From: Arsukibacterium sp. UBA3155
GTDB lineage: Bacteria; Pseudomonadota; Gammaproteobacteria; Enterobacterales; Alteromonadaceae
DNA length: 64,000 nt
Assembly: GCA_002364615.1 (NCBI GenBank)
Contig: DEYP01000016.1
Coordinates: forward strand, 151,639 to 215,638
Reading direction: 5' to 3'
Every line of letters starts with the position of its first letter. The stretch's first letter is position 1. A model generated the notes under the pieces. It was not told the DNA's origin. It saw only the letters and a list, made by a program, of their open reading frames with translations, and made no database searches. Positions 1 through 64,000 of this stretch are shown here, piece after piece. The position numbers were made by a program, and so were the translations under genes.

Positions 1-1
1 T

Positions 2-310
2 GATTTACTGCTACAGGCAGCGAAATTTCAGCAGACCGGTAACGCCCGGTTAATGGCGGCGTGTTTACTGCGTTTTGCCCTGCATTATATACAACAGCAT
101 TATTCGGTAAAGCTGGCGGCAACGATGACTGAGCAAGAGTGTTTGCGGGCGATTAGCCAGGATACACCCGAGCATATAAGCCTTACCATGGCCCGGCTTA
201 TTGATTTATGGATAGCGATTGCCTGGGGGCATCAGCAGTTGACGCTTGATAATCTCGGTGTCATTTTGCAGCAGCTTAGTGTCTGGCCACAGGAGCAAAG
301 CCCTCGATGA
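2..310 (+). CDS. DUF4129 domain-containing protein (C-terminal fragment)
   Basis: An open frame enters from the left edge and ends at the TGA at 308-310. The visible ~102 residues are helical and match the C-terminal style of DUF4129 proteins: a run LLLQAAKFQQTGNARLMAA, a leucine-rich helix, then a TMTEQECLRAI segment resembling the usual 'TNREYLR' part. The stop overlaps the next gene's ATG (ATGA), so it is translationally coupled to the DUF4350-MoxR-DUF58 genes, a context in which DUF4129 membrane proteins are typical. The methionine at 53 is internal, not a start; the true N terminus lies outside the window. Function is unknown for the family. Confidence 0.6.
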   Translation, partial: DLLLQAAKFQQTGNARLMAACLLRFALHYIQQHYSVKLAATMTEQECLRAISQDTPEHISLTMARLIDLWIAIAWGHQQLTLDNLGVILQQLSVWPQEQSPR

Positions 311-1464
311 AAAAATGGGTTCTGGCTGGTGCTGCTGCCTTGCTGGTGTTTATTATCTGGCGTGTTAGTCAGGGGCAATGGCAACAGATTACTGAAGAGA
401 GTGGCCTGAGCAGAGAGGCTGTCAGTCAACCTTGGTTTGCCACTGCACAGCTATTACAACAATACGAAGGTTCCTTGGCTGAGATTTCTGATAGCACTCA
501 GTTGCGACACCTGCTGAAGTCGGCGCCGGCATCTGAACGTATCATCGTTATCAACGAAAATCTGCTGCGTTTTGAGCCCGAGTTAGCCGAACCTTTGCTG
601 GCATGGACCCGCTCTGGTGGACATCTTGTGTATCAGTTATCTGCCCAAAACCGTAAACAGCTTGCCAATAACCGCCTGCTTGCTGCTTTTGCTATTGAGA
701 TTTCACTGGCAGAAAGTGAGGTGCAACAGTACTGGCACCGTTTCGTCAGATCGACATTCGTTGAGGCCACCGCTGAGTTTGTGCAAGGTGTGCTGAACGT
801 GGCAGTGATGCCAGATTACCGCATTGAACACTGTGACAATCCGCTGATGACTATTATCGGCCAGGAGCAGGGGCAGCACGATGGTTATGTCGCGTGCCAG
901 TTTGCTTCAGACAGTGGCAAAGTCACGTTCACCAGCCAGACGGTATTTATGCAAAATAGCTTGTTGGATAAAGCTGATAATGCCTTGCTTACTCTCTCGC
1001 TGATTGGCAACGCCAGCCAGATGCATGTGATGCGGGATCCCGGTACATTACTGTGGTTTCAGCGGCTGTGGTATTGGAACTGGCCGGCTTGGTTATTATT
1101 GTTGCTGACATTCTCTTTGTTAATCTGGCGAGTTGTTCAGCGTCTTTCACCCCCTGAGCAGTTACTCACTACCCGGGATAATGTTTTTGAACATCATCTT
1201 TATGCCTGTGGTAATTTTCTGGATAAACGAATGCCAGATGAATGGCTTAAGCAGCTATTGATGCAGGATATTCTGACGATTTGTGATCGGCGTTATCCCG
1301 GGTTTTCACGGTTAGCACAGCACGATCAGCAGCAGTTAATCGCAAACTGGTGTGGGCTGTCATCGGCGCAACTTAATCATTTTTTTACTCAGCCCTGGCC
1401 GGCCAGAGCCGTCGATCTTGCTGAGTATATCGGGTTCTGGCAAAAAATAAGGAAAGCAATATGA
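307..1464 (+). CDS. DUF4350 domain-containing membrane protein
   Basis: This is a 385-residue protein with an N-terminal membrane anchor (residues ~4-18) and a second membrane segment near residues ~256-276 (WPAWLLLLLTFSLLIW). Between them lies a soluble domain containing a 'ENLLRFEPELAEPLLAWTRSGGHLVY' type strand-helix pattern, as in DUF4350 proteins where it resembles a degenerate glutamine-amidotransferase-like fold. A cytoplasmic helical tail follows. It starts by ATGA overlap with the DUF4129 gene and its own TGA overlaps the MoxR ATG, so the four genes form one tight operon. Its role is presumably as a membrane partner of the MoxR ATPase; the biochemical activity is unknown. Confidence 0.7.
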   Translation: MKKWVLAGAAALLVFIIWRVSQGQWQQITEESGLSREAVSQPWFATAQLLQQYEGSLAEISDSTQLRHLLKSAPASERIIVINENLLRFEPELAEPLLAWTRSGGHLVYQLSAQNRKQLANNRLLAAFAIEISLAESEVQQYWHRFVRSTFVEATAEFVQGVLNVAVMPDYRIEHCDNPLMTIIGQEQGQHDGYVACQFASDSGKVTFTSQTVFMQNSLLDKADNALLTLSLIGNASQMHVMRDPGTLLWFQRLWYWNWPAWLLLLLTFSLLIWRVVQRLSPPEQLLTTRDNVFEHHLYACGNFLDKRMPDEWLKQLLMQDILTICDRRYPGFSRLAQHDQQQLIANWCGLSSAQLNHFFTQPWPARAVDLAEYIGFWQKIRKAI

Positions 1465-2435
1465 CAGAGTTAGGTGTGCAGCAGACTGAGCAAATTCGTC
1501 AAACCATCTCGGCAATAAGACAGAATATTCAGCAAGTTCTGGTAGGGCAGCATGAGATTGTAGACGATGTGATTGCTGTACTGCTCGCGGGTGGTCACGT
1601 ACTACTTGAAGGGGTGCCTGGCCTTGGCAAAACCTTATTGGTAAGGGCCTTAGCACGTTCTGTGGATGTTGAATTCAGCAGGATCCAATTTACACCCGAT
1701 TTGATGCCATCCGATGTGGTAGGGCATAGCCTCTATAATATGGGCAAGGGCGAATTTGAACTGAAAAAAGGACCAGCCTATACCAATATTCTGCTGGCCG
1801 ACGAAATTAACCGTGCACCGGCAAAAACACAGTCAGCTTTGCTGGAAGTGATGCAGGAGCTGCAAATTACCATTGATGGCACCAGCATGAAGCTGCAGGG
1901 CCCATTTATGGTAATGGCTACCCAGAACCCGCTTGATCAGGAGGGGACTTATCCACTGCCTGAAGCCGAGTTAGACCGTTTTATGGTGAAACTAAAGTTG
2001 GGATACCCCAGTCTTGAACATGAATTGCATTTGCTGCTACTGAATACTGCCGGTGAATCTAATGAATCACAGGTTAGTGGATTAAAAACCGTGATTACCC
2101 GCGACCAGCTAATGACAATGCGCAACCAGGCCACTCAGGTTCTGGTGGATGAAAAGCTCTACATGTACGCGCTGGATATCGTCAGAAAAACCAGAAGCTG
2201 GCCTGGTGTGCTCCATGGGGCAGGGGTCAGGGCCAGTATCAATATGATCAAACTGGCCAAGGTCAGAGCGCTGATGAATGGACGGGAGTTTGTAATACCG
2301 GATGACTTAAAACTGTCTGCAAAACCTATTTTACGTCATCGGATCATTTTATCTGCAGAAGCAGAGTTAGAAGGCACCAATGAAGACGATATTATCAGCG
2401 CTATCCTGATGAAGACTGAAGTACCCCGCGAATGA
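1461..2435 (+). CDS. MoxR-family AAA+ ATPase
   Basis: A 324-residue AAA+ ATPase of the MoxR group. Walker A is GVPGLGKT at residues 51-58, Walker B is ILLADEINR at about 110-117, and the sensor-1 region reads MVMATQNPLDQEGTYPLPEAE, typical of MoxR. The C-terminal lid contains the VRASINMIKLAKVRALMNGR helix. MoxR proteins act as chaperone-like ATPases that mature or assemble partner complexes, generally with VWA or DUF58 proteins encoded next door; here DUF58 follows with a 4-base overlap. The start at 1461 is fixed by the ATGA overlap and an upstream AAGGAAAG ribosome site. Confidence 0.93.
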   Translation: MTELGVQQTEQIRQTISAIRQNIQQVLVGQHEIVDDVIAVLLAGGHVLLEGVPGLGKTLLVRALARSVDVEFSRIQFTPDLMPSDVVGHSLYNMGKGEFELKKGPAYTNILLADEINRAPAKTQSALLEVMQELQITIDGTSMKLQGPFMVMATQNPLDQEGTYPLPEAELDRFMVKLKLGYPSLEHELHLLLLNTAGESNESQVSGLKTVITRDQLMTMRNQATQVLVDEKLYMYALDIVRKTRSWPGVLHGAGVRASINMIKLAKVRALMNGREFVIPDDLKLSAKPILRHRIILSAEAELEGTNEDDIISAILMKTEVPRE

Positions 2436-3763
2436 AACCGTTAACTATACGTCCGTCAAACCGACTTTTGCTGGCGTTGGCAGCTTTGGTTGTGCTGAGT
2501 ATTGTGCTAAAAATACTTCAGAGTAGCCAGGCGGTACAGCTGGCTACGATAGGCGGACTTTTCGGGTTAATTCTTCTTAAGGGGCGTAGCGACTTTACCC
2601 GGCTCAAACGTTTACCGCCATTAACCGTGCAGCGGGAGTTACCCGACAATCTTAATCTTAACTGCGAATTTACTTATCAGCTGATTATCGAAAACCATAC
2701 TGAGCAAACCCTGTTACTCAGTGCTGCCGAGAGAATGCCAGCGCATTGGTTGCGAGAGCAGCGTCAGTTTAGCAGCCGTTTGGCGGCAAAAGAAAAACTG
2801 AAGTTTACTTATCAGGTGAAACCCAGCCGGCGCGGTCTGGTTGAGCTCTCAGGTACCGATTTTCGCTTACAGCTTCCCGGTGGCTTTTGGCAGAGCAGAT
2901 ACCATGTTTCGGCACAACACCAGGTAAAGGTGTATCCTGATTTTTCGGTACTAATGAAATCCCCGGGACTCAGTGGTGTTGGTAATTTACCGGTGCCTGG
3001 GATTAAAGTGTTTAATAAGCGGGGTAGCGGCACCGAATTCAGGCATCTGCGCGAGTATCGACTGGGAGACAGTCAGAACCAGATTGATTGGCAGGCTTCC
3101 AGCCGGCGTCTGAAACTGATTGCCAGGGAGTTCCAGGAAGAACAAAGTCAGCAGGTTATCGTGATGCTCGACAGTGGCCGCAGAATGCATGTGGAAACGG
3201 AGATTGGCACCCACTTTGATGCCGCGTTAAGTGCTATTTTGCTATTGGCGCATTCGGTACTGAAAAATGGTGACTGGTTTAGCATGCAGTCTTTTGGCGC
3301 GACTGAGCGCTGGTTACCTAATGTCAGAAGTGTCCGGGATATCTCTAAAGTAATGCAGCATTTTTATGATTTATATCCGTCAGATATCAGCCCTGATTAT
3401 CTGGTTGCTGCCAGACAACTTATTTCTAAAAAGCCAAAGCGCGCCTTGGTGTTAATAGTCACCACCTTACAGGATGAAGATTTTTCTGATTTATTACCAG
3501 CAGTTCGCTTGTTGCAGCAACATCATCTGATAGGGGTAATTCATATTGAGAACGAAGCTATTCGCCAACAGTTATCTCATAACATAACAGACAGCATTCA
3601 GGCTAAAAGTTATCTGGGTGCTGTGCAGCTTAACCAACTGTTTCAGCAGAACTGGCAACGACTGCAAAAAGAACATGTGCTTTGTATCAGCAGCAGAGCG
3701 AAGGATTTATTACCACAAAGCCTGAACGCTTACTTACGGGTGAAGCGTTCAGGCATGCTTTAA
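2432..3763 (+). CDS. DUF58 domain-containing protein (MoxR partner)
   Basis: A 443-residue protein with two membrane segments at the N terminus (about 12-28 and 34-50), then a beta-rich region, then the DUF58 signature GTEFRHLREYRLGD followed by QNQIDWQASSRR around residues 200-225. The C-terminal part has a VWA-like fold (VIVMLDSGRRM). DUF58 proteins accompany MoxR ATPases and are thought to be their membrane-anchored clients or adaptors. The ATGA overlap with moxR supports coupled translation. The 3' end of the coding region contains a 12-bp perfect inverted repeat (3720-3754), and the gene converges on the DUF4234 gene with only two bases between the stops. Confidence 0.88.
   Translation: MKPLTIRPSNRLLLALAALVVLSIVLKILQSSQAVQLATIGGLFGLILLKGRSDFTRLKRLPPLTVQRELPDNLNLNCEFTYQLIIENHTEQTLLLSAAERMPAHWLREQRQFSSRLAAKEKLKFTYQVKPSRRGLVELSGTDFRLQLPGGFWQSRYHVSAQHQVKVYPDFSVLMKSPGLSGVGNLPVPGIKVFNKRGSGTEFRHLREYRLGDSQNQIDWQASSRRLKLIAREFQEEQSQQVIVMLDSGRRMHVETEIGTHFDAALSAILLLAHSVLKNGDWFSMQSFGATERWLPNVRSVRDISKVMQHFYDLYPSDISPDYLVAARQLISKKPKRALVLIVTTLQDEDFSDLLPAVRLLQQHHLIGVIHIENEAIRQQLSHNITDSIQAKSYLGAVQLNQLFQQNWQRLQKEHVLCISSRAKDLLPQSLNAYLRVKRSGML
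3720..3754. terminator. Inverted repeat inside the 3' end of the DUF58 gene
   Basis: GCCTGAACGCTT at 3720-3731 is perfectly complementary to AAGCGTTCAGGC at 3743-3754 with an 11-base loop. It lies in the last 15 codons of the DUF58 gene, two dozen bases before a convergent gene stop. There is no clean T tract after it on the plus strand (ATGCTTTAAG), so it may be a bidirectional transcription or decay barrier rather than a classical terminator. Confidence 0.5.
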
Positions 3764-3765
3764 GA

Positions 3766-4254
3766 CTAACGGTTACTGGTGGTATCTATCGCTTCATTAA
3801 TTTTGTATTGCAAATAAATGCTGCTAAAAAAGAACGTCAGGATAGGGCCGGTACGAACATGGTGGCCTTCTTCAATAAAGACATCATGCAGTCGGTTTCT
3901 GATGGTAAACGCAGTAATCAGATATAAAACCCAGTAAGCAATACTAAGGCTATTTTCAATAACGGCATATTCTTCGCCAGAAAACCCGGCGACAAAACCC
4001 AGCGCAAAACTGCCCAGTAATACTGCCACCAGCACATAAATTAATTCCAGGGCAATGGGTCTGCTTTGGATCTGATTTAAGGTGCTGGCACGAGAGTAGA
4101 GCCACCATAACGGGTAAATACCCAGTGTAACGATATTAAGTAAAAATACCCACCAGGCCGAGAATCGGGGAAGTTGCTTTAACTTGCCATTGTTTAACGG
4201 CGCATTCAAATTTGCCGTTGGCGCGGTATAAGGGTTGGAAACTGCATCACTCAT
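3766..4254 (-). CDS. DUF4234-like small membrane protein
   Basis: A 162-residue protein with a Pro/Asn-rich cytoplasmic N terminus (SNPYTAPTANL, a common lead of YckC/DUF4234-type proteins) followed by about four hydrophobic segments. The first contains VTLGIYPLWWLYSRA, close to the 'TFGIYGLYWLY' hallmark of DUF4234. The polar C-terminal end RLHDVFIEEGHHVRTG is followed by FFFSSIYLQYKINEA. It stands alone, converges on the DUF58 gene, and function is unknown. The start at 4254 is preceded by AAAAGGAT. Confidence 0.6.
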   Translation of the reverse strand: MSDAVSNPYTAPTANLNAPLNNGKLKQLPRFSAWWVFLLNIVTLGIYPLWWLYSRASTLNQIQSRPIALELIYVLVAVLLGSFALGFVAGFSGEEYAVIENSLSIAYWVLYLITAFTIRNRLHDVFIEEGHHVRTGPILTFFFSSIYLQYKINEAIDTTSNR

Positions 4255-4358
4255 TTAACATCCTTTTATTTTTTTGTTAAGAATGAGGATTTTAATGATA
4301 ACGAAGAAAAAGTAAATGCTAAATTTAGAGTAAAAAGGAACAATATTGGCGGAGGAAA

Positions 4359-4400
4359 TAAAAAAAACTACCAGCCTCAATGTGGCATAAGGCGGGTAGT
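4359..4400 (-). terminator. Intrinsic terminator of the liu-sco operon
   Basis: Read on the minus strand, ACTACC-C-GCCTT pairs with AGGC-T-GGTAGT around a ~11-base loop and is followed directly by a run of eight T residues. It starts about 20 bases beyond the scoB stop, so it ends the leucine-degradation operon. Confidence 0.85.
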
Positions 4401-4420
4401 GCTATAGGTGGAAATAAGCT

Positions 4421-5080
4421 TTAGTTAAATACCATCTCTGGTATGTCGCCATTAACCACCAGCTTGCCGGCTGTTTTCTGCTGAATTTCTTCAACAGTTA
4501 TTCCCGGCGCGCGCTCTAACAGGTGGAAAGCGCCGTTGCGCACCTCCAGTACGGCTAAATCGGTAACGATTTTTTTTACACAGCCAACGCCGGTTAACGG
4601 CAGCGTGCAGCCTTCCAGCAGTTTACTGTTGCCGTATTTATCGGCGTGGGTCATGGTAACCACGATATTCATGGCACCGGCGACTAAATCCATAGCACCG
4701 CCCATGCCTTTAACCAGTTTTCCGGGGATCATCCAGCTGGCGATATTACCGTTCTGGTCCACTTCAAAGGCGCCCAGTACGGTTAAATCAACATGACCGC
4801 CACGGATCATGGCAAAGCTTTCTGCTGAGCTGAATATAGCCGCGCCTTTAATAGCGGTGACCGTTTCTTTGCCGGCGTTAATCATATCGGCGTCAAGCTC
4901 TGCTTCAGTCGGGTAGGGGCCCATACCCAGCAAGCCGTTTTCAGACTGCAGCATCACTTCAATGCCCTCTGGCACATAATTGGCTACCAGAGTCGGAATA
5001 CCAATACCCAGGTTAACGTAGTAACCGTCTTGCAGCTCTTGCGCTACGCGCATTGCTACCTGTTCACGAGATAAAGCCAT
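4421..5080 (-). CDS. scoB: 3-oxoacid CoA-transferase subunit B
   Basis: A 219-residue beta subunit of succinyl-CoA:3-ketoacid (acetoacetate) CoA-transferase. The catalytic glutamate motif is SENGLLGMGP with Glu at about residue 47; NLGIGIPT and GGAMDLVAGA are also typical. It moves CoA from succinyl-CoA to the acetoacetate released by HMG-CoA lyase. The start MALSREQ at 5080 is chosen over an upstream in-frame ATG because GGAGGCAACC sits just before it and the longer form would run into scoA. It is the last gene of the liu operon, 10 bases after scoA. Confidence 0.93.
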   Translation of the reverse strand: MALSREQVAMRVAQELQDGYYVNLGIGIPTLVANYVPEGIEVMLQSENGLLGMGPYPTEAELDADMINAGKETVTAIKGAAIFSSAESFAMIRGGHVDLTVLGAFEVDQNGNIASWMIPGKLVKGMGGAMDLVAGAMNIVVTMTHADKYGNSKLLEGCTLPLTGVGCVKKIVTDLAVLEVRNGAFHLLERAPGITVEEIQQKTAGKLVVNGDIPEMVFN

Positions 5081-5090
5081 GGTTGCCTCC

Positions 5091-5792
5091 TTAACCTTGC
5101 CGCACCATACGACGTTCGATGCGTTTTTCAAAGCTGCCTTTGATTACGCGCTGCACGTAAATACCTGGGGTATGAATTTGCGACGGTTCCAGCTCACCCG
5201 GCTCAACAATTTCTTCCACTTCGGCCACGGTAATTTTACCAGCGGTAGCCGCCATCGGATTGAAGTTCATCGAGGTGTGACGGAACATCAGGTTACCGTA
5301 GCGGTCGGCTTTCCAGGCGCGCACTATGGCAAAATCACCGGTAATGGCAGGTTCTAATACGTAATGCCGACCATCAATTTCGCGGGTTTCTTTGCCTTCA
5401 GCAACGGGGGTGCCATAACCGGTAGCGGTGAAAAAGGCCGGAATACCGGCGCCGCCAGCACGCATTTTTTCTGCCAGGGTACCCTGCGGAGTAAGCTCTA
5501 CTTCGAGCTCGCCACTTAGCAGTTGTTTTTCAAACAGGGCGTTTTCACCAACATAAGAGGCGACCATTTTTTTGATTTGGCGGTCTTCCAGTAAAATACC
5601 CAAACCAAAACCATCGACACCACAGTTATTGGATACCACGGTTAAATCGGTGGTAGCCATTTTTTTAATCTGGGCAATTAATCCTTCCGGAATACCGCAT
5701 AAGCCAAAGCCACCGGCAATAACGGTCATGCCGTCTTGCAAGCCGGCCATGGCGTCTTCGTAACTATGTACGACTTTATTAAACCCTGCCAT
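5091..5792 (-). CDS. scoA: 3-oxoacid CoA-transferase subunit A
   Basis: A 233-residue alpha subunit of the acetoacetate CoA-transferase. The N terminus has the family's [16 protein letters not shown] glycine-rich loop (residues ~25-40), followed by [12 protein letters not shown], and [17 protein letters not shown] near residue 112. It pairs with scoB directly downstream. Upstream it is separated from liuE by a 320-base gap filled with a stem-loop repeat. The start has AGAGGACAAC before the ATG. It completes leucine breakdown by activating acetoacetate to acetoacetyl-CoA. Confidence 0.93.
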
Positions 5793-5845
5793 TTGTTGTC
5801 CTCTGTTCTTTGCTGAACTTTATTTTAGAGCCGTTCTTCGATTCC

Positions 5846-6079
5846 GCTGCTGCTACGTGTATTTTTGTCTGCGACACGCCGTGAACCCCTCCCTGGGGGC
5901 TCGTTTCCGCCCGTCCAGGGCTTCAACGGTCTCAGAAAAAATCACATCCGCATCAGCTTACTTCAAAGTAAAGGGAAGCGCGCTGTACACTTTGGCCGGA
6001 ACCGTGTTTTTCATGGATGAAAAACAGGAGCCCCCATGGATGGGTTTACGGCGTGTTTCGGCAAAGTTGTACGGAGTGC
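5846..6079. repeat. Stem-loop repeat family 1, locus A (two opposed cores)
   Basis: This fills the scoA-liuE gap (5793-6115), which has no gene. Core A1 (5846-5957): a left arm with GTATTTTTGTCTGCGAC and a right arm reading CTCAGAAAAAATCACATCC are complementary around a core GACACGCCGT, CCCCTCCCTGGGGG, CGTCCAGGG, CAACGGTC. Core A2 (5978-6079) is the same element in the other orientation: TGTACACTTTGGCCG pairs with CGGCAAAGTTGTACGG, enclosing TTTTTCATGGATGAAAAA and CCCCATGGATGGG. The arms of A1 and A2 differ in sequence but each pair internally. It lies inside the liu operon and would be transcribed. A translated frame here is repeat-derived, not a gene. Confidence 0.85.
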
Positions 6080-6115
6080 TTACCGTGTCCGAAGAACCTT
6101 ATTTGCTGCTGTTAA

Positions 6116-7030
6116 CTAATCACCAGTTTGCGTGCACTTCGCCTTAAGTGCCAATCCTACTTTAGAACTAGGTTGCTTCCCAAGCTTGCCAGTAATAAAC
6201 CAGCCGGCTTCTGCCAGCGCCGCTAAATCAATGCCGTGCTCAATACCCAGGCCATTTAATAAGTACACCACATCTTCGGTGGCCACATTGCCCGAAGCAC
6301 CAGCAGCATAAGGGCAGCCGCCTAAACCGGCCACAGCGCTATCAATAATGCTAATGCCACGATTAAGCGCCACGTAAATATTAGTCAGGGCCTGGCCGTA
6401 GGTGTCATGAAAATGTACAGCTAATTTTTCAGCAGGTACCATCGATAGCACCGCATCCAGCATGGCGTTCACTTTTGTCGGGGTGCCAACACCAATAGTA
6501 TCGCCCAGAGATATCTCATAGCAGCCCATTTCCAGCAGGGCTTTAGCAACCAGGGCAACCTCGGTCGGTGCCACATCGCCCTGATACGGACAACCGACCA
6601 CACAAGACACATAACCACGTACTTTAATGCCATCAGCTTTCGCCGCCTCAACGACCGGCGCAAAGCGCTCCAGGCTTTCACTGATAGAGCAGTTAATGTT
6701 TTTCTGGCTAAACGCTTCTGATGCTGCGCCAAAAATAGCGACTTCGGTGGCACCTGCGGCTTTTGCTGCTTCATAGCCTTTTAAATTAGGGGTCAGCGCC
6801 GCATAAGTCACGCCAGCTTTGCGGGTAATACCGGCAAATACCTCTGCAGAGTCGGCCATTTGCGGTACCCACTTAGGTGAAACAAAAGCGCCACTTTCAA
6901 TGTAACTGTGCCCAGCGGCGCTTAGCATGTCGATTAAAGCAATCTTATCGGTGCTGCTAACACTTTGCTCGTTTTGCAGGCCATCACGCGGGCCTACTTC
7001 CACTATACGGACACGTGCTGGTAAGCTCAT
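6116..7030 (-). CDS. liuE: Hydroxymethylglutaryl-CoA lyase
   Basis: A 304-residue HMG-CoA lyase (also called MvaB), which splits 3-hydroxy-3-methylglutaryl-CoA into acetyl-CoA and acetoacetate, the last C-C cleavage of leucine degradation. Visible hallmarks: [11 protein letters not shown] at residues 11-21 (metal-binding Asp), HFHDT at 206-210 with the two histidine ligands, and the active-site loop [16 protein letters not shown] with catalytic Cys at 239. Length is normal for bacterial enzymes. The start overlaps the liuD stop by four bases (ATGA), so translation is coupled. Confidence 0.96.
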
Positions 7031-9012
7031 GCTTCCTCCGGACTAAAATCGACCAGTTCGGCACCATCTTTTACCAGGTCGCCAGCTGCATAAAACACCT
7101 CATTTACCACGCCGTCTTTGGGGGCTTTAATGCTGTATTCCATTTTCATCGCTTCCATAATAACCAGCGTATCACCGGCTTTTACATTAGCGCCGGCTTT
7201 GGTCATTATCGCCACAATAGTACCGTTCATTGGCGCAGTTAAACTGCCGGCATGCTCGCTGCCATCCAGCTCCGGAGTGACTTCAGTGCGATAAATAAAG
7301 TCATATCGATGATGTTTAATAAAGACACTGATGGTGTCCTGATAACGGCTGACCCGCACCTTGGTTTTATGATCGCCCAAGGTCGCGCTTAACTCATCGC
7401 CATTTAGATCCGCCAGACAGCAAATTTGCTGGCCTTGCAGTTCAATTACATAATGCTGTTGTTGCTCGCGTATCGTCAATTGCTCAGCGTTATCACCGTG
7501 CAGTAAATTAAGAATAACGGTCGGTGTTTCATTTAAACGCCAGCCATGGCTGTATTGCCAGGGACTCGGGCTGGTGTTACTGGGCCGTGGTGCTTTTTGC
7601 TGCTCCATAATAAATAGCGCGGCTAGCACGAGTGCCTGATTATTCTCGCTGTTGGCCGGGGCGAATAAGGTTGCCTGATGCTGGTTGATAAAGTTGGTAT
7701 CTAACTCGGCTGCTTTAAAGGCCGGGTGCTCTGTTAAGCTGGTTAAAAAGCTTAAATTGGTGGTCACGCCGGCGATCCGGTAATCGTCCAGCGCACGCAG
7801 CATTCTGGCGATAGCGCGGTCACGGCTTTCGTCCCAGACAATAAGCTTGGCAATCATTGGGTCATAAAAAGGCGATACTTCGTCATTCTCTACTACGCCG
7901 GTATCCACCCGCACATTGCGGCTCTGTTCTGGCTGACGTAAATAAGTCAGCTTGCCGGTGGCAGGCATAAAATCGTTATCCGGATCTTCGGCATAGACCC
8001 GCACTTCAATGGCATGGCCATCAATTTGTACTTCGTGCTGACTAAGGGGCAATTTTTCGCCAGCCGCCACTAACAGCTGCCATTTAACCAAGTCCTGGCC
8101 GGTGATCATTTCCGTAACCGGGTGTTCTACCTGCAGTCGGGTGTTCATTTCCATAAAATAGAACGAGCCGTCTTCGTCAAATAAGAACTCTACTGTTCCT
8201 GCACCACGATAATCTATGGCTTTTGCGGCTTTTACTGCAGCTTCACCCATCGCTTTACGCTGTTCTGCGCTGAAATTTGGTGCCGGGGCTTCTTCAATGA
8301 CTTTCTGATGCCGGCGCTGAATAGAGCAATCGCGCTCGGCTAAATACACTGCGTTGCCGTGATTATCACAAAACACCTGAATTTCGATATGACGCGGCTT
8401 GGTTAAATAGCGCTCAACCAGCATTTTGTCATTACCAAAACCAGCTTTCGCTTCGCGCCGGGCACTGGCTAAGGCATCGGCAAACTCTTCTTTTGTCCAG
8501 ACCACCCGCATGCCTTTGCCACCACCACCATAGGCGGCTTTTAACAGCTGCGGATAACCAATATTGGCAGACTCTTTTGCCAGCAGGTCGTCTGATTGAT
8601 CATCACCATGGTAGCCCGGCACTAACGGCACGCCGGCGTCAGCCATAATTTTTTTGGCGGCGCTTTTTGAGCCCATGGCGGTAATCGCACCAACTGGTGG
8701 GCCGATAAACACCACACCAGCATCCGAACAGGCTTTGGCGAAATCTTCATTTTCCGATAAAAACCCATAGCCCGGATGAATGGCCTCAGCACCACTTTGC
8801 TTGGCAATGTCGATTATTTTATCGCTACGCAAGTAAGAGTCTTTACTGGGCGCCGGGCCAAGCAAATAGGCTTCGTCTGCCATGCGGACATGGCGGGCAT
8901 TGGCATCGGCTTCGGAATATACTGCCACGCAGCGAATGCCCAGCTTATGAGCCGTGTCGATAACCCGACAGGCAATTTCGCCACGGTTAGCGATTAATAT
9001 TTTGCGAAACAT
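7027..9012 (-). CDS. liuD: Methylcrotonyl-CoA carboxylase, biotin-containing alpha subunit
   Basis: A 661-residue biotin carboxylase / biotin carboxyl carrier fusion. Residues 1-445 carry the biotin carboxylase domains ([16 protein letters not shown] at the start, [13 protein letters not shown] glycine-rich ATP loop, [14 protein letters not shown]). The C-terminal carrier domain has [11 protein letters not shown] with biotinyl Lys at about 623. Together with LiuB it carboxylates 3-methylcrotonyl-CoA to 3-methylglutaconyl-CoA. Its position between liuC and liuE identifies the substrate class, since close homologues act on propionyl- or geranyl-CoA. Three bases separate it from liuC. Confidence 0.95.
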
Positions 9013-9014
9013 AG

Positions 9015-9821
9015 TTAATTATCCTGTGGCTTAGGCGGTAACCAGTTAGGGCGGCGCTTTTCAAGAAACGCACTCAGGCCTTCCTGGCCTTCATCAGATA
9101 CCCGAATTTCAGCAATTGCCTGAGTAGTATGTGCTACCACATTGTTGCTGATTTTGCGGTTATAAATATTGTGGATCAGTGATTTAGCGGCGCTCATGGC
9201 GGCCGGGCTGTTTTGTAGCAGCTGCTCTGCTAACGCATCAGCTTTTTGCGGCAGCTCAGCTGCACTGACGATTTCGTGCAATAACCCCAGAGATCTGGCA
9301 GTGTCGGCGGTAAAGCGTTCGGCGGTTAAAAAATAACGCCGGCTTTGCCGCTCGCCCAAGGCGCGCATCACGTAGGGGCTGATCACGGCCGGGATCAGGC
9401 CAATTTTCACTTCACTTAAACAGAAGCTGGCGGTATCGCTGGCAATAGCGATATCGCAACACGCTACCAGGCCAACAGCGCCACCAAAAGCGGCACCTTG
9501 CACTAAAGCGAGGGTAGGCTTAGGGAACTTGTCCAGCTTATACATGAGGGTTGCCAACTCGTTGGCGTCGTCCAGATTTTGCGCATAGTCTTTTTCGGCC
9601 ATCGAGCGCATCCAGTTAATATCGGCGCCGGCAGAGAAGTTTTTGCCGTTCGCACTTAGCATAAGCACTTTTACCTGTTCATTGGCTGCGAGGTTGTCCA
9701 GCACCTGGATCAGCTCGGCAATCATCAGATCGTCAAAGGCGTTATGCACCTCTGGCCGGTTGAGTACCAGGTTGGCCACGCCACGCTGGTCGATAGTTAC
9801 TTGGGTGTAAACCTGGTTCAT
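9015..9821 (-). CDS. liuC: Methylglutaconyl-CoA hydratase (enoyl-CoA hydratase family)
   Basis: A 268-residue crotonase-fold protein. The two oxyanion-hole segments are visible: NGKNFSAGADINWM (about 59-72) and QGAAFGGAVGLVACCDIAIA (about 108-127). The place between the two carboxylase subunit genes makes it the hydratase that forms HMG-CoA from 3-methylglutaconyl-CoA. GGAGAGAAA precedes the ATG. It follows a 412-base intergenic region full of stem-loop repeats, after liuB, an unusual interruption for an otherwise very compact operon. Confidence 0.93.
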   Translation of the reverse strand: MNQVYTQVTIDQRGVANLVLNRPEVHNAFDDLMIAELIQVLDNLAANEQVKVLMLSANGKNFSAGADINWMRSMAEKDYAQNLDDANELATLMYKLDKFPKPTLALVQGAAFGGAVGLVACCDIAIASDTASFCLSEVKIGLIPAVISPYVMRALGERQSRRYFLTAERFTADTARSLGLLHEIVSAAELPQKADALAEQLLQNSPAAMSAAKSLIHNIYNRKISNNVVAHTTQAIAEIRVSDEGQEGLSAFLEKRRPNWLPPKPQDN

Positions 9822-9888
9822 TTTCTCTCCAAAAAGTGTTGCTGCAAGCTAGGATGTTATAAACCGGCAATCCTATGTCTTCGACATC

Positions 9889-10200
9889 GCGGTCGCTGCG
9901 TGAATTTTTGTCTGCGACACGCCGTGAACCCATCCATGGGGGCTCGATTCGCCCATCCTGGGCTGCAACGGTCGCCGAAAAAATCACATCCGCACCCGCT
10001 TGATCCACTTAGCAGCAAGCGCACAGTGCACTTTGCTCAGAACCGTGTTTTTCATGGATGAAAAACAGACAAATTCGTCAGGAACGAATTTGAACAGCGT
10101 TCTTTGCTGCCCAAGGGGCAAACTTCACGGATGAAGTTTGTAACCCTACATGGATGTATTTACGGCGTGTTCTGACAAAGTTGTACGGCGCGATTGCTGC
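9889..10200. repeat. Stem-loop repeat family 1, locus B (two opposed cores, expanded hairpin array)
   Basis: This fills the liuB-liuC gap (9822-10233), which has no gene. Core B1 (9889-10000): arm GCGTGAATTTTTGTCTGCGAC pairs with GTCGCCGAAAAAATCACATCC, enclosing CCCATCCATGGGG and GCCCATCCTGGGC. Core B2 (10012-10200): arms GCAGCAAGCGCACAG and TACGGCGCGATTGCTGC enclose an enlarged row of hairpins: TTTTTCATGGATGAAAAA, AAATTCGTCAGGAACGAATTT, AAACTTCACGGATGAAGTTT and TACATGGATGTA. The hairpin tips repeatedly read CATGGATG or a close variant while the stems differ, so the unit looks modular. Confidence 0.85.
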
Positions 10201-10233
10201 GTCTTTGCCCGAAGCGACTGACCGATAGCCACA

Positions 10234-11841
10234 TCACATTCTAAATACACCAAACTTTGTCTCTTCAATTGGCGCATTCAGTGCTGCGGCCAACGCCAGA
10301 CCGACAGTCATCCGGGTTTGTGCCGGGTCAATAATGCCGTCATCCCACAAACGCCCGCTGGCGTAATAAGGGTGACCCTGCTTTTCATACTGCTCAATAA
10401 TCGGTTTTTTCAGTGCTTTTTCGGCATCTGCTGACAAGGTTTCGCCTTTACGGGCTAAGCCGTCTTTGGTTACCTGCGCCATAACGCCTGCTGCCTGCTC
10501 GCCACCCATTACTGATATGCGCGCGTTAGGCCACATCCACATCATGGTTGGGTCATAGGCACGGCCACACATACCGTAGTTGCCGGCGCCATAGCTGCCA
10601 CCAATTAACACGGTAAACTTCGGTACCTTGGCACAGCTTACCGCCATCACCATTTTGGCACCGTGCTTGGCAATACCTTCAGCTTCATATTTTTTGCCGA
10701 CCATAAAGCCGGTAATATTCTGCAGGAATAACAACGGAATTTTGCGCTGAGCACACAATTCAATAAAGTGCGCGCCTTTTTGTGCAGACTCTGAGAAAAG
10801 TATCCCGTTATTGGCGATAATGCCTACCGGATAGCCGAAGATGCGTGCAAAACCGCACACCAGGGTCGCACCGTACAGCTGTTTAAACTCATCAAAATCA
10901 GAGTTATCGACAAGGCGGGCAATCACTTCTTTGACATCAAAAGGTTTGCGTAAATCGGTACCGACAATGCCGTATAACTCTTTGGCATCGTATAAAGGCT
11001 CTTGCGGCGCTTTAACATCCAGTTGCTCTGGTGCCTGGCGGTTTAAGCGCGATACGGCATTACGCGCCAGTTGCAGCGCATGCTCGTCATTGAGTGCATA
11101 GTGATCCGCCACACCGGAGATTTTACAGTGCACATCGGCACCGCCAAGCTCTTCTGCGGAGACTTCTTCACCGGTGGCGGCTTTAACCAACGGTGGGCCG
11201 GCTAAGAAAATAGTGCCTTGCTCTTTAACAATAATGCTCTCATCTGCCATGGCCGGCACATAAGCACCGCCGGCGGTACACAGGCCCATTACTACAGCAA
11301 TTTGCGGAATACCTTTGGCAGACATATTGGCCTGATTAAAGAAAATTCGGCCAAAGTGCAATTTATCCGGGAACACATCGTCTTGCCGCGGCAAGTTAGC
11401 CCCGCCAGAATCGACCAGATAAATACAAGGCAGGTGACAGCGCTCGGCGATTTCCTGCGCTCGCAGGTGTTTTTTTACGGTAAGCGGATAGTAGGTGCCG
11501 CCTTTAACGGTGGCATCGTTAGCGACAATCATGCACTCAACACCACTGACCCGGCCAACACCGGCGACCACGCCTGCGCAGGGCACATAATCTTCATAGC
11601 ATTCCCAGCCGGCAAATTGGCCCACTTCTAAAAAGGGCGAACCCGGGTCAAGCAGCTTTTGAATACGCTCACGCACAAACAACTTACCGCGGGCGGTATG
11701 ACGGGCAATTAATGCTTCGCCGCCACCGAGCTTAATTTGCTGCACCTTAGCGTTCAGATCGTCGACCACGGCCTGCATGGCATCCGCGTTTTTCAGAAAC
11801 TCGTCGCTACGGGGGTTAATTTTACTTACGATCTTGGTCAT
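10234..11841 (-). CDS. liuB: Methylcrotonyl-CoA carboxylase, carboxyltransferase beta subunit
   Basis: A 535-residue carboxyltransferase subunit. It has the two crotonase-like halves of acyl-CoA carboxylases: [19 protein letters not shown] in the N half (acyl-CoA site) and [12 protein letters not shown]-type sequence ([20 protein letters not shown]) with [17 protein letters not shown] in the C half (carboxybiotin site). The LPRQ and GMCGRAY segments are typical of methylcrotonyl-CoA rather than propionyl-CoA carboxylases. The start ATG lies one base after the liuA stop (TGATATG), so reinitiation is likely. Confidence 0.96.
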
Positions 11842-11842
11842 A

Positions 11843-13012
11843 TCAGTTCGACTCTGTAAATAACTCGCGGCCGATTAACATGCGGCGGATTTCAGAGGTG
11901 CCCGCACCAATTTCATACAGTTTGGCATCGCGCAGTAAGCGGCCGGTAGGGTACTCATTAATGTAGCCATTACCGCCTAATAACTGAATGGCATCCAGTG
12001 CCATTTTGGTGGCTAGCTCAGCGGAATATAAAATAACCGCTGCGGCGTCTTTACGGGTGGTTTCGCCACGGTCACAGGCTTTCGCTACTGTGTAAACATA
12101 GGATTTGGCGGCATTCATCTGAGTGTACATATCGGCCAGTTTGCCCTGGACCAGCTGGAATTCACCAATGGCCTGGCCAAACTGTTTACGGTCGTGAATA
12201 TAAGGTACTACCACGTCCATACAGGCCTGCATAATGCCCAGCGGGCCGGCTGCCAATACCACGCGCTCGTAGTCCAGGCCGCTCATTAATACTTTAACGC
12301 CACCGCCAATCTGGCCAAGGATATTTTCGGCCGGTACTTCGCAATCTTCAAATACCAGCTCACAGGTATTAGAGCCTCGCATGCCAAGCTTATCCAGCTT
12401 CTGAGCAGTGCTAAAACCTTTAGTGCCGCGTTCAACAATAAAAGCGGTAATGCCTTTGCTGCCGGCATTAATATCGGTTTTGGCATAAATAACATAGGTG
12501 TGTGCATCCGGGCCGTTGGTGATCCACATTTTATTGCCATTTAAAATGTACATATCGCCTTTTTTCTCGGCGCGCAATTTCATACTCACCACGTCAGAGC
12601 CGGCATTGGGCTCACTCATTGCCAGCGCACCAATATGCTCGCCAGAGCAAAGTTTTGGCAGGTACTTCATTTTTTGCGCTTCAGTACCGTTTCGGAAAAT
12701 CTGGTTAACACACAGATTAGAGTGGGCACCGTATGACAGGCCAACAGAAGCGGAAGCACGACTGATTTCTTCCAGTGCCACCACATGTTCTAAATAGCCG
12801 AGGCCTGAGCCGCCGTATTTTTCATCAACGGTAATGCCGAGCAGACCTAAGTCACCAAATTTGCGCCATAATTCATTTGGGAATTCGTTTACCTGATCAA
12901 TGTGTTCAGCCCGTGGGGCTATTTCTTCGCGCGAGAAAGCATTAACCTGCTCGCGGATCATATCGACGGTTTCGCCTAAATCGAAGTTAAGGCCTTTGTA
13001 ACTGCTTATCAT
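11843..13012 (-). CDS. liuA: Isovaleryl-CoA dehydrogenase
   Basis: A 389-residue flavin acyl-CoA dehydrogenase that oxidises isovaleryl-CoA to 3-methylcrotonyl-CoA. The substrate assignment can be read from the active site: the canonical C-terminal catalytic glutamate position is occupied by glycine ([11 protein letters not shown]), while the alternative glutamate typical of isovaleryl-CoA dehydrogenase is present in [10 protein letters not shown] (Glu about 249). [10 protein letters not shown] and [10 protein letters not shown] are the usual flavin-site segments. It is first structural gene of the liu operon, 34 bases after liuR, and has GGGGAT before its ATG. Confidence 0.96.
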
Positions 13013-13038
13013 GGTAAATCCCCGTTTGCTAAATGCTG

Positions 13039-13058
13039 AAAACCGCCTAAGCGGTTTT
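13039..13058 (-). terminator. Hairpin at the liuR stop, between liuR and liuA
   Basis: AAAACCGC (13039-13046) and GCGGTTTT (13051-13058) form an 8-bp perfect stem with a 4-base loop. On the minus strand the arm ends in TTTT and the loop contains the liuR TAG. This has the form of a weak intrinsic terminator or attenuator placed between the regulator and the catabolic genes. Confidence 0.55.
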
Positions 13059-13451
13059 GGATTGTTTGGCGTCTGCTAAGGTGTCGAGGCAACGTTTTTC
13101 AACGGTAACCAGTTCCATTAGCACTACTTTAATGTCGTCCAGTTGCTGATGCAGTTCGCTTTTCTTCTGCTCGATTAGTCTCAGCATGGTATTTAATTGG
13201 GTAACACTGCTTTTATCAGCGTCGTACAGTTCAAACAGTTGACCGGTTTCTGCCAGACTAAAGCCCAGCCGTTTTCCGCGCAAAATCAACTTCAGGCGAA
13301 CCCGATCACGTTTGCTGTAAATGCGGGTCTGGCCGTTTCGCAGGGGCGTAAGCAGCCGCTGATCTTCGTAAAACCGAATGCTGCGGGTAGTAATGTCGAA
13401 CTCTTTTGCCAGCTCGCTGATACTGTAGGTTTTTTCTTCTTTTTCTGTCAT
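13047..13451 (-). CDS. liuR: MerR-family regulator of branched-chain amino acid catabolism
   Basis: A 134-residue MerR-type regulator. The N-terminal winged helix-turn-helix reads [22 protein letters not shown] (start) and continues through [25 protein letters not shown]; a C-terminal helix with REQ-rich coiled coil (about 85-125) serves dimerisation. LiuR is the known regulator of isovalerate/leucine genes in gammaproteobacteria and heads the liu operon here. AAGGCGG precedes the ATG. Palindromic TTTAC-containing sites lie upstream of both liuR and the divergent thiolase gene, so it probably controls both units. Confidence 0.92.
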
Positions 13452-13476
13452 AACCGCCTTCCCAAAAACGCCATCA

Positions 13477-13505
13477 ACTATAAGTGAAGTTTACGTAAAG
13501 GTAAA
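13477..13505 (-). promoter_or_regulatory. Predicted liu promoter with LiuR-type site
   Basis: On the minus strand TTTACC (13500-13505) and TATAGT (13477-13482) are spaced by 17 bases. The interval overlaps the inverted repeat TTTACGTAAAGGTAAA (13490-13505 on the plus strand). An operator overlapping the -35 and spacer fits a MerR-family regulator. It shares the pattern TTTAC-S-TTTACG with the site upstream of the thiolase gene. Confidence 0.5.
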
Positions 13506-13651
13506 GCTAGTGGCTGGGGGTTAAAATCAATAGAAGAGCGTTTTGGCAGGCTTTGTAAAGCAAAAATGCCAGATTTTTCTGCTCAGACTGTACAGTTTAC
13601 TGCACCATTTTCCGAACTATAAACAGTAGTCACTACCATAGTGTTAGATAG

Positions 13652-13686
13652 TTGACGTTGGCGTAAACGTAAATTTGGTGTAGGCT
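13652..13686 (+). promoter_or_regulatory. Predicted thiolase/mms promoter with LiuR-type site
   Basis: The inverted repeat TTGACGTT-N6-AACGTAAA spans 13652-13673. TTGGCG (13658-13663) and TAGGCT (13681-13686) with 17 bases between could be the -35 and -10. The lower strand reads TTTACGTTTACGCC, matching the liuR-upstream site. Co-regulation by LiuR is inferred. Confidence 0.45.
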
Positions 13687-13726
13687 CTTGGGCATCTTTT
13701 CAGGCCAACCTTGATAGGAGAGTAAA

Positions 13727-14920
13727 ATGGATTCTGACAATACCGGACACAATATTGTAATTGTTGCAGCAAAACGCACCGCGATGGGCGGCTTTATGGG
13801 CGGTTTAACCGAAGTTGACGCCACTGTGCTGGGTGCTACTGCGATTAAAGCGGCGCTAGAGCAAGCCGGTGTTAGCGGCGATAAGGTTAGTGAAGTGATA
13901 ATGGGTAATGTGCTGCCTGCCGGTATAGGTCAGGCCCCGGCGCGCCAGGCTACTTTAAAAGCTGGATTGCCCCTAAGTGCTGGGGCAACCACCATTAATA
14001 AGGTGTGTGGTTCGGGCTTAAAAGCGGTAATGCTTGCCAGTGATTTACTGAAAGCCGGCAGTGCTGATCTGGTGGTTGCCGGTGGTATGGAGTCAATGAG
14101 CAACGCACCGTACTTGTTGCCAAAAGCGCGGGCAGGCTATCGGATGGGTCATGGTGAGATTAAAGACCACATGATGTTAGACGGTCTGGAGAACGCTTAC
14201 GATGGCAAAGCCATGGGCTGTTTTGCTCAGGGTACCGCCGATGAAAAAGGCATTACCCGCGAGCAGATGGATGCTTTCGCGGTGCAGTCAACTACCCGCG
14301 CTCAGCAAGCCATAAGCAGTGGTGCTTTTGAGTCAGAAATTGCCCCGGTAAGCTTTCAAACCCGCAAAGGCGAAGTAACCTTCAAGGTAGATGAGCAGCC
14401 AGGCAATGCCAAACTGGATAAAATCCCAAGCTTACGGCCGGCCTTTGCTAAAGACGGCACCATTACCGCGGCCAACTCCAGCTCTATTTCAGATGGTGCA
14501 GCAGCCCTGATATTAATGCGCGAGTCAGATGCCAAAGCTCAGGGCTTAACACCACTTGCAAAAGTGGTAGCCCACAGCACCAACTCAATGGAGCCGGCAT
14601 TGTTTACTGTGGCCCCGGTTGGCGCTATGCAAAAAGTACTGCAAAAAGCCGGCTGGGATAAAGAGCAGGTCGATCTTTGGGAAATTAACGAAGCCTTTGC
14701 CATGGTCACCATGCTGGCGATAAATGAATTGGGTCTTGATGCAGCCAAAGTTAACGTAAACGGCGGTGCCTGTGCCTTAGGTCACCCGATAGGTGCTTCA
14801 GGCGCCCGTATTCTGGTGACCCTGATTCATGCCCTGCGAAACCGTGGCCTGAGCAAAGGCGTTGCCTCGCTGTGTATAGGTGGCGGTGAAGCCGTTGCCT
14901 TGGCAGTTGAAGTTCTGTAA
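13727..14920 (+). CDS. Acetyl-CoA C-acyltransferase (thiolase)
   Basis: A 397-residue thiolase. The acylated cysteine is in NKVCGSGLKAV (Cys about 94); the C-terminal catalytic motifs are NVNGGACALGHPIGASGAR (His) and CIGGGEAVAL (Cys). Family members reversibly cleave acetoacetyl-CoA, 2-methylacetoacetyl-CoA or short 3-ketoacyl-CoA. In this context it can consume acetoacetyl-CoA from ScoAB or 2-methylacetoacetyl-CoA from isoleucine. The ATG has AGGAGAG at good spacing. It is the first gene of the plus-strand unit, divergent from liuR. Confidence 0.93.
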   Translation: MDSDNTGHNIVIVAAKRTAMGGFMGGLTEVDATVLGATAIKAALEQAGVSGDKVSEVIMGNVLPAGIGQAPARQATLKAGLPLSAGATTINKVCGSGLKAVMLASDLLKAGSADLVVAGGMESMSNAPYLLPKARAGYRMGHGEIKDHMMLDGLENAYDGKAMGCFAQGTADEKGITREQMDAFAVQSTTRAQQAISSGAFESEIAPVSFQTRKGEVTFKVDEQPGNAKLDKIPSLRPAFAKDGTITAANSSSISDGAAALILMRESDAKAQGLTPLAKVVAHSTNSMEPALFTVAPVGAMQKVLQKAGWDKEQVDLWEINEAFAMVTMLAINELGLDAAKVNVNGGACALGHPIGASGARILVTLIHALRNRGLSKGVASLCIGGGEAVALAVEVL

Positions 14921-14947
14921 CTGCGTTAAAAACAAGAACAAGTGTGA

Positions 14948-15035
14948 GGTTGGAATCCCGTTAGCGCAGCCACAGAGTGTCTGAGTGAGCGAAAGCAAGC
15001 GAGTTGCTGTGGCGAGCACAACGGGAGTTGCAACC
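14948..15035. repeat. Stem-loop repeat family 2, copy 1
   Basis: This lies in the thiolase-mmsA gap. Outer arms GGTTGGAATCCCGTT and AACGGGAGTTGCAACC are complementary, followed by CCACAGA/TTGCTGTGG, around a conserved interior CAGAGTGTCTGAGTGAG...GCGAGTTGCTG. A second copy with different but again complementary arms is at 47711-47788. It is probably transcribed with the operon. Confidence 0.75.
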
Positions 15036-15143
15036 GGTAACGTTGCACTGAATGAACAAGCTTTAAATTACAGTGTGCCAGCTTATTTTAATAATTAAAT
15101 CTATTTGCGCTGGCAACACCCCCTAACAACCGGGAGAAGCAAT

Positions 15144-16640
15144 ATGACACAACAGGTTAAACATTTTATCGACGGCGAGTTCGTCAGCTCAAACAGCGAC
15201 AAACTGATCCCCGTCACCAACCCGGCTACCCAGGAAGTGATTGCCCAGGTTCCTTGCGCTACCCAGGAAGAAATGACCCGGGCAGTAGAGTCGGCCAAAG
15301 CCGCTTTTTTAACCTGGAAAGAAGTTCCGGTATCAGAGCGCGCCCGTTTAATGATGCGTTTTGCTCACTTATTAAAAGAACACCAGGGCGAAATTGCGGA
15401 GATTATCTGTCAGGAACTGGGTAAAACCGTTGAAGACGCTAAAGGCGATGTCTGGCGTGGTATCGAAGTTGTTGAGCAGGCGGCCAATATTCCGTCATTA
15501 ATGATGGGCGAAACGGTAGAGAACGTAGCGCGCAGCATTGATACCTACAGCTACATTCAGCCGTTGGGTGTCTGTGCCGGCATTACCCCGTTTAACTTCC
15601 CGGCGATGATCCCATTGTGGATGTTCCCGATGGCCATTGCCTGCGGCAATACCTTTATCTTAAAACCGTCTGAGCAAGACCCGATGACGGTTAACAAAAT
15701 TGCCGAGTTATTTGTTAAAGCCGGCGCGCCAAAAGGCGTGTTGCAAGTAGTGCATGGCGCCAAAGAGCAGGTAGATGCCATATTGCATCACCCGGATATT
15801 AAGGCGATTTCATTTGTTGGCTCGGTCAATGTGGGCCAGTACATCTACAAAACCGGTACCGACAACCTAAAACGCGTACAGGCCTTCGCCGGTGCCAAAA
15901 ACCATATGGTTATTATGCCTGATGCCAATAAACAACAGGTGGTTAACGCTCTGGTGGGTGCTTCAGTCGGCGCTGCCGGTCAGCGCTGTATGGCAATTTC
16001 TGTTGCAGTGTTTGTGGGTGCCGCTGCAGAGTGGATCCCGGAAGTGGCAGCCGCCATTGGTAAAGTACGCCCGGGCGTTTATACCGACCCGAATGCTGCT
16101 TATGGCCCGCAAATTAGCCCGCAAGCCCGTGCCCGTGTACTGTCACTGATTGAGCAGGGTAAAAAAGAAGGCGCAACCTGTGTGCTGGATGGCTCGGACT
16201 GCAAAGTTGAAGGCTATCCGGACGGTAACTGGGTAGGCCCAACGGTATTTAGTAATGTTAAAACCGATATGGAAATCTATAAGCAAGAAATCTTTGGCCC
16301 GGTATTAACCACTATGCATGTTGATTCACTGGCTGAAGCATTAAAAGTGGTTAACGACAGCCCCTACGGGAACGGTACCTCTATATTTACTGCCAGTGGT
16401 GCGGCTGCCCGTAAGTATCAACATGAAGTGGAAGTGGGTCAGGTAGGTATCAACATTCCTATTCCAGTACCACTGCCGTTTTTCTCGTTTACTGGCTGGA
16501 AAGGTTCGTTCTATGGCGACCAGCATGCCTATGGTAAACAGGCAGTACGTTTCTATACTGAGACCAAAACCATTACTGCCCGCTGGTTTGATGACGATAT
16601 TCCGGTATCTGGCCCGAATATGTCGATTAACTTGCGTTAA
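15144..16640 (+). CDS. mmsA: CoA-acylating methylmalonate-semialdehyde dehydrogenase
   Basis: A 498-residue aldehyde dehydrogenase of the MmsA group. It has [16 protein letters not shown], a segment specific to CoA-dependent MMSDH, and the catalytic cysteine in [11 protein letters not shown] (Cys about 282); the C terminus has [19 protein letters not shown]. It converts methylmalonate semialdehyde to propionyl-CoA at the end of valine (and thymine) degradation. The start [13 protein letters not shown] is preferred over an upstream in-frame ATG because GGGAGAAGC lies just before it and homologues begin here. Confidence 0.96.
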
Positions 16641-16661
16641 GCGCGGGGCTTAGAATAACAA

Positions 16662-16767
16662 GGCGGGTGGGAGACTTTACTTAGCCGACCGTTGTAGGCC
16701 ATGGATGGCCGGAAACGAGTCCCAGGGAAGTTTATAGCGTGTCGGCTTGTAAAGTGTGCCACCCAGC
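16662..16767. repeat. Stem-loop repeat family 1, locus C (single core)
   Basis: This lies between mmsA and the acyl-CoA dehydrogenase gene. Arms GGGTGGGAGACTTTACTTAG and CTTGTAAAGTGTGCCACCC are complementary and are followed by GCCGAC / GTCGGC. The core reads ACCGTTG, GGCCATGGATGGCC, GAAACGAG, TCCCAGGGA, TTATAGCGTGTC, the reverse orientation of locus D. The outer arm sequence is unlike that of the other loci although the core is the same. Confidence 0.85.
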
Positions 16768-16833
16768 CCATCATAAGTTTTAACTACATTTAGTAGCAGG
16801 GTGTCAAACACCAGAACCTGTAAAGGTGTATCA

Positions 16834-17991
16834 ATGAATTTCAATTTAACAGAAGACCAACAAGCCTTTGTCGATGTGGCCAAACAGTTTGCCGAACAGG
16901 AACTGGCGCCACATGCCGCGCAGTGGGATCGCGATCACCACTTCCCGAAAGACGTCATTCAAAAAGCCGGTGAGCTGGGTTTTTGCTCGCTGTATACCGC
17001 TGAAGATGACGGTGGTATGGGCTTATCACGCTTAGACTCATCTATTATTTTCGAGCAACTGGCCATGGGCTGTACTGCCACCACGGCCATGTTAACCATT
17101 CATAATATGGCCACCTGGATGATTGCCACCTGGGGTACCAGTGATGCGAAAGCCGAATGGGTAGAGCATTTGGTCACCGGCCAGAAACTGGCGTCGTACT
17201 GCTTAACTGAGCCGGGCTCAGGCTCGGACGCTGCCGGCCTTCGAACCAGTGCCAAAAAAGACGGCAGTGACTACATTCTAAACGGCTCGAAGATGTTTAT
17301 CTCTGGTGCCGGTTCTACCGAAGTACTGGTAGTCATGGCCCGTACCGGTGAAGCTGGTCCTAAGGGCATTTCTGCCTTTATCGTGCCAGCCGATGCTAAA
17401 GGCGTTATATACGGCAAAGCGGAAGAGAAAATGGGCTGGAATGCTCAGCCAACCCGCCTTATTACTTTTGAAGATGTTCGTGTTCCTGCCCATTACTTAT
17501 TGGGTAACGAAGGTGAAGGTTTTGGCTTTGCCATGAAAGGCCTGGACGGCGGTCGGATTAATATTGCTACCTGTTCAATTGGTACCGCCCAGCAGGCACT
17601 AAATACTGCCCGCAATTATATGCTGGAGCGGCAGCAGTTTGGTAAGCCACTGGCGGCGTTTCAGGCGCTGCAGTTTAAACTTGCTGATATGGCAACTGAG
17701 TTAGTTGCTGCCAGGCAGTTAGTGCGCTTAGCCGCCTTTAAACTGGACCAGAAAGACGGTGAAGCGACTGCTTACTGCGCGATGGCCAAACGTTTCGCGA
17801 CTGATGTCGGCTTTCAGGTGTGCGACCAGGCACTGCAGCTGCATGGTGGTTATGGCTACATTAAGGAATATCCGCTGGAGCGGCATTTCCGTGATGTGCG
17901 GGTGCATCAGATTTTGGAAGGCACCAACGAGATTATGCGGCTGATTATCGGCCGGCGGTTACTGGATGAAGCTGCTGGCGATATTCTGTAA
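16834..17991 (+). CDS. Acyl-CoA dehydrogenase, probably isobutyryl-CoA dehydrogenase
   Basis: A 385-residue acyl-CoA dehydrogenase. In contrast to LiuA the canonical catalytic glutamate is present (ILEGTNEIMRLIIG), and the alternative site reads GLDGGRINIA. CLTEPGSGSDAAGL and KMFISGAGSTEVLVVMAR are the flavin/substrate segments. Its neighbours mmsA, enoyl-CoA hydratase, 3-hydroxyisobutyryl-CoA hydrolase and mmsB indicate isobutyryl-CoA of the valine path as main substrate; 2-methylbutyryl-CoA is also possible. The start MNFNLTEDQQ follows AAAGGTG; a longer frame upstream lacks support. Confidence 0.92.
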   Translation: MNFNLTEDQQAFVDVAKQFAEQELAPHAAQWDRDHHFPKDVIQKAGELGFCSLYTAEDDGGMGLSRLDSSIIFEQLAMGCTATTAMLTIHNMATWMIATWGTSDAKAEWVEHLVTGQKLASYCLTEPGSGSDAAGLRTSAKKDGSDYILNGSKMFISGAGSTEVLVVMARTGEAGPKGISAFIVPADAKGVIYGKAEEKMGWNAQPTRLITFEDVRVPAHYLLGNEGEGFGFAMKGLDGGRINIATCSIGTAQQALNTARNYMLERQQFGKPLAAFQALQFKLADMATELVAARQLVRLAAFKLDQKDGEATAYCAMAKRFATDVGFQVCDQALQLHGGYGYIKEYPLERHFRDVRVHQILEGTNEIMRLIIGRRLLDEAAGDIL

Positions 17992-18027
17992 CTTAATCAA
18001 CGGATAATGTTCGTGGTTTAGCGAAAA

Positions 18028-18133
18028 GGTGAACCAGGTTTGTTCACGCCGACACGCCGTAAACCCCTCCCTGGGGGCTCGTTTCCGCCCGTCCAGGGCT
18101 TCAACGGTCGGCTTAGAACAAACCTTATTCACC
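18028..18133. repeat. Stem-loop repeat family 1, locus D (single core)
   Basis: This lies between the acyl-CoA dehydrogenase and hydratase genes. Arms GGTGAACCAGGTTTGTTC and GAACAAACCTTATTCACC pair almost perfectly, then GCCGAC pairs with GTCGGC. The core reads ACGCCGTAAA, CCCCTCCCTGGGGG, CTCGTTTCCGCC, CGTCCAGGG, CTTCAACG. This is the cleanest example of the element: roughly a 26-bp outer stem closing a ~55-base core with two inner hairpins. Confidence 0.88.
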
Positions 18134-18172
18134 TCATTCAACTTCCGAGTATTGCCAACAAAGGAGACATTA

Positions 18173-18946
18173 ATGGCTCAACTAAAACTGGAAAAGCGCG
18201 GTCACACAGCGCTTATCACCATGGCAAACCCGCCAGCCAACACCTGGACCCACGCCAGCTTAACCGAGCTGCGCGATACGGTTCAAAGCCTTAGCAACGA
18301 TAAAAATATTTATGCGTTAGTCATCACCGGCGAAGGCGAAAAATTCTTCTCGGCCGGTGCAGATTTAAAAGTGTTTGCCGATGGTGACAAAGGTGTTGCC
18401 AGCGATATGGCGCGGATTTTTGGCGAAGCATTTGAAACCCTGAGTGCGTTTCGCGGTGTGTCTATTGCAGCGATTAATGGTTATGCCATGGGCGGCGGTT
18501 TAGAAGTCGCATTAGCGTGTGATATCCGCATTGCCGAGCAACAAGCACAGATGGCTTTGCCTGAAGCGAAAGTAGGTTTATTACCCTGTGCCGGTGGCAC
18601 GCAGAATCTGGCGTGGCTGGTCGGTGAAGGCTGGGCAAAACGGATGATTTTATGTGGCGAGCGGCTTAGTGCCGAAAAAGCACTGCAAATTGGTCTGGTA
18701 GAAGAAGTGGTACCTACCGGTAGCGTATTAGAAGCCGCGTTGGCGCTGGCCGATAAAGTTGCCGGGCAAAGTCCGGTAGCGGTAGCCGCGTGTAAGAAAC
18801 TGATCCAACAAGGTCGCAGTGGCAGCATCAATGCCGCATTACCGTTAGAGCGCGAGTTATTTGTTGGGTTGTTTGATAGTAAAGATCAGGTCGAAGGGGT
18901 GCAGGCCTTTTTAGAGAAGCGTCAGGCTAAGTGGATTAACGGGTGA
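18173..18946 (+). CDS. Enoyl-CoA hydratase (valine pathway type)
   Basis: A 257-residue crotonase-family enzyme with oxyanion-hole segments GEKFFSAGADLKVF (about 53-66) and NGYAMGGGLEVALACDIRIA (about 103-122) and the acidic PEAKVGLLPCAGGTQ loop. It should hydrate methacrylyl-CoA (and tiglyl-CoA) between the acyl-CoA dehydrogenase and the hydrolase encoded on either side. The ATG at 18173 follows AAAGGAG. An open frame continuing 48 codons upstream is made of stem-loop repeat D and should not be taken as N-terminal sequence. Confidence 0.93.
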   Translation: MAQLKLEKRGHTALITMANPPANTWTHASLTELRDTVQSLSNDKNIYALVITGEGEKFFSAGADLKVFADGDKGVASDMARIFGEAFETLSAFRGVSIAAINGYAMGGGLEVALACDIRIAEQQAQMALPEAKVGLLPCAGGTQNLAWLVGEGWAKRMILCGERLSAEKALQIGLVEEVVPTGSVLEAALALADKVAGQSPVAVAACKKLIQQGRSGSINAALPLERELFVGLFDSKDQVEGVQAFLEKRQAKWING

Positions 18947-20088
18947 GCAATATGAGTACAGACGTAGTGTTATATCAGGAACTGACGGCTGACAATGGTA
19001 AAAAAATTGCGGTTGCCACTCTTAATTCAGAGAAGTCATTAAATGCGCTGAGTTTACCGATGGTGGAGTCGTTACTGCCAAAACTACAGGCTTGGAAAAA
19101 CGACCCGGCTATTGCCATGGTGCTATTGCAAGGCGCTGGCGATAAAGCATTTTGTGCCGGTGGTGATATACGTGACTTATATCAGGCAATGAAAGAAAGC
19201 CCGGATTACTATCACCCCTATGTTGAAGAGTTTTTTACCAAAGAATATACCCTGGATTACCTGATCCATACCTTCGATAAACCTTTGCTGGTATGGGGCA
19301 ACGGTATTGTAATGGGTGGCGGTTTAGGCCTGATGGCGGGCGCGTCACACCGTGTGGTTACCGCAACCAGCCGGATCGCGATGCCGGAAATGGCGATTGG
19401 TTTATACCCGGATGTTGGCGCTAGTTGGTTTTTAAACCGAATGCCGCCGGGCTGTGGTATTTTCTTAGGGTTAACCGGCGCTTCTATCAATGCAGCTGAT
19501 GCCAAATTTATTCATTTAGCGGATCATTTTATCGAACACGAAAGCAAAGCCGCCTTGGTTGATAAACTAATGACGGTGAAGTGGGGCGAAACCATTGCCC
19601 TTAATCATCAGAAATTATCCGATGTGTTACGAAGTGCAGAAGAGCAGTGCCGTACCAAAATGCCGCTAAGCCAGATCCGGCCGCATCAGAGTGCTATCAC
19701 TGCCCTTAACGACATCAGCAGCCTGCCGCAGGTTATTAGTGCTATCAACGCAATCGAAGGCGATGACAAATGGCTGATTAAAGCCAAACAGTCGCTTGCC
19801 TACGGCAGCCCGATTACTGCGCATATTGTGTTTAAGCTGTTGCAACTGGGCCAGAGCAAAATACTGGCTGACAGCTTCCGGCTGGAGCTGGGTATTAGTG
19901 TCCAGTGTGGACAGCTGGGCGAGTTTCAGGAAGGCGTGCGGGCACTGCTGATTGATAAAGACTTAAAACCAGACTGGAAATATAAGCAGGTGGATGAAGT
20001 ACCTGCAGATGTTATTGAGCTGCTGTTCAGTTCACCATGGCAGGATAACGAGCATCCATTAAAAGATCTGGGCTTGTTAGATAGTTAA
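18943..20088 (+). CDS. 3-hydroxyisobutyryl-CoA hydrolase
   Basis: A 381-residue crotonase-superfamily thioesterase. Hallmarks are AFCAGGDIRDLYQ (about 69-81), NGIVMGGGLGLM and MPEMAIGLYPDVGASWFL, which is specific to the HIBCH group. It frees 3-hydroxyisobutyrate from its CoA ester for MmsB. The GTG at 18943 overlaps the preceding TGA (GTGA). The ATG at 18952 is an equally possible start with GGGTGA upstream. Next gene begins 29 bases on. Confidence 0.94.
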   Translation: MSNMSTDVVLYQELTADNGKKIAVATLNSEKSLNALSLPMVESLLPKLQAWKNDPAIAMVLLQGAGDKAFCAGGDIRDLYQAMKESPDYYHPYVEEFFTKEYTLDYLIHTFDKPLLVWGNGIVMGGGLGLMAGASHRVVTATSRIAMPEMAIGLYPDVGASWFLNRMPPGCGIFLGLTGASINAADAKFIHLADHFIEHESKAALVDKLMTVKWGETIALNHQKLSDVLRSAEEQCRTKMPLSQIRPHQSAITALNDISSLPQVISAINAIEGDDKWLIKAKQSLAYGSPITAHIVFKLLQLGQSKILADSFRLELGISVQCGQLGEFQEGVRALLIDKDLKPDWKYKQVDEVPADVIELLFSSPWQDNEHPLKDLGLLDS

Positions 20089-20117
20089 TTTACCAGGACA
20101 ACTGCAAGGAATTTATT

Positions 20118-21008
20118 ATGGCTAAAGTTGCGTTTATCGGTTTAGGAAACATGGGTGGCCCAATGGCTACTAACTTATTAAAAGCCGGCCACGATGTTAT
20201 CGCCTTTGATTTATCAAAAGATGCGCTGGCACAGATAGCAGCAGAAGGCGCTAAGGTAGCGAGCTCTGCCAGAGAGGCGGTAGGTCACACTGATTATGTT
20301 ATTTCTATGCTGCCGGCAGGCAAGCATGTGATTGACCTGTATCTGGGCGAGCAGGGCATTGCCAGTGCGATCAGCAAGCAGGCGTTGGTCATTGACTGCT
20401 CTACCATTGATGCTGAAAGTGCCCGCACGGTAGGTACTGGCCTTGCTCAGCAGGGTATCGCTTTTATCGATGCACCGGTATCTGGTGGGGTAGGCGGTGC
20501 TAAAGCTGGCACTTTGACCTTTATTGTTGGCGGTGCAGCGCAGGATTTTGAAAATGCCCACACTGTGCTGAGCAATATGGGTAAAAACCTGTTTCATGCC
20601 GGAGCCATTGGCGCAGGGCAGGTCGCAAAAATCTGTAACAATATGCTGTTAAGTATTTTAATGGCAGGTACCTCTGAAGCGCTGCAAATGGGCATCAATA
20701 ATGGGCTGGATCCGAAAGTGTTATCAGACATTATGCTGAAAAGCTCAGGTCGCAACTGGACGCTGGAGCTGTATAACCCTTGCCCGGGTGTGATGGACAA
20801 TGTGCCGGCTTCGAATAACTATCAGGGCGGCTTTATGGTTGATTTAATGGCCAAAGATTTAGGGCTGGCGCTGGAGTCTGCTAAGCAAAGTGGCAGCAAC
20901 ACGCCTTTGGGTGAACTGGCGCATAAATTATATGTACAGCACCAGCAGGACGGTAATGGCAAACTGGATTTCTCCAGCATTTTTAAGATGTTGGCTAAAG
21001 ACGCCTAA
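20118..21008 (+). CDS. mmsB: 3-hydroxyisobutyrate dehydrogenase
   Basis: A 296-residue beta-hydroxyacid dehydrogenase. The N terminus has the Rossmann loop AFIGLGNMGGPMATNL, then DCSTIDAESAR, the substrate loop DAPVSGGVGGAKAGTLT, and the catalytic lysine in GAGQVAKICNNMLL (Lys about 171). It oxidises 3-hydroxyisobutyrate to methylmalonate semialdehyde, the MmsA substrate. AAGGAATTT precedes the ATG. The valine path genes are therefore complete from acyl-CoA stage on. Confidence 0.96.
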   Translation: MAKVAFIGLGNMGGPMATNLLKAGHDVIAFDLSKDALAQIAAEGAKVASSAREAVGHTDYVISMLPAGKHVIDLYLGEQGIASAISKQALVIDCSTIDAESARTVGTGLAQQGIAFIDAPVSGGVGGAKAGTLTFIVGGAAQDFENAHTVLSNMGKNLFHAGAIGAGQVAKICNNMLLSILMAGTSEALQMGINNGLDPKVLSDIMLKSSGRNWTLELYNPCPGVMDNVPASNNYQGGFMVDLMAKDLGLALESAKQSGSNTPLGELAHKLYVQHQQDGNGKLDFSSIFKMLAKDA

Positions 21009-21073
21009 GTCTTAATAGATATGCAAGTACTCCGAATGTTTTGGTTAAGTATTTGTTCAGGTAGTAGGTAATC

Positions 21074-21329
21074 GCTGCTACTGCGTACATTTTTGTCTGT
21101 GACACGCCATAAACCGTCCCTGGGGCTCGGTTCCGGCCATCCATGGCCTACAACGGTCTCAGAAAAAAGTACATCCGTATCCGCTGCTTCGGTGTTCTTT
21201 GCGATCTCGATGTTACACTCGAGACAGACGCGGATGTACTTTTTGGCGGACCGTGTTTTTCATGGATGAAAAACAGGAGTCTACAGGGAAGTATTTACGA
21301 CGTGTCCGACGAAAAATGTACGCAGCGGC
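21074..21329. repeat. Stem-loop repeat family 1, locus E (two opposed cores)
   Basis: This occupies the 450-base mmsB-SDR gap (21009-21458), which has no gene. E1 (21074-21187): TGCGTACATTTTTGTCTG pairs with CTCAGAAAAAAGTACATCCG, enclosing CCGTCCCTGGGG and GGCCATCCATGGCC. E2 (21228-21329): CGCGGATGTACTTTTTGGCG pairs with CGACGAAAAATGTACGCAGC, enclosing TTTTTCATGGATGAAAAA and TACAGGGAAGTA. E1 and E2 share nearly the same arm sequence in opposite orientation, so the whole unit is also one long inverted repeat. CTCGATGTTACACTCGAG between them is a small extra hairpin. Confidence 0.85.
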
Positions 21330-21458
21330 TGGCGGGTTGCCAGGTCACTGCCAAATTAGAATTAAGCAATAACAAAGCTTTTAGCTTTGTTTCTAAGAGA
21401 AAATAAGCTTACGCGCAGATTAAATGTACATAGTAATCGCGCCTACGGAGAAAGTGGT

Positions 21459-22217
21459 ATGAACCTGCAAAACAAAACCATCGTTATCACTGGCGGTGCC
21501 CAAGGCTTAGGCCTGGAAATGGCCCGCATGTGCGCCGCTGAAGGCGCCAAACTGGCAATAATTGATATGAATGCCGAGCAGCTAGCGGCAGCTAAAGCAG
21601 AGCTGTCAGCCAACACCACCGTGCATACCTATAGCGCCAATGTGGCAGATGAAGCTCAGGTTGAAGAAATTTTTGGCCAAATCGATAACGACTTTAACGG
21701 TATCGACGGCCTGATTAACAACGCCGGAATTTTACGTGATGGTCTGCTGCTGAAATACAAAGACGGTGAGCTGCAAAGCAAAATGTCTTTGGCCCAGTTT
21801 CAGTCAGTTATTGATGTTAACCTGACCGGCGTATTCCTGTGTGGTCGTGAAGCGGCAGCCGTAATGGTTAAGCGTGGCACTAAAGGCGTTATTATTAATA
21901 TGTCGAGCGTCGCCCGTGGCGGCAATATGGGTCAGACCAATTATGCGGCATCAAAAGCCGGTGTTGTGGCCATGACAGTAACCTGGGCGCGCGAATTAGG
22001 CCGTTATGGTATCCGGGTTGGTGCAATTGCCCCTGGCGTTATCCGCACCGCTATGACTGATGCCATGAAGCCAGAAGCGCGCGATCGCTTAGAAAAAATG
22101 AAACCGGTAGGGCGGCTTGGTGAAGCCAGCGAAATTGCCCACACCGCCAAATACATTTTTGAAAACGATTTCTTCACAGGCCGTGTCGTCGAAATTGATG
22201 GCGGCATCAGCATGTAA
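21459..22217 (+). CDS. SDR-family oxidoreductase
   Basis: A 252-residue short-chain dehydrogenase. It shows the NAD(P) motif TGGAQGLGLEMAR (about 10-22), NNAGILRDG, a serine in NMSSVARGGNMGQ, the YAASKAG catalytic Tyr-Lys pair and C-terminal VVEIDGGISM. It is FabG-like; placed after mmsB it may oxidise a 3-hydroxyacyl-CoA such as 2-methyl-3-hydroxybutyryl-CoA of isoleucine breakdown, an inference from context only. The start MNLQNK follows GGAGAAAG. It ends in a strong terminator. Confidence 0.85.
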   Translation: MNLQNKTIVITGGAQGLGLEMARMCAAEGAKLAIIDMNAEQLAAAKAELSANTTVHTYSANVADEAQVEEIFGQIDNDFNGIDGLINNAGILRDGLLLKYKDGELQSKMSLAQFQSVIDVNLTGVFLCGREAAAVMVKRGTKGVIINMSSVARGGNMGQTNYAASKAGVVAMTVTWARELGRYGIRVGAIAPGVIRTAMTDAMKPEARDRLEKMKPVGRLGEASEIAHTAKYIFENDFFTGRVVEIDGGISM

Positions 22218-22236
22218 GCTGTTGGTTGTTGAAAAC

Positions 22237-22259
22237 AAAAAGGCGCCGCGGCGCCTTTT
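22237..22259. terminator. Bidirectional intrinsic terminator
   Basis: AAAAGGCGCC-GCG-GGCGCC-type palindrome (AAAGGCGCC and GGCGCCTTTT) 20 bases after the SDR stop. The arms are A- and T-flanked, so it can end transcription from both the SDR side and the convergent small membrane-protein operon. Confidence 0.8.
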
Positions 22260-22305
22260 CTGATGGGGTGAACTACCTGATAAGAAAGTTTCATCCTATT
22301 TAATG

Positions 22306-22776
22306 CTAATTAGTCCAATGTTTTTGCTCGCCTGATACAGAACAAGCAGTTAGTTCTGAATTTGTATCAGACTCCTCAGATTTGATGTAAATGAGGCTTT
22401 TACCCCTGGAAACCCTGGATAAGGACTCAGGGGCATCGCAAGCGAGATAACTGGCTTCTTCTAACCTGCTTTTTTGCACAATTGAAATGCTGTAAGCGAT
22501 AGCCAAACTAGCAACGAACCACCCCACTAAAAACACACTGGCATGCCGGTATATAGTATTTTCACTCTTTCTCAATCCAAGGTATTGAATTAAGCTCAGT
22601 GCCCAAAATACAGAAGATAGCAGTAAGAAGCTAATTCCGGAGTCGTAAAAAACTATCTCTTCTTGCTTTGCTATGGCCTGTTCAACCCGGTATATGTCAA
22701 ATACCAGGTAACCAACACCTAAACAGGCTAACAAGTTAAAGCCAACAAAGATTATCTGAGCTGGTTTGGGCGACAT
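22306..22776 (-). CDS. Small multi-pass membrane protein of unknown function
   Basis: A 156-residue protein with three to four hydrophobic stretches (about IIFVGFNLLACLGVGYLVF, ISFLLLSSVFWALSLIQYLG, ASVFLVGWFVASLAIAYSI) and a polar C-terminal tail with three cysteines (one in LACDAPES, one in LTACSV). I recognise no family. The ATG at 22776 overlaps the stop of the gene before it (TAATG), so the two are coupled; that neighbour is a glycine-zipper protein, and a membrane partner or immunity role is only a guess. Base use is AT-richer than the catabolic genes. Confidence 0.6.
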   Translation of the reverse strand: MSPKPAQIIFVGFNLLACLGVGYLVFDIYRVEQAIAKQEEIVFYDSGISFLLLSSVFWALSLIQYLGLRKSENTIYRHASVFLVGWFVASLAIAYSISIVQKSRLEEASYLACDAPESLSRVSRGKSLIYIKSEESDTNSELTACSVSGEQKHWTN

Positions 22777-23573
22777 TAAAAACCTCTGATGCCTGCACAG
22801 GGACCAAATAAGCAAGGAATAAATTGTGGGTTGCGTTCAAGAAAATTAAGGTTGCGATTGACTTCATATTTTGCAGCCTCAATATCACTTTTTATTTCTT
22901 CAAGCGTATGACCAAGCCTGCTATAGGCTCGGATTAAGGCTTGTGTAGCGCCAAAATGCTCATCAATTTTGTCTAAAGCGAAACCAACTAGTACCCCAAC
23001 TGCTATAGCAGCAATTATAGGTGCAGCGGCAGTGGTACCAATGATTGCGGCACCCCCAACAGCGATACCGGCTGCTAAACCTGCAATGCTGCTTAGGCCT
23101 ATTTTAATCAAATCACCGGTAATTGTGCCTAATAGCTCTGATAACAAAGCAGTGTCACGAATTATGTAGTCAAAAATTTCAATGCCTACACACAGAACAG
23201 CGGTTAATACAAAACCACCTTTTGCAGATTTAATTATGGCCTTTGGTCCTACAGCCATTCTCACTACTGTGGGGTGATCTGTTAAATAGCGCGAGCCTTT
23301 AAAAATCTTTCTCTCTCCAGGCCGACCTTTAAATACTACATACTGTTTATTAGCATATTGTTTTATTTTTATCTGTCCGGGAGTGATACCCCCAACTTCA
23401 TAAATTAGCCGGGCAGCCCATGCAGCATCTTTTGTTGGCCCAATATGTTGGGCAACGGTTTTTAAATTTCTTTTATATTCAAGATATTCTTTTTCAAGCG
23501 CTTCCACCGATAAAACATGAATGATGTGCTCGTTTTGCTGTAATTCGTTTATAAGCTCTTGCTTTCTATTCAT
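22776..23573 (-). CDS. Glycine-zipper membrane protein, candidate effector
   Basis: A 265-residue protein of unrecognised family. Residues 1-110 are soluble and charged with QIKIKQYANKQYVVFKGRPG. Residues ~110-205 carry hydrophobic segments rich in Gly/Ala (SIAGLAAGIAVGGAAIIGT, IIAAIAVGVLVGFALD), a glycine-zipper pattern seen in pore-forming toxins and in membrane domains of some type VI effectors. The end is IPCLFGPCAGIRGF. It overlaps by TAATG with a small membrane protein and follows a Sel1-repeat gene by 12 bases, like effector-immunity loci. No VgrG, PAAR or secretion gene is in the window, so this remains inference. Confidence 0.55.
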   Translation of the reverse strand: MNRKQELINELQQNEHIIHVLSVEALEKEYLEYKRNLKTVAQHIGPTKDAAWAARLIYEVGGITPGQIKIKQYANKQYVVFKGRPGERKIFKGSRYLTDHPTVVRMAVGPKAIIKSAKGGFVLTAVLCVGIEIFDYIIRDTALLSELLGTITGDLIKIGLSSIAGLAAGIAVGGAAIIGTTAAAPIIAAIAVGVLVGFALDKIDEHFGATQALIRAYSRLGHTLEEIKSDIEAAKYEVNRNLNFLERNPQFIPCLFGPCAGIRGF

Positions 23574-23585
23574 TAATAATCTTCC

Positions 23586-24317
23586 TTAATCTTCGCATTT
23601 TGTGATCAAGTTGCCTTTCGCTGCCCAATATTCAGCCGTCTCAAGGTCTTTATCGCCGACGATACCTCGGCAGTAAAAATAGCTGGTTATATAAGAAGCT
23701 CTTATATGACCGCTTTGGGCCGCGGTCAAATACCATTTAAAGGCAGCGCTACGGTCAACCGAGGTAAGGTGCCCTTTGTCATATAGAGTAGCAACAATGA
23801 ATTGAGAATCTGTGTCGCCTGCCTGAGCCTTCAGTAGCAGATGTTCAAAGTACTTTGCTGGTTGATATTCGGTGAGTGTCCCATCTGACCCGGTTATAAA
23901 AAAGACAGAATCATCTGGTGGGGTAGAATGCTGTTCTGACTTTCTAAACCAATCCATCGCAATAAATTGATTCTGACCAACGCCATCTCCTGCCTCATAA
24001 GCAATGCCAAGCTCCCACATAGCAAGAGAATGACCAAGGCTTGCCGCTTTTTTAAAATGCGCCAGCATGTTTTTATTGTTCTGTTGCTTAGCACTCGACA
24101 TTTTATCGATCAGACCGAGGTAGTAGTGAGCATTTGGGTCTTCAGTTTGTGCTAATTCAGCATAATAGTTTTTTGCAACAATAAGATCGCCTGCATAAAA
24201 AGCTTGCTCGGCTTTAGTGGCTAAGTCTTCAGAATTTGCTAGAAGTGGGATAAAGAGAGCACCTATTGCGAATATTGCTTTAGACATGAAGCTTAAGACA
24301 GAATCTTGTATGCGCAT
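23586..24317 (-). CDS. Sel1-repeat (TPR-like) exported protein
   Basis: A 243-residue protein with an N-terminal signal sequence (FMSKAIFAIGALFIPLLANS, cleavage likely near residue 29) and several Sel1-like repeats: AHYYLGLIDKMSS, LAMWELGIAYEAGDGVGQ, SQFIVATLYDKGHLTSVDRS followed by AAFKWYLTAAQSGHIRASY. Sel1 proteins are protein-interaction modules, often periplasmic, and some are immunity proteins for type VI effectors. The start at 24317 has AGGTAAC upstream; ATG 24287 would also leave a signal peptide. It is first gene of a three-gene AT-rich operon. Confidence 0.75.
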   Translation of the reverse strand: MRIQDSVLSFMSKAIFAIGALFIPLLANSEDLATKAEQAFYAGDLIVAKNYYAELAQTEDPNAHYYLGLIDKMSSAKQQNNKNMLAHFKKAASLGHSLAMWELGIAYEAGDGVGQNQFIAMDWFRKSEQHSTPPDDSVFFITGSDGTLTEYQPAKYFEHLLLKAQAGDTDSQFIVATLYDKGHLTSVDRSAAFKWYLTAAQSGHIRASYITSYFYCRGIVGDKDLETAEYWAAKGNLITKCED

Positions 24318-24689
24318 TCAGTTGTTACCTGCCCGATTAGATTACTGAAATTTATATTATTTGTTTATATTTTGCAAATTAAATGGGCTTTTCTTGCAGG
24401 CTTTTCAGGATTTGGCCGACTTATTATTGTTTATTAAGGGGGTTTTAATTAGGGTTAATTGAAGGGTTTCAGAAAACTATCGCCCATCCGGCAGCGCCGG
24501 AGTTGCACCGACAATCACTTTCACAACCAGTGGTTGCTAATGTTTTACTTTGGGAAAGTAAAAATAATGCAATTTATTCAGTCGATTAAGTATTAGAAGC
24601 GCAATTTCAGGGCTTTCTACTATACTTTGCTGGCTCTTTGTTTTTCTCTGATGTGAGCAGTAATTATCATTCTTATAAGGAAATTTAAA
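24318..24689. other. Gene-free region with three consecutive short hairpins
   Basis: No coding frame is supported. Three perfect inverted repeats lie in a row: TCCGGC-AGC-GCCGGA (24487-24501), CAACCA-G-TGGTTG (24524-24536) and TTTTACTTT-GGG-AAAGTAAAA (24543-24563). The rest is AT-rich and must hold divergent promoters for the Sel1 gene and the secreted-protein gene. The hairpin trio could be the remnant of a mobile or repeat element; I do not recognise it. Confidence 0.4.
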
Positions 24690-25139
24690 ATGAAAAATAT
24701 ACTCATCACACTCTCTTTTCTGGTTCTCAGTTTTGCAATAAACGCAAAAGACAGGCTAGAGGTATATGAAGATTACGATATTGGTAAAGAAATCATGGTG
24801 GTAACAACTGTAAAAGTTGATCCCAACATGGGTGACGTTTATTTAGCCGGACTGAAAGACAGTTGGGTTAAAGCCGTTAAGATCCAAAAAGAGCTGGGAT
24901 ATATTAAAGACTGGAAAATTTATGGCAGCGATATGCCTAACAGCGGCAACTTTAATATGTTGTTAATAGTTACATTTAACAATAGTGCCGATTTAGAACC
25001 CAGCAAGAAAAAATACGATGCCTTTATGAAAAAATGGAGTGAGGCAGATGAAAAAATGTCGAACGAAATTTCGGCTAAATACCCCGAGGTAAGAACCATA
25101 ACGGGTGAATATCAGCTACGTGAGATTATGATGAAATAG
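24690..25139 (+). CDS. Small exported protein of unknown function
   Basis: A 149-residue protein with a clear Sec signal peptide (ILITLSFLVLSFAINA, cleavage before KDRLEV). The mature part is a small alpha/beta domain containing LAGLKDSWVKAVKIQKELGY and FNMLLIVTFNNSADLEPSKK, and ends TITGEYQLREIMMK. The LLIVTF strand after a long helix recalls ferredoxin-like dimeric folds, but no family is recognised. AAGGAAATTT precedes the ATG and a terminator follows at 25208. Confidence 0.6.
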   Translation: MKNILITLSFLVLSFAINAKDRLEVYEDYDIGKEIMVVTTVKVDPNMGDVYLAGLKDSWVKAVKIQKELGYIKDWKIYGSDMPNSGNFNMLLIVTFNNSADLEPSKKKYDAFMKKWSEADEKMSNEISAKYPEVRTITGEYQLREIMMK

Positions 25140-25207
25140 TTTAGCTAGCCCCTGTATTTTAGTTATTATTGACCAAATAGGCTTAAACAAATTGTGTTAA
25201 TAATATA

Positions 25208-25238
25208 AGCGCCTGACTTCGCTGTTCAGGTGCTTTTT
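25208..25238 (+). terminator. Intrinsic terminator
   Basis: AGCGCCTGA and TTCAGGTGCT pair (one G-T) around a CTTCGCT loop and are followed by six T residues. It lies about 70 bases after the exported-protein stop. Confidence 0.75.
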
Positions 25239-25326
25239 TATTTGTTTAATATCAATTGATTAATTTAGACCTAAAGTTTGTGGTAGCTTAACTTTTAAAA
25301 ATCCGATGCAGAACAGGAATCTATTG

Positions 25327-25776
25327 ATGAAGACCCGTTTACTACTTACCACCTTGTTACTAAGCTCGGCCGTGCTACTCCCAACCTTTGCCATTGCCAT
25401 TGCCGATGACAAAGCCGAACTTACCGCCTTACTTAGTGAGTTTTTAGATGGCGCTACCCGCAACGATGCGGCTATTCATAATAAATACTGGGCAGATGAG
25501 CTGATATATACCAGCTCCAACGGCACCCGTTTTGGTAAAGCTGAGCTAATGCAAGGGGTGAACAGCAGTGCCAAGCTAAAACCCGATGAAATAGATACCG
25601 TTTATAGCAGCGAAGATGTGCGTATTTTGCAATACGGCGACACTGCTGTTGTGGCGTTTACCCTGGTAGGCACCTCTGAAACGGAGACCTTGCGCTTTCT
25701 AAACAGCGGTACCTTTATTCGCAAAAATGGTAAATGGCAGGCCGTGAACTGGCAGGCTACAAAGAAGGCGCAATAG
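25327..25776 (+). CDS. Exported SnoaL/DUF4440-like protein (NTF2 fold)
   Basis: A 149-residue protein with a signal peptide (LLLTTLLLSSAVLLPTFAIA) and an NTF2-like domain: LTALLSEFLDGATRNDAAIH helix, YWADELIYTSSNGTRFGK, then strands VRILQYGDTAVVAFTLVG and GTFIRKNGKWQAVNWQAT. This matches the DUF4440 branch, whose members are small ligand-binding or unknown proteins. The ATG at 25327 has AGGAATC at good spacing; an in-frame ATG seven codons upstream is less likely. Confidence 0.75.
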   Translation: MKTRLLLTTLLLSSAVLLPTFAIAIADDKAELTALLSEFLDGATRNDAAIHNKYWADELIYTSSNGTRFGKAELMQGVNSSAKLKPDEIDTVYSSEDVRILQYGDTAVVAFTLVGTSETETLRFLNSGTFIRKNGKWQAVNWQATKKAQ

Positions 25777-25800
25777 TACATAAGCACCCTCTATAGATAT

Positions 25801-25857
25801 ACCATACGGCGGCCGATGATTTGTTGCGCCGCTTTGTATTTCGCTCAGCCCGTATGG
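25801..25857. other. Intergenic inverted repeat between convergent genes
   Basis: CCATACGG and CCGTATGG flank a 40-base interior that has its own GGCGGC / GCCGC pairing. It sits between the convergent DUF4440 and PH-like genes and may act as a bidirectional terminator, although no T tract is seen. Confidence 0.35.
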
Positions 25858-25895
25858 CACATAAACGGTATGCCGGTTTTTGTTTACTACAAAGA

Positions 25896-26456
25896 TTACT
25901 TATCTAGTCCAAATTTTTTCCGGAAGCGTTTTGCCCATGCTGGTCTTTGAATTTTGTAGCCATAAACCTTTTCCGGGACGATGATGTTCGGATTAGCCAA
26001 TACAAGGGCGTCGAAAAAGGCTCGACGATCAAATCCACGATAACTCCCATACATTAGCTGCTTCTTCTCTCCGTTTTTGAGCACTATTAAGTTAGTAGCG
26101 TAATCTTGCGTTGTATCAGTTATTTGCTTCAACTCTGTAATATCTGAAATATTGACCTGCCAGCTTACATCACCAAAGGTAGGGTCAAAATAGGATAATG
26201 TCGTCGGCGTAACACAAACTCTAATTTCTTTGTTTTCAAACCAAAACCAGAGTGCTAACCCAAGTATAAAAGCTTCAACAAACCAAATAGCGATGTTCAA
26301 AATATTAAGAAGCTGCGATAGCGCGTTTCTATCGTTCGTCAAATCAGGAAGATATTTATGTGCGGCCAGGTATAGAAAAAATACCACGCACGCATTTAAA
26401 ACAAGTATCATCGAAGAAGAACGTTGTTTTTTTGTATAAATGAAGTAATTTGCCAA
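25896..26456 (-). CDS. Membrane protein with two N-terminal membrane segments and a PH-like tail
   Basis: A 186-residue protein. Residues ~15-33 (MILVLNACVVFFLYLAA) and ~50-72 (ILNIAIWFVEAFILGLALWFWF) span the membrane. The cytoplasmic part alternates short strands (IRVCVTPTTLSYFDP, NISDITELKQI, YATNLIVLKNGEKKQLM) in the manner of bacterial PH-like domains and ends in a basic helix (PAWAKRFRKKFG). I recognise no named family. It is AT-rich and stands alone. Confidence 0.6.
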   Translation of the reverse strand: MANYFIYTKKQRSSSMILVLNACVVFFLYLAAHKYLPDLTNDRNALSQLLNILNIAIWFVEAFILGLALWFWFENKEIRVCVTPTTLSYFDPTFGDVSWQVNISDITELKQITDTTQDYATNLIVLKNGEKKQLMYGSYRGFDRRAFFDALVLANPNIIVPEKVYGYKIQRPAWAKRFRKKFGLDK

Positions 26457-26697
26457 ATTTATCCTCTGCTAGCTTTTATCATTTGTTCGCAGTGTTAATC
26501 TTACTCGCTAAAGCCGATCTTCACTACCTGCGACGTAGTCTTCTGTTATTAGCTCACAGCACGCCAATTGTTCAGGTATGAGTCAGCCGTTGACGTAAGC
26601 GCTATATGTTGTAATGTATTTATGTTTTATTAACTTAAGAAATGGCTGAGAAAAATGTTGATGGCATTTCTTTAATACAATACTGGTGAGCACAACC

Positions 26698-27153
26698 ATG
26701 CGTAACATAACTAAAATACATTTCAGTACTGTCATTAACGCCCCGGTAGAGCTTGTATGGCAGCGAATGTTTGGTGATGCCGGTTTTCGCAACTGGACGT
26801 CGGCTTTTTGCGAAGGCTCTTATTTTGAGGGAAGCTGGCAGCAGGGCGAACCTATCCGGTTCTTATCACCATCGGGCGATGGTATGGTGGCGACTATTGC
26901 TAAGCTTGAACCGCTTAAATCTGTGTCAATTAAACACCTCGGTTTCGTGGTTGCTGGTAAAGATGATTTAAGCAGCGAGCAGGTGATTAGCTGGGCGCCG
27001 GCATTTGAGAATTATTATTTTAAAACGGTCGCTCAGGGCACAGAAGTAAAAATAGAGCAGGAAATTGACCCATCATACCAGCAATTTATGACAGATAAGT
27101 GGCCAGTGGCGCTGCAGAAACTAAAAGCCTTGTGCGAGCAGAACGGAACTTGA
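26698..27153 (+). CDS. SRPBCC-domain (AHSA1-like) protein
   Basis: A 151-residue START-like protein. The N terminus IHFSTVINAPVELVWQRMFG is the typical first strand plus helix of the AHSA1/SRPBCC fold; FRNWTSAFCEGSYFEGSW and LSPSGDGMVATIAKLEPLKSV follow, and the last helix is QQFMTDKWPVALQKLKALCE. Members bind hydrophobic ligands or stimulate Hsp90; the ligand here is unknown. ATG 26698 is preferred (GGTGAG seven bases before); a GTG at 26686 is an alternative start. Confidence 0.8.
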   Translation: MRNITKIHFSTVINAPVELVWQRMFGDAGFRNWTSAFCEGSYFEGSWQQGEPIRFLSPSGDGMVATIAKLEPLKSVSIKHLGFVVAGKDDLSSEQVISWAPAFENYYFKTVAQGTEVKIEQEIDPSYQQFMTDKWPVALQKLKALCEQNGT

Positions 27154-27249
27154 TTACATACCGTAAGTCTGACCAACAGCTTACAAGGCTTGGCGGCCGT
27201 CGGCGGTTAATTAATGTATAGACTGCGGGCCATTAAAACAGAGGATGTT

Positions 27250-27921
27250 ATGAATAAACTTAAGAAGTTTTGGCGCAACAACCGCGGTTTTGTGCTGTTT
27301 ATCGGGTTAATGCTGGTATTTCGCAGTGCGGTTGCCGACTGGAACGATGTGCCTTCAGGTTCAATGCAACCAACCATTGAAATTGGCGACCGTATTTTAG
27401 TGAATAAAATGGCTTACGATCTGCGGGTGCCGTTTAGCACGGTTTCGTTGCTGAAGCTGGCCGATCCGAAGCGCGGCGATATTGTTATTTTTGCCTCTGA
27501 AGCGGCTGACAATCGTTTGGTAAAACGGGTGGTGGGTGTGCCAGGTGATGTAGTGGCAATGCAGCAAAATGTGTTAACCATTAATGGCAAAACGCTGGCA
27601 TACACTGAAGTTGATGAGCCTACCGAGGCGATGGCAACAAATTCCAGTAGTGAAATACTGCTGACCGAGCAGCTCGGCAGTGTGGCCCACCCGGTTAAGT
27701 TGGCACCATTGTCCAGTGCTCTGGCTAATTTTGTCCCAGTACAGGTGCCGGCCGGCCATTATCTGGTGCTGGGTGATAACCGTGATAACAGCGCGGACTC
27801 ACGGGTCATTGGTTTTGTACCACGGCACGAGATTATTGGCAGGGCCGGGAAAGTATTATTTTCGCTGGATTATGACAATTATTATTTACCGCGCAGCGAA
27901 CGCTTCCTGGCCGCTTTGTAG
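27250..27921 (+). CDS. Signal peptidase I
   Basis: A 223-residue type I signal peptidase. A single N-terminal membrane segment (GFVLFIGLMLVFRSAVA) precedes the catalytic serine in VPSGSMQPT (Ser 38) and the general-base lysine in RLVKRVVGVPGD (Lys about 92); the C-terminal box is VLGDNRDNSADSR. It removes signal peptides at the periplasmic face. It has one membrane helix instead of the two of the main LepB and is not next to lepA/rnc, so it is probably a second, accessory peptidase. ATG 27250 follows AGAGGA. Confidence 0.9.
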   Translation: MNKLKKFWRNNRGFVLFIGLMLVFRSAVADWNDVPSGSMQPTIEIGDRILVNKMAYDLRVPFSTVSLLKLADPKRGDIVIFASEAADNRLVKRVVGVPGDVVAMQQNVLTINGKTLAYTEVDEPTEAMATNSSSEILLTEQLGSVAHPVKLAPLSSALANFVPVQVPAGHYLVLGDNRDNSADSRVIGFVPRHEIIGRAGKVLFSLDYDNYYLPRSERFLAAL

Positions 27922-27969
27922 CGGCTCATGCTATTACGGGGTGATTGAAACTATTCAGTATGCGTACCT

Positions 27970-29622
27970 TTAGCTATTGGCTTTGGGCCGGCGGGTACGG
28001 ACCACCAATTGCGGATACTGCTCACATAATAACGTGACATAATGCTTAAATTTATCCTGAATGGATTTCTCAAGCACGCTGGCTTTTAGTAACTTTATCG
28101 CTTGCTTGCAATAACGAAGGTATTTTACCGGCAAGCTATCGCATTTGCTTGCCGTTTGCAGAATATTCATCGCCAGTATGGTGTTAGTCGGCATCAGGTC
28201 AAACGTTTCACAAAACAAGCTGACCGCCTGAATAAAAAAACCATTTTCGTAAGCATCGCCAGCTTCACCACTAATTTGTTTAATGGCTGCTTTTAGCTCC
28301 TCATGCCTGATCTTTTCCATCTTCAGCATAATTTTCTGCGTTTCGGTCAGATAATCATCGTTAATTAAATAACTGGCCAGTTTGTCGATATAAAACTGAC
28401 TGCTATGAATATCGCCCAATTCAAAATAAGCTTTGGCCGCATCCATGCAGCTGTCGATCGTCATTTTTTCTGCTTTATCGGCTACGCCGTTATCAAGCAG
28501 TGGCTGCCTTGCTTCAATAAGTAAGCCTTTCGCTGCCAGAATGCGACTGCGGACAACATTCACCGCTTTATTCCAGCCGTTATCTATTGACCGTTTTGCC
28601 ACACTATCGACCAGCTGACTGGCATTTTGCAAAATAATCGTTCGCTCCAGAGGGTTCTTGCTGTAAGCGACATCAATTAAGCTTCGGGCATGGTTTAAAT
28701 AGTTTTCGGGGCTTTCGTCAACGGAATAGCGAGCCGTGGCGACCAGTTTGCCATTAATTCGCGCTGCGGCCTCTTTATCGCCAATAATGACGTTCAGGTT
28801 GCTAAGTGTGCGTTGGCGATCAATATTTTGTGGTGATAACAACACCGCTTGATATAAGGTTTGCTGCGCACTGTCGTAGCGGCCATATTTCACCATCAGA
28901 TGCGACAGCCAATCCAGTGCTTCCACTTTAGTAATGTCAAACTGAGTTAAATCGGCTAACTGTAGTTCAGTATCATCCCAGCGCTCCAGATAAAAAGCAG
29001 CAATAGCCGCGCCCAGTCTGGCCCAGGGTAATGCTTTCTGGGTTAATACTTGCTTATAAAACTGTTCTGCCTGCTGATATTTTCCGGCTTTTAGTAATAA
29101 TTCACCTTTAATTCGCATGGCCTGAAAAGCAAATTCGGATTTGTTTCTGGCTACGCTGTCGCATTCTTTAATGGCGTCGCTGAAGTTATGTTCAAACAGA
29201 TTTAAATGGACTTTTCTTAAGGCAATTTTCTGTCTGACCGCCCGAATAATCCGCTCGTTTAATATTGGAAAGGTGAACGGTTTTAAAATGTAGTCATCAG
29301 GTTGCAGTTCTATGACACCATGTACCAACTGGCGCTGGCTTTCAGCACTGATAATAATAAAACAGCACAGCGGTGGCATCAGTGCTTGTTGTTTGAGTAT
29401 CTCGAACAATTGATAACCGTCTTTACCCTCTCCAAGATTGAAGTCGCACAGAATAAAGTCAAATGGAATATTTTGGCAACGGCTTATAGCATCGTTGGCG
29501 TCCCGGCTTAGGTGAATCGACTCAAACCCTATTGTTTGCAGCATGGCTTTGACCGATGCACGCACTGGTGAGCTGTCTTCAACAACAAGAACCTGTTTAC
29601 AACGAAAAAAACTGGCATCCAT
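27970..29622 (-). CDS. Response regulator with receiver domain and long TPR-like tail
   Basis: A 550-residue protein. Residues ~8-130 are a CheY-like receiver: acidic pair Glu15-Asp16, phospho-acceptor Asp60 in LCDFNLGEGKDGY, and Lys114 in YILKPF. The remaining ~420 residues are helical repeats of TPR type (KSEFAFQAMRIKGELLLKAG, KYQQAEQFYKQVL, YGRYDSAQQTLYQAVLLSPQ). There is no DNA-binding or enzymatic output domain, so the output is probably protein-protein. No histidine kinase is adjacent. Similar receiver-TPR proteins occur in Shewanella and Vibrio relatives. Confidence 0.85.
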   Translation of the reverse strand: MDASFFRCKQVLVVEDSSPVRASVKAMLQTIGFESIHLSRDANDAISRCQNIPFDFILCDFNLGEGKDGYQLFEILKQQALMPPLCCFIIISAESQRQLVHGVIELQPDDYILKPFTFPILNERIIRAVRQKIALRKVHLNLFEHNFSDAIKECDSVARNKSEFAFQAMRIKGELLLKAGKYQQAEQFYKQVLTQKALPWARLGAAIAAFYLERWDDTELQLADLTQFDITKVEALDWLSHLMVKYGRYDSAQQTLYQAVLLSPQNIDRQRTLSNLNVIIGDKEAAARINGKLVATARYSVDESPENYLNHARSLIDVAYSKNPLERTIILQNASQLVDSVAKRSIDNGWNKAVNVVRSRILAAKGLLIEARQPLLDNGVADKAEKMTIDSCMDAAKAYFELGDIHSSQFYIDKLASYLINDDYLTETQKIMLKMEKIRHEELKAAIKQISGEAGDAYENGFFIQAVSLFCETFDLMPTNTILAMNILQTASKCDSLPVKYLRYCKQAIKLLKASVLEKSIQDKFKHYVTLLCEQYPQLVVRTRRPKANS

Positions 29623-29725
29623 GGCAGTACCTAAAGGCGATAAGCGTTATCGCAACGGCCGAATAAAACATTCCCGATAGTAGCTTTTTTTTAACCTGTA
29701 GGTAAAGTAATGAATGCTCACCGTC

Positions 29726-29753
29726 TTGACATGCTACTTGCCATTTTTATTGG
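29726..29753 (+). promoter_or_regulatory. Predicted sigma-70 promoter of the DUF6482 gene
   Basis: TTGACA at 29726-29731 and TATTGG at 29748-29753 with a 16-base spacer, about 90 bases before the ATG at 29841. The -35 is perfect and the -10 weak. Confidence 0.4.
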
Positions 29754-29840
29754 TTGAAAATTAATCTATAACGGAATGCGTCGCGTAACAGATTAAGGTC
29801 TAAACACAGGACATAAATAATAACTAATTGGAGCCTTGTT

Positions 29841-30152
29841 ATGCATTATCATCGTGTTGCTCATTTGAACCGGCAGGAAGTGCGGATTGATGAACTAAAA
29901 ATCCATTCCCTTGAAATGGGTATTTATCTGGTTGAAGTCGATTTCGACAGCCGTAAAGGCTTCATTGTTGATAACAATAACCGCCCCCAGCAATTCCACA
30001 GCGTGGAAGAAGTGAAACTGGCGTTTAACGAGTGTGTCGTGCGTGAGGCATTTCTGGTTCACCAGTCAGCTTATGATGAAATGTGCGGCGGGCCGGAGAC
30101 AGTAGACAACACCCTTAGCGTAGCGGTCCACTTTAGCCGTACCGTAAGTTAG
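29841..30152 (+). CDS. DUF6482 family protein
   Basis: A 103-residue acidic protein. IDELKIHSLEMGIYLVEVDF, then a FHSVEEVKLAF helix, and the C-terminal AYDEMCGGPE, match my recollection of DUF6482 proteins (which end in a 'HDEMCG' segment). Function is unknown. TTGGAGCC lies before the ATG. The gene is monocistronic, with a good -35 upstream. Confidence 0.65.
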   Translation: MHYHRVAHLNRQEVRIDELKIHSLEMGIYLVEVDFDSRKGFIVDNNNRPQQFHSVEEVKLAFNECVVREAFLVHQSAYDEMCGGPETVDNTLSVAVHFSRTVS

Positions 30153-30188
30153 CCAAGTTATCAGACGGTAATGAACTGGCGGGTAACT

Positions 30189-31355
30189 TTAGTTACCCGG
30201 CGTCAGATGCGGCCATAAATGCTGCCACATCTGTTGATTACGCTGTTTTAATTGTGCTGCGCTATCGGCCAGCTGCGGCAGAATGTCAGTTTTACTGGCC
30301 AGCAGCAAATCAATAGTCAGGCATAAGCTGCCCGCTGTAAGATCTTGTACACAATAATCAGCCATACCGAAATCACTCATCATGGCATGGTACTTATGGC
30401 TCCAGCTGGTAGCAATACAGGGCACGCCCTGGCTTAACGCATTTACCGCGCCATGAAAGCGCGAGCTGATCACCAGCTCAGCGCCACCGATAAAAGCTTT
30501 GACTGCTAGCGGGTCTTCAATCTGGACCAGACCACAGGGTGATAATTTGGCAATTTCAGCGCATAGCTCAGCATCTTCACGCCCCTCATGATTAACCAGT
30601 ACCACCTGGTATCCCAACACCGTAAGTTTATCTGCCGCAGCGGCAAAAGCGCCGACGTAGCTTGCCCGCATGGCTTCTGCATCAGCATGATTATACTTTG
30701 ACACAACTTTGGAGTTTGGTATCAGTGCAACGTAAGGCTTACTGACCTCAGGTAACTCATGATTAGCCAGCGGAGTTAGCCCCACGGTAAAATCCGGAGT
30801 TAAAATTACACTGTCAGGTAGCGGGTTTACGCAACTTTGTAAGTGAGCCAGAGACACGGGGTCACGTACAAAAATAAGCCTGGCATGGTGAATAATGTCT
30901 CGCATCGCTGCTTTGCTCTGCTCACTGGCAAAAGGACCGAATGCTTGCGGCATAAAAACGAAAGGCTTGCCGGCATGATGAAAACGCTTCACTTCTTTGG
31001 CAGTATTTTGCAAAAACTGCAATGGCCACTGATCACCATAAGCAAAGCCGCTGGCTTCCAGTACGATATCGATGTCGCGTTCGGTTACCATGCCGTAGCG
31101 TTTAAACAGCCGTTGCAGGGCAGCCGGCAGTTTGGCTATCACACCTGTTAAATCCAGTCCTTTACGCCGGAATGCCAGTTTTTGCCAGGCGCCAAGCCGG
31201 GCCCGCTCCGGGTAAGGTAAGTTCGGCCCCGGAGAGAGCACTAACTGATAATCTGGCAGGCCTTTTAAACCGTCCAGACAAGCCAGTAACATCAGATAGG
31301 CGCCTTTATTGCGAAACTGGACACCTTTAATTTCAACCAGCAGCGGCTTGTTCAT
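30189..31355 (-). CDS. Polysaccharide pyruvyl transferase family protein
   Basis: A 388-residue protein. The N terminus LLVEIKGVQFRNKGAYLMLLA matches the start of the polysaccharide pyruvyl transferase family (GNxGA region), and SSRFHGAVNALSQGVPCIATSWSHK is its conserved C-terminal segment. Members add pyruvate ketals to surface sugars from phosphoenolpyruvate. ATG 31355 (MNKPLLVEIKG) with AAGGG upstream is preferred; a longer in-frame extension lies inside the flippase gene. It is the last gene of the wecA-like - flippase - pyruvyl transferase operon. Confidence 0.85.
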   Translation of the reverse strand: MNKPLLVEIKGVQFRNKGAYLMLLACLDGLKGLPDYQLVLSPGPNLPYPERARLGAWQKLAFRRKGLDLTGVIAKLPAALQRLFKRYGMVTERDIDIVLEASGFAYGDQWPLQFLQNTAKEVKRFHHAGKPFVFMPQAFGPFASEQSKAAMRDIIHHARLIFVRDPVSLAHLQSCVNPLPDSVILTPDFTVGLTPLANHELPEVSKPYVALIPNSKVVSKYNHADAEAMRASYVGAFAAAADKLTVLGYQVVLVNHEGREDAELCAEIAKLSPCGLVQIEDPLAVKAFIGGAELVISSRFHGAVNALSQGVPCIATSWSHKYHAMMSDFGMADYCVQDLTAGSLCLTIDLLLASKTDILPQLADSAAQLKQRNQQMWQHLWPHLTPGN

Positions 31356-31366
31356 ATAAAACCCTT

Positions 31367-32680
31367 TTAACGTTGACCAGCATGACGTGCGGTTATTAGC
31401 TGCCAGAGCTGTGCACGGGTACTGGCGAAGAAGAATAAGAAAAAAAATGAGGCAAAAGCATAGGAAATTAAAGTAGCCCAGGCGGCACCTACAATACCCA
31501 TGGTTGGAATTAACCACAGGTTAAGCCCAATATTGAGTAGTGCGCCAATGCTATGGCTTGCCAGTGATAGGGGTTCCTGTTCGGTTATAATTAAATGCTG
31601 GCTAATCAGGTAGCGCACAAAAATAAAGCATCCGGCCCAGATATGGATACGCAGCACTTCAATGGCCGCGGTAAACCCCTCACCAAATAATAGTGTTATT
31701 AACCACGGGGCTGCCAGTGTCATGGCCAGAGCGATACAAAATGCGGCACTGAAGAACAGCAAACCAAACCGGCGTAATTTTAAATAGTACACGGTTAAAC
31801 CATGGTGATAGCTTTTTAACATGTCCGGATAATAGCGGGTGGCTAAAGTTGCCGGAAAGACATACCAAAGTTCTGATAAACGACTGGCGGCTGCGTATAT
31901 ACCGGCCTGCTCGCTACCCGCCATCGCGCCGAGCATAACAATATCAATTTTAAGATATACCACAGCAACAATACCCGACACCCACAGCCAGCTGGAGCGC
32001 TTTAATAGTGGTTTAATTTGCTCAGCGTCGAACCAGCGTGGGTGATAAGCGGGCCAGGGGGCTTCACCGGGTATAAAAGGTTGTTGTTTGTAGCGGTATA
32101 ACAAATATTGCCCGACGCCTACCAGCATAAACTCGATGCCGGTGATCAGGATCAAACTGGCAATGCCAAAGCCGCTATACAGCAATGCCAGTTTTGCGAT
32201 AAAGCTGACAAGTGTAATAACGGTTTTGGTGTAGGCGGTGCTTCGAAACGTACCTTGATAATTCAGGTAAAACTCAAATAACAATAAGCCAAAAAAGCTT
32301 TGCAGTAAAAACAATACCGGTATAGCAATGCCCTTATTACCACTGAGCATATCCGGATACAGTAAATAAAAACCCAGCAGCATCAGGCTGCCACCAAGTA
32401 ACCCCAGGGCTAGACGAACCGTTACTGCACTGTACAGCAGGGTCATTGCTTGCTGACTACTTTGCTGCTGCACGATGCGCCGCACTACATTATTGTTAAG
32501 CCCCATGCTGGTTAGCGGCACCAGAAAGGTGCTCCACGCCATCACAATAGAGAAAATACCTAACTCACTGGCTCCCAGTACCCGGGCAACAAAAATGGTT
32601 AATACCGCTGCAGCGACTAATTTAACCAGACGGTCTCCTAACATCGCTGTTGCTCTGGCAACTAAGATTTTTTTTAGCAT
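31367..32680 (-). CDS. Polysaccharide flippase (Wzx/MATE-like)
   Basis: A 437-residue multi-pass protein with about 12-14 hydrophobic segments. The N terminus (MLKKILVARATAMLGDRLVK then LVAAAVLTIFVARVLGASEL) resembles oligosaccharide flippases of the MVF/PST group, as do GMAGSEQAGIYAAASRLSELW and ASRLS. It should move the undecaprenyl-linked repeat across the inner membrane. The stop lies 12 bases before the pyruvyl transferase ATG and the gene follows the WecA-type gene by 36 bases. Confidence 0.87.
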   Translation of the reverse strand: MLKKILVARATAMLGDRLVKLVAAAVLTIFVARVLGASELGIFSIVMAWSTFLVPLTSMGLNNNVVRRIVQQQSSQQAMTLLYSAVTVRLALGLLGGSLMLLGFYLLYPDMLSGNKGIAIPVLFLLQSFFGLLLFEFYLNYQGTFRSTAYTKTVITLVSFIAKLALLYSGFGIASLILITGIEFMLVGVGQYLLYRYKQQPFIPGEAPWPAYHPRWFDAEQIKPLLKRSSWLWVSGIVAVVYLKIDIVMLGAMAGSEQAGIYAAASRLSELWYVFPATLATRYYPDMLKSYHHGLTVYYLKLRRFGLLFFSAAFCIALAMTLAAPWLITLLFGEGFTAAIEVLRIHIWAGCFIFVRYLISQHLIITEQEPLSLASHSIGALLNIGLNLWLIPTMGIVGAAWATLISYAFASFFFLFFFASTRAQLWQLITARHAGQR

Positions 32681-32716
32681 AGTAGGCTCATATAAAACGA
32701 TTATTGAAAATCAAGA

Positions 32717-33781
32717 CTAGCGTCGATTGGCTAAGCTGTGGCGAATGGCTGAGATAATGCGCCAGATATTTTGCATCAGGCCGATATACAAGGCAAACAC
32801 CAGGAAAAACAGGGCTAACATTGCCGGTTCGGGTACCAGCAAATATTCACCAATAATACCGATGCAGGCAAACACCCAGGCCAGCGCCGTGATCAGAATG
32901 AGTGACTCGCGGGAGTTCAATCCAAGTCGCAACGAGATATGATGCAGATGCTCACGGTCAGCCAGAAATGGCGACTGACCTTTTAGTATCCGGCGTAGCA
33001 TTATTGCCACCATATCCATTAGGGGTATGGCAATCAACCACAAGGCAGTCACGGGCCGGAAGCTGGCGGTTTCGCTTTGGGTGCTTATCAGCAACAACCA
33101 AATTACCGACAAACCGATTAACATGCTGCCGGCATCGCCCATAAATATTTTTTTCTGCTTAACCCAGCCCAAATTAAACGCCAGGTAAGGGAGTAATGCA
33201 GCAATAAATACCAGCGGCAACAGCGCTTGGCTGGCCTGGCCCCACAACAACATGAATACGGCAACACTACTAAAACTTACCATGCTGAGCAGTCCGGCTA
33301 AACCGTCTATGCCGTCGGTCATGTTAAAGGCATTAATTGCCGCAATTACCGCAATTAAGGTTACAGGAATACCCAGCACGCCTAACCCGACGTCACCTAA
33401 GCCAAAAAGATTACCTAAATTACTAATATGCAGTTCCAGGCTGTATATCATTGCCAGGCCAACAGCAAGTTGCACGACAAGACGCAATTTAACACTTAAA
33501 TCCAAAGCATCATCAAATACGCCAAGGATAACAATAACCGCCGAGCACGCCAGATAGTAGCCAAGCATCGGGTCTGTAGAAAGCTGACTACTCAAAACCA
33601 GCAATAGGGTGATATAAATTGCCAGGCCACCAATTAACGGCACTGCGCCGCTATGCTGTTTACGGCCATGTGGGATGTCCAGCAAACCCACTTTCCCCGC
33701 CAGCGGTCGTAATGAAATGATTGCCAGCAGACTGGTTATCATCGCCAGGATTAAAATTAACGTTAATTCAGCTATCGGCAT
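32717..33781 (-). CDS. Undecaprenyl-phosphate sugar-1-phosphate transferase (WecA-type)
   Basis: A 354-residue polytopic transferase of the MraY/WecA superfamily. GLLDIPHGRKQHSGAVPLIGG, the aspartates in GVFDDALDL, and NAFNMTDGIDGLAG with AGDAGSMLIGLSV (FMGDAGSM) are the catalytic regions; HLHH in ADREHLHHISLRLG is the usual cytoplasmic histidine motif. It attaches the first sugar phosphate (typically GlcNAc-1-P) to undecaprenyl phosphate and so initiates the polymer made by this locus. It is first gene of the minus-strand unit, divergent from the glycosyltransferase gene. Confidence 0.92.
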   Translation of the reverse strand: MPIAELTLILILAMITSLLAIISLRPLAGKVGLLDIPHGRKQHSGAVPLIGGLAIYITLLLVLSSQLSTDPMLGYYLACSAVIVILGVFDDALDLSVKLRLVVQLAVGLAMIYSLELHISNLGNLFGLGDVGLGVLGIPVTLIAVIAAINAFNMTDGIDGLAGLLSMVSFSSVAVFMLLWGQASQALLPLVFIAALLPYLAFNLGWVKQKKIFMGDAGSMLIGLSVIWLLLISTQSETASFRPVTALWLIAIPLMDMVAIMLRRILKGQSPFLADREHLHHISLRLGLNSRESLILITALAWVFACIGIIGEYLLVPEPAMLALFFLVFALYIGLMQNIWRIISAIRHSLANRR

Positions 33782-33936
33782 TTTTGTTCCGCATTGACGT
33801 TATTCAGCCTGTCGTCAGCTGAAATCGGTTTATAATCTGTGTTAAGTACATACAAAACTGGTTTGTTTAAGCTAATTAGCTATAAACTAAGTACTTTTAA
33901 TGGCCTTGTGCCTATTGTAGTCAGGAATAGCGGCTT

Positions 33937-35013
33937 TTGGACAGTAAAACGTTACGTAACGAACCCAGCGTATTAATTATTACCAATATGGGCCCGAAAC
34001 CGTCAGCACCATTTCAGGGCCAGTTTGTAACTGCGCAAGTTAATGGCCTGGCTGCAATTAACCCTGGTTATCATTTTATGCGCTGGCATGCTGACTCAAT
34101 GCTGAACCGGTTACTGAAATATCCGGTATTTTTATTAGATTTTATCTGGCGGTTTATTCTTAGCCGGCGCACCTACTCGGTTGTTCATGTTCATTTTTTC
34201 TATCCGACGATTTGGCTGGCGCTGTTATACCGGTTATTGCGAAACCCCAGGGCAAAAATTATCGTGACCTGCCATGGTAGCGATATCTATAAATATCAGC
34301 CACCAGGACCCTGGTATCGCTGGTGTGCTGATAAAGTGCAGCACTGGATTTTCACCAGTGACGCGCTGAAAAGTCGGTTTAGCTTACCGTGTTCGCCCAA
34401 TTCGGTACTATCTGCCGGTATCGCAGATAGTTTTGCAGAGCAAACACCGCTTGAACTGGCTAGCAAGCCTATAGACTTACTGTATGTCGGCAGCCTTGAT
34501 TTTAACAAAGGTATCGATCGTTTAATCGGGTTATTACCGGGATTAACTAATAAGAAAATTGTTATTGCCGGAACTGGCCCCTGGTTGTCTAAACTACAGC
34601 AAGCTGCTGCGGTATTTCCTAACGTCAGCATACTGGGGCCGCAAACGGCCAGTGAACTGGCGGGTTTATACCGGCAAGCCCGCTGTTTTATCAGTACCTC
34701 GCGCCATGAGTCATTTGGACTGGTTATGGCAGAAGCGATGGCTTGCCATACCCCGGTAGTTGCCACCTATACTGATGGTGCTGCGGCCCAGATCCAACAT
34801 GGCGTAAATGGTTATCTGGTCGCACAGCATAGTGAAAGCGATAGCCAAAATGAGCAGCGGGTAGTGGCGGGTTTATTAGCGGCACTGGAGCAACTGTGGC
34901 AATTACCTGCTTCGGACTATCAGCAAATGCAGCTTGAGGCCAGAGCGTGGGCAGAGCAGTGTTTAGTCAGTGATGTGGTTTCAAAATTAATTTGTCTTTA
35001 TCGGAAAGTGTGA
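33937..35013 (+). CDS. Glycosyltransferase family 4 protein
   Basis: A 358-residue GT-B glycosyltransferase. PSVLIITNMGPKPSAPFQGQ begins the N-terminal domain; IIVTCHGSDIYKYQ is the acceptor-side loop; the donor-binding C domain has LLYVGSLDFNKGIDRLIG and the ExE element STSRHESFGLVMAEAMACHTPVV. It starts with TTG at 33937, supported by AGGA ten bases upstream. It leads the plus-strand half of the polysaccharide locus; 3 bases separate it from the TagA-like gene. Confidence 0.88.
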   Translation: MDSKTLRNEPSVLIITNMGPKPSAPFQGQFVTAQVNGLAAINPGYHFMRWHADSMLNRLLKYPVFLLDFIWRFILSRRTYSVVHVHFFYPTIWLALLYRLLRNPRAKIIVTCHGSDIYKYQPPGPWYRWCADKVQHWIFTSDALKSRFSLPCSPNSVLSAGIADSFAEQTPLELASKPIDLLYVGSLDFNKGIDRLIGLLPGLTNKKIVIAGTGPWLSKLQQAAAVFPNVSILGPQTASELAGLYRQARCFISTSRHESFGLVMAEAMACHTPVVATYTDGAAAQIQHGVNGYLVAQHSESDSQNEQRVVAGLLAALEQLWQLPASDYQQMQLEARAWAEQCLVSDVVSKLICLYRKV

Positions 35014-35016
35014 ACT

Positions 35017-35769
35017 ATGTCAGATATGATGCAAACAGCACAGCAAACAGCGATGCCAGAGCAGGTAAAGATTGGCGTTATTGATGTGGCAGCTTTTAAA
35101 GATATGACCGCGCTGCTGGAGTATATTGTGCCCGCCAACGGACCTGTTTTTGCAGGCTCTGCCATTGCAGTAAATCCGGAAAAGGTACTCACTGCCAGTC
35201 ACAACACGTCACTTCGTCAGGTGATTGAGGCAGCAGATATCCGCTATGCCGACGGTATTGGCGTAGTCAAAGCCATGCGCCGTCGTCTGAAGCGTCATGT
35301 AGCGCGGATACCAGGCTGTGAACTGTGGCAAGCGCTGATGTTACGTGCGGCGAAATATCAGGTGCCGGTATTTATTGTTGGCGCAAAACCACAGGTTTTA
35401 GCCCAGACCCATGACAAACTTATTGCCGGGGGCACGTTAGTGGTGGGGGCTGTTGATGGGTATTTTAAAGATGAAGCTGCCCTTATTGCCCAGATTAAAC
35501 AGTGTGATCCGCGTATCATTACTGTTGCCATGGGATCACCAAGGCAAGAACTGCTAATCCAGCGGCTGCAGCAAGCACATCCTGATTGTTTTTATATGGG
35601 GGTGGGTGGCACCTATGATGTGTATACCGGCAACGTAAAACGGGCGCCGGCACTGTGGTGTAAACTGAACCTGGAATGGGCTTATCGGCTGGTATTGCAA
35701 CCGAGTAGAATAGGCCGCCAGCTCGGCTTAATGCGCTATCTGTGGTGGTATTGGACAGGCAAGGTGTAA
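35017..35769 (+). CDS. WecG/TagA/CpsF-family glycosyltransferase
   Basis: A 250-residue GT26 enzyme. IRYADGIGVVKAMRRR carries the catalytic aspartate, followed by RIPGCELWQALMLRA, VFIVGAKPQVL, and VAMGSPRQELLI; the terminal basic/amphipathic helix (LQPSRIGRQLGLMRY) is membrane-associated. Members add ManNAc or a ManNAc uronate to undecaprenyl-PP-GlcNAc as the second step after WecA-type initiation, which fits the WecA-type gene in the divergent unit. Confidence 0.92.
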   Translation: MSDMMQTAQQTAMPEQVKIGVIDVAAFKDMTALLEYIVPANGPVFAGSAIAVNPEKVLTASHNTSLRQVIEAADIRYADGIGVVKAMRRRLKRHVARIPGCELWQALMLRAAKYQVPVFIVGAKPQVLAQTHDKLIAGGTLVVGAVDGYFKDEAALIAQIKQCDPRIITVAMGSPRQELLIQRLQQAHPDCFYMGVGGTYDVYTGNVKRAPALWCKLNLEWAYRLVLQPSRIGRQLGLMRYLWWYWTGKV

Positions 35770-35782
35770 CAGGATGACAAAC

Positions 35783-36685
35783 ATGAGCGCTAAACAAGAC
35801 TGGCCGTTAATTAGTGTCTATATGCCGACTTATAACCGGGTGCAAATGGCTATCCGGGCCATTGATTCGGTGCTGGCACAAGACTATCCCCACTTTGAAC
35901 TACTGGTGGTCGATGACGCTTCTAAAGACGACACCTGGGTGACGCTGACCAATAAATATGGCAATGACGACAGGGTACGGTTTTTTCGCCAGAGCGAAGG
36001 CAAGGGAGCCTGTGCCGCCCGCAACCTGGCTATTTTCAATGCTAAGGGTGAGTTTGTTACCGGCATTGACGATGACGATGAGTTTTTGCCTCATCGTCTT
36101 AGCAGCTTGTACCGGGCTTACGATGCCCAGTATAGCTGTGTAAGTTCCGGTTATATCTGGGATTATGGCAGCGTGCAGAAAACTTTATTTGCCAAAGATG
36201 AGATGGTGACCCTGAGCAGTTTGCTTGATTTACATACCTTATCGAATCAGGCTCTGGTAACGCGAGACAGGATGCTGCAATTACAGGGTTTTGATGAAAA
36301 CCTGGCCGCGTTTCAGGACTATGATATGTGGGTAAGAGTGGTCGCACAGTTTGGGCCGGCGCGGCGCATCAGTGATGCCAGTTATAAAGTAAATGTGGGG
36401 CACGAACTTGGCCGGATCACGAATTCACCAAAACGCTTAGACGCCCACAAGCAGTTTGTTGCCAAACACCGGGCTTTGATGAGTGAGCGCAATTTACAAA
36501 ACCAGATGTTTTACCGGTTGATGATGGAAAAACAACCGTTAGGTTTACTGGAGTTGCTGCGCCAATGCCGCTTTGGTTTGCAAAAGTTAAAGTGGCGATA
36601 TTATCTTAAGCAAAAAATGGCTCGTCTCAGCAGTTTGCGTATTCGGGTGTTCAGCAAGGGGCTTGCCGGATTATTTAAAAAGTAA
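35783..36685 (+). CDS. Glycosyltransferase family 2 protein
   Basis: A ~300-residue GT-A glycosyltransferase. ISVYMPTYNRVQMAIRAIDS opens the nucleotide-binding domain; ELLVVDDASKDDT and TGIDDDDEFLPHRL are the metal and sugar-nucleotide sites. ATG 35783 is preferred because AGGA (35771-35774) is eight bases before it; the ATG at 35774 overlaps that ribosome site. The stop overlaps the next ATG (TAATG). Confidence 0.9.
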   Translation: MSAKQDWPLISVYMPTYNRVQMAIRAIDSVLAQDYPHFELLVVDDASKDDTWVTLTNKYGNDDRVRFFRQSEGKGACAARNLAIFNAKGEFVTGIDDDDEFLPHRLSSLYRAYDAQYSCVSSGYIWDYGSVQKTLFAKDEMVTLSSLLDLHTLSNQALVTRDRMLQLQGFDENLAAFQDYDMWVRVVAQFGPARRISDASYKVNVGHELGRITNSPKRLDAHKQFVAKHRALMSERNLQNQMFYRLMMEKQPLGLLELLRQCRFGLQKLKWRYYLKQKMARLSSLRIRVFSKGLAGLFKK

Positions 36686-38049
36686 TGCTGCAACTGCACT
36701 TCCCTGGGTCAGCATCGCCGTTACCCCTGCCTGAACTGGCAGCTAAAAGCTGGCCGGCGATATTACTATTTTATCTGGCGCCCTGGTTTTTACTGGTGGA
36801 CAGTATCAGTGGCGCCTTGCAATCGTTGCCACTGGCGTTGCCGTGGTCACTGTTTTATAAAGCAGTGTTGCTGACTTTATTGGTTTGGCAATTGATCCTC
36901 TGGCGCGACAAAGCCTTGCTGCTGTTAGTAGGGTTGCTGTTATTAGCGCTGACAGGCCCGTTATACAGCTATCTGACATTGCCGGTGCTGCAGAACGCAG
37001 GTGCGGCAGGGTTTGCTGGTAACGAACTTCCAGTGTTGTTAAAGGCCCTGGCACCGTTACTGGCGTTTCGTTTTTACCAGCAGTTTTGTGCGCGGTATCC
37101 TGTTGGTTTTACCGTAATGACAGACCGGCTGATGCTATTGAGTTTTCTTGTTATTCAACTGAACCTGGCACTGGGACTGGCCGGTTTTGGTGATACCGCT
37201 TATCAGCCAATGGATAATGTTGCGCAGTCATTTTTAGGGTTAAAAGGCTTTTTTTACTCAACCAATGAATTAGCTGCTGTGCTACTGGTGGTCAGTGGCT
37301 GGTTGTTATGGCGCAGCTGGCCGCTAAACAAAGCCTGCTTTGTTGCCGTTAGCCTGCTAACGATCGGCAGTGCTATATTGCTGCTGACGAAAACCGGCCT
37401 GCTAGGTAGCGTGCTGCTGGTAACCTTTATTCCTTTATTGAGCGCACGGCCCGGTTTCTGGCGGCAACACCGTAAAATCTTACTAAGCTGTCTGCTACTG
37501 CTCTTAAGCGCAGTGCTGTTACTGTTGTGGTACGCAGAGCCAGTGCTACGCGCGGCCGGGATATATGACAAACTGGCTTATGCTTACCAGCAGCGGGGCG
37601 TGGCAGGTATTGTATTGTCATCCAGAGATTTGTATTTAACGGTGATCTGGCAGCAGACAGAACAACACTATAGCGGGTTACACCGCTTGTTTGGGGTAGG
37701 AGTCGCCGGCGTGAGTGTCTTGCTGAAAAAATACTTTATTGAAATTGACCTGTTTGATCTGATGGTATTCTACGGCATTGCGGGGGCGCTGATTTTTGGC
37801 CTGACATTCGGCCACTTTATTTATGCTTGCAGTCGTCGCTTGTATGAACACCCATTAGCCGCAACGGTGTTGTTTATTAATGTGTTATTACTGGGGGTGT
37901 CGATGTTTGCCGGCCATATTCTGACGTCGGGCATGCTGTGGCTACCCTGGGCGTTGCTCAATGCTGCGGTATTTAATCAGCGGCTTATTTCACCGTTAGC
38001 CAGCACCATGCCAAACGTTGCACGAGGGCCAGATGAAAGACTTACTTGA
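36685..38049 (+). CDS. O-antigen polymerase/ligase-like membrane protein
   Basis: A 454-residue protein with about 10-12 hydrophobic segments, leucine-rich, with a large loop (about residues 300-345) containing QRGVAGIVLSSRDLYLTVIW and HRLFGVGVAGV, the arrangement of Wzy polymerases and WaaL-type ligases. Sequence similarity is not obvious by eye, so the call rests on topology and place within the polysaccharide operon. It is coupled to the GT2 gene by TAATG and overlaps the DUF218 gene. Confidence 0.7.
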   Translation: MLQLHFPGSASPLPLPELAAKSWPAILLFYLAPWFLLVDSISGALQSLPLALPWSLFYKAVLLTLLVWQLILWRDKALLLLVGLLLLALTGPLYSYLTLPVLQNAGAAGFAGNELPVLLKALAPLLAFRFYQQFCARYPVGFTVMTDRLMLLSFLVIQLNLALGLAGFGDTAYQPMDNVAQSFLGLKGFFYSTNELAAVLLVVSGWLLWRSWPLNKACFVAVSLLTIGSAILLLTKTGLLGSVLLVTFIPLLSARPGFWRQHRKILLSCLLLLLSAVLLLLWYAEPVLRAAGIYDKLAYAYQQRGVAGIVLSSRDLYLTVIWQQTEQHYSGLHRLFGVGVAGVSVLLKKYFIEIDLFDLMVFYGIAGALIFGLTFGHFIYACSRRLYEHPLAATVLFINVLLLGVSMFAGHILTSGMLWLPWALLNAAVFNQRLISPLASTMPNVARGPDERLT

Positions 38050-38731
38050 ACCTTTTTTATATCCACAGAATATTTTTTTGTATGCTTTTTTAGTTGCGTG
38101 TGTTTTTTATCGCAAAAAAGGCCTGTGGCTATTACTGCTGGGGTTTTATCTGGCGGGAAATACTTATTTCGCCAATATGGTACGAAGCCACTACGCTGGC
38201 CAGATTGGCGGCAGCAGTCTGCCACAAAGTAACAGCACCTATGTGGTACTGGGGTGTGGTGGCTCGACCGAGACATTGCCAGCTTGCGCAATGGCCAGAC
38301 TGGACCGGCTGGGACAAACCTTGGGCGGACAGACAGCGGCGGTGATTATCACTACCCGCCATTGTCAGCCCTATCAGGATTATTTGCTCAACCAGCAATC
38401 CCAGCCCCTGGTAGTGGATTGTTTTGATGCCGGCGATAACACCTATCAGGAGTTTAGTCAGTTAAGTAGACGGCTCGGTAAGCAACAACGTCTGCAAGTG
38501 GTTACCAGCGATTTTCATGGTTGGCGGGTAACTAAACTTATCGGTTATCACCAGTTAAATGCGGGTTTAACGACGGTAAGCAGCCAAACCTTTCGCCCAC
38601 TGAACTGCCACCTGAATTGCATGTTTACCGTTAACCTCAGTAATTATGATTTATACAGCAAACTGATTGCAGAATATGCCAGTTACCTTGTCTGGCGTGT
38701 TAGCGTTAGTGCCGGAATATGGCAGTCTTAA
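38033..38731 (+). CDS. DUF218 (YdcF/ElyC-like) membrane protein
   Basis: A 232-residue protein with one or two N-terminal membrane segments (IFLYAFLVACVFY, LWLLLLGFYLAGNTYF) and a DUF218-type domain: YVVLGCGGSTETLPACAMARLDRLGQTL, VIITTRHCQPYQDYLL, and QVVTSDFHGWRVTKL. ElyC/SanA relatives influence envelope polysaccharide assembly. ATG 38033 has GAGGG upstream and overlaps the polymerase gene by 17 bases. Its stop overlaps that of the convergent MFS gene by three bases. Confidence 0.78.
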   Translation: MKDLLEPFLYPQNIFLYAFLVACVFYRKKGLWLLLLGFYLAGNTYFANMVRSHYAGQIGGSSLPQSNSTYVVLGCGGSTETLPACAMARLDRLGQTLGGQTAAVIITTRHCQPYQDYLLNQQSQPLVVDCFDAGDNTYQEFSQLSRRLGKQQRLQVVTSDFHGWRVTKLIGYHQLNAGLTTVSSQTFRPLNCHLNCMFTVNLSNYDLYSKLIAEYASYLVWRVSVSAGIWQS

Positions 38732-39951
38732 TCATCATTCAGGGCGTTGTTAATCATGGTTTGGGTAACCTGAGTCGGCGACACCGCATTAGAGTGAGGT
38801 CGCTGACTGGTATGGCGCCGGAAGCAATAATGATAAAACGCCATGAGTGCGACAATAGCGGGTAGCAGGCCAATAAAATAGAAAAATACGGCGCTGCCAA
38901 ACTGGTCAAGCAGTAATCCGGATAACATTAAACCGCCGATAGCACCTAAGCCATTAGCTCGGATAAGCACGCTGCTGGCTGCAACCATCTGTCGTTTTGC
39001 CAGATGATCATTCGTATGGGCAATTGCCATAGAATACAGCGGCAAAAATAACGCACCAAAAATATAACAAGCCAGATACAGCTGCCAACCGCTGGCGGCA
39101 GTTAGCTGCGCCAGCCAGACTGCGACCGTACTGGCGCCAAATCCACACACCGTCATAATCAGCTTGCGGTCAAAACGATCTGACAACTTACCTAATTGAA
39201 ACTGCATACACAGACAACCGAAGATAAATATGGCCATCAGGCTGGCGATATTAAGTAGCGGTAAACCCAACCTGGAAAAATAGACCGGCCCAAAACCAAA
39301 CATCGAGGCGTAACCAAATTGCAAAATAAAGCAGCCCAGCACGCCCAGTGGCACCATTTTTAATAGCTGACGAACCGGCATTTTTTCAGCTTGCTGAAAC
39401 GTCGGGGCCGGCGTTTTGGTGATTAACAGCGGAATGACTGCGGCACTTATTAACACTGACACCAGACTGAACTGAATAAAATCCCGAGGGTCGCCAACTG
39501 TAATGAGAAACTGGCCCAGGCCAATACCGCCGAATAACATTGATACATATAAAGACAGCAGTGTGCCGCGGTTCTGATTGTCTGCTTTATCATTTACCCA
39601 GCTTTCGGCAATCACAAAAATAGCAGAGAAACAAAAACCTGATAGTAGCCGTAGAAAAAACCAGGCGTAGGTATTAACCCAGATAGCATGCAGCAAAATG
39701 CTGATAGAAGCCATTGACGCCAAGGCAGCAAAGGCCCGGATATGACCTACCCGCATAATCATTTTTGGGGCACGGATTGACCCCAGCAAAAAACCAATAA
39801 AATACCCGGCCAGCATCAAGCCAATACTGACACTGGCGAAGCCTTCCAGTTCAGCGCGCAGCGATAGTAACGTGTTCTGCAAGCCTGTCGTCATACCGAC
39901 AATGGCGACGCCAAGAAACAGTGGCCAGCTAGATTGCAAAAGTGTTTTCAA
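38728..39951 (-). CDS. MFS transporter
   Basis: A 407-residue major facilitator with 12 predicted membrane segments. AGYFIGFLLGSIRAPKMIMRVGHIR is the loop 2-3 region with the Gly/Arg pattern of the superfamily; LRLLSGFCFSAIFVIAESWVNDKADNQNRG resembles the YcaD/UhpC-type drug or sugar exporters. The substrate cannot be read. It is monocistronic and converges on the polysaccharide operon. Confidence 0.88.
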   Translation of the reverse strand: MKTLLQSSWPLFLGVAIVGMTTGLQNTLLSLRAELEGFASVSIGLMLAGYFIGFLLGSIRAPKMIMRVGHIRAFAALASMASISILLHAIWVNTYAWFFLRLLSGFCFSAIFVIAESWVNDKADNQNRGTLLSLYVSMLFGGIGLGQFLITVGDPRDFIQFSLVSVLISAAVIPLLITKTPAPTFQQAEKMPVRQLLKMVPLGVLGCFILQFGYASMFGFGPVYFSRLGLPLLNIASLMAIFIFGCLCMQFQLGKLSDRFDRKLIMTVCGFGASTVAVWLAQLTAASGWQLYLACYIFGALFLPLYSMAIAHTNDHLAKRQMVAASSVLIRANGLGAIGGLMLSGLLLDQFGSAVFFYFIGLLPAIVALMAFYHYCFRRHTSQRPHSNAVSPTQVTQTMINNALNDD

Positions 39952-40077
39952 AACTATTCTTTCCTGATGACCAAAGTGGCTAGTTTAACCTAAAGCTTGT
40001 GGTATTGCCGCATTTAGCCAGTTTGTTGACAAGGCTTAGCCGGTACTTTAGGCTATTTTTCAGTAACTAAGCACGAG

Positions 40078-41076
40078 GTGAATTTGTCCAGTAAAACTGC
40101 TTTTAAGACGTTACCGTGGCAAACAAGCCATCGTGAAAAGCCCAGACGCTTTGGGATTGAAATAGAATTCAGTGGCCTGGAGCTGCATGACGTGCAGCAA
40201 TTGGTTGCCACGCATTTATCGCTCAGCGCTGAAGAGAGCGGTCGTTATCGTTACAAAATTAGCGGCGATCCGGCAGGTGACTGGCTGGTAGAGCTCGATT
40301 TTCAGTTGTTAGCTAAAATGGGTGAACAAAAATTTAAAGCTGACTCGATAACAGATAATGTGCAGGAGTCGCTGGAGTCGATGCTGGCCGCAGTGGCCAA
40401 ACAATTGGTGCCGGTGGAATTAGTCACGCCGCCGTTGTCATTTGCACAGCTTAATACTGTGGCTGAACTTATTGCAAAATTGCGCGAAGCAGGTGCAAAA
40501 GGCTCGTCTGAGTCGCTACGTTATGCGTTTGGTTTGCAACTAAACCCTGAGATCCCCGCGGCAGACGAAAATGTGTTACTACGTATTATTCAAGCTTTTG
40601 TCTGTTTACAGCCCTGGCTGCGGCAACGTGAAAATATCGATTTTATTCGGAATCTTACCTCTTATATTGAGCCTTACCCAACAGCGTATCAGCAGAAAAT
40701 TCTTGATAAAAATTATCAGCCCAGCCTGGCTAAATTAATAGATGACTATCTGGAGTTTAACCCCAGTCGCAACCGGGCGTTGGATTGCCTGCCGTTGTTT
40801 TTGCACCTCGACAAAGAGCGGGTCAGAGCGGTTACCGATAATAAACTGATTAAAGCACGGCCTGCTTTCCACTACCGGTTACCCAGCTGTGAAATTCATC
40901 AGGCTGACTGGAGCTTACAACGTGCCTGGGATGGCTGGGCTCAGGTTGAAATGCTGGCATATGATCAGAAACGTTTGCAACAGTGCATGGCAGCTTACCA
41001 GCACTACATGGCAAAGATCGGCAGTTCAAAGAAGTCCTGGGTAAGCGAGGTAGAGCAGCAATGGCTAAACCTGTAA
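40078..41076 (+). CDS. Putative amidoligase (glutamine-synthetase-like fold)
   Basis: A 332-residue protein of the Amidoligase_2 type. RRFGIEIEFSGLELHDVQQL (first acidic strand with the ExE metal site), DWLVELDFQ, and PVELVTPPLSFAQL (Glu in the second active strand) are the COOH-NH2 ligase core. This family was predicted by comparative genomics to join amino acids or peptides by amide bonds, usually beside a class-I glutaminase-like gene, exactly as here (overlap 16 bases). It starts with GTG at 40078; TTG at 40084 with GAGGTG before it is an alternative. The real substrate is unknown. Confidence 0.82.
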   Translation: MNLSSKTAFKTLPWQTSHREKPRRFGIEIEFSGLELHDVQQLVATHLSLSAEESGRYRYKISGDPAGDWLVELDFQLLAKMGEQKFKADSITDNVQESLESMLAAVAKQLVPVELVTPPLSFAQLNTVAELIAKLREAGAKGSSESLRYAFGLQLNPEIPAADENVLLRIIQAFVCLQPWLRQRENIDFIRNLTSYIEPYPTAYQQKILDKNYQPSLAKLIDDYLEFNPSRNRALDCLPLFLHLDKERVRAVTDNKLIKARPAFHYRLPSCEIHQADWSLQRAWDGWAQVEMLAYDQKRLQQCMAAYQHYMAKIGSSKKSWVSEVEQQWLNL

Positions 41077-41750
41077 TTGCCATAACCGGTCCGGAGCGTG
41101 GCGCATTCGGGCCAAGAACCCTTGTTGCCATTGCGGTCAGGTGGTACGGCGGAGTACCGCTGCAATTAAAGCCATCAAGTAAGCTGTCAGCTAAGCGGTT
41201 TGATGGGGTGGTCATTACCGGTGGCCATGATGTTGATCCGGTTTTGTATGCAGCTGAGGCAGAAGTGCAGCCAAAGTACGATCAGGCGCGGGACGAACTG
41301 GAAATGGCAGTAATTAAAAAAGCAGAAGCTGAGCAATTACCCATGCTGGGAATTTGTCGCGGTGCACAGTTATTGAACGTGAGTCGGGGAGGCAGTTTAT
41401 TTCAGCAATTAACCAAGCAACGGCAGCATACGTCAATGCGCTGGACCGTGTTACCGCTTAAAACTCTGTGTCTGGAACAGACTGATTCTGCTTTACAAAA
41501 GATTTTTCAGTGTCGCAAAGCCCGGATAAACAGTTTACATAATCAGGCAATTGATAAGCTTGGTAAGGGCTTGAAGATTGTTGGTCGTGATCTGGACAAT
41601 ATTGTCCAGGCGGTGGAGGACCCATCACGTCAGTTTGTGATGGGAGTGCAGTGGCATCCGGAGTTTTTAATTTTTATTCGGCGCCAACGCCATTTATTTA
41701 AAGCGGTGGTCAGCGAGGCGCGGCGCCGTCTTGCGGATACTGCAAGTTGA
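41061..41750 (+). CDS. Class-I glutamine amidotransferase-like hydrolase (PuuD family)
   Basis: A 229-residue gamma-glutamyl-gamma-aminobutyrate-hydrolase-like protein. The complete triad is visible: Cys99 in LGICRGAQLLNV, His199 and Glu201 in GVQWHPEF; VITGGHDVDP replaces the usual oxyanion loop. In association with amidoligases such proteins probably cleave gamma-glutamyl or other amides made by, or recycled for, the ligase. ATG 41061 (MAKPVIAITG) is preferred; it lies within the end of the amidoligase gene. Confidence 0.85.
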   Translation: MAKPVIAITGPERGAFGPRTLVAIAVRWYGGVPLQLKPSSKLSAKRFDGVVITGGHDVDPVLYAAEAEVQPKYDQARDELEMAVIKKAEAEQLPMLGICRGAQLLNVSRGGSLFQQLTKQRQHTSMRWTVLPLKTLCLEQTDSALQKIFQCRKARINSLHNQAIDKLGKGLKIVGRDLDNIVQAVEDPSRQFVMGVQWHPEFLIFIRRQRHLFKAVVSEARRRLADTAS

Positions 41751-41801
41751 TTCTTGTTTAGAGCGCTCAACAATACGTTTAGGCTCTGCGCATGAGTGTA
41801 A

Positions 41802-42401
41802 TCAAGATATAGGCTTTTTACGCAGCTTAGCGTTAATCATTACAAAACTAAATAATAACGCGCCGCCAATAACACCGTATAAATGGGCATCAATTGCCAC
41901 GGTAGCACTAATTAACTGGCCTAACTGCGGGTCTGGTCCCTGAAATTGTTCATAGATTATTTTTGCCAGAATACCTAAAGTAAGCAGCACGCCGCCGGTT
42001 TTGCCGGTTTTAATGTCCAGTAGTGCCCCAAAAAACAGCAAGCCATGCAATACTCCGGATAATCCGACGTACCGTTGAATGTCGGGTTGAAACCAAAACA
42101 TCAGGCTACTGATCAGCACCGCGTTAAACAGCAGCTGCCACACTAACGCTAGTTGGCGTTGATAACCGGCATGCAGCAGCATAATGACCAGCAAACCGCC
42201 GCCATTTAATAGCAGGTGGTAAAAGTTTGAATGGAGCAAATGGCCGCTGATTAACCGCCATGCTTCGCCACTGGCGACGTTCGCTTGTTGGTAGGTCAGC
42301 GTTTGTTGCATCGGTTCTGGTAGCATAAAGGCTAGAATGGCCAGTAATAACAAGAGATAAAAAGGGCCAAAACCTGCTTTAGCGTTAAATAATGGCTGCA
42401 T
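41802..42401 (-). CDS. rrtA: Rhombosortase (rhomboid-family intramembrane protease)
   Basis: A 199-residue six-segment rhomboid protease of the rhombosortase subfamily. The catalytic serine is in VGLSGVLHG (Ser115) and the histidine in IDAHLYGVIGG (His173); GEAWRLISGHLLHSNFYHLLLN is the subfamily's N-terminal signature. Rhombosortases cleave GlyGly-CTERM tails of secreted type II substrates. No GlyGly-CTERM protein is encoded in the window, so the substrates are elsewhere. It is divergent from the ggt gene. Confidence 0.88.
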   Translation of the reverse strand: MQPLFNAKAGFGPFYLLLLLAILAFMLPEPMQQTLTYQQANVASGEAWRLISGHLLHSNFYHLLLNGGGLLVIMLLHAGYQRQLALVWQLLFNAVLISSLMFWFQPDIQRYVGLSGVLHGLLFFGALLDIKTGKTGGVLLTLGILAKIIYEQFQGPDPQLGQLISATVAIDAHLYGVIGGALLFSFVMINAKLRKKPIS

Positions 42402-42565
42402 GCTCGCCTGAAATTAAAGTAAGAGTAAGAATAGCGCTATCCAAAACTAATTTGTAAGCGATATCAAGTTGTATTTCGCTGAACGCCTTGATCAGCCGTT
42501 GAACACGCTTGATCTGCTGCACGCTTCTGGTTAGGGTGTAACGCTGCATCCAATGGGAAAAAAAT

Positions 42566-44317
42566 ATGAAACCGTTTTATCTGTTGTTGACAAGTTTTAC
42601 TCTGCTATTGGTCAGCGAATGTGCAACAGCAACAGCGCCGGTGCAGCAGGAAACCCGTGAGCCTGAGGCTGCTACCGGTTTAACTGAGCAGCAATTAATC
42701 CGCAGTAAGCAGGCGATGGTCGCTGCGGCACATCCTTTAGCGGTGGCGGCTGGCCAGCGTGTACTGGCCAAAGGCGGCAGTGCTATTGATGCCGCTATCG
42801 CCACGCAGTTAATGTTGGGGCTGGTAGAGCCGCAAAGTTCTGGCATTGGCGGCGGCGCCTTTATTTTACACTGGCAAAAAAACGGCCAGCGCTTAACCAG
42901 CTTTGATGGCCGTGAAACTGCTCCGGCCCTGGCTAATGAGAGATTATTTACTGATGATGGTAAAACACTGGACTGGCGAAGCGCCTATGTGGGCGGCAAG
43001 TCAGTGGGGGTGCCCGGCGTTTTAAAAGCCCTTGAACAAGCGCATCAGCAGTATGGCCGGTTGTCTTGGTCTGAGTTGTTTACCGATGCAATTGAGGCTG
43101 CCGAACAAGGTTTTAATGTGACCCCACGCATGGCCAAACACCTTAAGATGGGCTGGAATGAGGGCGTTAAAAACCTGGCACCAGCCAAGGATTATTTTTA
43201 TCCCAATGGCCAACCATTGAAGGCCGGTCAACAGATCACTAATCCTGCGTATGGCAAATTACTCAGAGCGATTGCTGCAGAGGGTGTCAGTGCCTTTTAT
43301 CAGGGAGCAAATGCCCAGGCGCTGGTGGCCACAGTGCGCGGCGCAGCTATCAACCCTGGACAATTATCCCTACAGGACTTAACCAATTATCAGGCAATTG
43401 AGCGCGAGGTGTTATGCCAGCCGTACCGCCAGTATCAGGTGTGCGGTATGGCACCACCTAGTTCAGGCGGCATAGCGGTGTTGCAAATACTGGGTATTTT
43501 ATCTGAATTTGAATTAGCCAAAATGCCAGCGAATTCGCTGCAGGCTGTACATCTTATCAGTCAGGCAGCCCGGTTGGCATTTGCTGACAGAGAGCGCTAT
43601 TTAGCTGATCAGGACTATAGTCCGGTGCCGGTTGCCGGTTTACTTGACCCCGCTTATTTAGCCAGCAGGGCAAAGCTGATTAACCCGCAACAAAACCTGA
43701 CTGACGTTAGTGCTGGTCAGCCAGCCGGTGCAAAGCCTCTGGCAGATGCGGCTGCAATTGAGTTTGAAAATACCAGTCATTTGTCGGTGGTGGATCAATA
43801 TGGTAATGCAGTCAGCATGACCACCAGTATTGAAAATGTATTTGGCTCGGGCTTGATGGTAAATGGTTATTTATTGAACAATCAACTTACTGACTTTAGT
43901 TTACAAGCAGAAATTGACGGTAAATTAGTGGCGAATCGGGTGCAGGGCAACAAACGTCCACGCAGTTCTATGGCGCCAATGATGGTGTTTGATAACGACA
44001 ACAATCTGACTTTATTAACCGGTTCGCCCGGGGGCAGCAGAATTATTAATTATGTTGCGCAAAATCTGGTGGCCGTGCTTGATTGGAATATGGATTTGGA
44101 GCAAGCAGTTAATTTACCGCGCTTTACCCATCGTAATGATTATCTTGCGTTAGAAGCTGGCACCCCGTTGGCAGCATTAGCACCTGCTCTGCAAGCCATG
44201 GGGTACCAGGTTAAAGTGCAGGATCTTAATTCGGGTATTCATGCAATAGAGATTACGCCCGTCGGGCTGCATGGGGCTGCTGATCCAAGACGGGAAGGAA
44301 CAGCGGCTGGCTTCTGA
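42566..44317 (+). CDS. ggt: Gamma-glutamyltransferase
   Basis: A 583-residue periplasmic gamma-glutamyltransferase proenzyme. A signal peptide covers residues ~1-22. The large-subunit part has HPLAVAAGQRVLAKGGSAIDAA and SSGIGGGAFILHW; the autocleavage/catalytic threonine is Thr403 in ENTSHLSVVDQYGN, which begins the small subunit, followed by SSMAPMMVFD and LTGSPGGSRI. It hydrolyses glutathione and other gamma-glutamyl amides. The cysteine near residue 19 is not in a good lipobox (Glu at -1). Confidence 0.95.
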   Translation: MKPFYLLLTSFTLLLVSECATATAPVQQETREPEAATGLTEQQLIRSKQAMVAAAHPLAVAAGQRVLAKGGSAIDAAIATQLMLGLVEPQSSGIGGGAFILHWQKNGQRLTSFDGRETAPALANERLFTDDGKTLDWRSAYVGGKSVGVPGVLKALEQAHQQYGRLSWSELFTDAIEAAEQGFNVTPRMAKHLKMGWNEGVKNLAPAKDYFYPNGQPLKAGQQITNPAYGKLLRAIAAEGVSAFYQGANAQALVATVRGAAINPGQLSLQDLTNYQAIEREVLCQPYRQYQVCGMAPPSSGGIAVLQILGILSEFELAKMPANSLQAVHLISQAARLAFADRERYLADQDYSPVPVAGLLDPAYLASRAKLINPQQNLTDVSAGQPAGAKPLADAAAIEFENTSHLSVVDQYGNAVSMTTSIENVFGSGLMVNGYLLNNQLTDFSLQAEIDGKLVANRVQGNKRPRSSMAPMMVFDNDNNLTLLTGSPGGSRIINYVAQNLVAVLDWNMDLEQAVNLPRFTHRNDYLALEAGTPLAALAPALQAMGYQVKVQDLNSGIHAIEITPVGLHGAADPRREGTAAGF

Positions 44318-44361
44318 TATCATTGATTGAGTAAGTAGAAAAGCAGAATAAGAGCAAAATT

Positions 44362-45105
44362 ATGAGTGTACAGATAACGCAGAATGATGCTGGCGTGCTA
44401 ACGCTTAGCCTGCAGCGACCAGATAAAAAAAACGCGATTAGCCTGGCGATGTATAACCAGCTGACTGAAGCGTTGCAGAAAGCCAGCAGAGATCCCGCCG
44501 TCAAAGTAGTGGTCTTGCAGGGTTCGGATAGCTGTTTTTCCAGTGGCAATGATTTAAAGGACTTCCTCAGGGCAGGTGAGCTTGATGCCCATCATCCTAC
44601 CGTCGCGTTCTTATACCAGCTAAACGCGTTCACCAAGCCAATAGTGGCCGCAGTGGCCGGGTTGGCAATTGGTATTGGCACGACAGCTTTACTGCACTGT
44701 GACCTGGTGTATGCTGCACCGGGGTGTCGCTTTCAAATGCCATTTAGTCAGTTAGGATTATGTCCGGAGGCGGCATCAAGCTTGTTGCTACCGCAACTGG
44801 TCGGCTACCAGCGCGCAGCCCAGTATCTGTTGTTAGGGGAGGCGTTTGATACCGAGCAGGCGGTGGCCATGGGACTGGTGAACCAACAAGTCGATAGCAC
44901 AGCGTTACTGGCCTTTGCTGCGGATAAAGCCCTGCAACTGGCCATGTTACCTGCTGAGGCCGTGCAACAGAGCAAAGCGTTACTTCGTGGCAAAGTAAAA
45001 CGTAAAGCCGATAAGGTTATTGCTACAGAGCTTGAGGTTTTTGGCCAATTGCTGAAAAGTGATGCATGTCAGCAGCAGCTGCAGGGCTTTTTCACAAAAA
45101 AATAA
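44362..45105 (+). CDS. Enoyl-CoA hydratase-related protein
   Basis: A 247-residue crotonase-fold protein: LTLSLQRPDKKNAISLAMYNQL start, oxyanion segments SDSCFSSGNDLKDF and AGLAIGIGTTALLHCDLVYA, and QLGLCPEAASSLLLP. The catalytic-Glu area (QLGLCPEAA) resembles enoyl-CoA isomerase/hydratase-like proteins rather than classical hydratases. The reaction cannot be fixed. It follows ggt by 44 bases and may be co-transcribed, though the functions look unrelated. Confidence 0.8.
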   Translation: MSVQITQNDAGVLTLSLQRPDKKNAISLAMYNQLTEALQKASRDPAVKVVVLQGSDSCFSSGNDLKDFLRAGELDAHHPTVAFLYQLNAFTKPIVAAVAGLAIGIGTTALLHCDLVYAAPGCRFQMPFSQLGLCPEAASSLLLPQLVGYQRAAQYLLLGEAFDTEQAVAMGLVNQQVDSTALLAFAADKALQLAMLPAEAVQQSKALLRGKVKRKADKVIATELEVFGQLLKSDACQQQLQGFFTKK

Positions 45106-45143
45106 TACGGCAAATGCATCGCACTCTTTTTGCCTGATAGGGC

Positions 45144-45590
45144 TCAGTAAGTTGCGGTGCTGCTAAACGGATCGACTTTTACTTCTGTTACCAACCACTT
45201 ACCGCTTTTTTTTACCAGGCTGACTGTTCGCAGGTTATCCATTTTTTTACCGTCGCGCTCACCGCTAAATACCAGAGTAATATCCGCGTTTTCATCATAT
45301 TGCTGGCGCAAGTTCTGACCACTGCGGTTTACTTCAATCGTGACCGTATCGTAAGACATGTTCATCAGTGTTCTGCCAACCTGGCGCGGCGTTACGTAAG
45401 AATCTAACAGAGCGGCAAATTCATCAGTACTTAAACTTTTGGCTTTTTCCAAGTCTTTATCATTGTAAAGCGCATGAAAAAACTCGGTGGCAATATGCTC
45501 AGGGGTACCCCAGTGTGTGTTGCTTGTTGGTTTTTCTTTACAAGCGCAGAGCAGCGTTACGCTAAGGAGAATTAGCAGTATCATTTTCAT
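45144..45590 (-). CDS. Lipoprotein with DUF4878/NTF2-like domain
   Basis: A 148-residue lipoprotein: LLSVTLLCACKEK is a good lipobox with Cys about 17. The mature domain has TPEHIATEFFHALYNDKDLEKA (helices), then strands DTVTIEVNRSGQ, ADITLVFSGERDGKK and KSGKWLVTEVKVDP, as in DUF4878 lipoproteins. Function is unknown; it lies alone between ech and cysK. Confidence 0.7.
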   Translation of the reverse strand: MKMILLILLSVTLLCACKEKPTSNTHWGTPEHIATEFFHALYNDKDLEKAKSLSTDEFAALLDSYVTPRQVGRTLMNMSYDTVTIEVNRSGQNLRQQYDENADITLVFSGERDGKKMDNLRTVSLVKKSGKWLVTEVKVDPFSSTATY

Positions 45591-45649
45591 CAGCGGCTAA
45601 CCTTTGTGACATACTATGATGGCAGTGTGGAATTTTATTCAGTCAGTGT

Positions 45650-45677
45650 AAAGAGAAAAGGCCGCATTAAGCGGCCT
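45650..45677 (-). terminator. Intrinsic terminator of cysK
   Basis: AGGCCGC and GCGGCCT (45659-45665 / 45671-45677) form a 7-bp GC stem with an ATTAA loop; on the minus strand TTTTCTCTTT follows. It lies 20 bases after the cysK stop. Confidence 0.85.
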
Positions 45678-45697
45678 GTATTACAGCAAACCTGAGC

Positions 45698-46672
45698 TTA
45701 AGGCTGAAGTTCCTGCTCAGTAAATATGTTAGCAAACAGCGGACTGGATAAATAACGCTCAGCAGCACTGGCCAGAATAACCACAATATTTTTACCGGCA
45801 TTTTCCGGTTTCGCTGCCTGGCGCTGCGCTGCGATTAACGCGGCACCAGATGAAATACCGGCCAGAATACCTTCTTCTTTCATCAGGCGGTGGGTGGCGG
45901 CAAAGGCGTCTTCACTGCTTACTGTTTCGACTTCATCAATCAATGATAAGTCGAGGTTGCCTGGAATAAAACCGGCGCCGATACCCTGAATTTTATGCGG
46001 TCCGGGCTTAATTTCTTCGCCGGCTTTGGCCTGGCTGATCACCGGAGACTCAGTCGGCTCTACCGCAACAATGTGCACCGGCATTTTCTTCACTTCTTTT
46101 AAATAACGGCTGACGCCAGTGATGGTGCCGCCGGTGCCAACGCCGGCGATAAAAATATCTACTTTACCGTCTAAATCGTTAAAAATTTCCGGACCTGTGG
46201 TATCCACGTGAATTTGCGGGTTGGCCGGGTTCTCAAATTGCTGTAGCAACACATAACGGTTTGGATCTGACGCCAGAATTTCATGCGCTTTTTCAATTGC
46301 GCCTTTCATGCCTTTAGGGCCTTCTGTCAGCACTAAGTTAGCACCCAACGCTTTTAACAGCTTACGCCGCTCGAGGCTCATGGTAGCAGGCATCGTCAGG
46401 GTGAGTTTATACCCCCGGCTGGCGGCAACAAATGCCAGAGCAATACCGGTATTACCTGAGGTTGGCTCAATAATTTCTTTGTCGGCCGTGAGAACACCAC
46501 GCTTTTCAGCATCCCAGATAAGTGCAGAGCCTAAGCGGCATTTAACACTGAAGCTGGGGTTACGTGATTCAATCTTCGCGTAGACATTGGCACCACCAGT
46601 AATGGTCCGGTTTAATTTGACCAGAGGGGTGCGACCGATAGACAATGAGTGGTCTGCAAATACGTTTGCCAT
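45698..46672 (-). CDS. cysK: Cysteine synthase A
   Basis: A 324-residue PLP enzyme making cysteine from O-acetylserine and sulfide. The PLP lysine is in [11 protein letters not shown] (Lys44), the substrate loop is [12 protein letters not shown], and [17 protein letters not shown] binds the cofactor phosphate. The C terminus lacks the short hydrophobic insert of CysM and is typical of CysK. ATG 46672 (MANVFADHS) follows GGAGC; an ATG four codons upstream is less supported. A terminator follows. Confidence 0.95.
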
Positions 46673-46797
46673 AAAAAGCTCCAATTACAATGATAATGCT
46701 GCTAAGAATACGCCAGCAGCATAAAAGATGAAGTAGCGTTTGGCTATAACTTATATCATTTCACTTTAGCTGAAAATTTTACCGCAAGAGGATGAAG

Positions 46798-47643
46798 ATG
46801 GCCTTTGAAAGTACTGACAATTATATCGTATCGACTGAGCTTGGCCTGGCGGTTAACGCAGCGGTAACGCTGCAGAAACCATTACTGATTAAAGGCGAGC
46901 CGGGCACAGGTAAAACGAGATTGGCGGAAGAGCTGGCCCAGAGTCTTAATACTGAGCTTATTCAGTGGCATATCAAGTCCACAACTAAAGCTCAGCATGG
47001 TTTGTATGAATATGATGCCGTATCGCGGCTGCGCGACAGCCAACTGGGTAGTGACAAGGTGCAGGATATTGGCAACTATATTCGTCCAGGCAAATTATGG
47101 CAGGCCTTTACCGCAGCGAAGCGGCCAGTGTTGCTGATTGATGAAATTGACAAGGCCGATATCGAGTTTCCAAACGATTTGCTGCACGAACTGGACCAGA
47201 TGGCGTTTTATGTCCATGAAACAGGCGAGCAGATACGTGCAGTTGAACGGCCAATCGTTATCATTACCTCGAACAATGAAAAAGAGCTGCCCGACGCCTT
47301 TTTGCGCCGCTGCTTTTTTCACTATATTCGCTTTCCTGATGCGCAAACGCTGCGCTCGATTGTGGCGGTGCATTACCCTGATATTCAACAACAGCTGCTT
47401 AGCACTGCGCTGGAAATATTTTTTGAGCTGCGCGAATTACCGGGATTGAAGAAAAAGCCCTCTACCTCTGAGCTGTTGGACTGGTTAAAGCTGTTGTTGG
47501 CAGAAGATATCCCGGCCAGCGTGTTAACTGATAAACAGCAAAAAGGCGGGCTGATGCCAATGTTTGGCGCGTTACTGAAAAACGAGCAGGATGTTGCCCT
47601 GGTTGAAAAGCTGGCGTTTTTAGCGAAGCGTCAGGGACGTTAA
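46798..47643 (+). CDS. MoxR/AAA+ ATPase (CoxD-like)
   Basis: A 281-residue AAA+ protein. Walker A is KGEPGTGKTRLAEELA, Walker B is RPVLLIDEIDKADIEFPNDLL, and sensor-1 is IVIITSNNEKELPDAFLRRCFFHYI. This type is nearly always next to a VWA-domain CoxE-like protein, as here, and the pair works like a small chelatase-type remodeller of metalloenzymes or other proteins. ATG 46798 (MAFESTDNY) has AGAGGA at proper distance; the ATG two codons upstream overlaps that site. Confidence 0.92.
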   Translation: MAFESTDNYIVSTELGLAVNAAVTLQKPLLIKGEPGTGKTRLAEELAQSLNTELIQWHIKSTTKAQHGLYEYDAVSRLRDSQLGSDKVQDIGNYIRPGKLWQAFTAAKRPVLLIDEIDKADIEFPNDLLHELDQMAFYVHETGEQIRAVERPIVIITSNNEKELPDAFLRRCFFHYIRFPDAQTLRSIVAVHYPDIQQQLLSTALEIFFELRELPGLKKKPSTSELLDWLKLLLAEDIPASVLTDKQQKGGLMPMFGALLKNEQDVALVEKLAFLAKRQGR

Positions 47644-47710
47644 GGGATGTTTGTATCATGTGTTTTGTTCGCAGGGTTGAATGTAATACTGATGCGAGCA
47701 GAGGGCCAGA

Positions 47711-47788
47711 ACCTTGTTTCGGTCGGCGCAGAGTGTCTGAGTGAGGGCGCGAGCCCGAGCGAGTTGCTGCGACGAGCCGGGGCAAGTG
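47711..47788. repeat. Stem-loop repeat family 2, copy 2
   Basis: This lies between the MoxR and VWA genes. Arms ACCTTGTTTCGGTCGGCGC and GCGACGAGCCGGGGCAAGT pair imperfectly; the interior CAGAGTGTCTGAGTGAG...CGAGCGAGTTGCTG is the same as in copy 1, with a local GGGCGCGAGCCC hairpin at the apex. The arms are different from copy 1 but again self-complementary. Confidence 0.75.
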
Positions 47789-47828
47789 TTGTTGCCCTTA
47801 GCGATTCGACAGCGCCAAGGCAAACAAT

Positions 47829-48998
47829 ATGTTAATTGATTTCTTTTTTACTCTGCGTAAATACGGCTTAAAAACCAGTATTACCGAGCTGCTGGATTTA
47901 CTCAACGCCTTAAAACAGCAAGTGATCTTTGCCGATACCGAGGCGTTTTATCAGTTATCCCGGTTATGCCTGGTCAAAGATGAAACGCAGTACGACAAGT
48001 TTGACCGCGCCTTTGCCGATTATTTTGAAGGTGTAGCTGAGGTCGATATTGCCGCCAGTATTCCGCCCGAATGGCTGGTGCCGGAAGCGCTGCGTAAGTT
48101 AAGCGATGAAGATAAAGCGAAATTGCAAGCACTGGGCGGGCTGGATAAATTACTGGAAACCTTACGCGAGCGCTTAGCCGAGCAGCAAAAAAAACATGCC
48201 GGTGGCAATAAGTGGGTTGGCACCGGCGGCACGTCACCCTTTGGCGCTTACGGTTTTAACCCGGAGGGAGTGCGCATTGGCCAGCAGGGCAGTGGCCAGC
48301 GCCGGGCTGTGAAAGTGTGGGATAAGCGTGAGTTTAAAGATTTAGACACCGACGGCGAACTCAATAACCGCAGTATTAAACTGGCATTAAAGCAGCTACG
48401 TAAATTCGCCCGTACTGGAAGCGAGACCGAGCTGGATTTGCAGGGTACCATTCAGGCAACGTCGGAGCAGGCGGGCTGGCTGGACTTGCGCTTTATTCGT
48501 GAGCGGCATAATGCCATAAAGTTATTGGTCTTTTTTGACGTTGGCGGTTCAATGGATGACCATATTGAGCAATGTCAGAAGCTGTTTGCTGCGGTTAAAA
48601 CAGAGTTTAAACATCTGGAATTTTTCTACTTTCATAACTGTGTTTATGAGGGCGTTTGGCGTGACAATAAACGACGTTACACTGAGCAGATAAAAGTGGA
48701 CGATATTATTCATACCTATGGCAGCGACTATAAACTGATATTTGTCGGCGATGCCACCATGGGCCCTTATGAAATAGAGTATCCGGGGGGCAGTGTCGAG
48801 CATTTTAATGCGTTGCCCGGTAAAGTCTGGCTGCAGCGGTTACTTAATCAATACCCGAAAGCAGTATGGCTTAACCCACAACCACAGCAATGGTGGCAAC
48901 ACTACTTTTCCATTGACCAGATTAGTCAGATCATGACTAAACGCATGTTTCCATTAACGCTGGACGGCCTTGGTGGCGCTATTAAAACGCTTTTATAA
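47829..48998 (+). CDS. VWA-domain (CoxE-like) protein
   Basis: A 389-residue VWA protein. The N-terminal half is helical (LRKYGLKTSITELLDLLNAL) and includes a charged linker (SDEDKAKLQALGG). The VWA domain has VFFDVGGSMDDHIEQC; the MIDAS is DxGxS rather than DxSxS, a variation I associate with this subgroup. FVGDATMGPYEI is the later MIDAS-like loop. It partners the MoxR ATPase upstream; the 185-base gap between them holds a family 2 stem-loop. Confidence 0.88.
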   Translation: MLIDFFFTLRKYGLKTSITELLDLLNALKQQVIFADTEAFYQLSRLCLVKDETQYDKFDRAFADYFEGVAEVDIAASIPPEWLVPEALRKLSDEDKAKLQALGGLDKLLETLRERLAEQQKKHAGGNKWVGTGGTSPFGAYGFNPEGVRIGQQGSGQRRAVKVWDKREFKDLDTDGELNNRSIKLALKQLRKFARTGSETELDLQGTIQATSEQAGWLDLRFIRERHNAIKLLVFFDVGGSMDDHIEQCQKLFAAVKTEFKHLEFFYFHNCVYEGVWRDNKRRYTEQIKVDDIIHTYGSDYKLIFVGDATMGPYEIEYPGGSVEHFNALPGKVWLQRLLNQYPKAVWLNPQPQQWWQHYFSIDQISQIMTKRMFPLTLDGLGGAIKTLL

Positions 48999-49045
48999 AG
49001 GTTGGGTTAATCAGGCAGTGACGTAATTAAGCAAGGATAAACAGC

Positions 49046-50086
49046 ATGACATTACAGCGGCCCCTGAAAAGCCGGTTGTGGATTTGGTTATTATGGCTGG
49101 CAGGTTTTTACGCTGTCTGGCTATACCTTGTTGCCGGGTTAGGGTATTGGTCTACTGCCGCTGCGCACTGGCCGATGGCCGTCGCAATGACCATTGGCAG
49201 CTATGCGGCAGGCTCGACCCCGATGGGCGGCGGTACAGTCGGCTTTCCGGTGCTAGTATTGTTATTTGAACTTCCTGCCAGCCTGGGCCGGGATTTCAGC
49301 TTTGCTATTCAATCTATAGGTATGACCAGCGCCGCAATATTTATTCTGGCCAGACGCCAGCCGCTAGCCTGGGCCACTTTGAACGGCGCGATTCTAGGTG
49401 CATTGTTCGGTACGCCTTTTGGTATTTTCTTTATTGCACCTTATGTGCCTGAATTGTGGATAAAACTGCTGTTTGCCGTGGTTTGGGCCAGTTTCGGCTT
49501 ACTGCATTTATGGCGTTTAAATGAAATTGCCGGCCACAGCGGCATCACCGACTTTGATGAAAAATGGGATTTTAAACTCGGGCTCTGGATTGGTGTGCTG
49601 GCGGGCGCTACTGTGGCCGCCGTTACGGGTGTTGGCATTGATATGGTGCTGTACACCGCACTTGTACTGTTGTGCCGGGCTGACTTGAAAATTGCCATTC
49701 CTACCTCAGTGGTGATTATGGCGTTTACCTCGGTGCTCGGGGTGCTTGTTAAAATCGTGTCGGGGCAGGGGCTGGCCCCGGGCGTGTTTGAAAACTGGCT
49801 GGCCGCGGCACCGGTAGTGGCAATAGGTGCGCCGCTTGGAGTCTTTATTGTGGCCATAATTGGCCGTAAACCGACGCTGCTGGTGGTGGCAACATTATGT
49901 GTTGGGCAGTTTATCTGGACCTTGTATGCAGAGCAGCAGCGGCTTGGCCTGAGCGGTATGTTACTGGCAGGCCTGGCCGTACTGGCTTGTCTGGCTGGCT
50001 TCGAATTACTGCGCCGTTGGGGGGCGATACTGGTGGGTGAGAAAACTGCCAAAGCTCAAGCTAAAGCGTTAGCAGCCAATAGTTAA
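49046..50086 (+). CDS. TauE/SafE-family permease
   Basis: A 346-residue protein with eight to ten membrane segments. YAAGSTPMGGGTVGFPVLVLLF is the glycine-rich loop typical of TauE/SafE sulfite or sulfonate exporters, repeated in the second half by GATVAAVTGVGIDMVLYTALV. The substrate is presumed to be a sulfur-containing or organic anion; cysK is nearby but not linked. AAGGATAAAC precedes the ATG. Confidence 0.88.
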   Translation: MTLQRPLKSRLWIWLLWLAGFYAVWLYLVAGLGYWSTAAAHWPMAVAMTIGSYAAGSTPMGGGTVGFPVLVLLFELPASLGRDFSFAIQSIGMTSAAIFILARRQPLAWATLNGAILGALFGTPFGIFFIAPYVPELWIKLLFAVVWASFGLLHLWRLNEIAGHSGITDFDEKWDFKLGLWIGVLAGATVAAVTGVGIDMVLYTALVLLCRADLKIAIPTSVVIMAFTSVLGVLVKIVSGQGLAPGVFENWLAAAPVVAIGAPLGVFIVAIIGRKPTLLVVATLCVGQFIWTLYAEQQRLGLSGMLLAGLAVLACLAGFELLRRWGAILVGEKTAKAQAKALAANS

Positions 50087-50102
50087 GTGTCTGTTACTTC
50101 AC

Positions 50103-50396
50103 TTAACGGTAAAAAGCTTCAACCTTGCCTTTTACTTTCATTAGTAACGGCTGGCCACGACGGTCTACCGCCTTACCTGCAGCCACTTTTACCCAACCTT
50201 CGCTAATGCAATATTCTTCCACATCAAAACGCTCTTTGCCGTTTAGCCTGATACCGACATCATGTTTAAAAACATCTGCATTGTAATGTGGGCTGCGCGG
50301 GTTCACCGACAGCTGATCAGGAAGCTGTGGCTGGGTTGCCAGCTCATCAGTTACTGTAGCAGTGGTTGCGGTATTGTTAGTTGTGGTATCAGTCAT
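50103..50396 (-). CDS. DUF3297 family protein
   Basis: A 97-residue protein. After a Thr-rich leader (about 1-25) comes the conserved core: PDQLSVNPRSPHYNADVF, GIRLNGKERFDVEEYCIS, EGWVKVAAGKAVDRRGQP, which is DUF3297. Function is unknown, although the family is nearly universal in many gammaproteobacteria. It converges on the permease gene with 16 bases between. Confidence 0.9.
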   Translation of the reverse strand: MTDTTTNNTATTATVTDELATQPQLPDQLSVNPRSPHYNADVFKHDVGIRLNGKERFDVEEYCISEGWVKVAAGKAVDRRGQPLLMKVKGKVEAFYR

Positions 50397-50507
50397 AGCG
50401 TTAGTCTTCGCAAATTAAAAGTGCGTCATTGTAGGCAAAGCCAGCAAGGTGCTCAAGTGTGTTCAACACAAATTACACCACAAAGCCATTTTACCAGACC
50501 GGGCTCT

Positions 50508-51398
50508 TTATAATTCCAGGTACTGCGGCCAGCCTAGTAGCGGATTAGTCAGACCTTGTTTACCTTCAAACGCGTCCAGCTTTTCGGGTGACGCGTCTTT
50601 TTTTGCAAGGGCCTGGTAATCTTTGGCAAAGCTTAAGGTGCGTGCCAATGCTGGCACAAAATGCTGACCTAAATCGGCGCGAATAGCCTCTGCATTGGCC
50701 GCAGGCAACTCGGCCAGGGTAGCTTCGGTTTGCAGTGCAAAAAACGTGTCGTTAAACCAGTGTTGTTGCAAGGTAATGCTATGCAGTCGTTTTTTTAAAT
50801 CCTGGCGTACTTTGTCGCCACCGGTCAGGGCGCGATAAAATACTACTTCGGCTAATACCTCTTCTAAGCTGAAATGCTCAAACTCATCAAAATGACTGCG
50901 GGCGTAAAATTGCTGCTGCAGTAGCTGCATACTCTGGTTGCGCCGGTGCTCAATTAAGGCCTGCTGATAATGTTGCCAGCCACTCCAATCTTCTGCATCG
51001 GGTGGGCTGGATACCTGCTGCAGTAGCTGCTCTTCCACGTCACCATATAATGACTTGCTGCTGCTTCTGCTAACGGTGTTTAGCATGCTCCAGCCTTTCT
51101 GAAACGGCTTTACCAGGCCTTCGGGTGCCAGTAGCAGGGCCAGAGCACGTTGCTTATCGTGGTCTGCCAGCTCCAGTAAACCCAGGCTCACTATCCCAAT
51201 AACGTCATGTGCGGCTTGTTCCAGCAGGTGCATTTTATATTTATTATAAAATTTATCAGCAAACTTCAGGCTCATCAGCACCGCTTTGCTTTTAATCTGG
51301 CTAAGCTGTGCAGTATTTAGCTGCTCGGCTGCCAGTGCACCGCTGATCACCTGACTTAAAAACGGCCCTGTGCTGCCATCACGTAACATTAACTGCAT
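50508..51398 (-). CDS. Unrecognised helical protein of the J-domain cluster
   Basis: A 296-residue soluble protein, all-helical in appearance (KSKAVLMSLKFADKFYNKYK, HDVIGIVSLGLLELADHDKQ, YQALIEHRRNQSMQLLQQQF), without a signal peptide or known motif. It is the last gene of a four-gene minus-strand cluster led by a J-domain protein, 44 bases after the gene before it. A cytosolic scaffold or client-binding role with Hsp70 is a guess from context. Confidence 0.55.
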   Translation of the reverse strand: MQLMLRDGSTGPFLSQVISGALAAEQLNTAQLSQIKSKAVLMSLKFADKFYNKYKMHLLEQAAHDVIGIVSLGLLELADHDKQRALALLLAPEGLVKPFQKGWSMLNTVSRSSSKSLYGDVEEQLLQQVSSPPDAEDWSGWQHYQQALIEHRRNQSMQLLQQQFYARSHFDEFEHFSLEEVLAEVVFYRALTGGDKVRQDLKKRLHSITLQQHWFNDTFFALQTEATLAELPAANAEAIRADLGQHFVPALARTLSFAKDYQALAKKDASPEKLDAFEGKQGLTNPLLGWPQYLEL

Positions 51399-51442
51399 GG
51401 TTTTCCCTGCTTCCCTGCCAATAAAGGCAGGTTAGATAACGG

Positions 51443-52204
51443 TTAGTCTAAAAAGCTGAACATATCGTCCACTTCGGCAAATTCATCTTTCGCCTGGTTT
51501 TTCTCTTTGGCTTGCATTACCAGCTCGGTGGCGAATTTATTAATAATGCCTTCCCAGCCTGAATTTTCATTGCGAATAAGCGCTTTAATAGCCTGTTCTA
51601 CCCGGGGCGCCAGCTGCCGGATAAGCGCCAGCAAGCTGCGTGGATCGTCAATACCAAGACCATGCGCATCTTCATTCATCTGCCGCTCGGTGTAGCGCAC
51701 GGCTTCTTCTAAGTCTTCTTCTTCGTCATGCAGCATATCGTGCAGACCATCGTCATCAGTAATAGCTTCACCGCGGTACAACTCAATAAAAGGGATAGAC
51801 AAATAAAACAAGCCGGCCGGATCTTCTGCCACACACTCTAAAATTTCAGCTTGTTTCTCTTCGTTGTCCTGGGTGCGGATAAGATAGGTTAAAAAATCAA
51901 AAGTATGTTGCTGTAGCTCGTCAGCATTATTTTTGATTTTCTCTTCCCAGTACAATGGCTGTTGACAGACGATATCGCGGATCCGCTCCGGGCTCATCAG
52001 CTCGGAAATAATGGACGGAAACGAAATATCGTGCTGGCTGTTCATTTGGGTAAGGGTGACGATATCAATATTTTCAATCACCTCAACCAATTGCTCATCG
52101 CTCATGGTATTGGCAATTAATTCAAATTTTTTGCTGGCCTGTTTCGGCTCAATAACGGCCAGCTCTTTAATTTCGGCAACCGCAATTTCAATCAAATTAG
52201 TCAT
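51443..52204 (-). CDS. Unrecognised acidic protein of the J-domain cluster
   Basis: A 253-residue, strongly acidic protein (for example [19 protein letters not shown] around residue 150). It is predicted helical with repeats of 'LIRxL' type ([40 protein letters not shown]) and ends in [14 protein letters not shown], an acidic-hydrophobic tail reminiscent of a docking peptide. No family is recognised. Its ATG overlaps the previous stop by four bases. Confidence 0.55.
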
Positions 52205-52851
52205 TCAGGTTTCTCTCTGTTAAAGCGAATGTCATCGTATTGGTTGTCATAACCTGGCTCGTCGCTATCAACGCCATCGTTAAAGCCGTTATCGTCATTG
52301 TTGTCATCGTTGCTATAGCCATCACTGTCGTAGCTTTCATTGCTGTAATTGTCGCTGCTAAAATCATCCTCTGGCGCCAAATCGTCCATATCAGCTTGCC
52401 CGTCATCAGCATCTGGACGATGCTGGCCAGCACTGCGCCCGCCGCCATTGGTATTAAGCTTGTCACCATGCGCCATTAAAAATAATACCGCGCAGCTTTC
52501 TATTAGCATGGGCTCTGAGTATGCCCGAATTGCTTTTACCAGTTCTACATCAGCGTTATTAAAGGCGGCGGATGTTTTAAACTCATCCCAGCTTGGGGCT
52601 GTGCCGGTATTAAGCCACTGCTGCCATTTAGCCTGAGCTGCCGCCGGGAATTTTACCCGGCCAAATAGCGCTACCGGCAGATATTCCGGTAATGATTCCA
52701 GCAGTTTGGGGTCGCGCAACAATACCGCCTTCATTTTCGCGGTATATTGTTCCAGCGCTTTCGGGGTTTCTGGATCCAGATAAGATTCAATATTTTCTCT
52801 GGCATCTGTTTGCAGGGCGCGAATGCGCTTTAAATTAAGTTTTGTAGCCAT
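52201..52851 (-). CDS. Unrecognised protein with Asp/Asn/Ser-rich disordered tail
   Basis: A 216-residue protein. Residues 1-135 form a helical domain ([21 protein letters not shown], then [20 protein letters not shown] and [19 protein letters not shown]). Residues ~150-210 are low complexity, dominated by Asp, Asn, Ser, Gly and Tyr ([19 protein letters not shown]), thus probably disordered and very acidic. Frames on the other strand here are artefacts of this repeat-like codon run. It follows the J-domain gene by 61 bases and overlaps the next by ATGA. Confidence 0.55.
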
Positions 52852-52912
52852 AGCGGGGTGACGACCTGTTTAAGTAAAAGTTCAAACCTATGTTAAAGAT
52901 AATAGCAGTTTG

Positions 52913-53194
52913 TCAGTAGTAGTGATCCCACAGTTCCTGCATGGCGGCGGCAGGGTCGGTTACAATGACATTATTAAAGTCTTTTATAAAAGCGCTTTTT
53001 AGTTTTGGATCTGACAACACTTCATAGGCCTGCTTAATCCGTTGCAGCTGAGTTGCAGCCAGTTCTTTCTCTTCATCGCTTTGCCCCAGCAATTTATCCG
53101 GGTGGTAGCGATTAGACAGGCGTTTATAGGCTTTTTTAATATCGTCATCGCTGGCATTGGTTTTAATGCCAAGCACGCGAAAGTGGTTAATCAT
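52913..53194 (-). CDS. Small J-domain protein
   Basis: A 93-residue stand-alone J-domain: NHFRVLGIKTNASDDDIKKA, the HPD motif in NRYHPDKLLG (His31-Pro-Asp33), and KQAYEVLSDPKLKSAF. It lacks the Gly/Phe, zinc-finger and C-terminal domains of DnaJ, so it would act only as an Hsp70 (DnaK) activator targeted by partners. The short tail ends in AAMQELWDHYY. It leads three unrecognised genes, which could be its adaptor or clients. Confidence 0.88.
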   Translation of the reverse strand: MINHFRVLGIKTNASDDDIKKAYKRLSNRYHPDKLLGQSDEEKELAATQLQRIKQAYEVLSDPKLKSAFIKDFNNVIVTDPAAAMQELWDHYY

Positions 53195-53325
53195 AGTGTA
53201 TCCTGCAACACGGTTATTTTAGCGGTATCGTAAGCTGGCAAAATTAACTAAACCAACAGCACATTTCCTGGCCGGCAATGATAGCAGAAGGTATCGATGC
53301 TACCTAGCGCTGGTTAGCGGCATGT

Positions 53326-54489
53326 TCAGGGTTGAATAAACCAGCGTGGGTCGGTGTTTAATTGAAAAAGCAGCGGTGAAAACTGTTTATAATTTTCGCT
53401 GTTGGCCTGGCATTGAATGTTGTCAGGGTATTTGCTTTTCCATGGGTCATTAACCAGATAAACCTGATCTCCTGCTACCGCTACCCCTTCAATTGAGGTG
53501 TTTTTGAGTTTTTCATAAGCCGGACAGGACTTATCTGTAGCGTTTTGGGCGGTGCTTTGCACTTTGGTCAGGCTGACCGGCGGATTCGGCGCATAAAATT
53601 GCAGTTGCTGCACAAAAGGTGCTTGCTGCTGGCTGATGTCGATAACCCATATTTCATCATCATTGCGCGCGGCCGCGACCAGGTAACCCGGATGGGTGCT
53701 ATCCGGGTGTGGCAAGTAATCCAGACCATTAATAGGATGGTTGTTTGCATCAGGCACAGGCAGTACAAAACCAGTGTCGCGCACTGCGACAAACTCCTGA
53801 AGCTGCCAGAAGTCATTGTTATAGGGTGTCACAAAAATCATTGGCGCATTTGCCAGGTTTTTTTCCAGTGCCAGATACAAATTAGCGTTGTTATCTATTG
53901 CCAGCCCTTCAATTCCATCATTGGCAAAATTGCCCACCTTCGCCTGCTCTGGAAACTGTACCGGCCGTACTGCAACAATTTCGGCTTTGCTCAGGGCTTT
54001 ATCAGTTTTAATTTTAACCAGCAATGTTGGGTATGGCGTGGAGTGGGTCGCCTGATAGCGCCTGGCGCATTCAGGGCTAAGTTGATAGTCAGACGAGTCT
54101 TCGGTAACGGTGATCAAAGTGGTGTCATCCTGTCGGTCCCAGGTTAACGACTCCCAGTCAGGATAGGCAGCTAATAAGGCGCCAAAACAGCCTTTAGTTA
54201 GCGACTCAGCCACTGTTATGTTAACGGGCGCGGCCGTCAGTTGGCCGGTCGTCGGGTTAATCTTTAATAAGACATTGCGCTGGGGCATGGCAGCACTATT
54301 ATCCCCGATATGAATGAGTTCGTTATGACGCAGGGTTAAGCCAGAGCTTTGCGGGTCAACCAGCCGATGCCCATCTGTATCACTGAGCCACTGGCCGCGT
54401 AAATGCAGTTCATTGGCCAGGGCACTGGGGCTTAAACTGCCAAAAACTAATGTCAGAGCGCTTGCGATGAACAAAGTAGATACGTGCAT
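53326..54489 (-). CDS. Exported phytase/esterase-like beta-propeller protein
   Basis: A 387-residue protein with a signal peptide (LFIASALTLVFGSLSPSALA). The mature part has NDGIEGLAIDNNANLYLALE and PINGLDYLPHPDSTHPGYLV, resembling the 'esterase-like activity of phytase' propeller family. The strand-rich sequence supports a beta-propeller. The natural ligand is not known. It precedes the J-domain cluster on the same strand by 131 bases but is on the downstream side of asnB, apparently independent. Confidence 0.65.
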   Translation of the reverse strand: MHVSTLFIASALTLVFGSLSPSALANELHLRGQWLSDTDGHRLVDPQSSGLTLRHNELIHIGDNSAAMPQRNVLLKINPTTGQLTAAPVNITVAESLTKGCFGALLAAYPDWESLTWDRQDDTTLITVTEDSSDYQLSPECARRYQATHSTPYPTLLVKIKTDKALSKAEIVAVRPVQFPEQAKVGNFANDGIEGLAIDNNANLYLALEKNLANAPMIFVTPYNNDFWQLQEFVAVRDTGFVLPVPDANNHPINGLDYLPHPDSTHPGYLVAAARNDDEIWVIDISQQQAPFVQQLQFYAPNPPVSLTKVQSTAQNATDKSCPAYEKLKNTSIEGVAVAGDQVYLVNDPWKSKYPDNIQCQANSENYKQFSPLLFQLNTDPRWFIQP

Positions 54490-54611
54490 AGTGTCAGCTC
54501 CTGACAGTTGTTAGTGATTAAGTTGTCAGTGATTACTATAAAATAACTGATTATCATCCAAATGTTAGCCGATATTGTGCCAGTTAATTACCGTCTCGAA
54601 TATATCGCGCT

Positions 54612-54648
54612 GATAAATAAAACAGGTCACGCCAAGGTGACCTGTTTT
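54612..54648 (-). terminator. Intrinsic terminator of asnB
   Basis: A perfect 12-bp stem (AAAACAGGTCAC / GTGACCTGTTTT) with a GCCAAG loop, 54619-54648, followed on the minus strand by TTATTTATC. It lies 40 bases after the asnB stop. Confidence 0.9.
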
Positions 54649-54688
54649 ATTAACCGAATGGTTTACTTATGGCAACGTTACCGGTGAA

Positions 54689-56353
54689 CTAGTAACCCTG
54701 AGTGTGAACATCCCGCACGGCCCGGCCGGACGGGTCAGTCATTTCTGCCATTTTGGCATCCCAGGCTAATGCTTCCGGGGTAGAGCAGGCGACCGATTTA
54801 CCACCAGGTACACAGCTAATAGCACCGGCATGCGGGAAGTGCTCCTCAAAAATCACCCGGTAGTAGTAGGCCTCTTTGCTATCGGGCGTATTAACCGGGA
54901 AGCGGAAGCTGGCAGTGGCCATTTGCTGATCGCTGACTTCTTTGCCGGCATGCGCTTTTAAGCTGTCTATCCAGTTGTAGCCCACGCCATCAGAGAATTG
55001 CTCCTTCTGGCGCCACAAAATTTCCTTGGGCAATAAACCATCAAACGCCTGGCGCAGAATATGTTTCTCCATTTTGCCATTGCCACACATTTTCGCCTGT
55101 GGGTTTAAGCGCATGGCGACATCCATAAACTCTTTATCGAGAAAGGGCACCCGGGCTTCGATACCCCAGGCCGACATGGCTTTGTTAGCCCGGTTACAGT
55201 CGAACATATGTAATCGCTTTAGTTTGCGTAAGGTTTCTTCATGAAACTCTTTAGCATCTGGCGCCTTATGAAAATACAAATAGCCACCGAAAATTTCATC
55301 TGCGCCCTCACCCGACAGTACCATTTTAATGCCCATGGCTTTAATTTTGCGGGCCATCAGATACATCGGGGTAGAAGCCCGAATAGTAGTGACGTCATAG
55401 GTTTCCAGAAAATATATAACGTCCCGTAGCGCGTCGAGTGCCTCTTGCACCGTAAAATGCACCGTATGATGCACGGTGCCAATCGCATCGGCTACTTTCT
55501 GGGCGGCAGCCAGATCCGGAGATCCCGGTAAACCCACTGCAAATGAGTGCAAACGCGGCCACCATGCCTCAGACTGGTCGTTATCTTCTACCCGGCGTTT
55601 GGCATACTGCTGGGCAATAGCTGAGATTAATGAGGAATCCAGGCCGCCAGATAGCAAGACGCCATAAGGCACATCTGACATAAGGTGGGTTTTGACACTG
55701 TGTTCCAGTGCCGCCTTTAATTCAGTCTCGCTGGCAGGGTTGTCTTTAACGGCATCAAAACTTTGCCAGTCACGGCTATAATAACTGCGTAGCTCGCCTA
55801 TTTTGCTGTCAAAGTAATGTCCGGGGGGAAACTCTTTAATCTGCTTACAGACCGGCACCAGCGCCTTAAGCTCAGAGGCTACGAATAGCTGGCCGTTTTC
55901 GTCATAGCCATAATACAGCGGGATAATGCCGATATGATCGCGAGCGATAAGATAGCGGCTTTGTTCTGCATCGTACAAAATAAAGGCGAACATACCGTGC
56001 AACTTATCCAGGAAGTCGGCGCCATGTTCTAAATACAGCGGCAGAATAACTTCACAATCAGATTTGGTTTTAAACGGGTAAGGCGTAGCAAGCTCTTTTT
56101 CGAGTTGCTTATGATTGTAGATCTCACCATTCACTGCCAGAATGTGATTTCGATTATCATTAATAAGCGGTTGGGCGCCGTTTTCAGTATCTACAATTGC
56201 CAGACGCTCGTGCACCAGAATGGCATTATCGTCATTCCAAATACCTGACCAGTCAGGACCGCGATGACGTAATAACTTAGATAACTGCAGCGCCTGCTGG
56301 CGCAACGCTTTGACATCAGTACTGATGTCAAGCACCCCAAATATCGAACACAT
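54689..56353 (-). CDS. asnB: Asparagine synthase B (glutamine-hydrolysing)
   Basis: A 554-residue enzyme making asparagine from aspartate with glutamine as amide donor and ATP. The N terminus MCSIFGVLD exposes the glutaminase nucleophile Cys2 after Met removal; RHRGPDWSG and VNGEIYNHK belong to the same domain. The synthetase domain has the PP-loop YGVLLSGGLDSSLISAI and SGEGADEIFGGYLYFHKAP. Length equals E. coli AsnB. The upstream region (56354-56555) has a GTACGT-CTAA-ACGTAC palindrome at 56435-56450. Confidence 0.96.
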   Translation of the reverse strand: MCSIFGVLDISTDVKALRQQALQLSKLLRHRGPDWSGIWNDDNAILVHERLAIVDTENGAQPLINDNRNHILAVNGEIYNHKQLEKELATPYPFKTKSDCEVILPLYLEHGADFLDKLHGMFAFILYDAEQSRYLIARDHIGIIPLYYGYDENGQLFVASELKALVPVCKQIKEFPPGHYFDSKIGELRSYYSRDWQSFDAVKDNPASETELKAALEHSVKTHLMSDVPYGVLLSGGLDSSLISAIAQQYAKRRVEDNDQSEAWWPRLHSFAVGLPGSPDLAAAQKVADAIGTVHHTVHFTVQEALDALRDVIYFLETYDVTTIRASTPMYLMARKIKAMGIKMVLSGEGADEIFGGYLYFHKAPDAKEFHEETLRKLKRLHMFDCNRANKAMSAWGIEARVPFLDKEFMDVAMRLNPQAKMCGNGKMEKHILRQAFDGLLPKEILWRQKEQFSDGVGYNWIDSLKAHAGKEVSDQQMATASFRFPVNTPDSKEAYYYRVIFEEHFPHAGAISCVPGGKSVACSTPEALAWDAKMAEMTDPSGRAVRDVHTQGY

Positions 56354-56434
56354 GATAACCTCTATTAATTAATTTCGAATAAACACTTTTATACCCAAAA
56401 GATTTCGAAAGACGATGGGTAGTTTTGGCAGTAT

Positions 56435-56450
56435 GTACGTCTAAACGTAC
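56435..56450. promoter_or_regulatory. Palindrome upstream of asnB
   Basis: GTACGT-CTAA-ACGTAC lies about 80 bases before the asnB start, in the asnB/DUF3025 divergent region. It could be an operator; the binding protein is unknown. A TATAAA element at 56385-56395 on the minus strand could be the asnB -10. Confidence 0.3.
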
Positions 56451-56555
56451 TTCCTGAATGTGCCATGCCGGCATAAAATTGCAAGCGCTTTTTTGCGCTT
56501 TAGCTAAGTAATTCGCGCTGAAAACGTTCAGCCCCAGCAACAGAAACTATACGCT

Positions 56556-57389
56556 ATGCTAAAAAATGAGGTAAAAAACCGTTTTATGCCGCCACCATGG
56601 TGGGACGCTGAGTGTGTTTCAGGTAATCCGATCTTTGCCGACCTGGAGCAGTTTTTTGATATTAGCAGGCGCGACGCCGCACCAGATATAGCCTGGCTTA
56701 ATCAGTTTGCGCCAACCACAGCGGTAAGGTTTGTTGATAATGAATCGCTAAGCGCTGACGGTCGCTATTACGAAGCGTATATTTATGCAACCGGACAAGT
56801 GCCTACCCGAAGCGATAACTGGCATGACTTTTTTGGCGGATTAATCTGGTGTTTGTTTCCAAAGACTAAAACGTTGCTTAATCAGCTGCATATGGCCGAG
56901 ATAACCAAGCACGGGGCAAAGCAGCGCAGTAAGCTGCGCAATAAGCTGACCTTGCTGGATGAGTGCGGGGTCATTATCTGCCTGGAGCCTGCTATGCCGC
57001 AGCATGCAACGCTGCTGCGCAACCATCAGTGGCAACACACCTTTGTGACGCAGCGCAGTGACTGGTGGCAGGGCGTCAGGCCGGTTATTTTTGGCCATGC
57101 TATCTATGAAATGGCCACCCGGCCCTTTTTAGGCTTAACCGCAAAATGCCTGTTTATCGATGTCCCGGCAGGATTTAGTCACTGGTCTTTAACAGATGCT
57201 TACAGTTTTCTTGATCAGAAATTGCAGCAACAAATTGCTAACGGCGGGTTACTTCTTGATAATGGGCAATTGACTCCATTGCCATTATTAGGGGTGCCTG
57301 GTTGGTGCAGTGCTAATATCAAGACCAGCTTTTATCAGAATACGGATTATTTCCGACCGGTTTCAACAAAAAAATCAAGCAACGATTAG
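56556..57389 (+). CDS. DUF3025 domain-containing protein
   Basis: A 277-residue protein of the DUF3025 family: NRFMPPPWWDAECVSGNPIF lead, YYEAYIYATGQVPTRSDNWHDFFGGLIW (the conserved core), and FPKTKTLLNQLHMAEITKHG. No function is established. It lacks a signal peptide. Ten bases separate it from the ABC transporter genes, so the three may be co-transcribed. Confidence 0.88.
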   Translation: MLKNEVKNRFMPPPWWDAECVSGNPIFADLEQFFDISRRDAAPDIAWLNQFAPTTAVRFVDNESLSADGRYYEAYIYATGQVPTRSDNWHDFFGGLIWCLFPKTKTLLNQLHMAEITKHGAKQRSKLRNKLTLLDECGVIICLEPAMPQHATLLRNHQWQHTFVTQRSDWWQGVRPVIFGHAIYEMATRPFLGLTAKCLFIDVPAGFSHWSLTDAYSFLDQKLQQQIANGGLLLDNGQLTPLPLLGVPGWCSANIKTSFYQNTDYFRPVSTKKSSND

Positions 57390-57398
57390 GAAGCTTAC

Positions 57399-58196
57399 AT
57401 GATAGAAATAAAAGGGTTAGCTAAGGCGTTTGCTATCAGCAAAGGCAATAAATTATCGGATACCGAAAAGCAGGATGTGCGTTACAGCGAAAAAGCCTTC
57501 CATTCAGTACGAGATGTTAGTTTTACTTGCGGCAATGGCGAAGTGTTAGGCTTGCTGGGCCCCAATGGCGCAGGCAAAACCACTACCTTACGGATGTTAT
57601 CTACGGCGCTGAAACAAGACAGTGGTTCGGTATTTATTAACGATATTGATGTACTGCAAAAGCCGATTCAGGCCCGCAAAGAAATCGGCTTTTTATCGGC
57701 AGATACCGGCTTATATGGCAAGCTTACTGCTTTTGAAAATATTGCTTATTTTGCCCGGTTACACGGTATGAAAGAAGCAGCGATAAAAAGCCGGATTGAA
57801 GAGTTGTTTACCATGCTGGATATGCATGACTTTGCCAATCGCCGGGTAGATACCATGTCGACCGGGATGAAACAAAAAACCGCGATTGCCCGCGCGGTGG
57901 TGCACTCGCCCAAAGTGGTTATTCTGGATGAACCGACGACGGGCCTGGACATTATGACGGTTCAAACGGTACTGGATTTTATTAAATCTTTAAAAGCACA
58001 GGGCACCCCGGTAATTTTCTCTACCCACCATCTGGATGAAGTCGGGGCCTTGTGTGACAGAGTAGTTGTTATAGACAAGGGCGTCAGCAGCTTTTCTGGC
58101 AGCCTTGCAGAATTTAAACAACTGACACCGGATGGTGATTTACGACAAGCCTTTTTGGCCGTTATTGCCAATCAACCTCAGCAGGGAGCAGCCTAA
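57399..58196 (+). CDS. natA: ABC transporter ATP-binding protein (NatA-like)
   Basis: A 265-residue ABC ATPase. Walker A is [16 protein letters not shown], the signature is [13 protein letters not shown], and Walker B is [13 protein letters not shown]. NatA-type proteins, with NatB, expel sodium or other substrates. An unusual point is an insertion before the first strand (residues ~8-34, [20 protein letters not shown]) found in this NatA subgroup. Two bases separate it from the permease gene. Confidence 0.88.
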
Positions 58197-58197
58197 T

Positions 58198-59400
58198 ATG
58201 TGGCAGGTTTACTTTAAAGAATTAACCGAATTACTGCGCGATAAAAAAACCCTTATTTTTGTTATTTTACTGCCCATTCTTATTTTTCCGGTACTGTTTG
58301 GTATTGTTGGCCTGGTGATGGCAACCACCACCAGTAAAGCAATGGAAGAGCAGCATCGTTATGTCATTATCAATGAGCAACAGGCACCAGAGTTTGCTGA
58401 AGCGCTGTTCTACCATAAAAACTTTAAAAAAGTTGAAACCACGCTCAATAGTGAGCAAGAACTGATTGCCGCTATTCGAAATGAAGAGTTTGATGTGGCA
58501 CTGGTGATCCCGGCTGACTTTGCCAGGCGAAAAGACGCGGTAGAGCAGACAGAGTGGCAACTTATATATAACCGTTCGTCGCAACTGGACTTTATGTACA
58601 ACTATTTCGACGAAATGCTAAAAGAGTATACCGAGACGTTGCAGCGGGGCACGCTAAGTCAGCTCGGCGTTGACCCGGCCAATCTGACCGCGATATTGAA
58701 GCCGGTTGAACTTACAAGGGTTAATACGGCTGAGCAGCGAGAAAATATTGGGGAGAGCATGGGCGCGATCTTAGCTTATGCCCTGGTGCTGTTGTGCTTA
58801 AGCGGCGCAATGTATCCGGCAGTAGATATGGGCGCGGGCGAGAAAGAGCGTGGCACCCTGGAAACTCTGCTAATTTGTCCGGTTAGCCGCACTGCCATTG
58901 TTTTGGGTAAGTTTTTAACCGTGCTGACTACCGCGCTAATGACAGCCTTGATAACCGTCGTCAGTCTTGGTGTGTGGGGGGCGATTATCAGTGCTTTTGC
59001 TGACTTGTCGAAAGTATCTGAAGCCCTGGCCAGCATTACCATCGTCGATTTAATGCTGATGTTTTCTTTACTGCTGCCTACCGCCGCTATTTTTGCTGCA
59101 TTACTGCTGGCTATCTCTATCTACGCCCGCACCTTTAAAGAAGCGCAGAATTATATGAGTCCGCTGACAATATTGGTGATAGTACCGTTAATGATTGCCA
59201 TGGCGCCAGGCATGGAGCTGGATGTCACCACAGCCTTAATACCGCTGACCAATATTGCGCTGGCGATTAAAGAGTTACTTAAAGGTACTGCCGACTACGG
59301 TTTGCTGGCACTGATATTCGCTTCAACCACCGCTCTGGCGGGGGCGCTGATTGCGTTTTGTGTCCATTGGTTTCAACAAGAAAAAGTGCTATTTCGTTAA
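58198..59400 (+). CDS. natB: ABC transporter permease (NatB-like)
   Basis: A 400-residue permease: a first membrane segment (LIFVILLPILIFPVLFGIVGL), a long periplasmic domain (~45-215) and five further segments. GEKERGTLETLLICPVSR is the conserved cytoplasmic coupling helix of NatB/ABC-2 permeases. The start MWQVYFKELTELLRDKKTL at 58198 is preferred; an in-frame ATG upstream lies within natA. It partners the preceding ATPase. Confidence 0.88.
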   Translation: MWQVYFKELTELLRDKKTLIFVILLPILIFPVLFGIVGLVMATTTSKAMEEQHRYVIINEQQAPEFAEALFYHKNFKKVETTLNSEQELIAAIRNEEFDVALVIPADFARRKDAVEQTEWQLIYNRSSQLDFMYNYFDEMLKEYTETLQRGTLSQLGVDPANLTAILKPVELTRVNTAEQRENIGESMGAILAYALVLLCLSGAMYPAVDMGAGEKERGTLETLLICPVSRTAIVLGKFLTVLTTALMTALITVVSLGVWGAIISAFADLSKVSEALASITIVDLMLMFSLLLPTAAIFAALLLAISIYARTFKEAQNYMSPLTILVIVPLMIAMAPGMELDVTTALIPLTNIALAIKELLKGTADYGLLALIFASTTALAGALIAFCVHWFQQEKVLFR

Positions 59401-59415
59401 ACAACTAAACAAAAT

Positions 59416-59434
59416 GGTATTGATAACAATTCGT
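59416..59434 (+). promoter_or_regulatory. Possible Fur box upstream of bfd
   Basis: The 19 bases beginning GGTATTGATAACAATTCGT match about 12 positions of the Fur consensus (GATAATGATAATCATTATC), with TGATAA perfect, and lie 45 bases before the bfd start. Iron control of bfd is well known in other bacteria. Confidence 0.4.
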
Positions 59435-59478
59435 AATTAGATTAATATGGCGCTGTGTTGATATTGAGAGGCAGCGCC

Positions 59479-59685
59479 ATGTTCGTTTGTTTATGTAAAG
59501 CAGTGTCAGATAAAGCGATTAAACAGCAGATTGCTATGGGTACCAGTACGATGCGGGAATTAAAAGCCAGCTTAGGAGTGGGTAGTCAATGTGGTAAATG
59601 TGTTTGTCAGGCTAGCGCTATTTTGCACAATGAACTTGTAAAACAATCAATTGATATTGATAAGCTGGCAAAACCCGCCGCCTGA
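59479..59685 (+). CDS. bfd: Bacterioferritin-associated ferredoxin
   Basis: A 68-residue [2Fe-2S] protein. Cysteines 4, 6, 38 and 41 (FVCLCKAVSD and SQCGKCVC) bind the cluster in the usual Bfd arrangement. It reduces and releases ferric iron stored in bacterioferritin. ATG 59479 follows GAGGCAGC; the longer frame above it is not supported. No bacterioferritin gene is near. A candidate Fur box lies upstream. Confidence 0.92.
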   Translation: MFVCLCKAVSDKAIKQQIAMGTSTMRELKASLGVGSQCGKCVCQASAILHNELVKQSIDIDKLAKPAA

Positions 59686-59931
59686 GTCACCTGTTATTGT
59701 TATTTGTAGTACGGCGGTTTAGCACGTAACCAAACCTAGGCTGCTTGCCCGACTTATTTTCCGCATTAATTTTTTATTTATTCCACTTTCCACTTTCCAT
59801 TTCCAGGTTTATTCTGAATTTTCTGCTATTTCAGTTCTGTTTTGAACGACTTAACGCCATAATATCCACAGATAAATGGGCTAAGCTTGTATATCGACTA
59901 CTAAAATCTGATAGGAGCGCACGGTAACGTT

Positions 59932-60822
59932 ATGGATAAAATTAAACAGGTCGCCATAGTAGGCGGGGTACACGGTAACGAATTCTCGGGTATCTATTTA
60001 GTAAAACAATATCAGGCAACGCCACAACACGTTACCCGGCCCAGTTTTGACAGCCGTTGCGTCTGGGCTAACCCCGAAGCGTATTATGCCAATAAACGCT
60101 ATATACATAGCGATTTAAACCGGCAGTTTAAAAATGTTGATCTGGCTAACTCTTCACTTAGCAACTATGAACAAAGCCGGGCTAAAGTGCTAAATGCTGA
60201 ACTTGGCCCAAAAGGCGCCGCGAAAACCGACTTACTGATAGATTTACATAACACCACCAGCAATATGGGCGCCTGTTTAATTCTGACTCAGGCGGGGCCT
60301 TTCTACAATAAGTTGGCTGCGTATGTGAAAATGAAAATGCCCGAGGCGATAATTTCCCGCGACGAAGATCATTTTGCTGCTGCAGACCATGCGCTGATGT
60401 GCACGCTTGGCCGATATGGTGTGCTGGTTGAAGTGGGGCCGCAGCCGCAATCGGTACTGCGCCACGATGTGCTGGAGTTAATGGATCGGATGACCCAGCA
60501 TATTCTTGATTTTGTTGAGCTTTATAACACAGATAAACTGCCACCATTGCCAGAGCACACGGAAGCATTCCGGTATCTGCATAGTATTAAACTGCCAATG
60601 AATGAGCAGGGTGAACGGTTGGGGATGGTCCATAAAAATGTGCAGGATAAAGATTATCAGCCCATTCAACCAGGCGATCCGATTTTTATGCTATTCGATG
60701 GTACTGAAATTTGCTATGAAGGCCAGCAGACGGTATATCCAACTTTTATTAATGAGGCAGCTTACTATGATAATAATCTGGCAATGTCATTAAATGAAAA
60801 AGTGCTGATTACGCTGGAATAA
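59932..60822 (+). CDS. Aspartoacylase / AstE-like deacylase
   Basis: A 296-residue zinc hydrolase of the aspartoacylase branch of the AstE/AspA family. Zinc ligands are in VGGVHGNEFSG (His, Glu) and the later DLHNTTSNMGACL (His). The acid-base Glu is in VLVEVGPQPQ. It removes an acyl group from N-acylated amino acids (aspartate in ASPA, other N-acyl amino acids in relatives). The start MDKIKQVAIVGG follows AGGAGCG. Confidence 0.85.
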   Translation: MDKIKQVAIVGGVHGNEFSGIYLVKQYQATPQHVTRPSFDSRCVWANPEAYYANKRYIHSDLNRQFKNVDLANSSLSNYEQSRAKVLNAELGPKGAAKTDLLIDLHNTTSNMGACLILTQAGPFYNKLAAYVKMKMPEAIISRDEDHFAAADHALMCTLGRYGVLVEVGPQPQSVLRHDVLELMDRMTQHILDFVELYNTDKLPPLPEHTEAFRYLHSIKLPMNEQGERLGMVHKNVQDKDYQPIQPGDPIFMLFDGTEICYEGQQTVYPTFINEAAYYDNNLAMSLNEKVLITLE

Positions 60823-60901
60823 CCGCAACAATACGTTCGTTTTAGCGGTTAATTATGTTATTAATTTGCTACGTTTTTAGAGATGGTTAAACTGGAGCGC
60901 T

Positions 60902-61747
60902 ATGTATCGGAAGTGTGGGCTGAGTTTACGGTGTGCGAGTGCAGCGGTGCTTTTTAGCACAGCAATGCTGTTTAGCCTTGCAGCTAGCGCCGGTGCGTTG
61001 CAACCTGAGCAATCTGTTTTACATTTGTACACAGAATATAGTCCCCCGGGCGAGTACCTCGATAGTAACGGTGAGGTAGCCGGAGCTACAGTAGAATTGA
61101 TTAAATTGCTGCTGCAGCGGCTGGATCAACCTGCAACAATTGAATTGCTGCCCTGGGCCCGTGCTCTGGAGCGGGCCCAACTGGAGCCCAACAGTGGGGT
61201 GTTTGAAACGGTGCGTAATCAAGAACGCGAAACGCGATTTAAATGGGTTGGGCCGTTAAAAATGCATACTATCGGTTTATATGGTCGTAATGATGTCTTC
61301 AACGGCCGTCAGATAAACCCCATTGTCAGCAACAACTATCTTGCTTGTGAATATCGCAAGTCGGTGCATGTTAACACGTTAAAAAGACTAGGTTTTGCTG
61401 AAGGACGCAACCTTGTCCTGACGGTTAACCATGGCGATTGCTTTAAATTGTTAGTTAAAGGCAGAGTGCAGCTGGTGGTACTAAACGAAGCGGGATTTGC
61501 CGAACGTCAGCTGCAAATGCAGCAAGCAGGTTATGATTTGGTTTTTTTACAACCGTTAAACCAGGTAAGGCTGTATCTGGCTCTCTCGGTGGATATTGAT
61601 GACAGTGTCATTTCGCGCTGGCAACAGGTGCTGGAACAGAGCTACCTTGACGGCAGTATGCGGGCGCTCTATCAGGGCGTCTATTCTGAACAGATGATAA
61701 ACCGCCTAGAGCAATTCGCCATTGAGAGGCAAATGCCGTTGCAGTAA
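60902..61747 (+). CDS. Periplasmic amino-acid-type solute-binding protein
   Basis: A 281-residue protein with a signal peptide (LRCASAAVLFSTAMLFSLAASAGA). The mature domain starts LHLYTEYSPPGEYLDSNGEVAGATVELIK, the beginning of SBP-bac-3 type proteins, then NQERETRFKWVGPLKM (typical 'R-x-F-x-W-V-G-P'). It is of the class often lacking a dedicated permease in Shewanella-like genomes. The start has GGAGCGC and a palindromic terminator overlaps its stop. Confidence 0.8.
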   Translation: MYRKCGLSLRCASAAVLFSTAMLFSLAASAGALQPEQSVLHLYTEYSPPGEYLDSNGEVAGATVELIKLLLQRLDQPATIELLPWARALERAQLEPNSGVFETVRNQERETRFKWVGPLKMHTIGLYGRNDVFNGRQINPIVSNNYLACEYRKSVHVNTLKRLGFAEGRNLVLTVNHGDCFKLLVKGRVQLVVLNEAGFAERQLQMQQAGYDLVFLQPLNQVRLYLALSVDIDDSVISRWQQVLEQSYLDGSMRALYQGVYSEQMINRLEQFAIERQMPLQ

Positions 61748-61765
61748 ATATTACTGCAACTTTTA
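61738..61765. terminator. Bidirectional intrinsic terminator
   Basis: GTTGCAGTAA-ATA-TTACTGCAAC (61738-61760) is a perfect 10-bp stem with a 3-base loop and includes the stop codon of the binding protein gene. TTTTA follows on the plus strand and AACGGC on the minus, so it mainly ends the plus-strand gene but also faces the GNAT gene. Confidence 0.8.
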
Positions 61766-61774
61766 GCAGGGCGC

Positions 61775-62263
61775 TTATTCTGACTGGTTTGCCAGGATTT
61801 TAATTTGTTGTTCGGTTAAGCGATAACCTACCCATTCGGTTTTCTCTTGCGCTTCTAATGCCTGATAAAATTTAATTGCCGGTGTATTCCAATCCAGCAC
61901 GCTCCACTCGAAACGGCCACAATCGTTATCAGCGGCAATCTTTGCCAATGCTCTAAACAACGCTTTGCCAGCACCGCTGCGCCGGGCGTCAGGGGTAATA
62001 TACAGATCTTCGAGATATAAACCGTATTTACCCAGCCAGGTCGAATAATTATAGAAGTACACGGCAAAACCAATGGCGCTACCACCCTGTTCACAAATCA
62101 ACGCATGGGCTTTGGCATCAGCGGTAAACAAAGTGTCGTTAATCATCTCAATCGAAGTCAGCACCTCGTGTTCGGCCTTCTCAAAAATGGCCAGTTCGGT
62201 GATAAATTGCAAAATCGTTGTAGCATCAGCAGCTGTCGCTGCTCTGATGTTTAAATCTCTCAT
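61775..62263 (-). CDS. GNAT-family N-acetyltransferase
   Basis: A 162-residue acetyltransferase. IRAATAADATTILQFITELA begins the fold; YLEDLYITPDARRSGAGKALFRALAKIA carries the acetyl-CoA loop (RRSGAG), and FEWSVLDWNTPAIKFYQALEA is typical of the SpeG/diamine N-acetyltransferase-like group. ATG 62263 (MRDLNIRAA) is preferred to an upstream frame. It follows gloA by 16 bases. Confidence 0.85.
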   Translation of the reverse strand: MRDLNIRAATAADATTILQFITELAIFEKAEHEVLTSIEMINDTLFTADAKAHALICEQGGSAIGFAVYFYNYSTWLGKYGLYLEDLYITPDARRSGAGKALFRALAKIAADNDCGRFEWSVLDWNTPAIKFYQALEAQEKTEWVGYRLTEQQIKILANQSE

Positions 62264-62279
62264 AAAAGCTCCGTGTTGA

Positions 62280-62681
62280 TTACAGGCTGTCGTAGTGTGC
62301 TTTCTTTTGAATAAGTTCAATGGAGTAATTATCAGGATCACGGACAAAAGCAATTTCAGTGGTACCGCCTTTTACCGGACCAGGTTCGCGGCTTATTACA
62401 CCGCCTTTGGCACGAATTTTATCGCAGGCGTCGTACACGTTCTCAACTTCCAGCGCAATATGGCCATAAGCATTGCCTAAGTCGTAGCTGTCGGTGTCCC
62501 AGTTATACGTAAGCTCCAGCACGGTATGCTCGCTCTCTTCACCATAACCGACAAAGGCTAAGGTGTATTTATACTCTTTATTGTCAGACTGGCGCAGCAG
62601 CTTCATACCCAGTACTTCGGTGTAAAAGGCGATCGACTTTTCTAAATTACCCACGCGCAGCATGGTATGTAGCATTCTCAT
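62280..62681 (-). CDS. gloA: Lactoylglutathione lyase (glyoxalase I)
   Basis: A 133-residue enzyme that isomerises the methylglyoxal-glutathione hemithioacetal. Metal ligands are visible: His5 ([10 protein letters not shown]), Glu in [10 protein letters not shown], His in [11 protein letters not shown], and Glu in SIELIQ. Length and motif ([19 protein letters not shown]) fit the nickel-type proteobacterial GloA. It precedes the GNAT gene in a two-gene unit. Confidence 0.95.
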
Positions 62682-62898
62682 GCAAACTCCTATTCGGCTT
62701 GTGTGTTTAAATTAGCGGTTAGATAGCTGATGTTAGCATAATATGCTGCGGCAAAAGGACCGCTAAGCGCCAGAAGCACCATATTGATTGTTAAATCGAC
62801 TCACCTTGCTGATTAGGTGGATAAGAACAAGCGAACATATACAAAGCCAGCTAACCCCAGTATGCTGAAAACTATATTGATAAGAAAAGGAATTATTC

Positions 62899-63813
62899 TT
62901 GGCTTCAGCTAATCTACTCGCCCTTATTGATGATATTGCCACGTTGCTGGATGATGTTGCGGTGCTTTCAAAAGTGGCGGTTAAGAAAACCGCGGGGGTA
63001 CTCGGTGATGACTTGGCGTTAAATGCTAACCAGGTCAGTGGTGTTAAACCTGATCGGGAAATTCCGGTAGTTTGGGCGGTGGCAAAAGGCTCTTTTCTAA
63101 ACAAGCTCATTTTAGTTCCTGCAGCGCTATTAATCAGCGCGTTTGTCCCGGTGCTGATTACCGTATTGCTTATTCTGGGCGGTTTATATCTGTGTAATGA
63201 GGGCGCTGAAAAAGTACTGCACCGTTTTTTTCTGCGGCCATCGCCAGTCGAACGTGCGGCTCGCCTTAAAGCACTGGCAGATGAGAGTATTGACATCGTG
63301 GCTTTAGAAAAGGAAAAAATAACAGGGGCCATTCGTACCGATTTTATTCTGTCGGCAGAGATTGTGGTTATTGCGCTTGGTAGCGTAAAGCAGGCTGGTA
63401 TCGTCACTCAGTTGGGCGTGTTAAGCGCCATTAGTATTGCGGTAACCATCGGCGTCTATGGTCTGGTGGCGGCCATAGTGAAGATGGATGACGCCGGTTT
63501 ACATATGCTCAGAAAAGCAGTCAGTGGTAATTGGAATAATGTACAACGCACGGTTGGTCGCGGCTTGCTGATTGCGGCGCCATTATTGATGAAGACACTG
63601 GCTATTGTCGGAACCATTGCGATGTTTCTGGTAGGTGGCGGCATTCTTTCACATAACATCCCGCTATTTCATCACGTTTCATTGCTGCTTCAGCAAGCCG
63701 CTCCGTCGCTCAGTGTGATTACGCCAGTGCTATTTGATGGCGTAATCGGTTTTATCGCCGGTGCTATTATTGTCGCGATCTTGAGTCTGATTGGCCATAT
63801 GCGTGGTAAATAG
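62899..63813 (+). CDS. DUF808 (YedI-like) membrane protein
   Basis: A 304-residue protein with a conserved soluble N terminus (LLALIDDIATLLDDVAVLSK then VAVKKTAGVLGDDLALNANQ) and four or five membrane segments, matching DUF808/YedI. The start is TTG at 62899 with AAAAGGAAT before it. Function is unknown. A GC-rich hairpin follows at 63924, possibly ending a gene beyond the window. Confidence 0.9.
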   Translation: MASANLLALIDDIATLLDDVAVLSKVAVKKTAGVLGDDLALNANQVSGVKPDREIPVVWAVAKGSFLNKLILVPAALLISAFVPVLITVLLILGGLYLCNEGAEKVLHRFFLRPSPVERAARLKALADESIDIVALEKEKITGAIRTDFILSAEIVVIALGSVKQAGIVTQLGVLSAISIAVTIGVYGLVAAIVKMDDAGLHMLRKAVSGNWNNVQRTVGRGLLIAAPLLMKTLAIVGTIAMFLVGGGILSHNIPLFHHVSLLLQQAAPSLSVITPVLFDGVIGFIAGAIIVAILSLIGHMRGK

Positions 63814-63923
63814 TCAGTTGGTCTGCACCAGCTCAGAATGGACATATGTTGCAGCCGGGGTAGTTAGCCTGTCTGCGACACTCAGATTATTATTCCGTTT
63901 GGTTGGTTTTTTGCAACAAAGAA

Positions 63924-63944
63924 GGGCCTCTATTATAGAGGCCC
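63924..63944 (-). terminator. GC-rich hairpin near the right edge
   Basis: GGGCCTCTAT and ATAGAGGCCC form a perfect stem with a single T loop. On the minus strand TTCTTTG follows, so it is probably the terminator of a minus-strand gene starting beyond 64000. The bases from 63945 to 64000 carry no gene I can support. Confidence 0.55.
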
Positions 63945-64000
63945 TATGAATACTTCACTGTCATTAATGTGAGGAACTGTAGTGGCACACTAAATTTGGC

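Follow-up and report, generated by a model that had tools for sequence, protein, structure and literature searches.

A gammaproteobacterial stem-loop repeat with an apparently selected single-strand fold: probably a non-autonomous mobile element related to Yersinia YPAL/RU-2

Five intergenic gaps of a leucine/valine-degradation cluster of Arsukibacterium sp. UBA3155 (sites A-E) contain stem-loop repeats. The window, i.e. the whole stretch of DNA analysed, comprises 64,000 nucleotides. It was searched with a covariance model, R1 (106 positions), trained on 18 of 22 cores of the same genome, four with extra or missing hairpins being excluded. Exactly eight matches were obtained, in agreement with the eight cores at five loci counted in the initial annotation; seven of the 18 training cores are window copies, which therefore match by construction. 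The cores are arranged as follows.

5850..5955, + strand: core A-forward, R1 95.2 bits, lying between scoA and hmgL as the first member of a head-to-head pair; TCC loops on the + strand, GGA loops on the - strand
5976..6081, - strand: core A-reverse, R1 68.3 bits, second half of pair A; + strand hairpin TTTTTCATGGATGAAAAA
9893..9997, + strand: core B-forward, R1 89.9 bits, between ech1 and mccB
10017..10194, - strand: core B-reverse, which carries an additional multi-hairpin module, R1 23.3 bits at 10075-10193
16663..16766, - strand: core C, single, R1 80.4 bits, between mmsA and the isobutyryl-CoA dehydrogenase gene; arms GGGTGGGAGACTTTAC / GTAAAGTGTGCCACCC
18028..18133, + strand: core D, single, R1 110.6 bits, between the isobutyryl-CoA dehydrogenase and enoyl-CoA hydratase genes; arms GGTGAACCAGGTTTGTTC / GAACAAACCTTATTCACC
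21078..21182, + strand: core E-forward, R1 78.4 bits, between the 3-hydroxyisobutyrate dehydrogenase and SDR genes
21226..21328, - strand: core E-reverse, R1 67.0 bits, second half of pair E

The outer arms quoted in the initial annotation were recovered and pair within their copies. The core strings that it gave as shared are present, but they are less uniform than described: CAACGGTC is exact in five of the eight cores, the three inner reverse cores having CACGGT instead, and GACACGCCGT is exact in three, has at most one mismatch in four more and is replaced by GACACGCTAT in core C. Core B-reverse, a weak R1 match absent from the training set, is interrupted by extra hairpins; GGA-loop hairpins were located on its + strand at 10046-10067, 10070-10092, 10119-10140 and 10148-10159 (the last, a short one, read off the sequence), and the + strand fold has a z-score of -6.8. 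Confinement of the copies to the window locus, which had been named as counter-evidence, was not found, as the genome carries 23 cores.

Each copy can fold into a long stem whose arm sequence is specific to the lineage; a conserved three-way junction and two small hairpins (more in some copies) complete the structure. Single-strand folds of loci D, C and L012 were better than all 200 shuffles on both strands every time, with z-scores of -3.3 to -6.0 as DNA and -4.1 to -7.0 as RNA. GGA is found on one strand in nearly all hairpin loops. Loop, wobble and junction counts were restricted to pattern-fitting cores with paired GAC/GTC and TCC present, i.e. 207 cores, 198 of them non-identical (133 from the genus of the window and 65 others; 121 matches had been listed earlier in other-genus loci). 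The HP1 loop reads ANGGAN in 132 of the 133 genus cores, for which selection demanded GGA but not A. The 80 other-genus loci, which include a few from Rheinheimera itself, were retrieved with a search pattern in which the HP1 loop was fixed and HP2 was free, so that HP1 conservation there is given by construction. HP2 carries GGA in 127/130 genus cores and 61/62 other cores (188/192 of those with a recognisable HP2), and its commonest form is CANGGATG in both sets. Counted from the hairpin listing, 29 of 38 hairpins of at least 5 bp in 12 multi-hairpin copies have GGA. The two main hairpins of the module were detected in 11 of these copies (none in L113), with GGA in 22/22 cases.

The proposal of the initial annotation that secondary structure is under selection is strongly supported by covariation far above shuffles and slid controls. 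Among the cores of the window's genome, 82.2% of cells were paired, compared with a shuffled mean of 64.2, and 71 double-change cells were counted versus 26.0 in shuffles. Extension of the covarying-pair test to 120 cores of other genera, as the initial annotation had recommended, gave 94.1% of pair cells formed versus 56.7% in shuffles and 923 double-change cells versus 279, with at most 45.7% paired for slid partners. In an unfitted alignment of 26 cores, hand-chosen by the author, RNAalifold showed compensation in 34 of 41 pairs (34 of 42 in a companion analysis). Stems change with pairing kept and hairpin tips are nearly constant; the shape of one strand thus appears to be under selection.

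The strand was assigned from mismatches, read on the TCC strand as A.C versus G.T; all these counts are phylogenetically non-independent. With only mismatches flanked by paired bases considered, ratios of 40:12 in other genera and 77:16 in the genus were obtained; C.T counts in the genus are inflated by a fixed internal loop. Alignment-free counts next to the junction gave 6:0 and 15:3, and model alignments of non-genus cores gave 60:28 and 20:5. Unrelated hairpins of the same loci showed 39:42. The orientation of these control hairpins was not set by that of the element, so a mutational bias associated with the strands of the element itself could likewise underlie the excess. The model-fitted genus alignment A2 reverses the ratio (A.C 40, G.T 65; 2 sources versus 15). 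A terminator positive control for the wobble test (18 hairpins, 2 versus 0) was too small, and a fresh set of 28 loci yielded only 10 parsed cores with a non-significant 6 versus 2. That the GGA strand is the one whose folding is selected is supported but not proven, one genus alignment disagreeing.

Cores were detected in each of the 31 searched genomes of the genus, that of the window among them (11-62 cores each), in 9 of the 29 genomes taken from elsewhere in the order and in 44 of 276 genomes of a class-wide draw (own included; about one in six), copy numbers being lower bounds because of stricter filters and the scoring of at most 14 candidates per genome in the class draw. Core-bearing genera include Xanthomonas, Stenotrophomonas, Rheinheimera, Marinobacter, Microbulbifer and Pantoea. 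R1 detected five of eight element-bearing Pantoea loci, at 26.6-35.7 bits, and missed L279, L287 and L291 at E-values up to 1. Plasmid searches gave three weak partial matches with the A element and one Marinobacter match with a Stenotrophomonas copy, and no match was obtained in E. coli genomes and phages queried with enterobacterial copies.

Orthologous sites within the same gene neighbourhood are filled, empty or inverted between species. Among relatives with a readable gap, the core is absent from site A in 6/15, B in 3/16, D in 3/13 and E in 3/16, and site C has no recognisable core in 4/16; each of the five sites is filled in over half of the congeners examined. Inversions and losses at these fixed sites could reflect recombination between arms rather than transposition. 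The copies of the window's genome have diverged (mean column identity 69%), so they need not be moving at present. A locus considered as an autonomous copy, L216, was rejected as a transposon because the genes between its two inverted cores, which lie about 1.5 kb apart, appear by eye to encode an SDR and a thioredoxin-like (DsbA-type) protein.

The initial annotation had also considered an element that copies into pre-existing palindromes, and this was half correct. The arms are apparently the element's own, since they are common to loci of one lineage, as in the Xanthomonas loci L180, L191, L201, L223 and L234. Enterobacterial relatives do insert at hairpins, the whole of which becomes duplicated; this behaviour was shown in relatives only. 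Comparison of filled and empty sites on Pantoea plasmids, for which three empty sites were read, showed that a terminator hairpin had been duplicated in its entirety, the 28 bp being identical in two records. L210 and L222 lie between direct repeats of hairpin shape (18 and 20 bp). A direct-repeat scan around cores of 183 loci returned six repeats of at least 16 nt in five loci (control, 2/361); L064, L191 and L198 resemble tandem arrays, and only L210 and L222 resemble target duplications. The same scan gave no target duplication for the genus of the window, and the empty sites of that genus have no evident hairpin.

We consider it probable that the repeats are a non-autonomous, MITE-like mobile element of a broad gammaproteobacterial superfamily, with Yersinia YPAL/RU-2 as its named member, and that they are moved via a single-stranded form. 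A trans-acting enzyme would bind the GGA strand in single-stranded form, as ssDNA during replication or as RNA, at its junction and loops, and would insert this strand where target DNA has folded into a hairpin or cruciform. If the cruciform were cut in a staggered manner at its two 5' bases, a duplication matching the hairpin would result. As the arms need only pair, they could drift by compensatory change, and the head-to-head pairs A, B and E would be two such units side by side.

A possible but rather unlikely alternative is that the GGA strand acts as RNA, namely as a dispersed element that binds CsrA/RsmA, either as a mobile Csr sponge or as a transcript protected by CsrA. Such a role would fit the presentation of A-N-GGA-N type loops by at least two hairpins, GGA in HP1, HP2 and most multi-hairpin loops, and the wobble bias on the GGA strand. 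For TwoAYGGAY RNA, which has similar loops, binding by CsrA has been proposed (PMC4333381). An Rfam sRNA family, RF02770 Ysr224 (Yersinia sRNA 224), overlaps the R1 core at L210 from Sodalis at 82.9 bits (gathering score 70), but it models the other (TCC) strand. All 40 core-bearing genomes of the genus and order survey have csrA, but so do 59/60 genomes, which makes its presence uninformative. No sigma-70-like match was found inside a core. The GGA strand is sense:antisense to genes in a ratio of 25:24 in the genus and 8:12 elsewhere; because orientation is unbiased and flips at orthologous sites, no cis role in host mRNAs is indicated, and cis regulation by orientation was rejected. These gene-context counts omit L001-L030 as duplicates, and cores were dropped where they fell inside predicted ORFs (8 in the genus, 16 elsewhere) or at the edge of a locus (5 and 7).

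An unlikely combination of both readings would be a 'hairpin-into-hairpin' element whose working form, single-stranded RNA or ssDNA with at least two CsrA/RsmA-type GGA hairpins on a three-way junction, inserts into DNA hairpins and duplicates them whole, and which is possibly RNA-copied and possibly a dispersed Csr sponge.

It seems quite improbable that the repeat is a structured element which spreads only slowly and is retained because it serves the host at the ends of genes, by protecting mRNA 3' ends, stopping transcription or being processed by RNase III. Cores do lie nearer to 3' ends of genes (median 58 bp) than to 5' ends (118 bp), single cores are found at 30 convergent versus 9 divergent sites, and the filling of each of the five sites in most congeners read would agree with retention; however, sites are empty in related species with the same gene neighbourhood, and a one-strand folding bias would have no reason if both orientations were read equally. 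An intrinsic terminator was rejected, as no terminator-like match spans a core; five such matches touch cores (two overlapping at the B left arm, one at a B-reverse module hairpin, one at the D left arm and one at the E-forward right edge).

As candidate movers, RAYT, IS110 and reverse transcriptase were rejected for lack of co-occurrence with cores: PF01797, PF01548 and PF00078 were absent from 7, 14 and 22 of 40 core-bearing genomes, respectively, and none of these families is present in G025 and G035, two core-bearing genomes that each consist of a single contig. A REP/BIME-like repeat moved by RAYT (Y1 tyrosine transposase) is highly improbable, since PF01797 in 33/40 core-bearing genomes and BIME-like, palindromic, intergenic copies, single or head-to-head, are set against the seven genomes without a match, a core adjoining only 1 of 30 RAYT loci (about 3 kb each; 21 from core-bearing genomes), the hairpin-sized target duplication in relatives, and the 106 positions of R1 versus REPs of 20-40 bp (PMC3733652).

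One structural core joins Yersinia YPAL with repeats of other genera, and its spread is much wider than Yersinia. Covariation of such an element can mislead searches for functional RNAs, one Rfam sRNA family already lying on the same core. Should the strand bias and the hairpin-sized duplication hold, they would suggest that the chemistry of transposition recognises the shape of DNA or RNA. The GGA loops allow a possible mobile connection with the Csr/Rsm network to be tested directly.

Among known systems, the CsrB/RsmX/Y/Z sRNAs and TwoAYGGAY RNA share several GGA-loop hairpins with the element; the Rsm consensus is CANGGAYG. CsrB-type RNAs are sRNA genes and are not known as dispersed repeats, whereas the window element occurs many times in a genome and gave no sigma-70-like match inside its cores. 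REP/BIME and REPIN with RAYT are likewise palindromic intergenic repeats in opposite-orientation pairs, but the window element is larger, with a three-way junction, no observed RAYT link and hairpin-sized target duplication in relatives. ERIC/RU-1, NEMIS/Correia and RUP, non-coding MITE-like repeats of about 100-200 bp, resemble it in being non-coding and MITE-like; they are tabulated with terminal inverted repeats and TA termini, unlike YPAL/RU-2 (PMC2229807). No name was found for the repeats in Xanthomonas, Stenotrophomonas, Rheinheimera, Marinobacter, Microbulbifer and Pantoea, and core strings returned one Streptomyces paper only from the literature accessible to the search. The statement of the initial annotation that the element has no known name is nevertheless wrong at the family level, where the core is common to YPAL/RU-2 and Rfam Ysr224, although no Rfam family, Ysr224 included, matched the window elements at gathering score; at E-values up to 10, positions 5800-21400 gave only a chance-like mir-145 match off the elements. 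YPAL/RU-2 is reportedly the Yersinia palindromic sequence of De Gregorio (2006) and Delihas (2007). YPAL proper (Yersinia, about 168 bp) is not matched by the window copies in length, outer sequence or Ysr224 gathering score; these have other arms (by eye), head-to-head pairs and no detectable target duplication. YPAL is intergenic, with empty and filled sites, dyad-symmetry targets and variable duplications (PMC2229807, section 11), and the window element is also intergenic with filled and empty orthologous sites. The printed RU-2 reads, on one strand, GCGCCAAGGATGGCGC, GAGCC, TACATGGATGTA and TTTACGGCGT (PMC2759123, Table 1b) and by eye has the HP2, linker, HP1 and junction side of the window copies. 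The core shared by the window copies and YPAL/RU-2 consists of HP1, the GAGCC linker, HP2 and ACGGCGT, together with the fold.

In the window, eight copies of one core are spread over five intergenic sites (A to E) of a gene cluster for leucine and valine degradation (gene names are our reading of the ORFs). On the strand used by the initial annotation, a copy consists of an arm, GAC, ACGCCGTRAA, hairpin 1, GGCTCG, hairpin 2, ACG, GTC and the complementary arm. Single copies occupy sites C and D, whereas sites A, B and E each have two copies that face one another; the inverted second core at B carries an additional module with more hairpins.

The covariance model was built from 18 of 22 own-genome cores. 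In own-genome cores (n = 18), standard pairs made up 82.2% of the pair cells (shuffled mean 64.2; none of 500 shuffles reached this value), and there were 71 double changes versus 26.0 in shuffles. In 120 distinct cores from exact-pattern loci, aligned by fitting to the model, 94.1% were paired versus 56.7% after shuffling and at most 45.7% after sliding partners by 1–3 columns; double changes numbered 923 versus 279, and further pair types did not exceed the shuffles (74 versus 76.4). The initial annotation had proposed arms that vary while pairing within each copy, around a conserved core, and covariation was indeed well above shuffles in own-genome and other-genus cores. RNAalifold, run on 26 cores of our choice that were aligned with MAFFT without fitting to the model, returned a long stem and two hairpins around a junction; compensation was seen in 34 of 41 pairs for the strand with GGA in the hairpin loops and in 34 of 42 pairs for the opposite (TCC) strand. 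The energies (−79.6 versus −77.9 kcal/mol) slightly preferred the GGA strand. Arms differed between genera and were common to the loci of one lineage, e.g. several Xanthomonas loci; they therefore seem to be part of the element, drifting under maintained pairing.

The strand whose fold is selected was assessed by a wobble test. When one base of a pair is substituted, one strand may retain a wobble pair where the opposite strand has A.C; an excess therefore reveals the strand whose fold is tolerated. Isolated arm mismatches, read on the TCC strand, were A.C in 40 and G.T in 12 cases in other-genus loci, and 77 and 16 in the genus. The A.C:G.T ratio at the three junction-adjacent pairs, counted alignment-free, was 6:0 in other genera and 15:3 in the genus, and two non-genus sets in model alignments gave 60:28 (29 sources versus 5) and 20:5 (8 versus 3). 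The genus alignment fitted to the model gave the opposite direction (40:65; 2 sources versus 15), which we suspect came from misaligned arms. In a small fresh set the ratio was 6:2, which is not significant. Ordinary hairpins in the same loci gave 39:42, a control of the method and not of a mutational bias linked to the element. Most of these counts favour the GGA strand, whose fold is probably the relevant one.

Orientation and distance were counted with mechanically predicted genes. Relative to flanking tandem genes, the GGA strand of single cores was sense in 25 and antisense in 24 cases in the genus, and 8 and 12 outside it. Single cores lay at 30 convergent and 9 divergent sites, with median distances of 58 bp to a gene 3' end and 118 bp to a 5' end. 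The lack of orientation bias, combined with folding of one strand, speaks for a single-stranded step that belongs to the element itself and not for read-through transcripts.

The hairpin 1 loop on the GGA strand read ANGGAN in 132 of 133 genus cores, selected for GGA but not for the A. GGA was present in recognisable hairpins 2 of 127/130 genus and 61/62 other cores. In 12 multi-hairpin copies it occurred in 29 of 38 hairpins, and in 22 of 22 detected cases of the two main module hairpins. The Rsm/Csr consensus is CANGGAYG. CsrA was found in all 40 core-bearing genomes, but also in 59 of all 60 genomes searched.

The core extends beyond one locus, in the own genome, in relatives and across the class. 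The model (E up to 0.1) detected 23 cores in the own genome (3.9 Mb); all 31 searched genomes of the genus (own included) were positive with 11 to 62 copies each, these copy numbers being lower bounds. Elsewhere in the order, 9 of 29 searched genomes carried the core. In an even draw of the class (E 1e-4), it was present in 44/276 genomes and 41/216 genera, own included. An exact-pattern scan of named genomes gave at least 119 stretches. Genera among 80 fetched loci included Xanthomonas, Stenotrophomonas, Cellvibrio, Microbulbifer, Rheinheimera, Marinobacter, Halopseudomonas, Shewanella, Alcanivorax, Sodalis, Oceanisphaera and Haliea.

The cluster was compared in 16 congeners, one locus of which (L128) is incomplete and ends early. 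Gene order was the same, save that the second enoyl-CoA hydratase was absent in L126–L128. No core was present at A in 6 of 15 readable relatives (gap 26–69 bp; the core in L126 was recognised by eye only), at B in 3/16, at C (no recognisable one) in 4/16, at D in 3/13 and at E in 3/16 (6-bp gap). The D core runs forward in the window and in three relatives, and seven relatives have it reversed; at C it was reversed in eight (window included) and forward in five. One relative (L120) kept one of the two units at B.

A Sodalis copy (L210) led to 13 Pantoea plasmids. At one Pantoea site, 52 matching records covered the query by 98–100% (13), 90% (one), 83% in two pieces (29) or 37–42% (nine). For this plasmid site, the sequences read comprised five filled and three empty ones. 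The empty site had one terminator hairpin; in four of the five filled sites the element was flanked by two direct copies of it, with 28 bp identical in L278 and L282, and the copies in L279 and L287 showing one or two differences. Only one copy was present in the remaining filled site (P. vagans, L292). Hairpin-shaped direct repeats also lay on both sides of L210 (18 bp) and L222 (20 bp, one mismatch). An extruded cruciform cut at its two 5' bases would give such a whole-hairpin duplication. A direct-repeat check of loci in the window's genus found no hairpin-sized target duplication around cores.

Two Pantoea plasmid sites (L287, L291) had a near-identical multi-hairpin module within hairpin 2, which other strains lacked; this is an insertion within an insertion. 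An inner hairpin was gone in one of two strains compared (L290 versus L280), apparently between short CCGT repeats.

As movers, the RAYT/Y1 transposase (PF01797), IS110 (PF01548) and reverse transcriptase (PF00078) were rejected; the 40 core-bearing genomes lacked them in 7, 14 and 22 cases, respectively. Among 30 fetched Y1-transposase loci (21 from core-bearing genomes), one had a core nearby. The mover may belong to none of these families, or may have been lost.

Further repeats and repeat arrangements were noticed. A second structured repeat, present in a subgroup of congeners, occupied gaps A and B of L126 and L127; in gap B of L126 it alternated in tandem with the core, and its hairpins GCAGCATGGATGCTGC and GGCACAGGGATGTG had GGA loops too. 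A repeat-like stretch in the thl-mmsA gap of the window (14920–15137) had conserved flanks GTGAGGTTGG, CCACAGAGTGTCTGA and GTTGCTGTGGCGAGCACA around a hairpin varying between congeners, and a similar stretch adjoined the core in L012. The mccB-ivd gap of L119 and L122 held two copies of another repeat (AACAACTAAGCAGACGATCAAGAGCGA and close variants), missing there in most other congeners. The outer arms of two copies in L216 (257–361 and 1818–1922) terminate in sequences resembling GGAAACACTGATTAA / TTAATCAGTGTTTCC, which looks as though the core were nested in another MITE. Element copies in L064 stood in tandem, with a repeated 17-bp spacer ATGTAGTTATATCATCG.

The Sodalis copy scored 82.9 bits with Rfam Ysr224 (gathering 70) on top of the core. 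PMC9029176 describes Ysr224 as one of the most frequently annotated bacterial sRNAs. Related literature includes PMC2267715, PMC3733652, PMC5193452 and PMC4333381; in the open-licence literature, no paper was found uniting the repeats class-wide or tying them to CsrA. YPAL, according to PMC2229807, measures 168 bp, has duplications of 3–26 bp and targets sites spanning or adjoining dyad symmetry, with empty and filled sites; a Yersinia survey gives 2–144 copies per genome (PMC2847712). By eye, hairpins, linker and junction side of Yersinia RU-2/YPAL, as printed in PMC2759123, match the core. The window repeat is genuine, covaries strongly, looks mobile and belongs to the YPAL superfamily. Its MITE-like nature is ordinary; what sets it apart is its breadth, the probable folding of one strand, GGA loops that hardly vary and, in relatives, target duplication of hairpin size.
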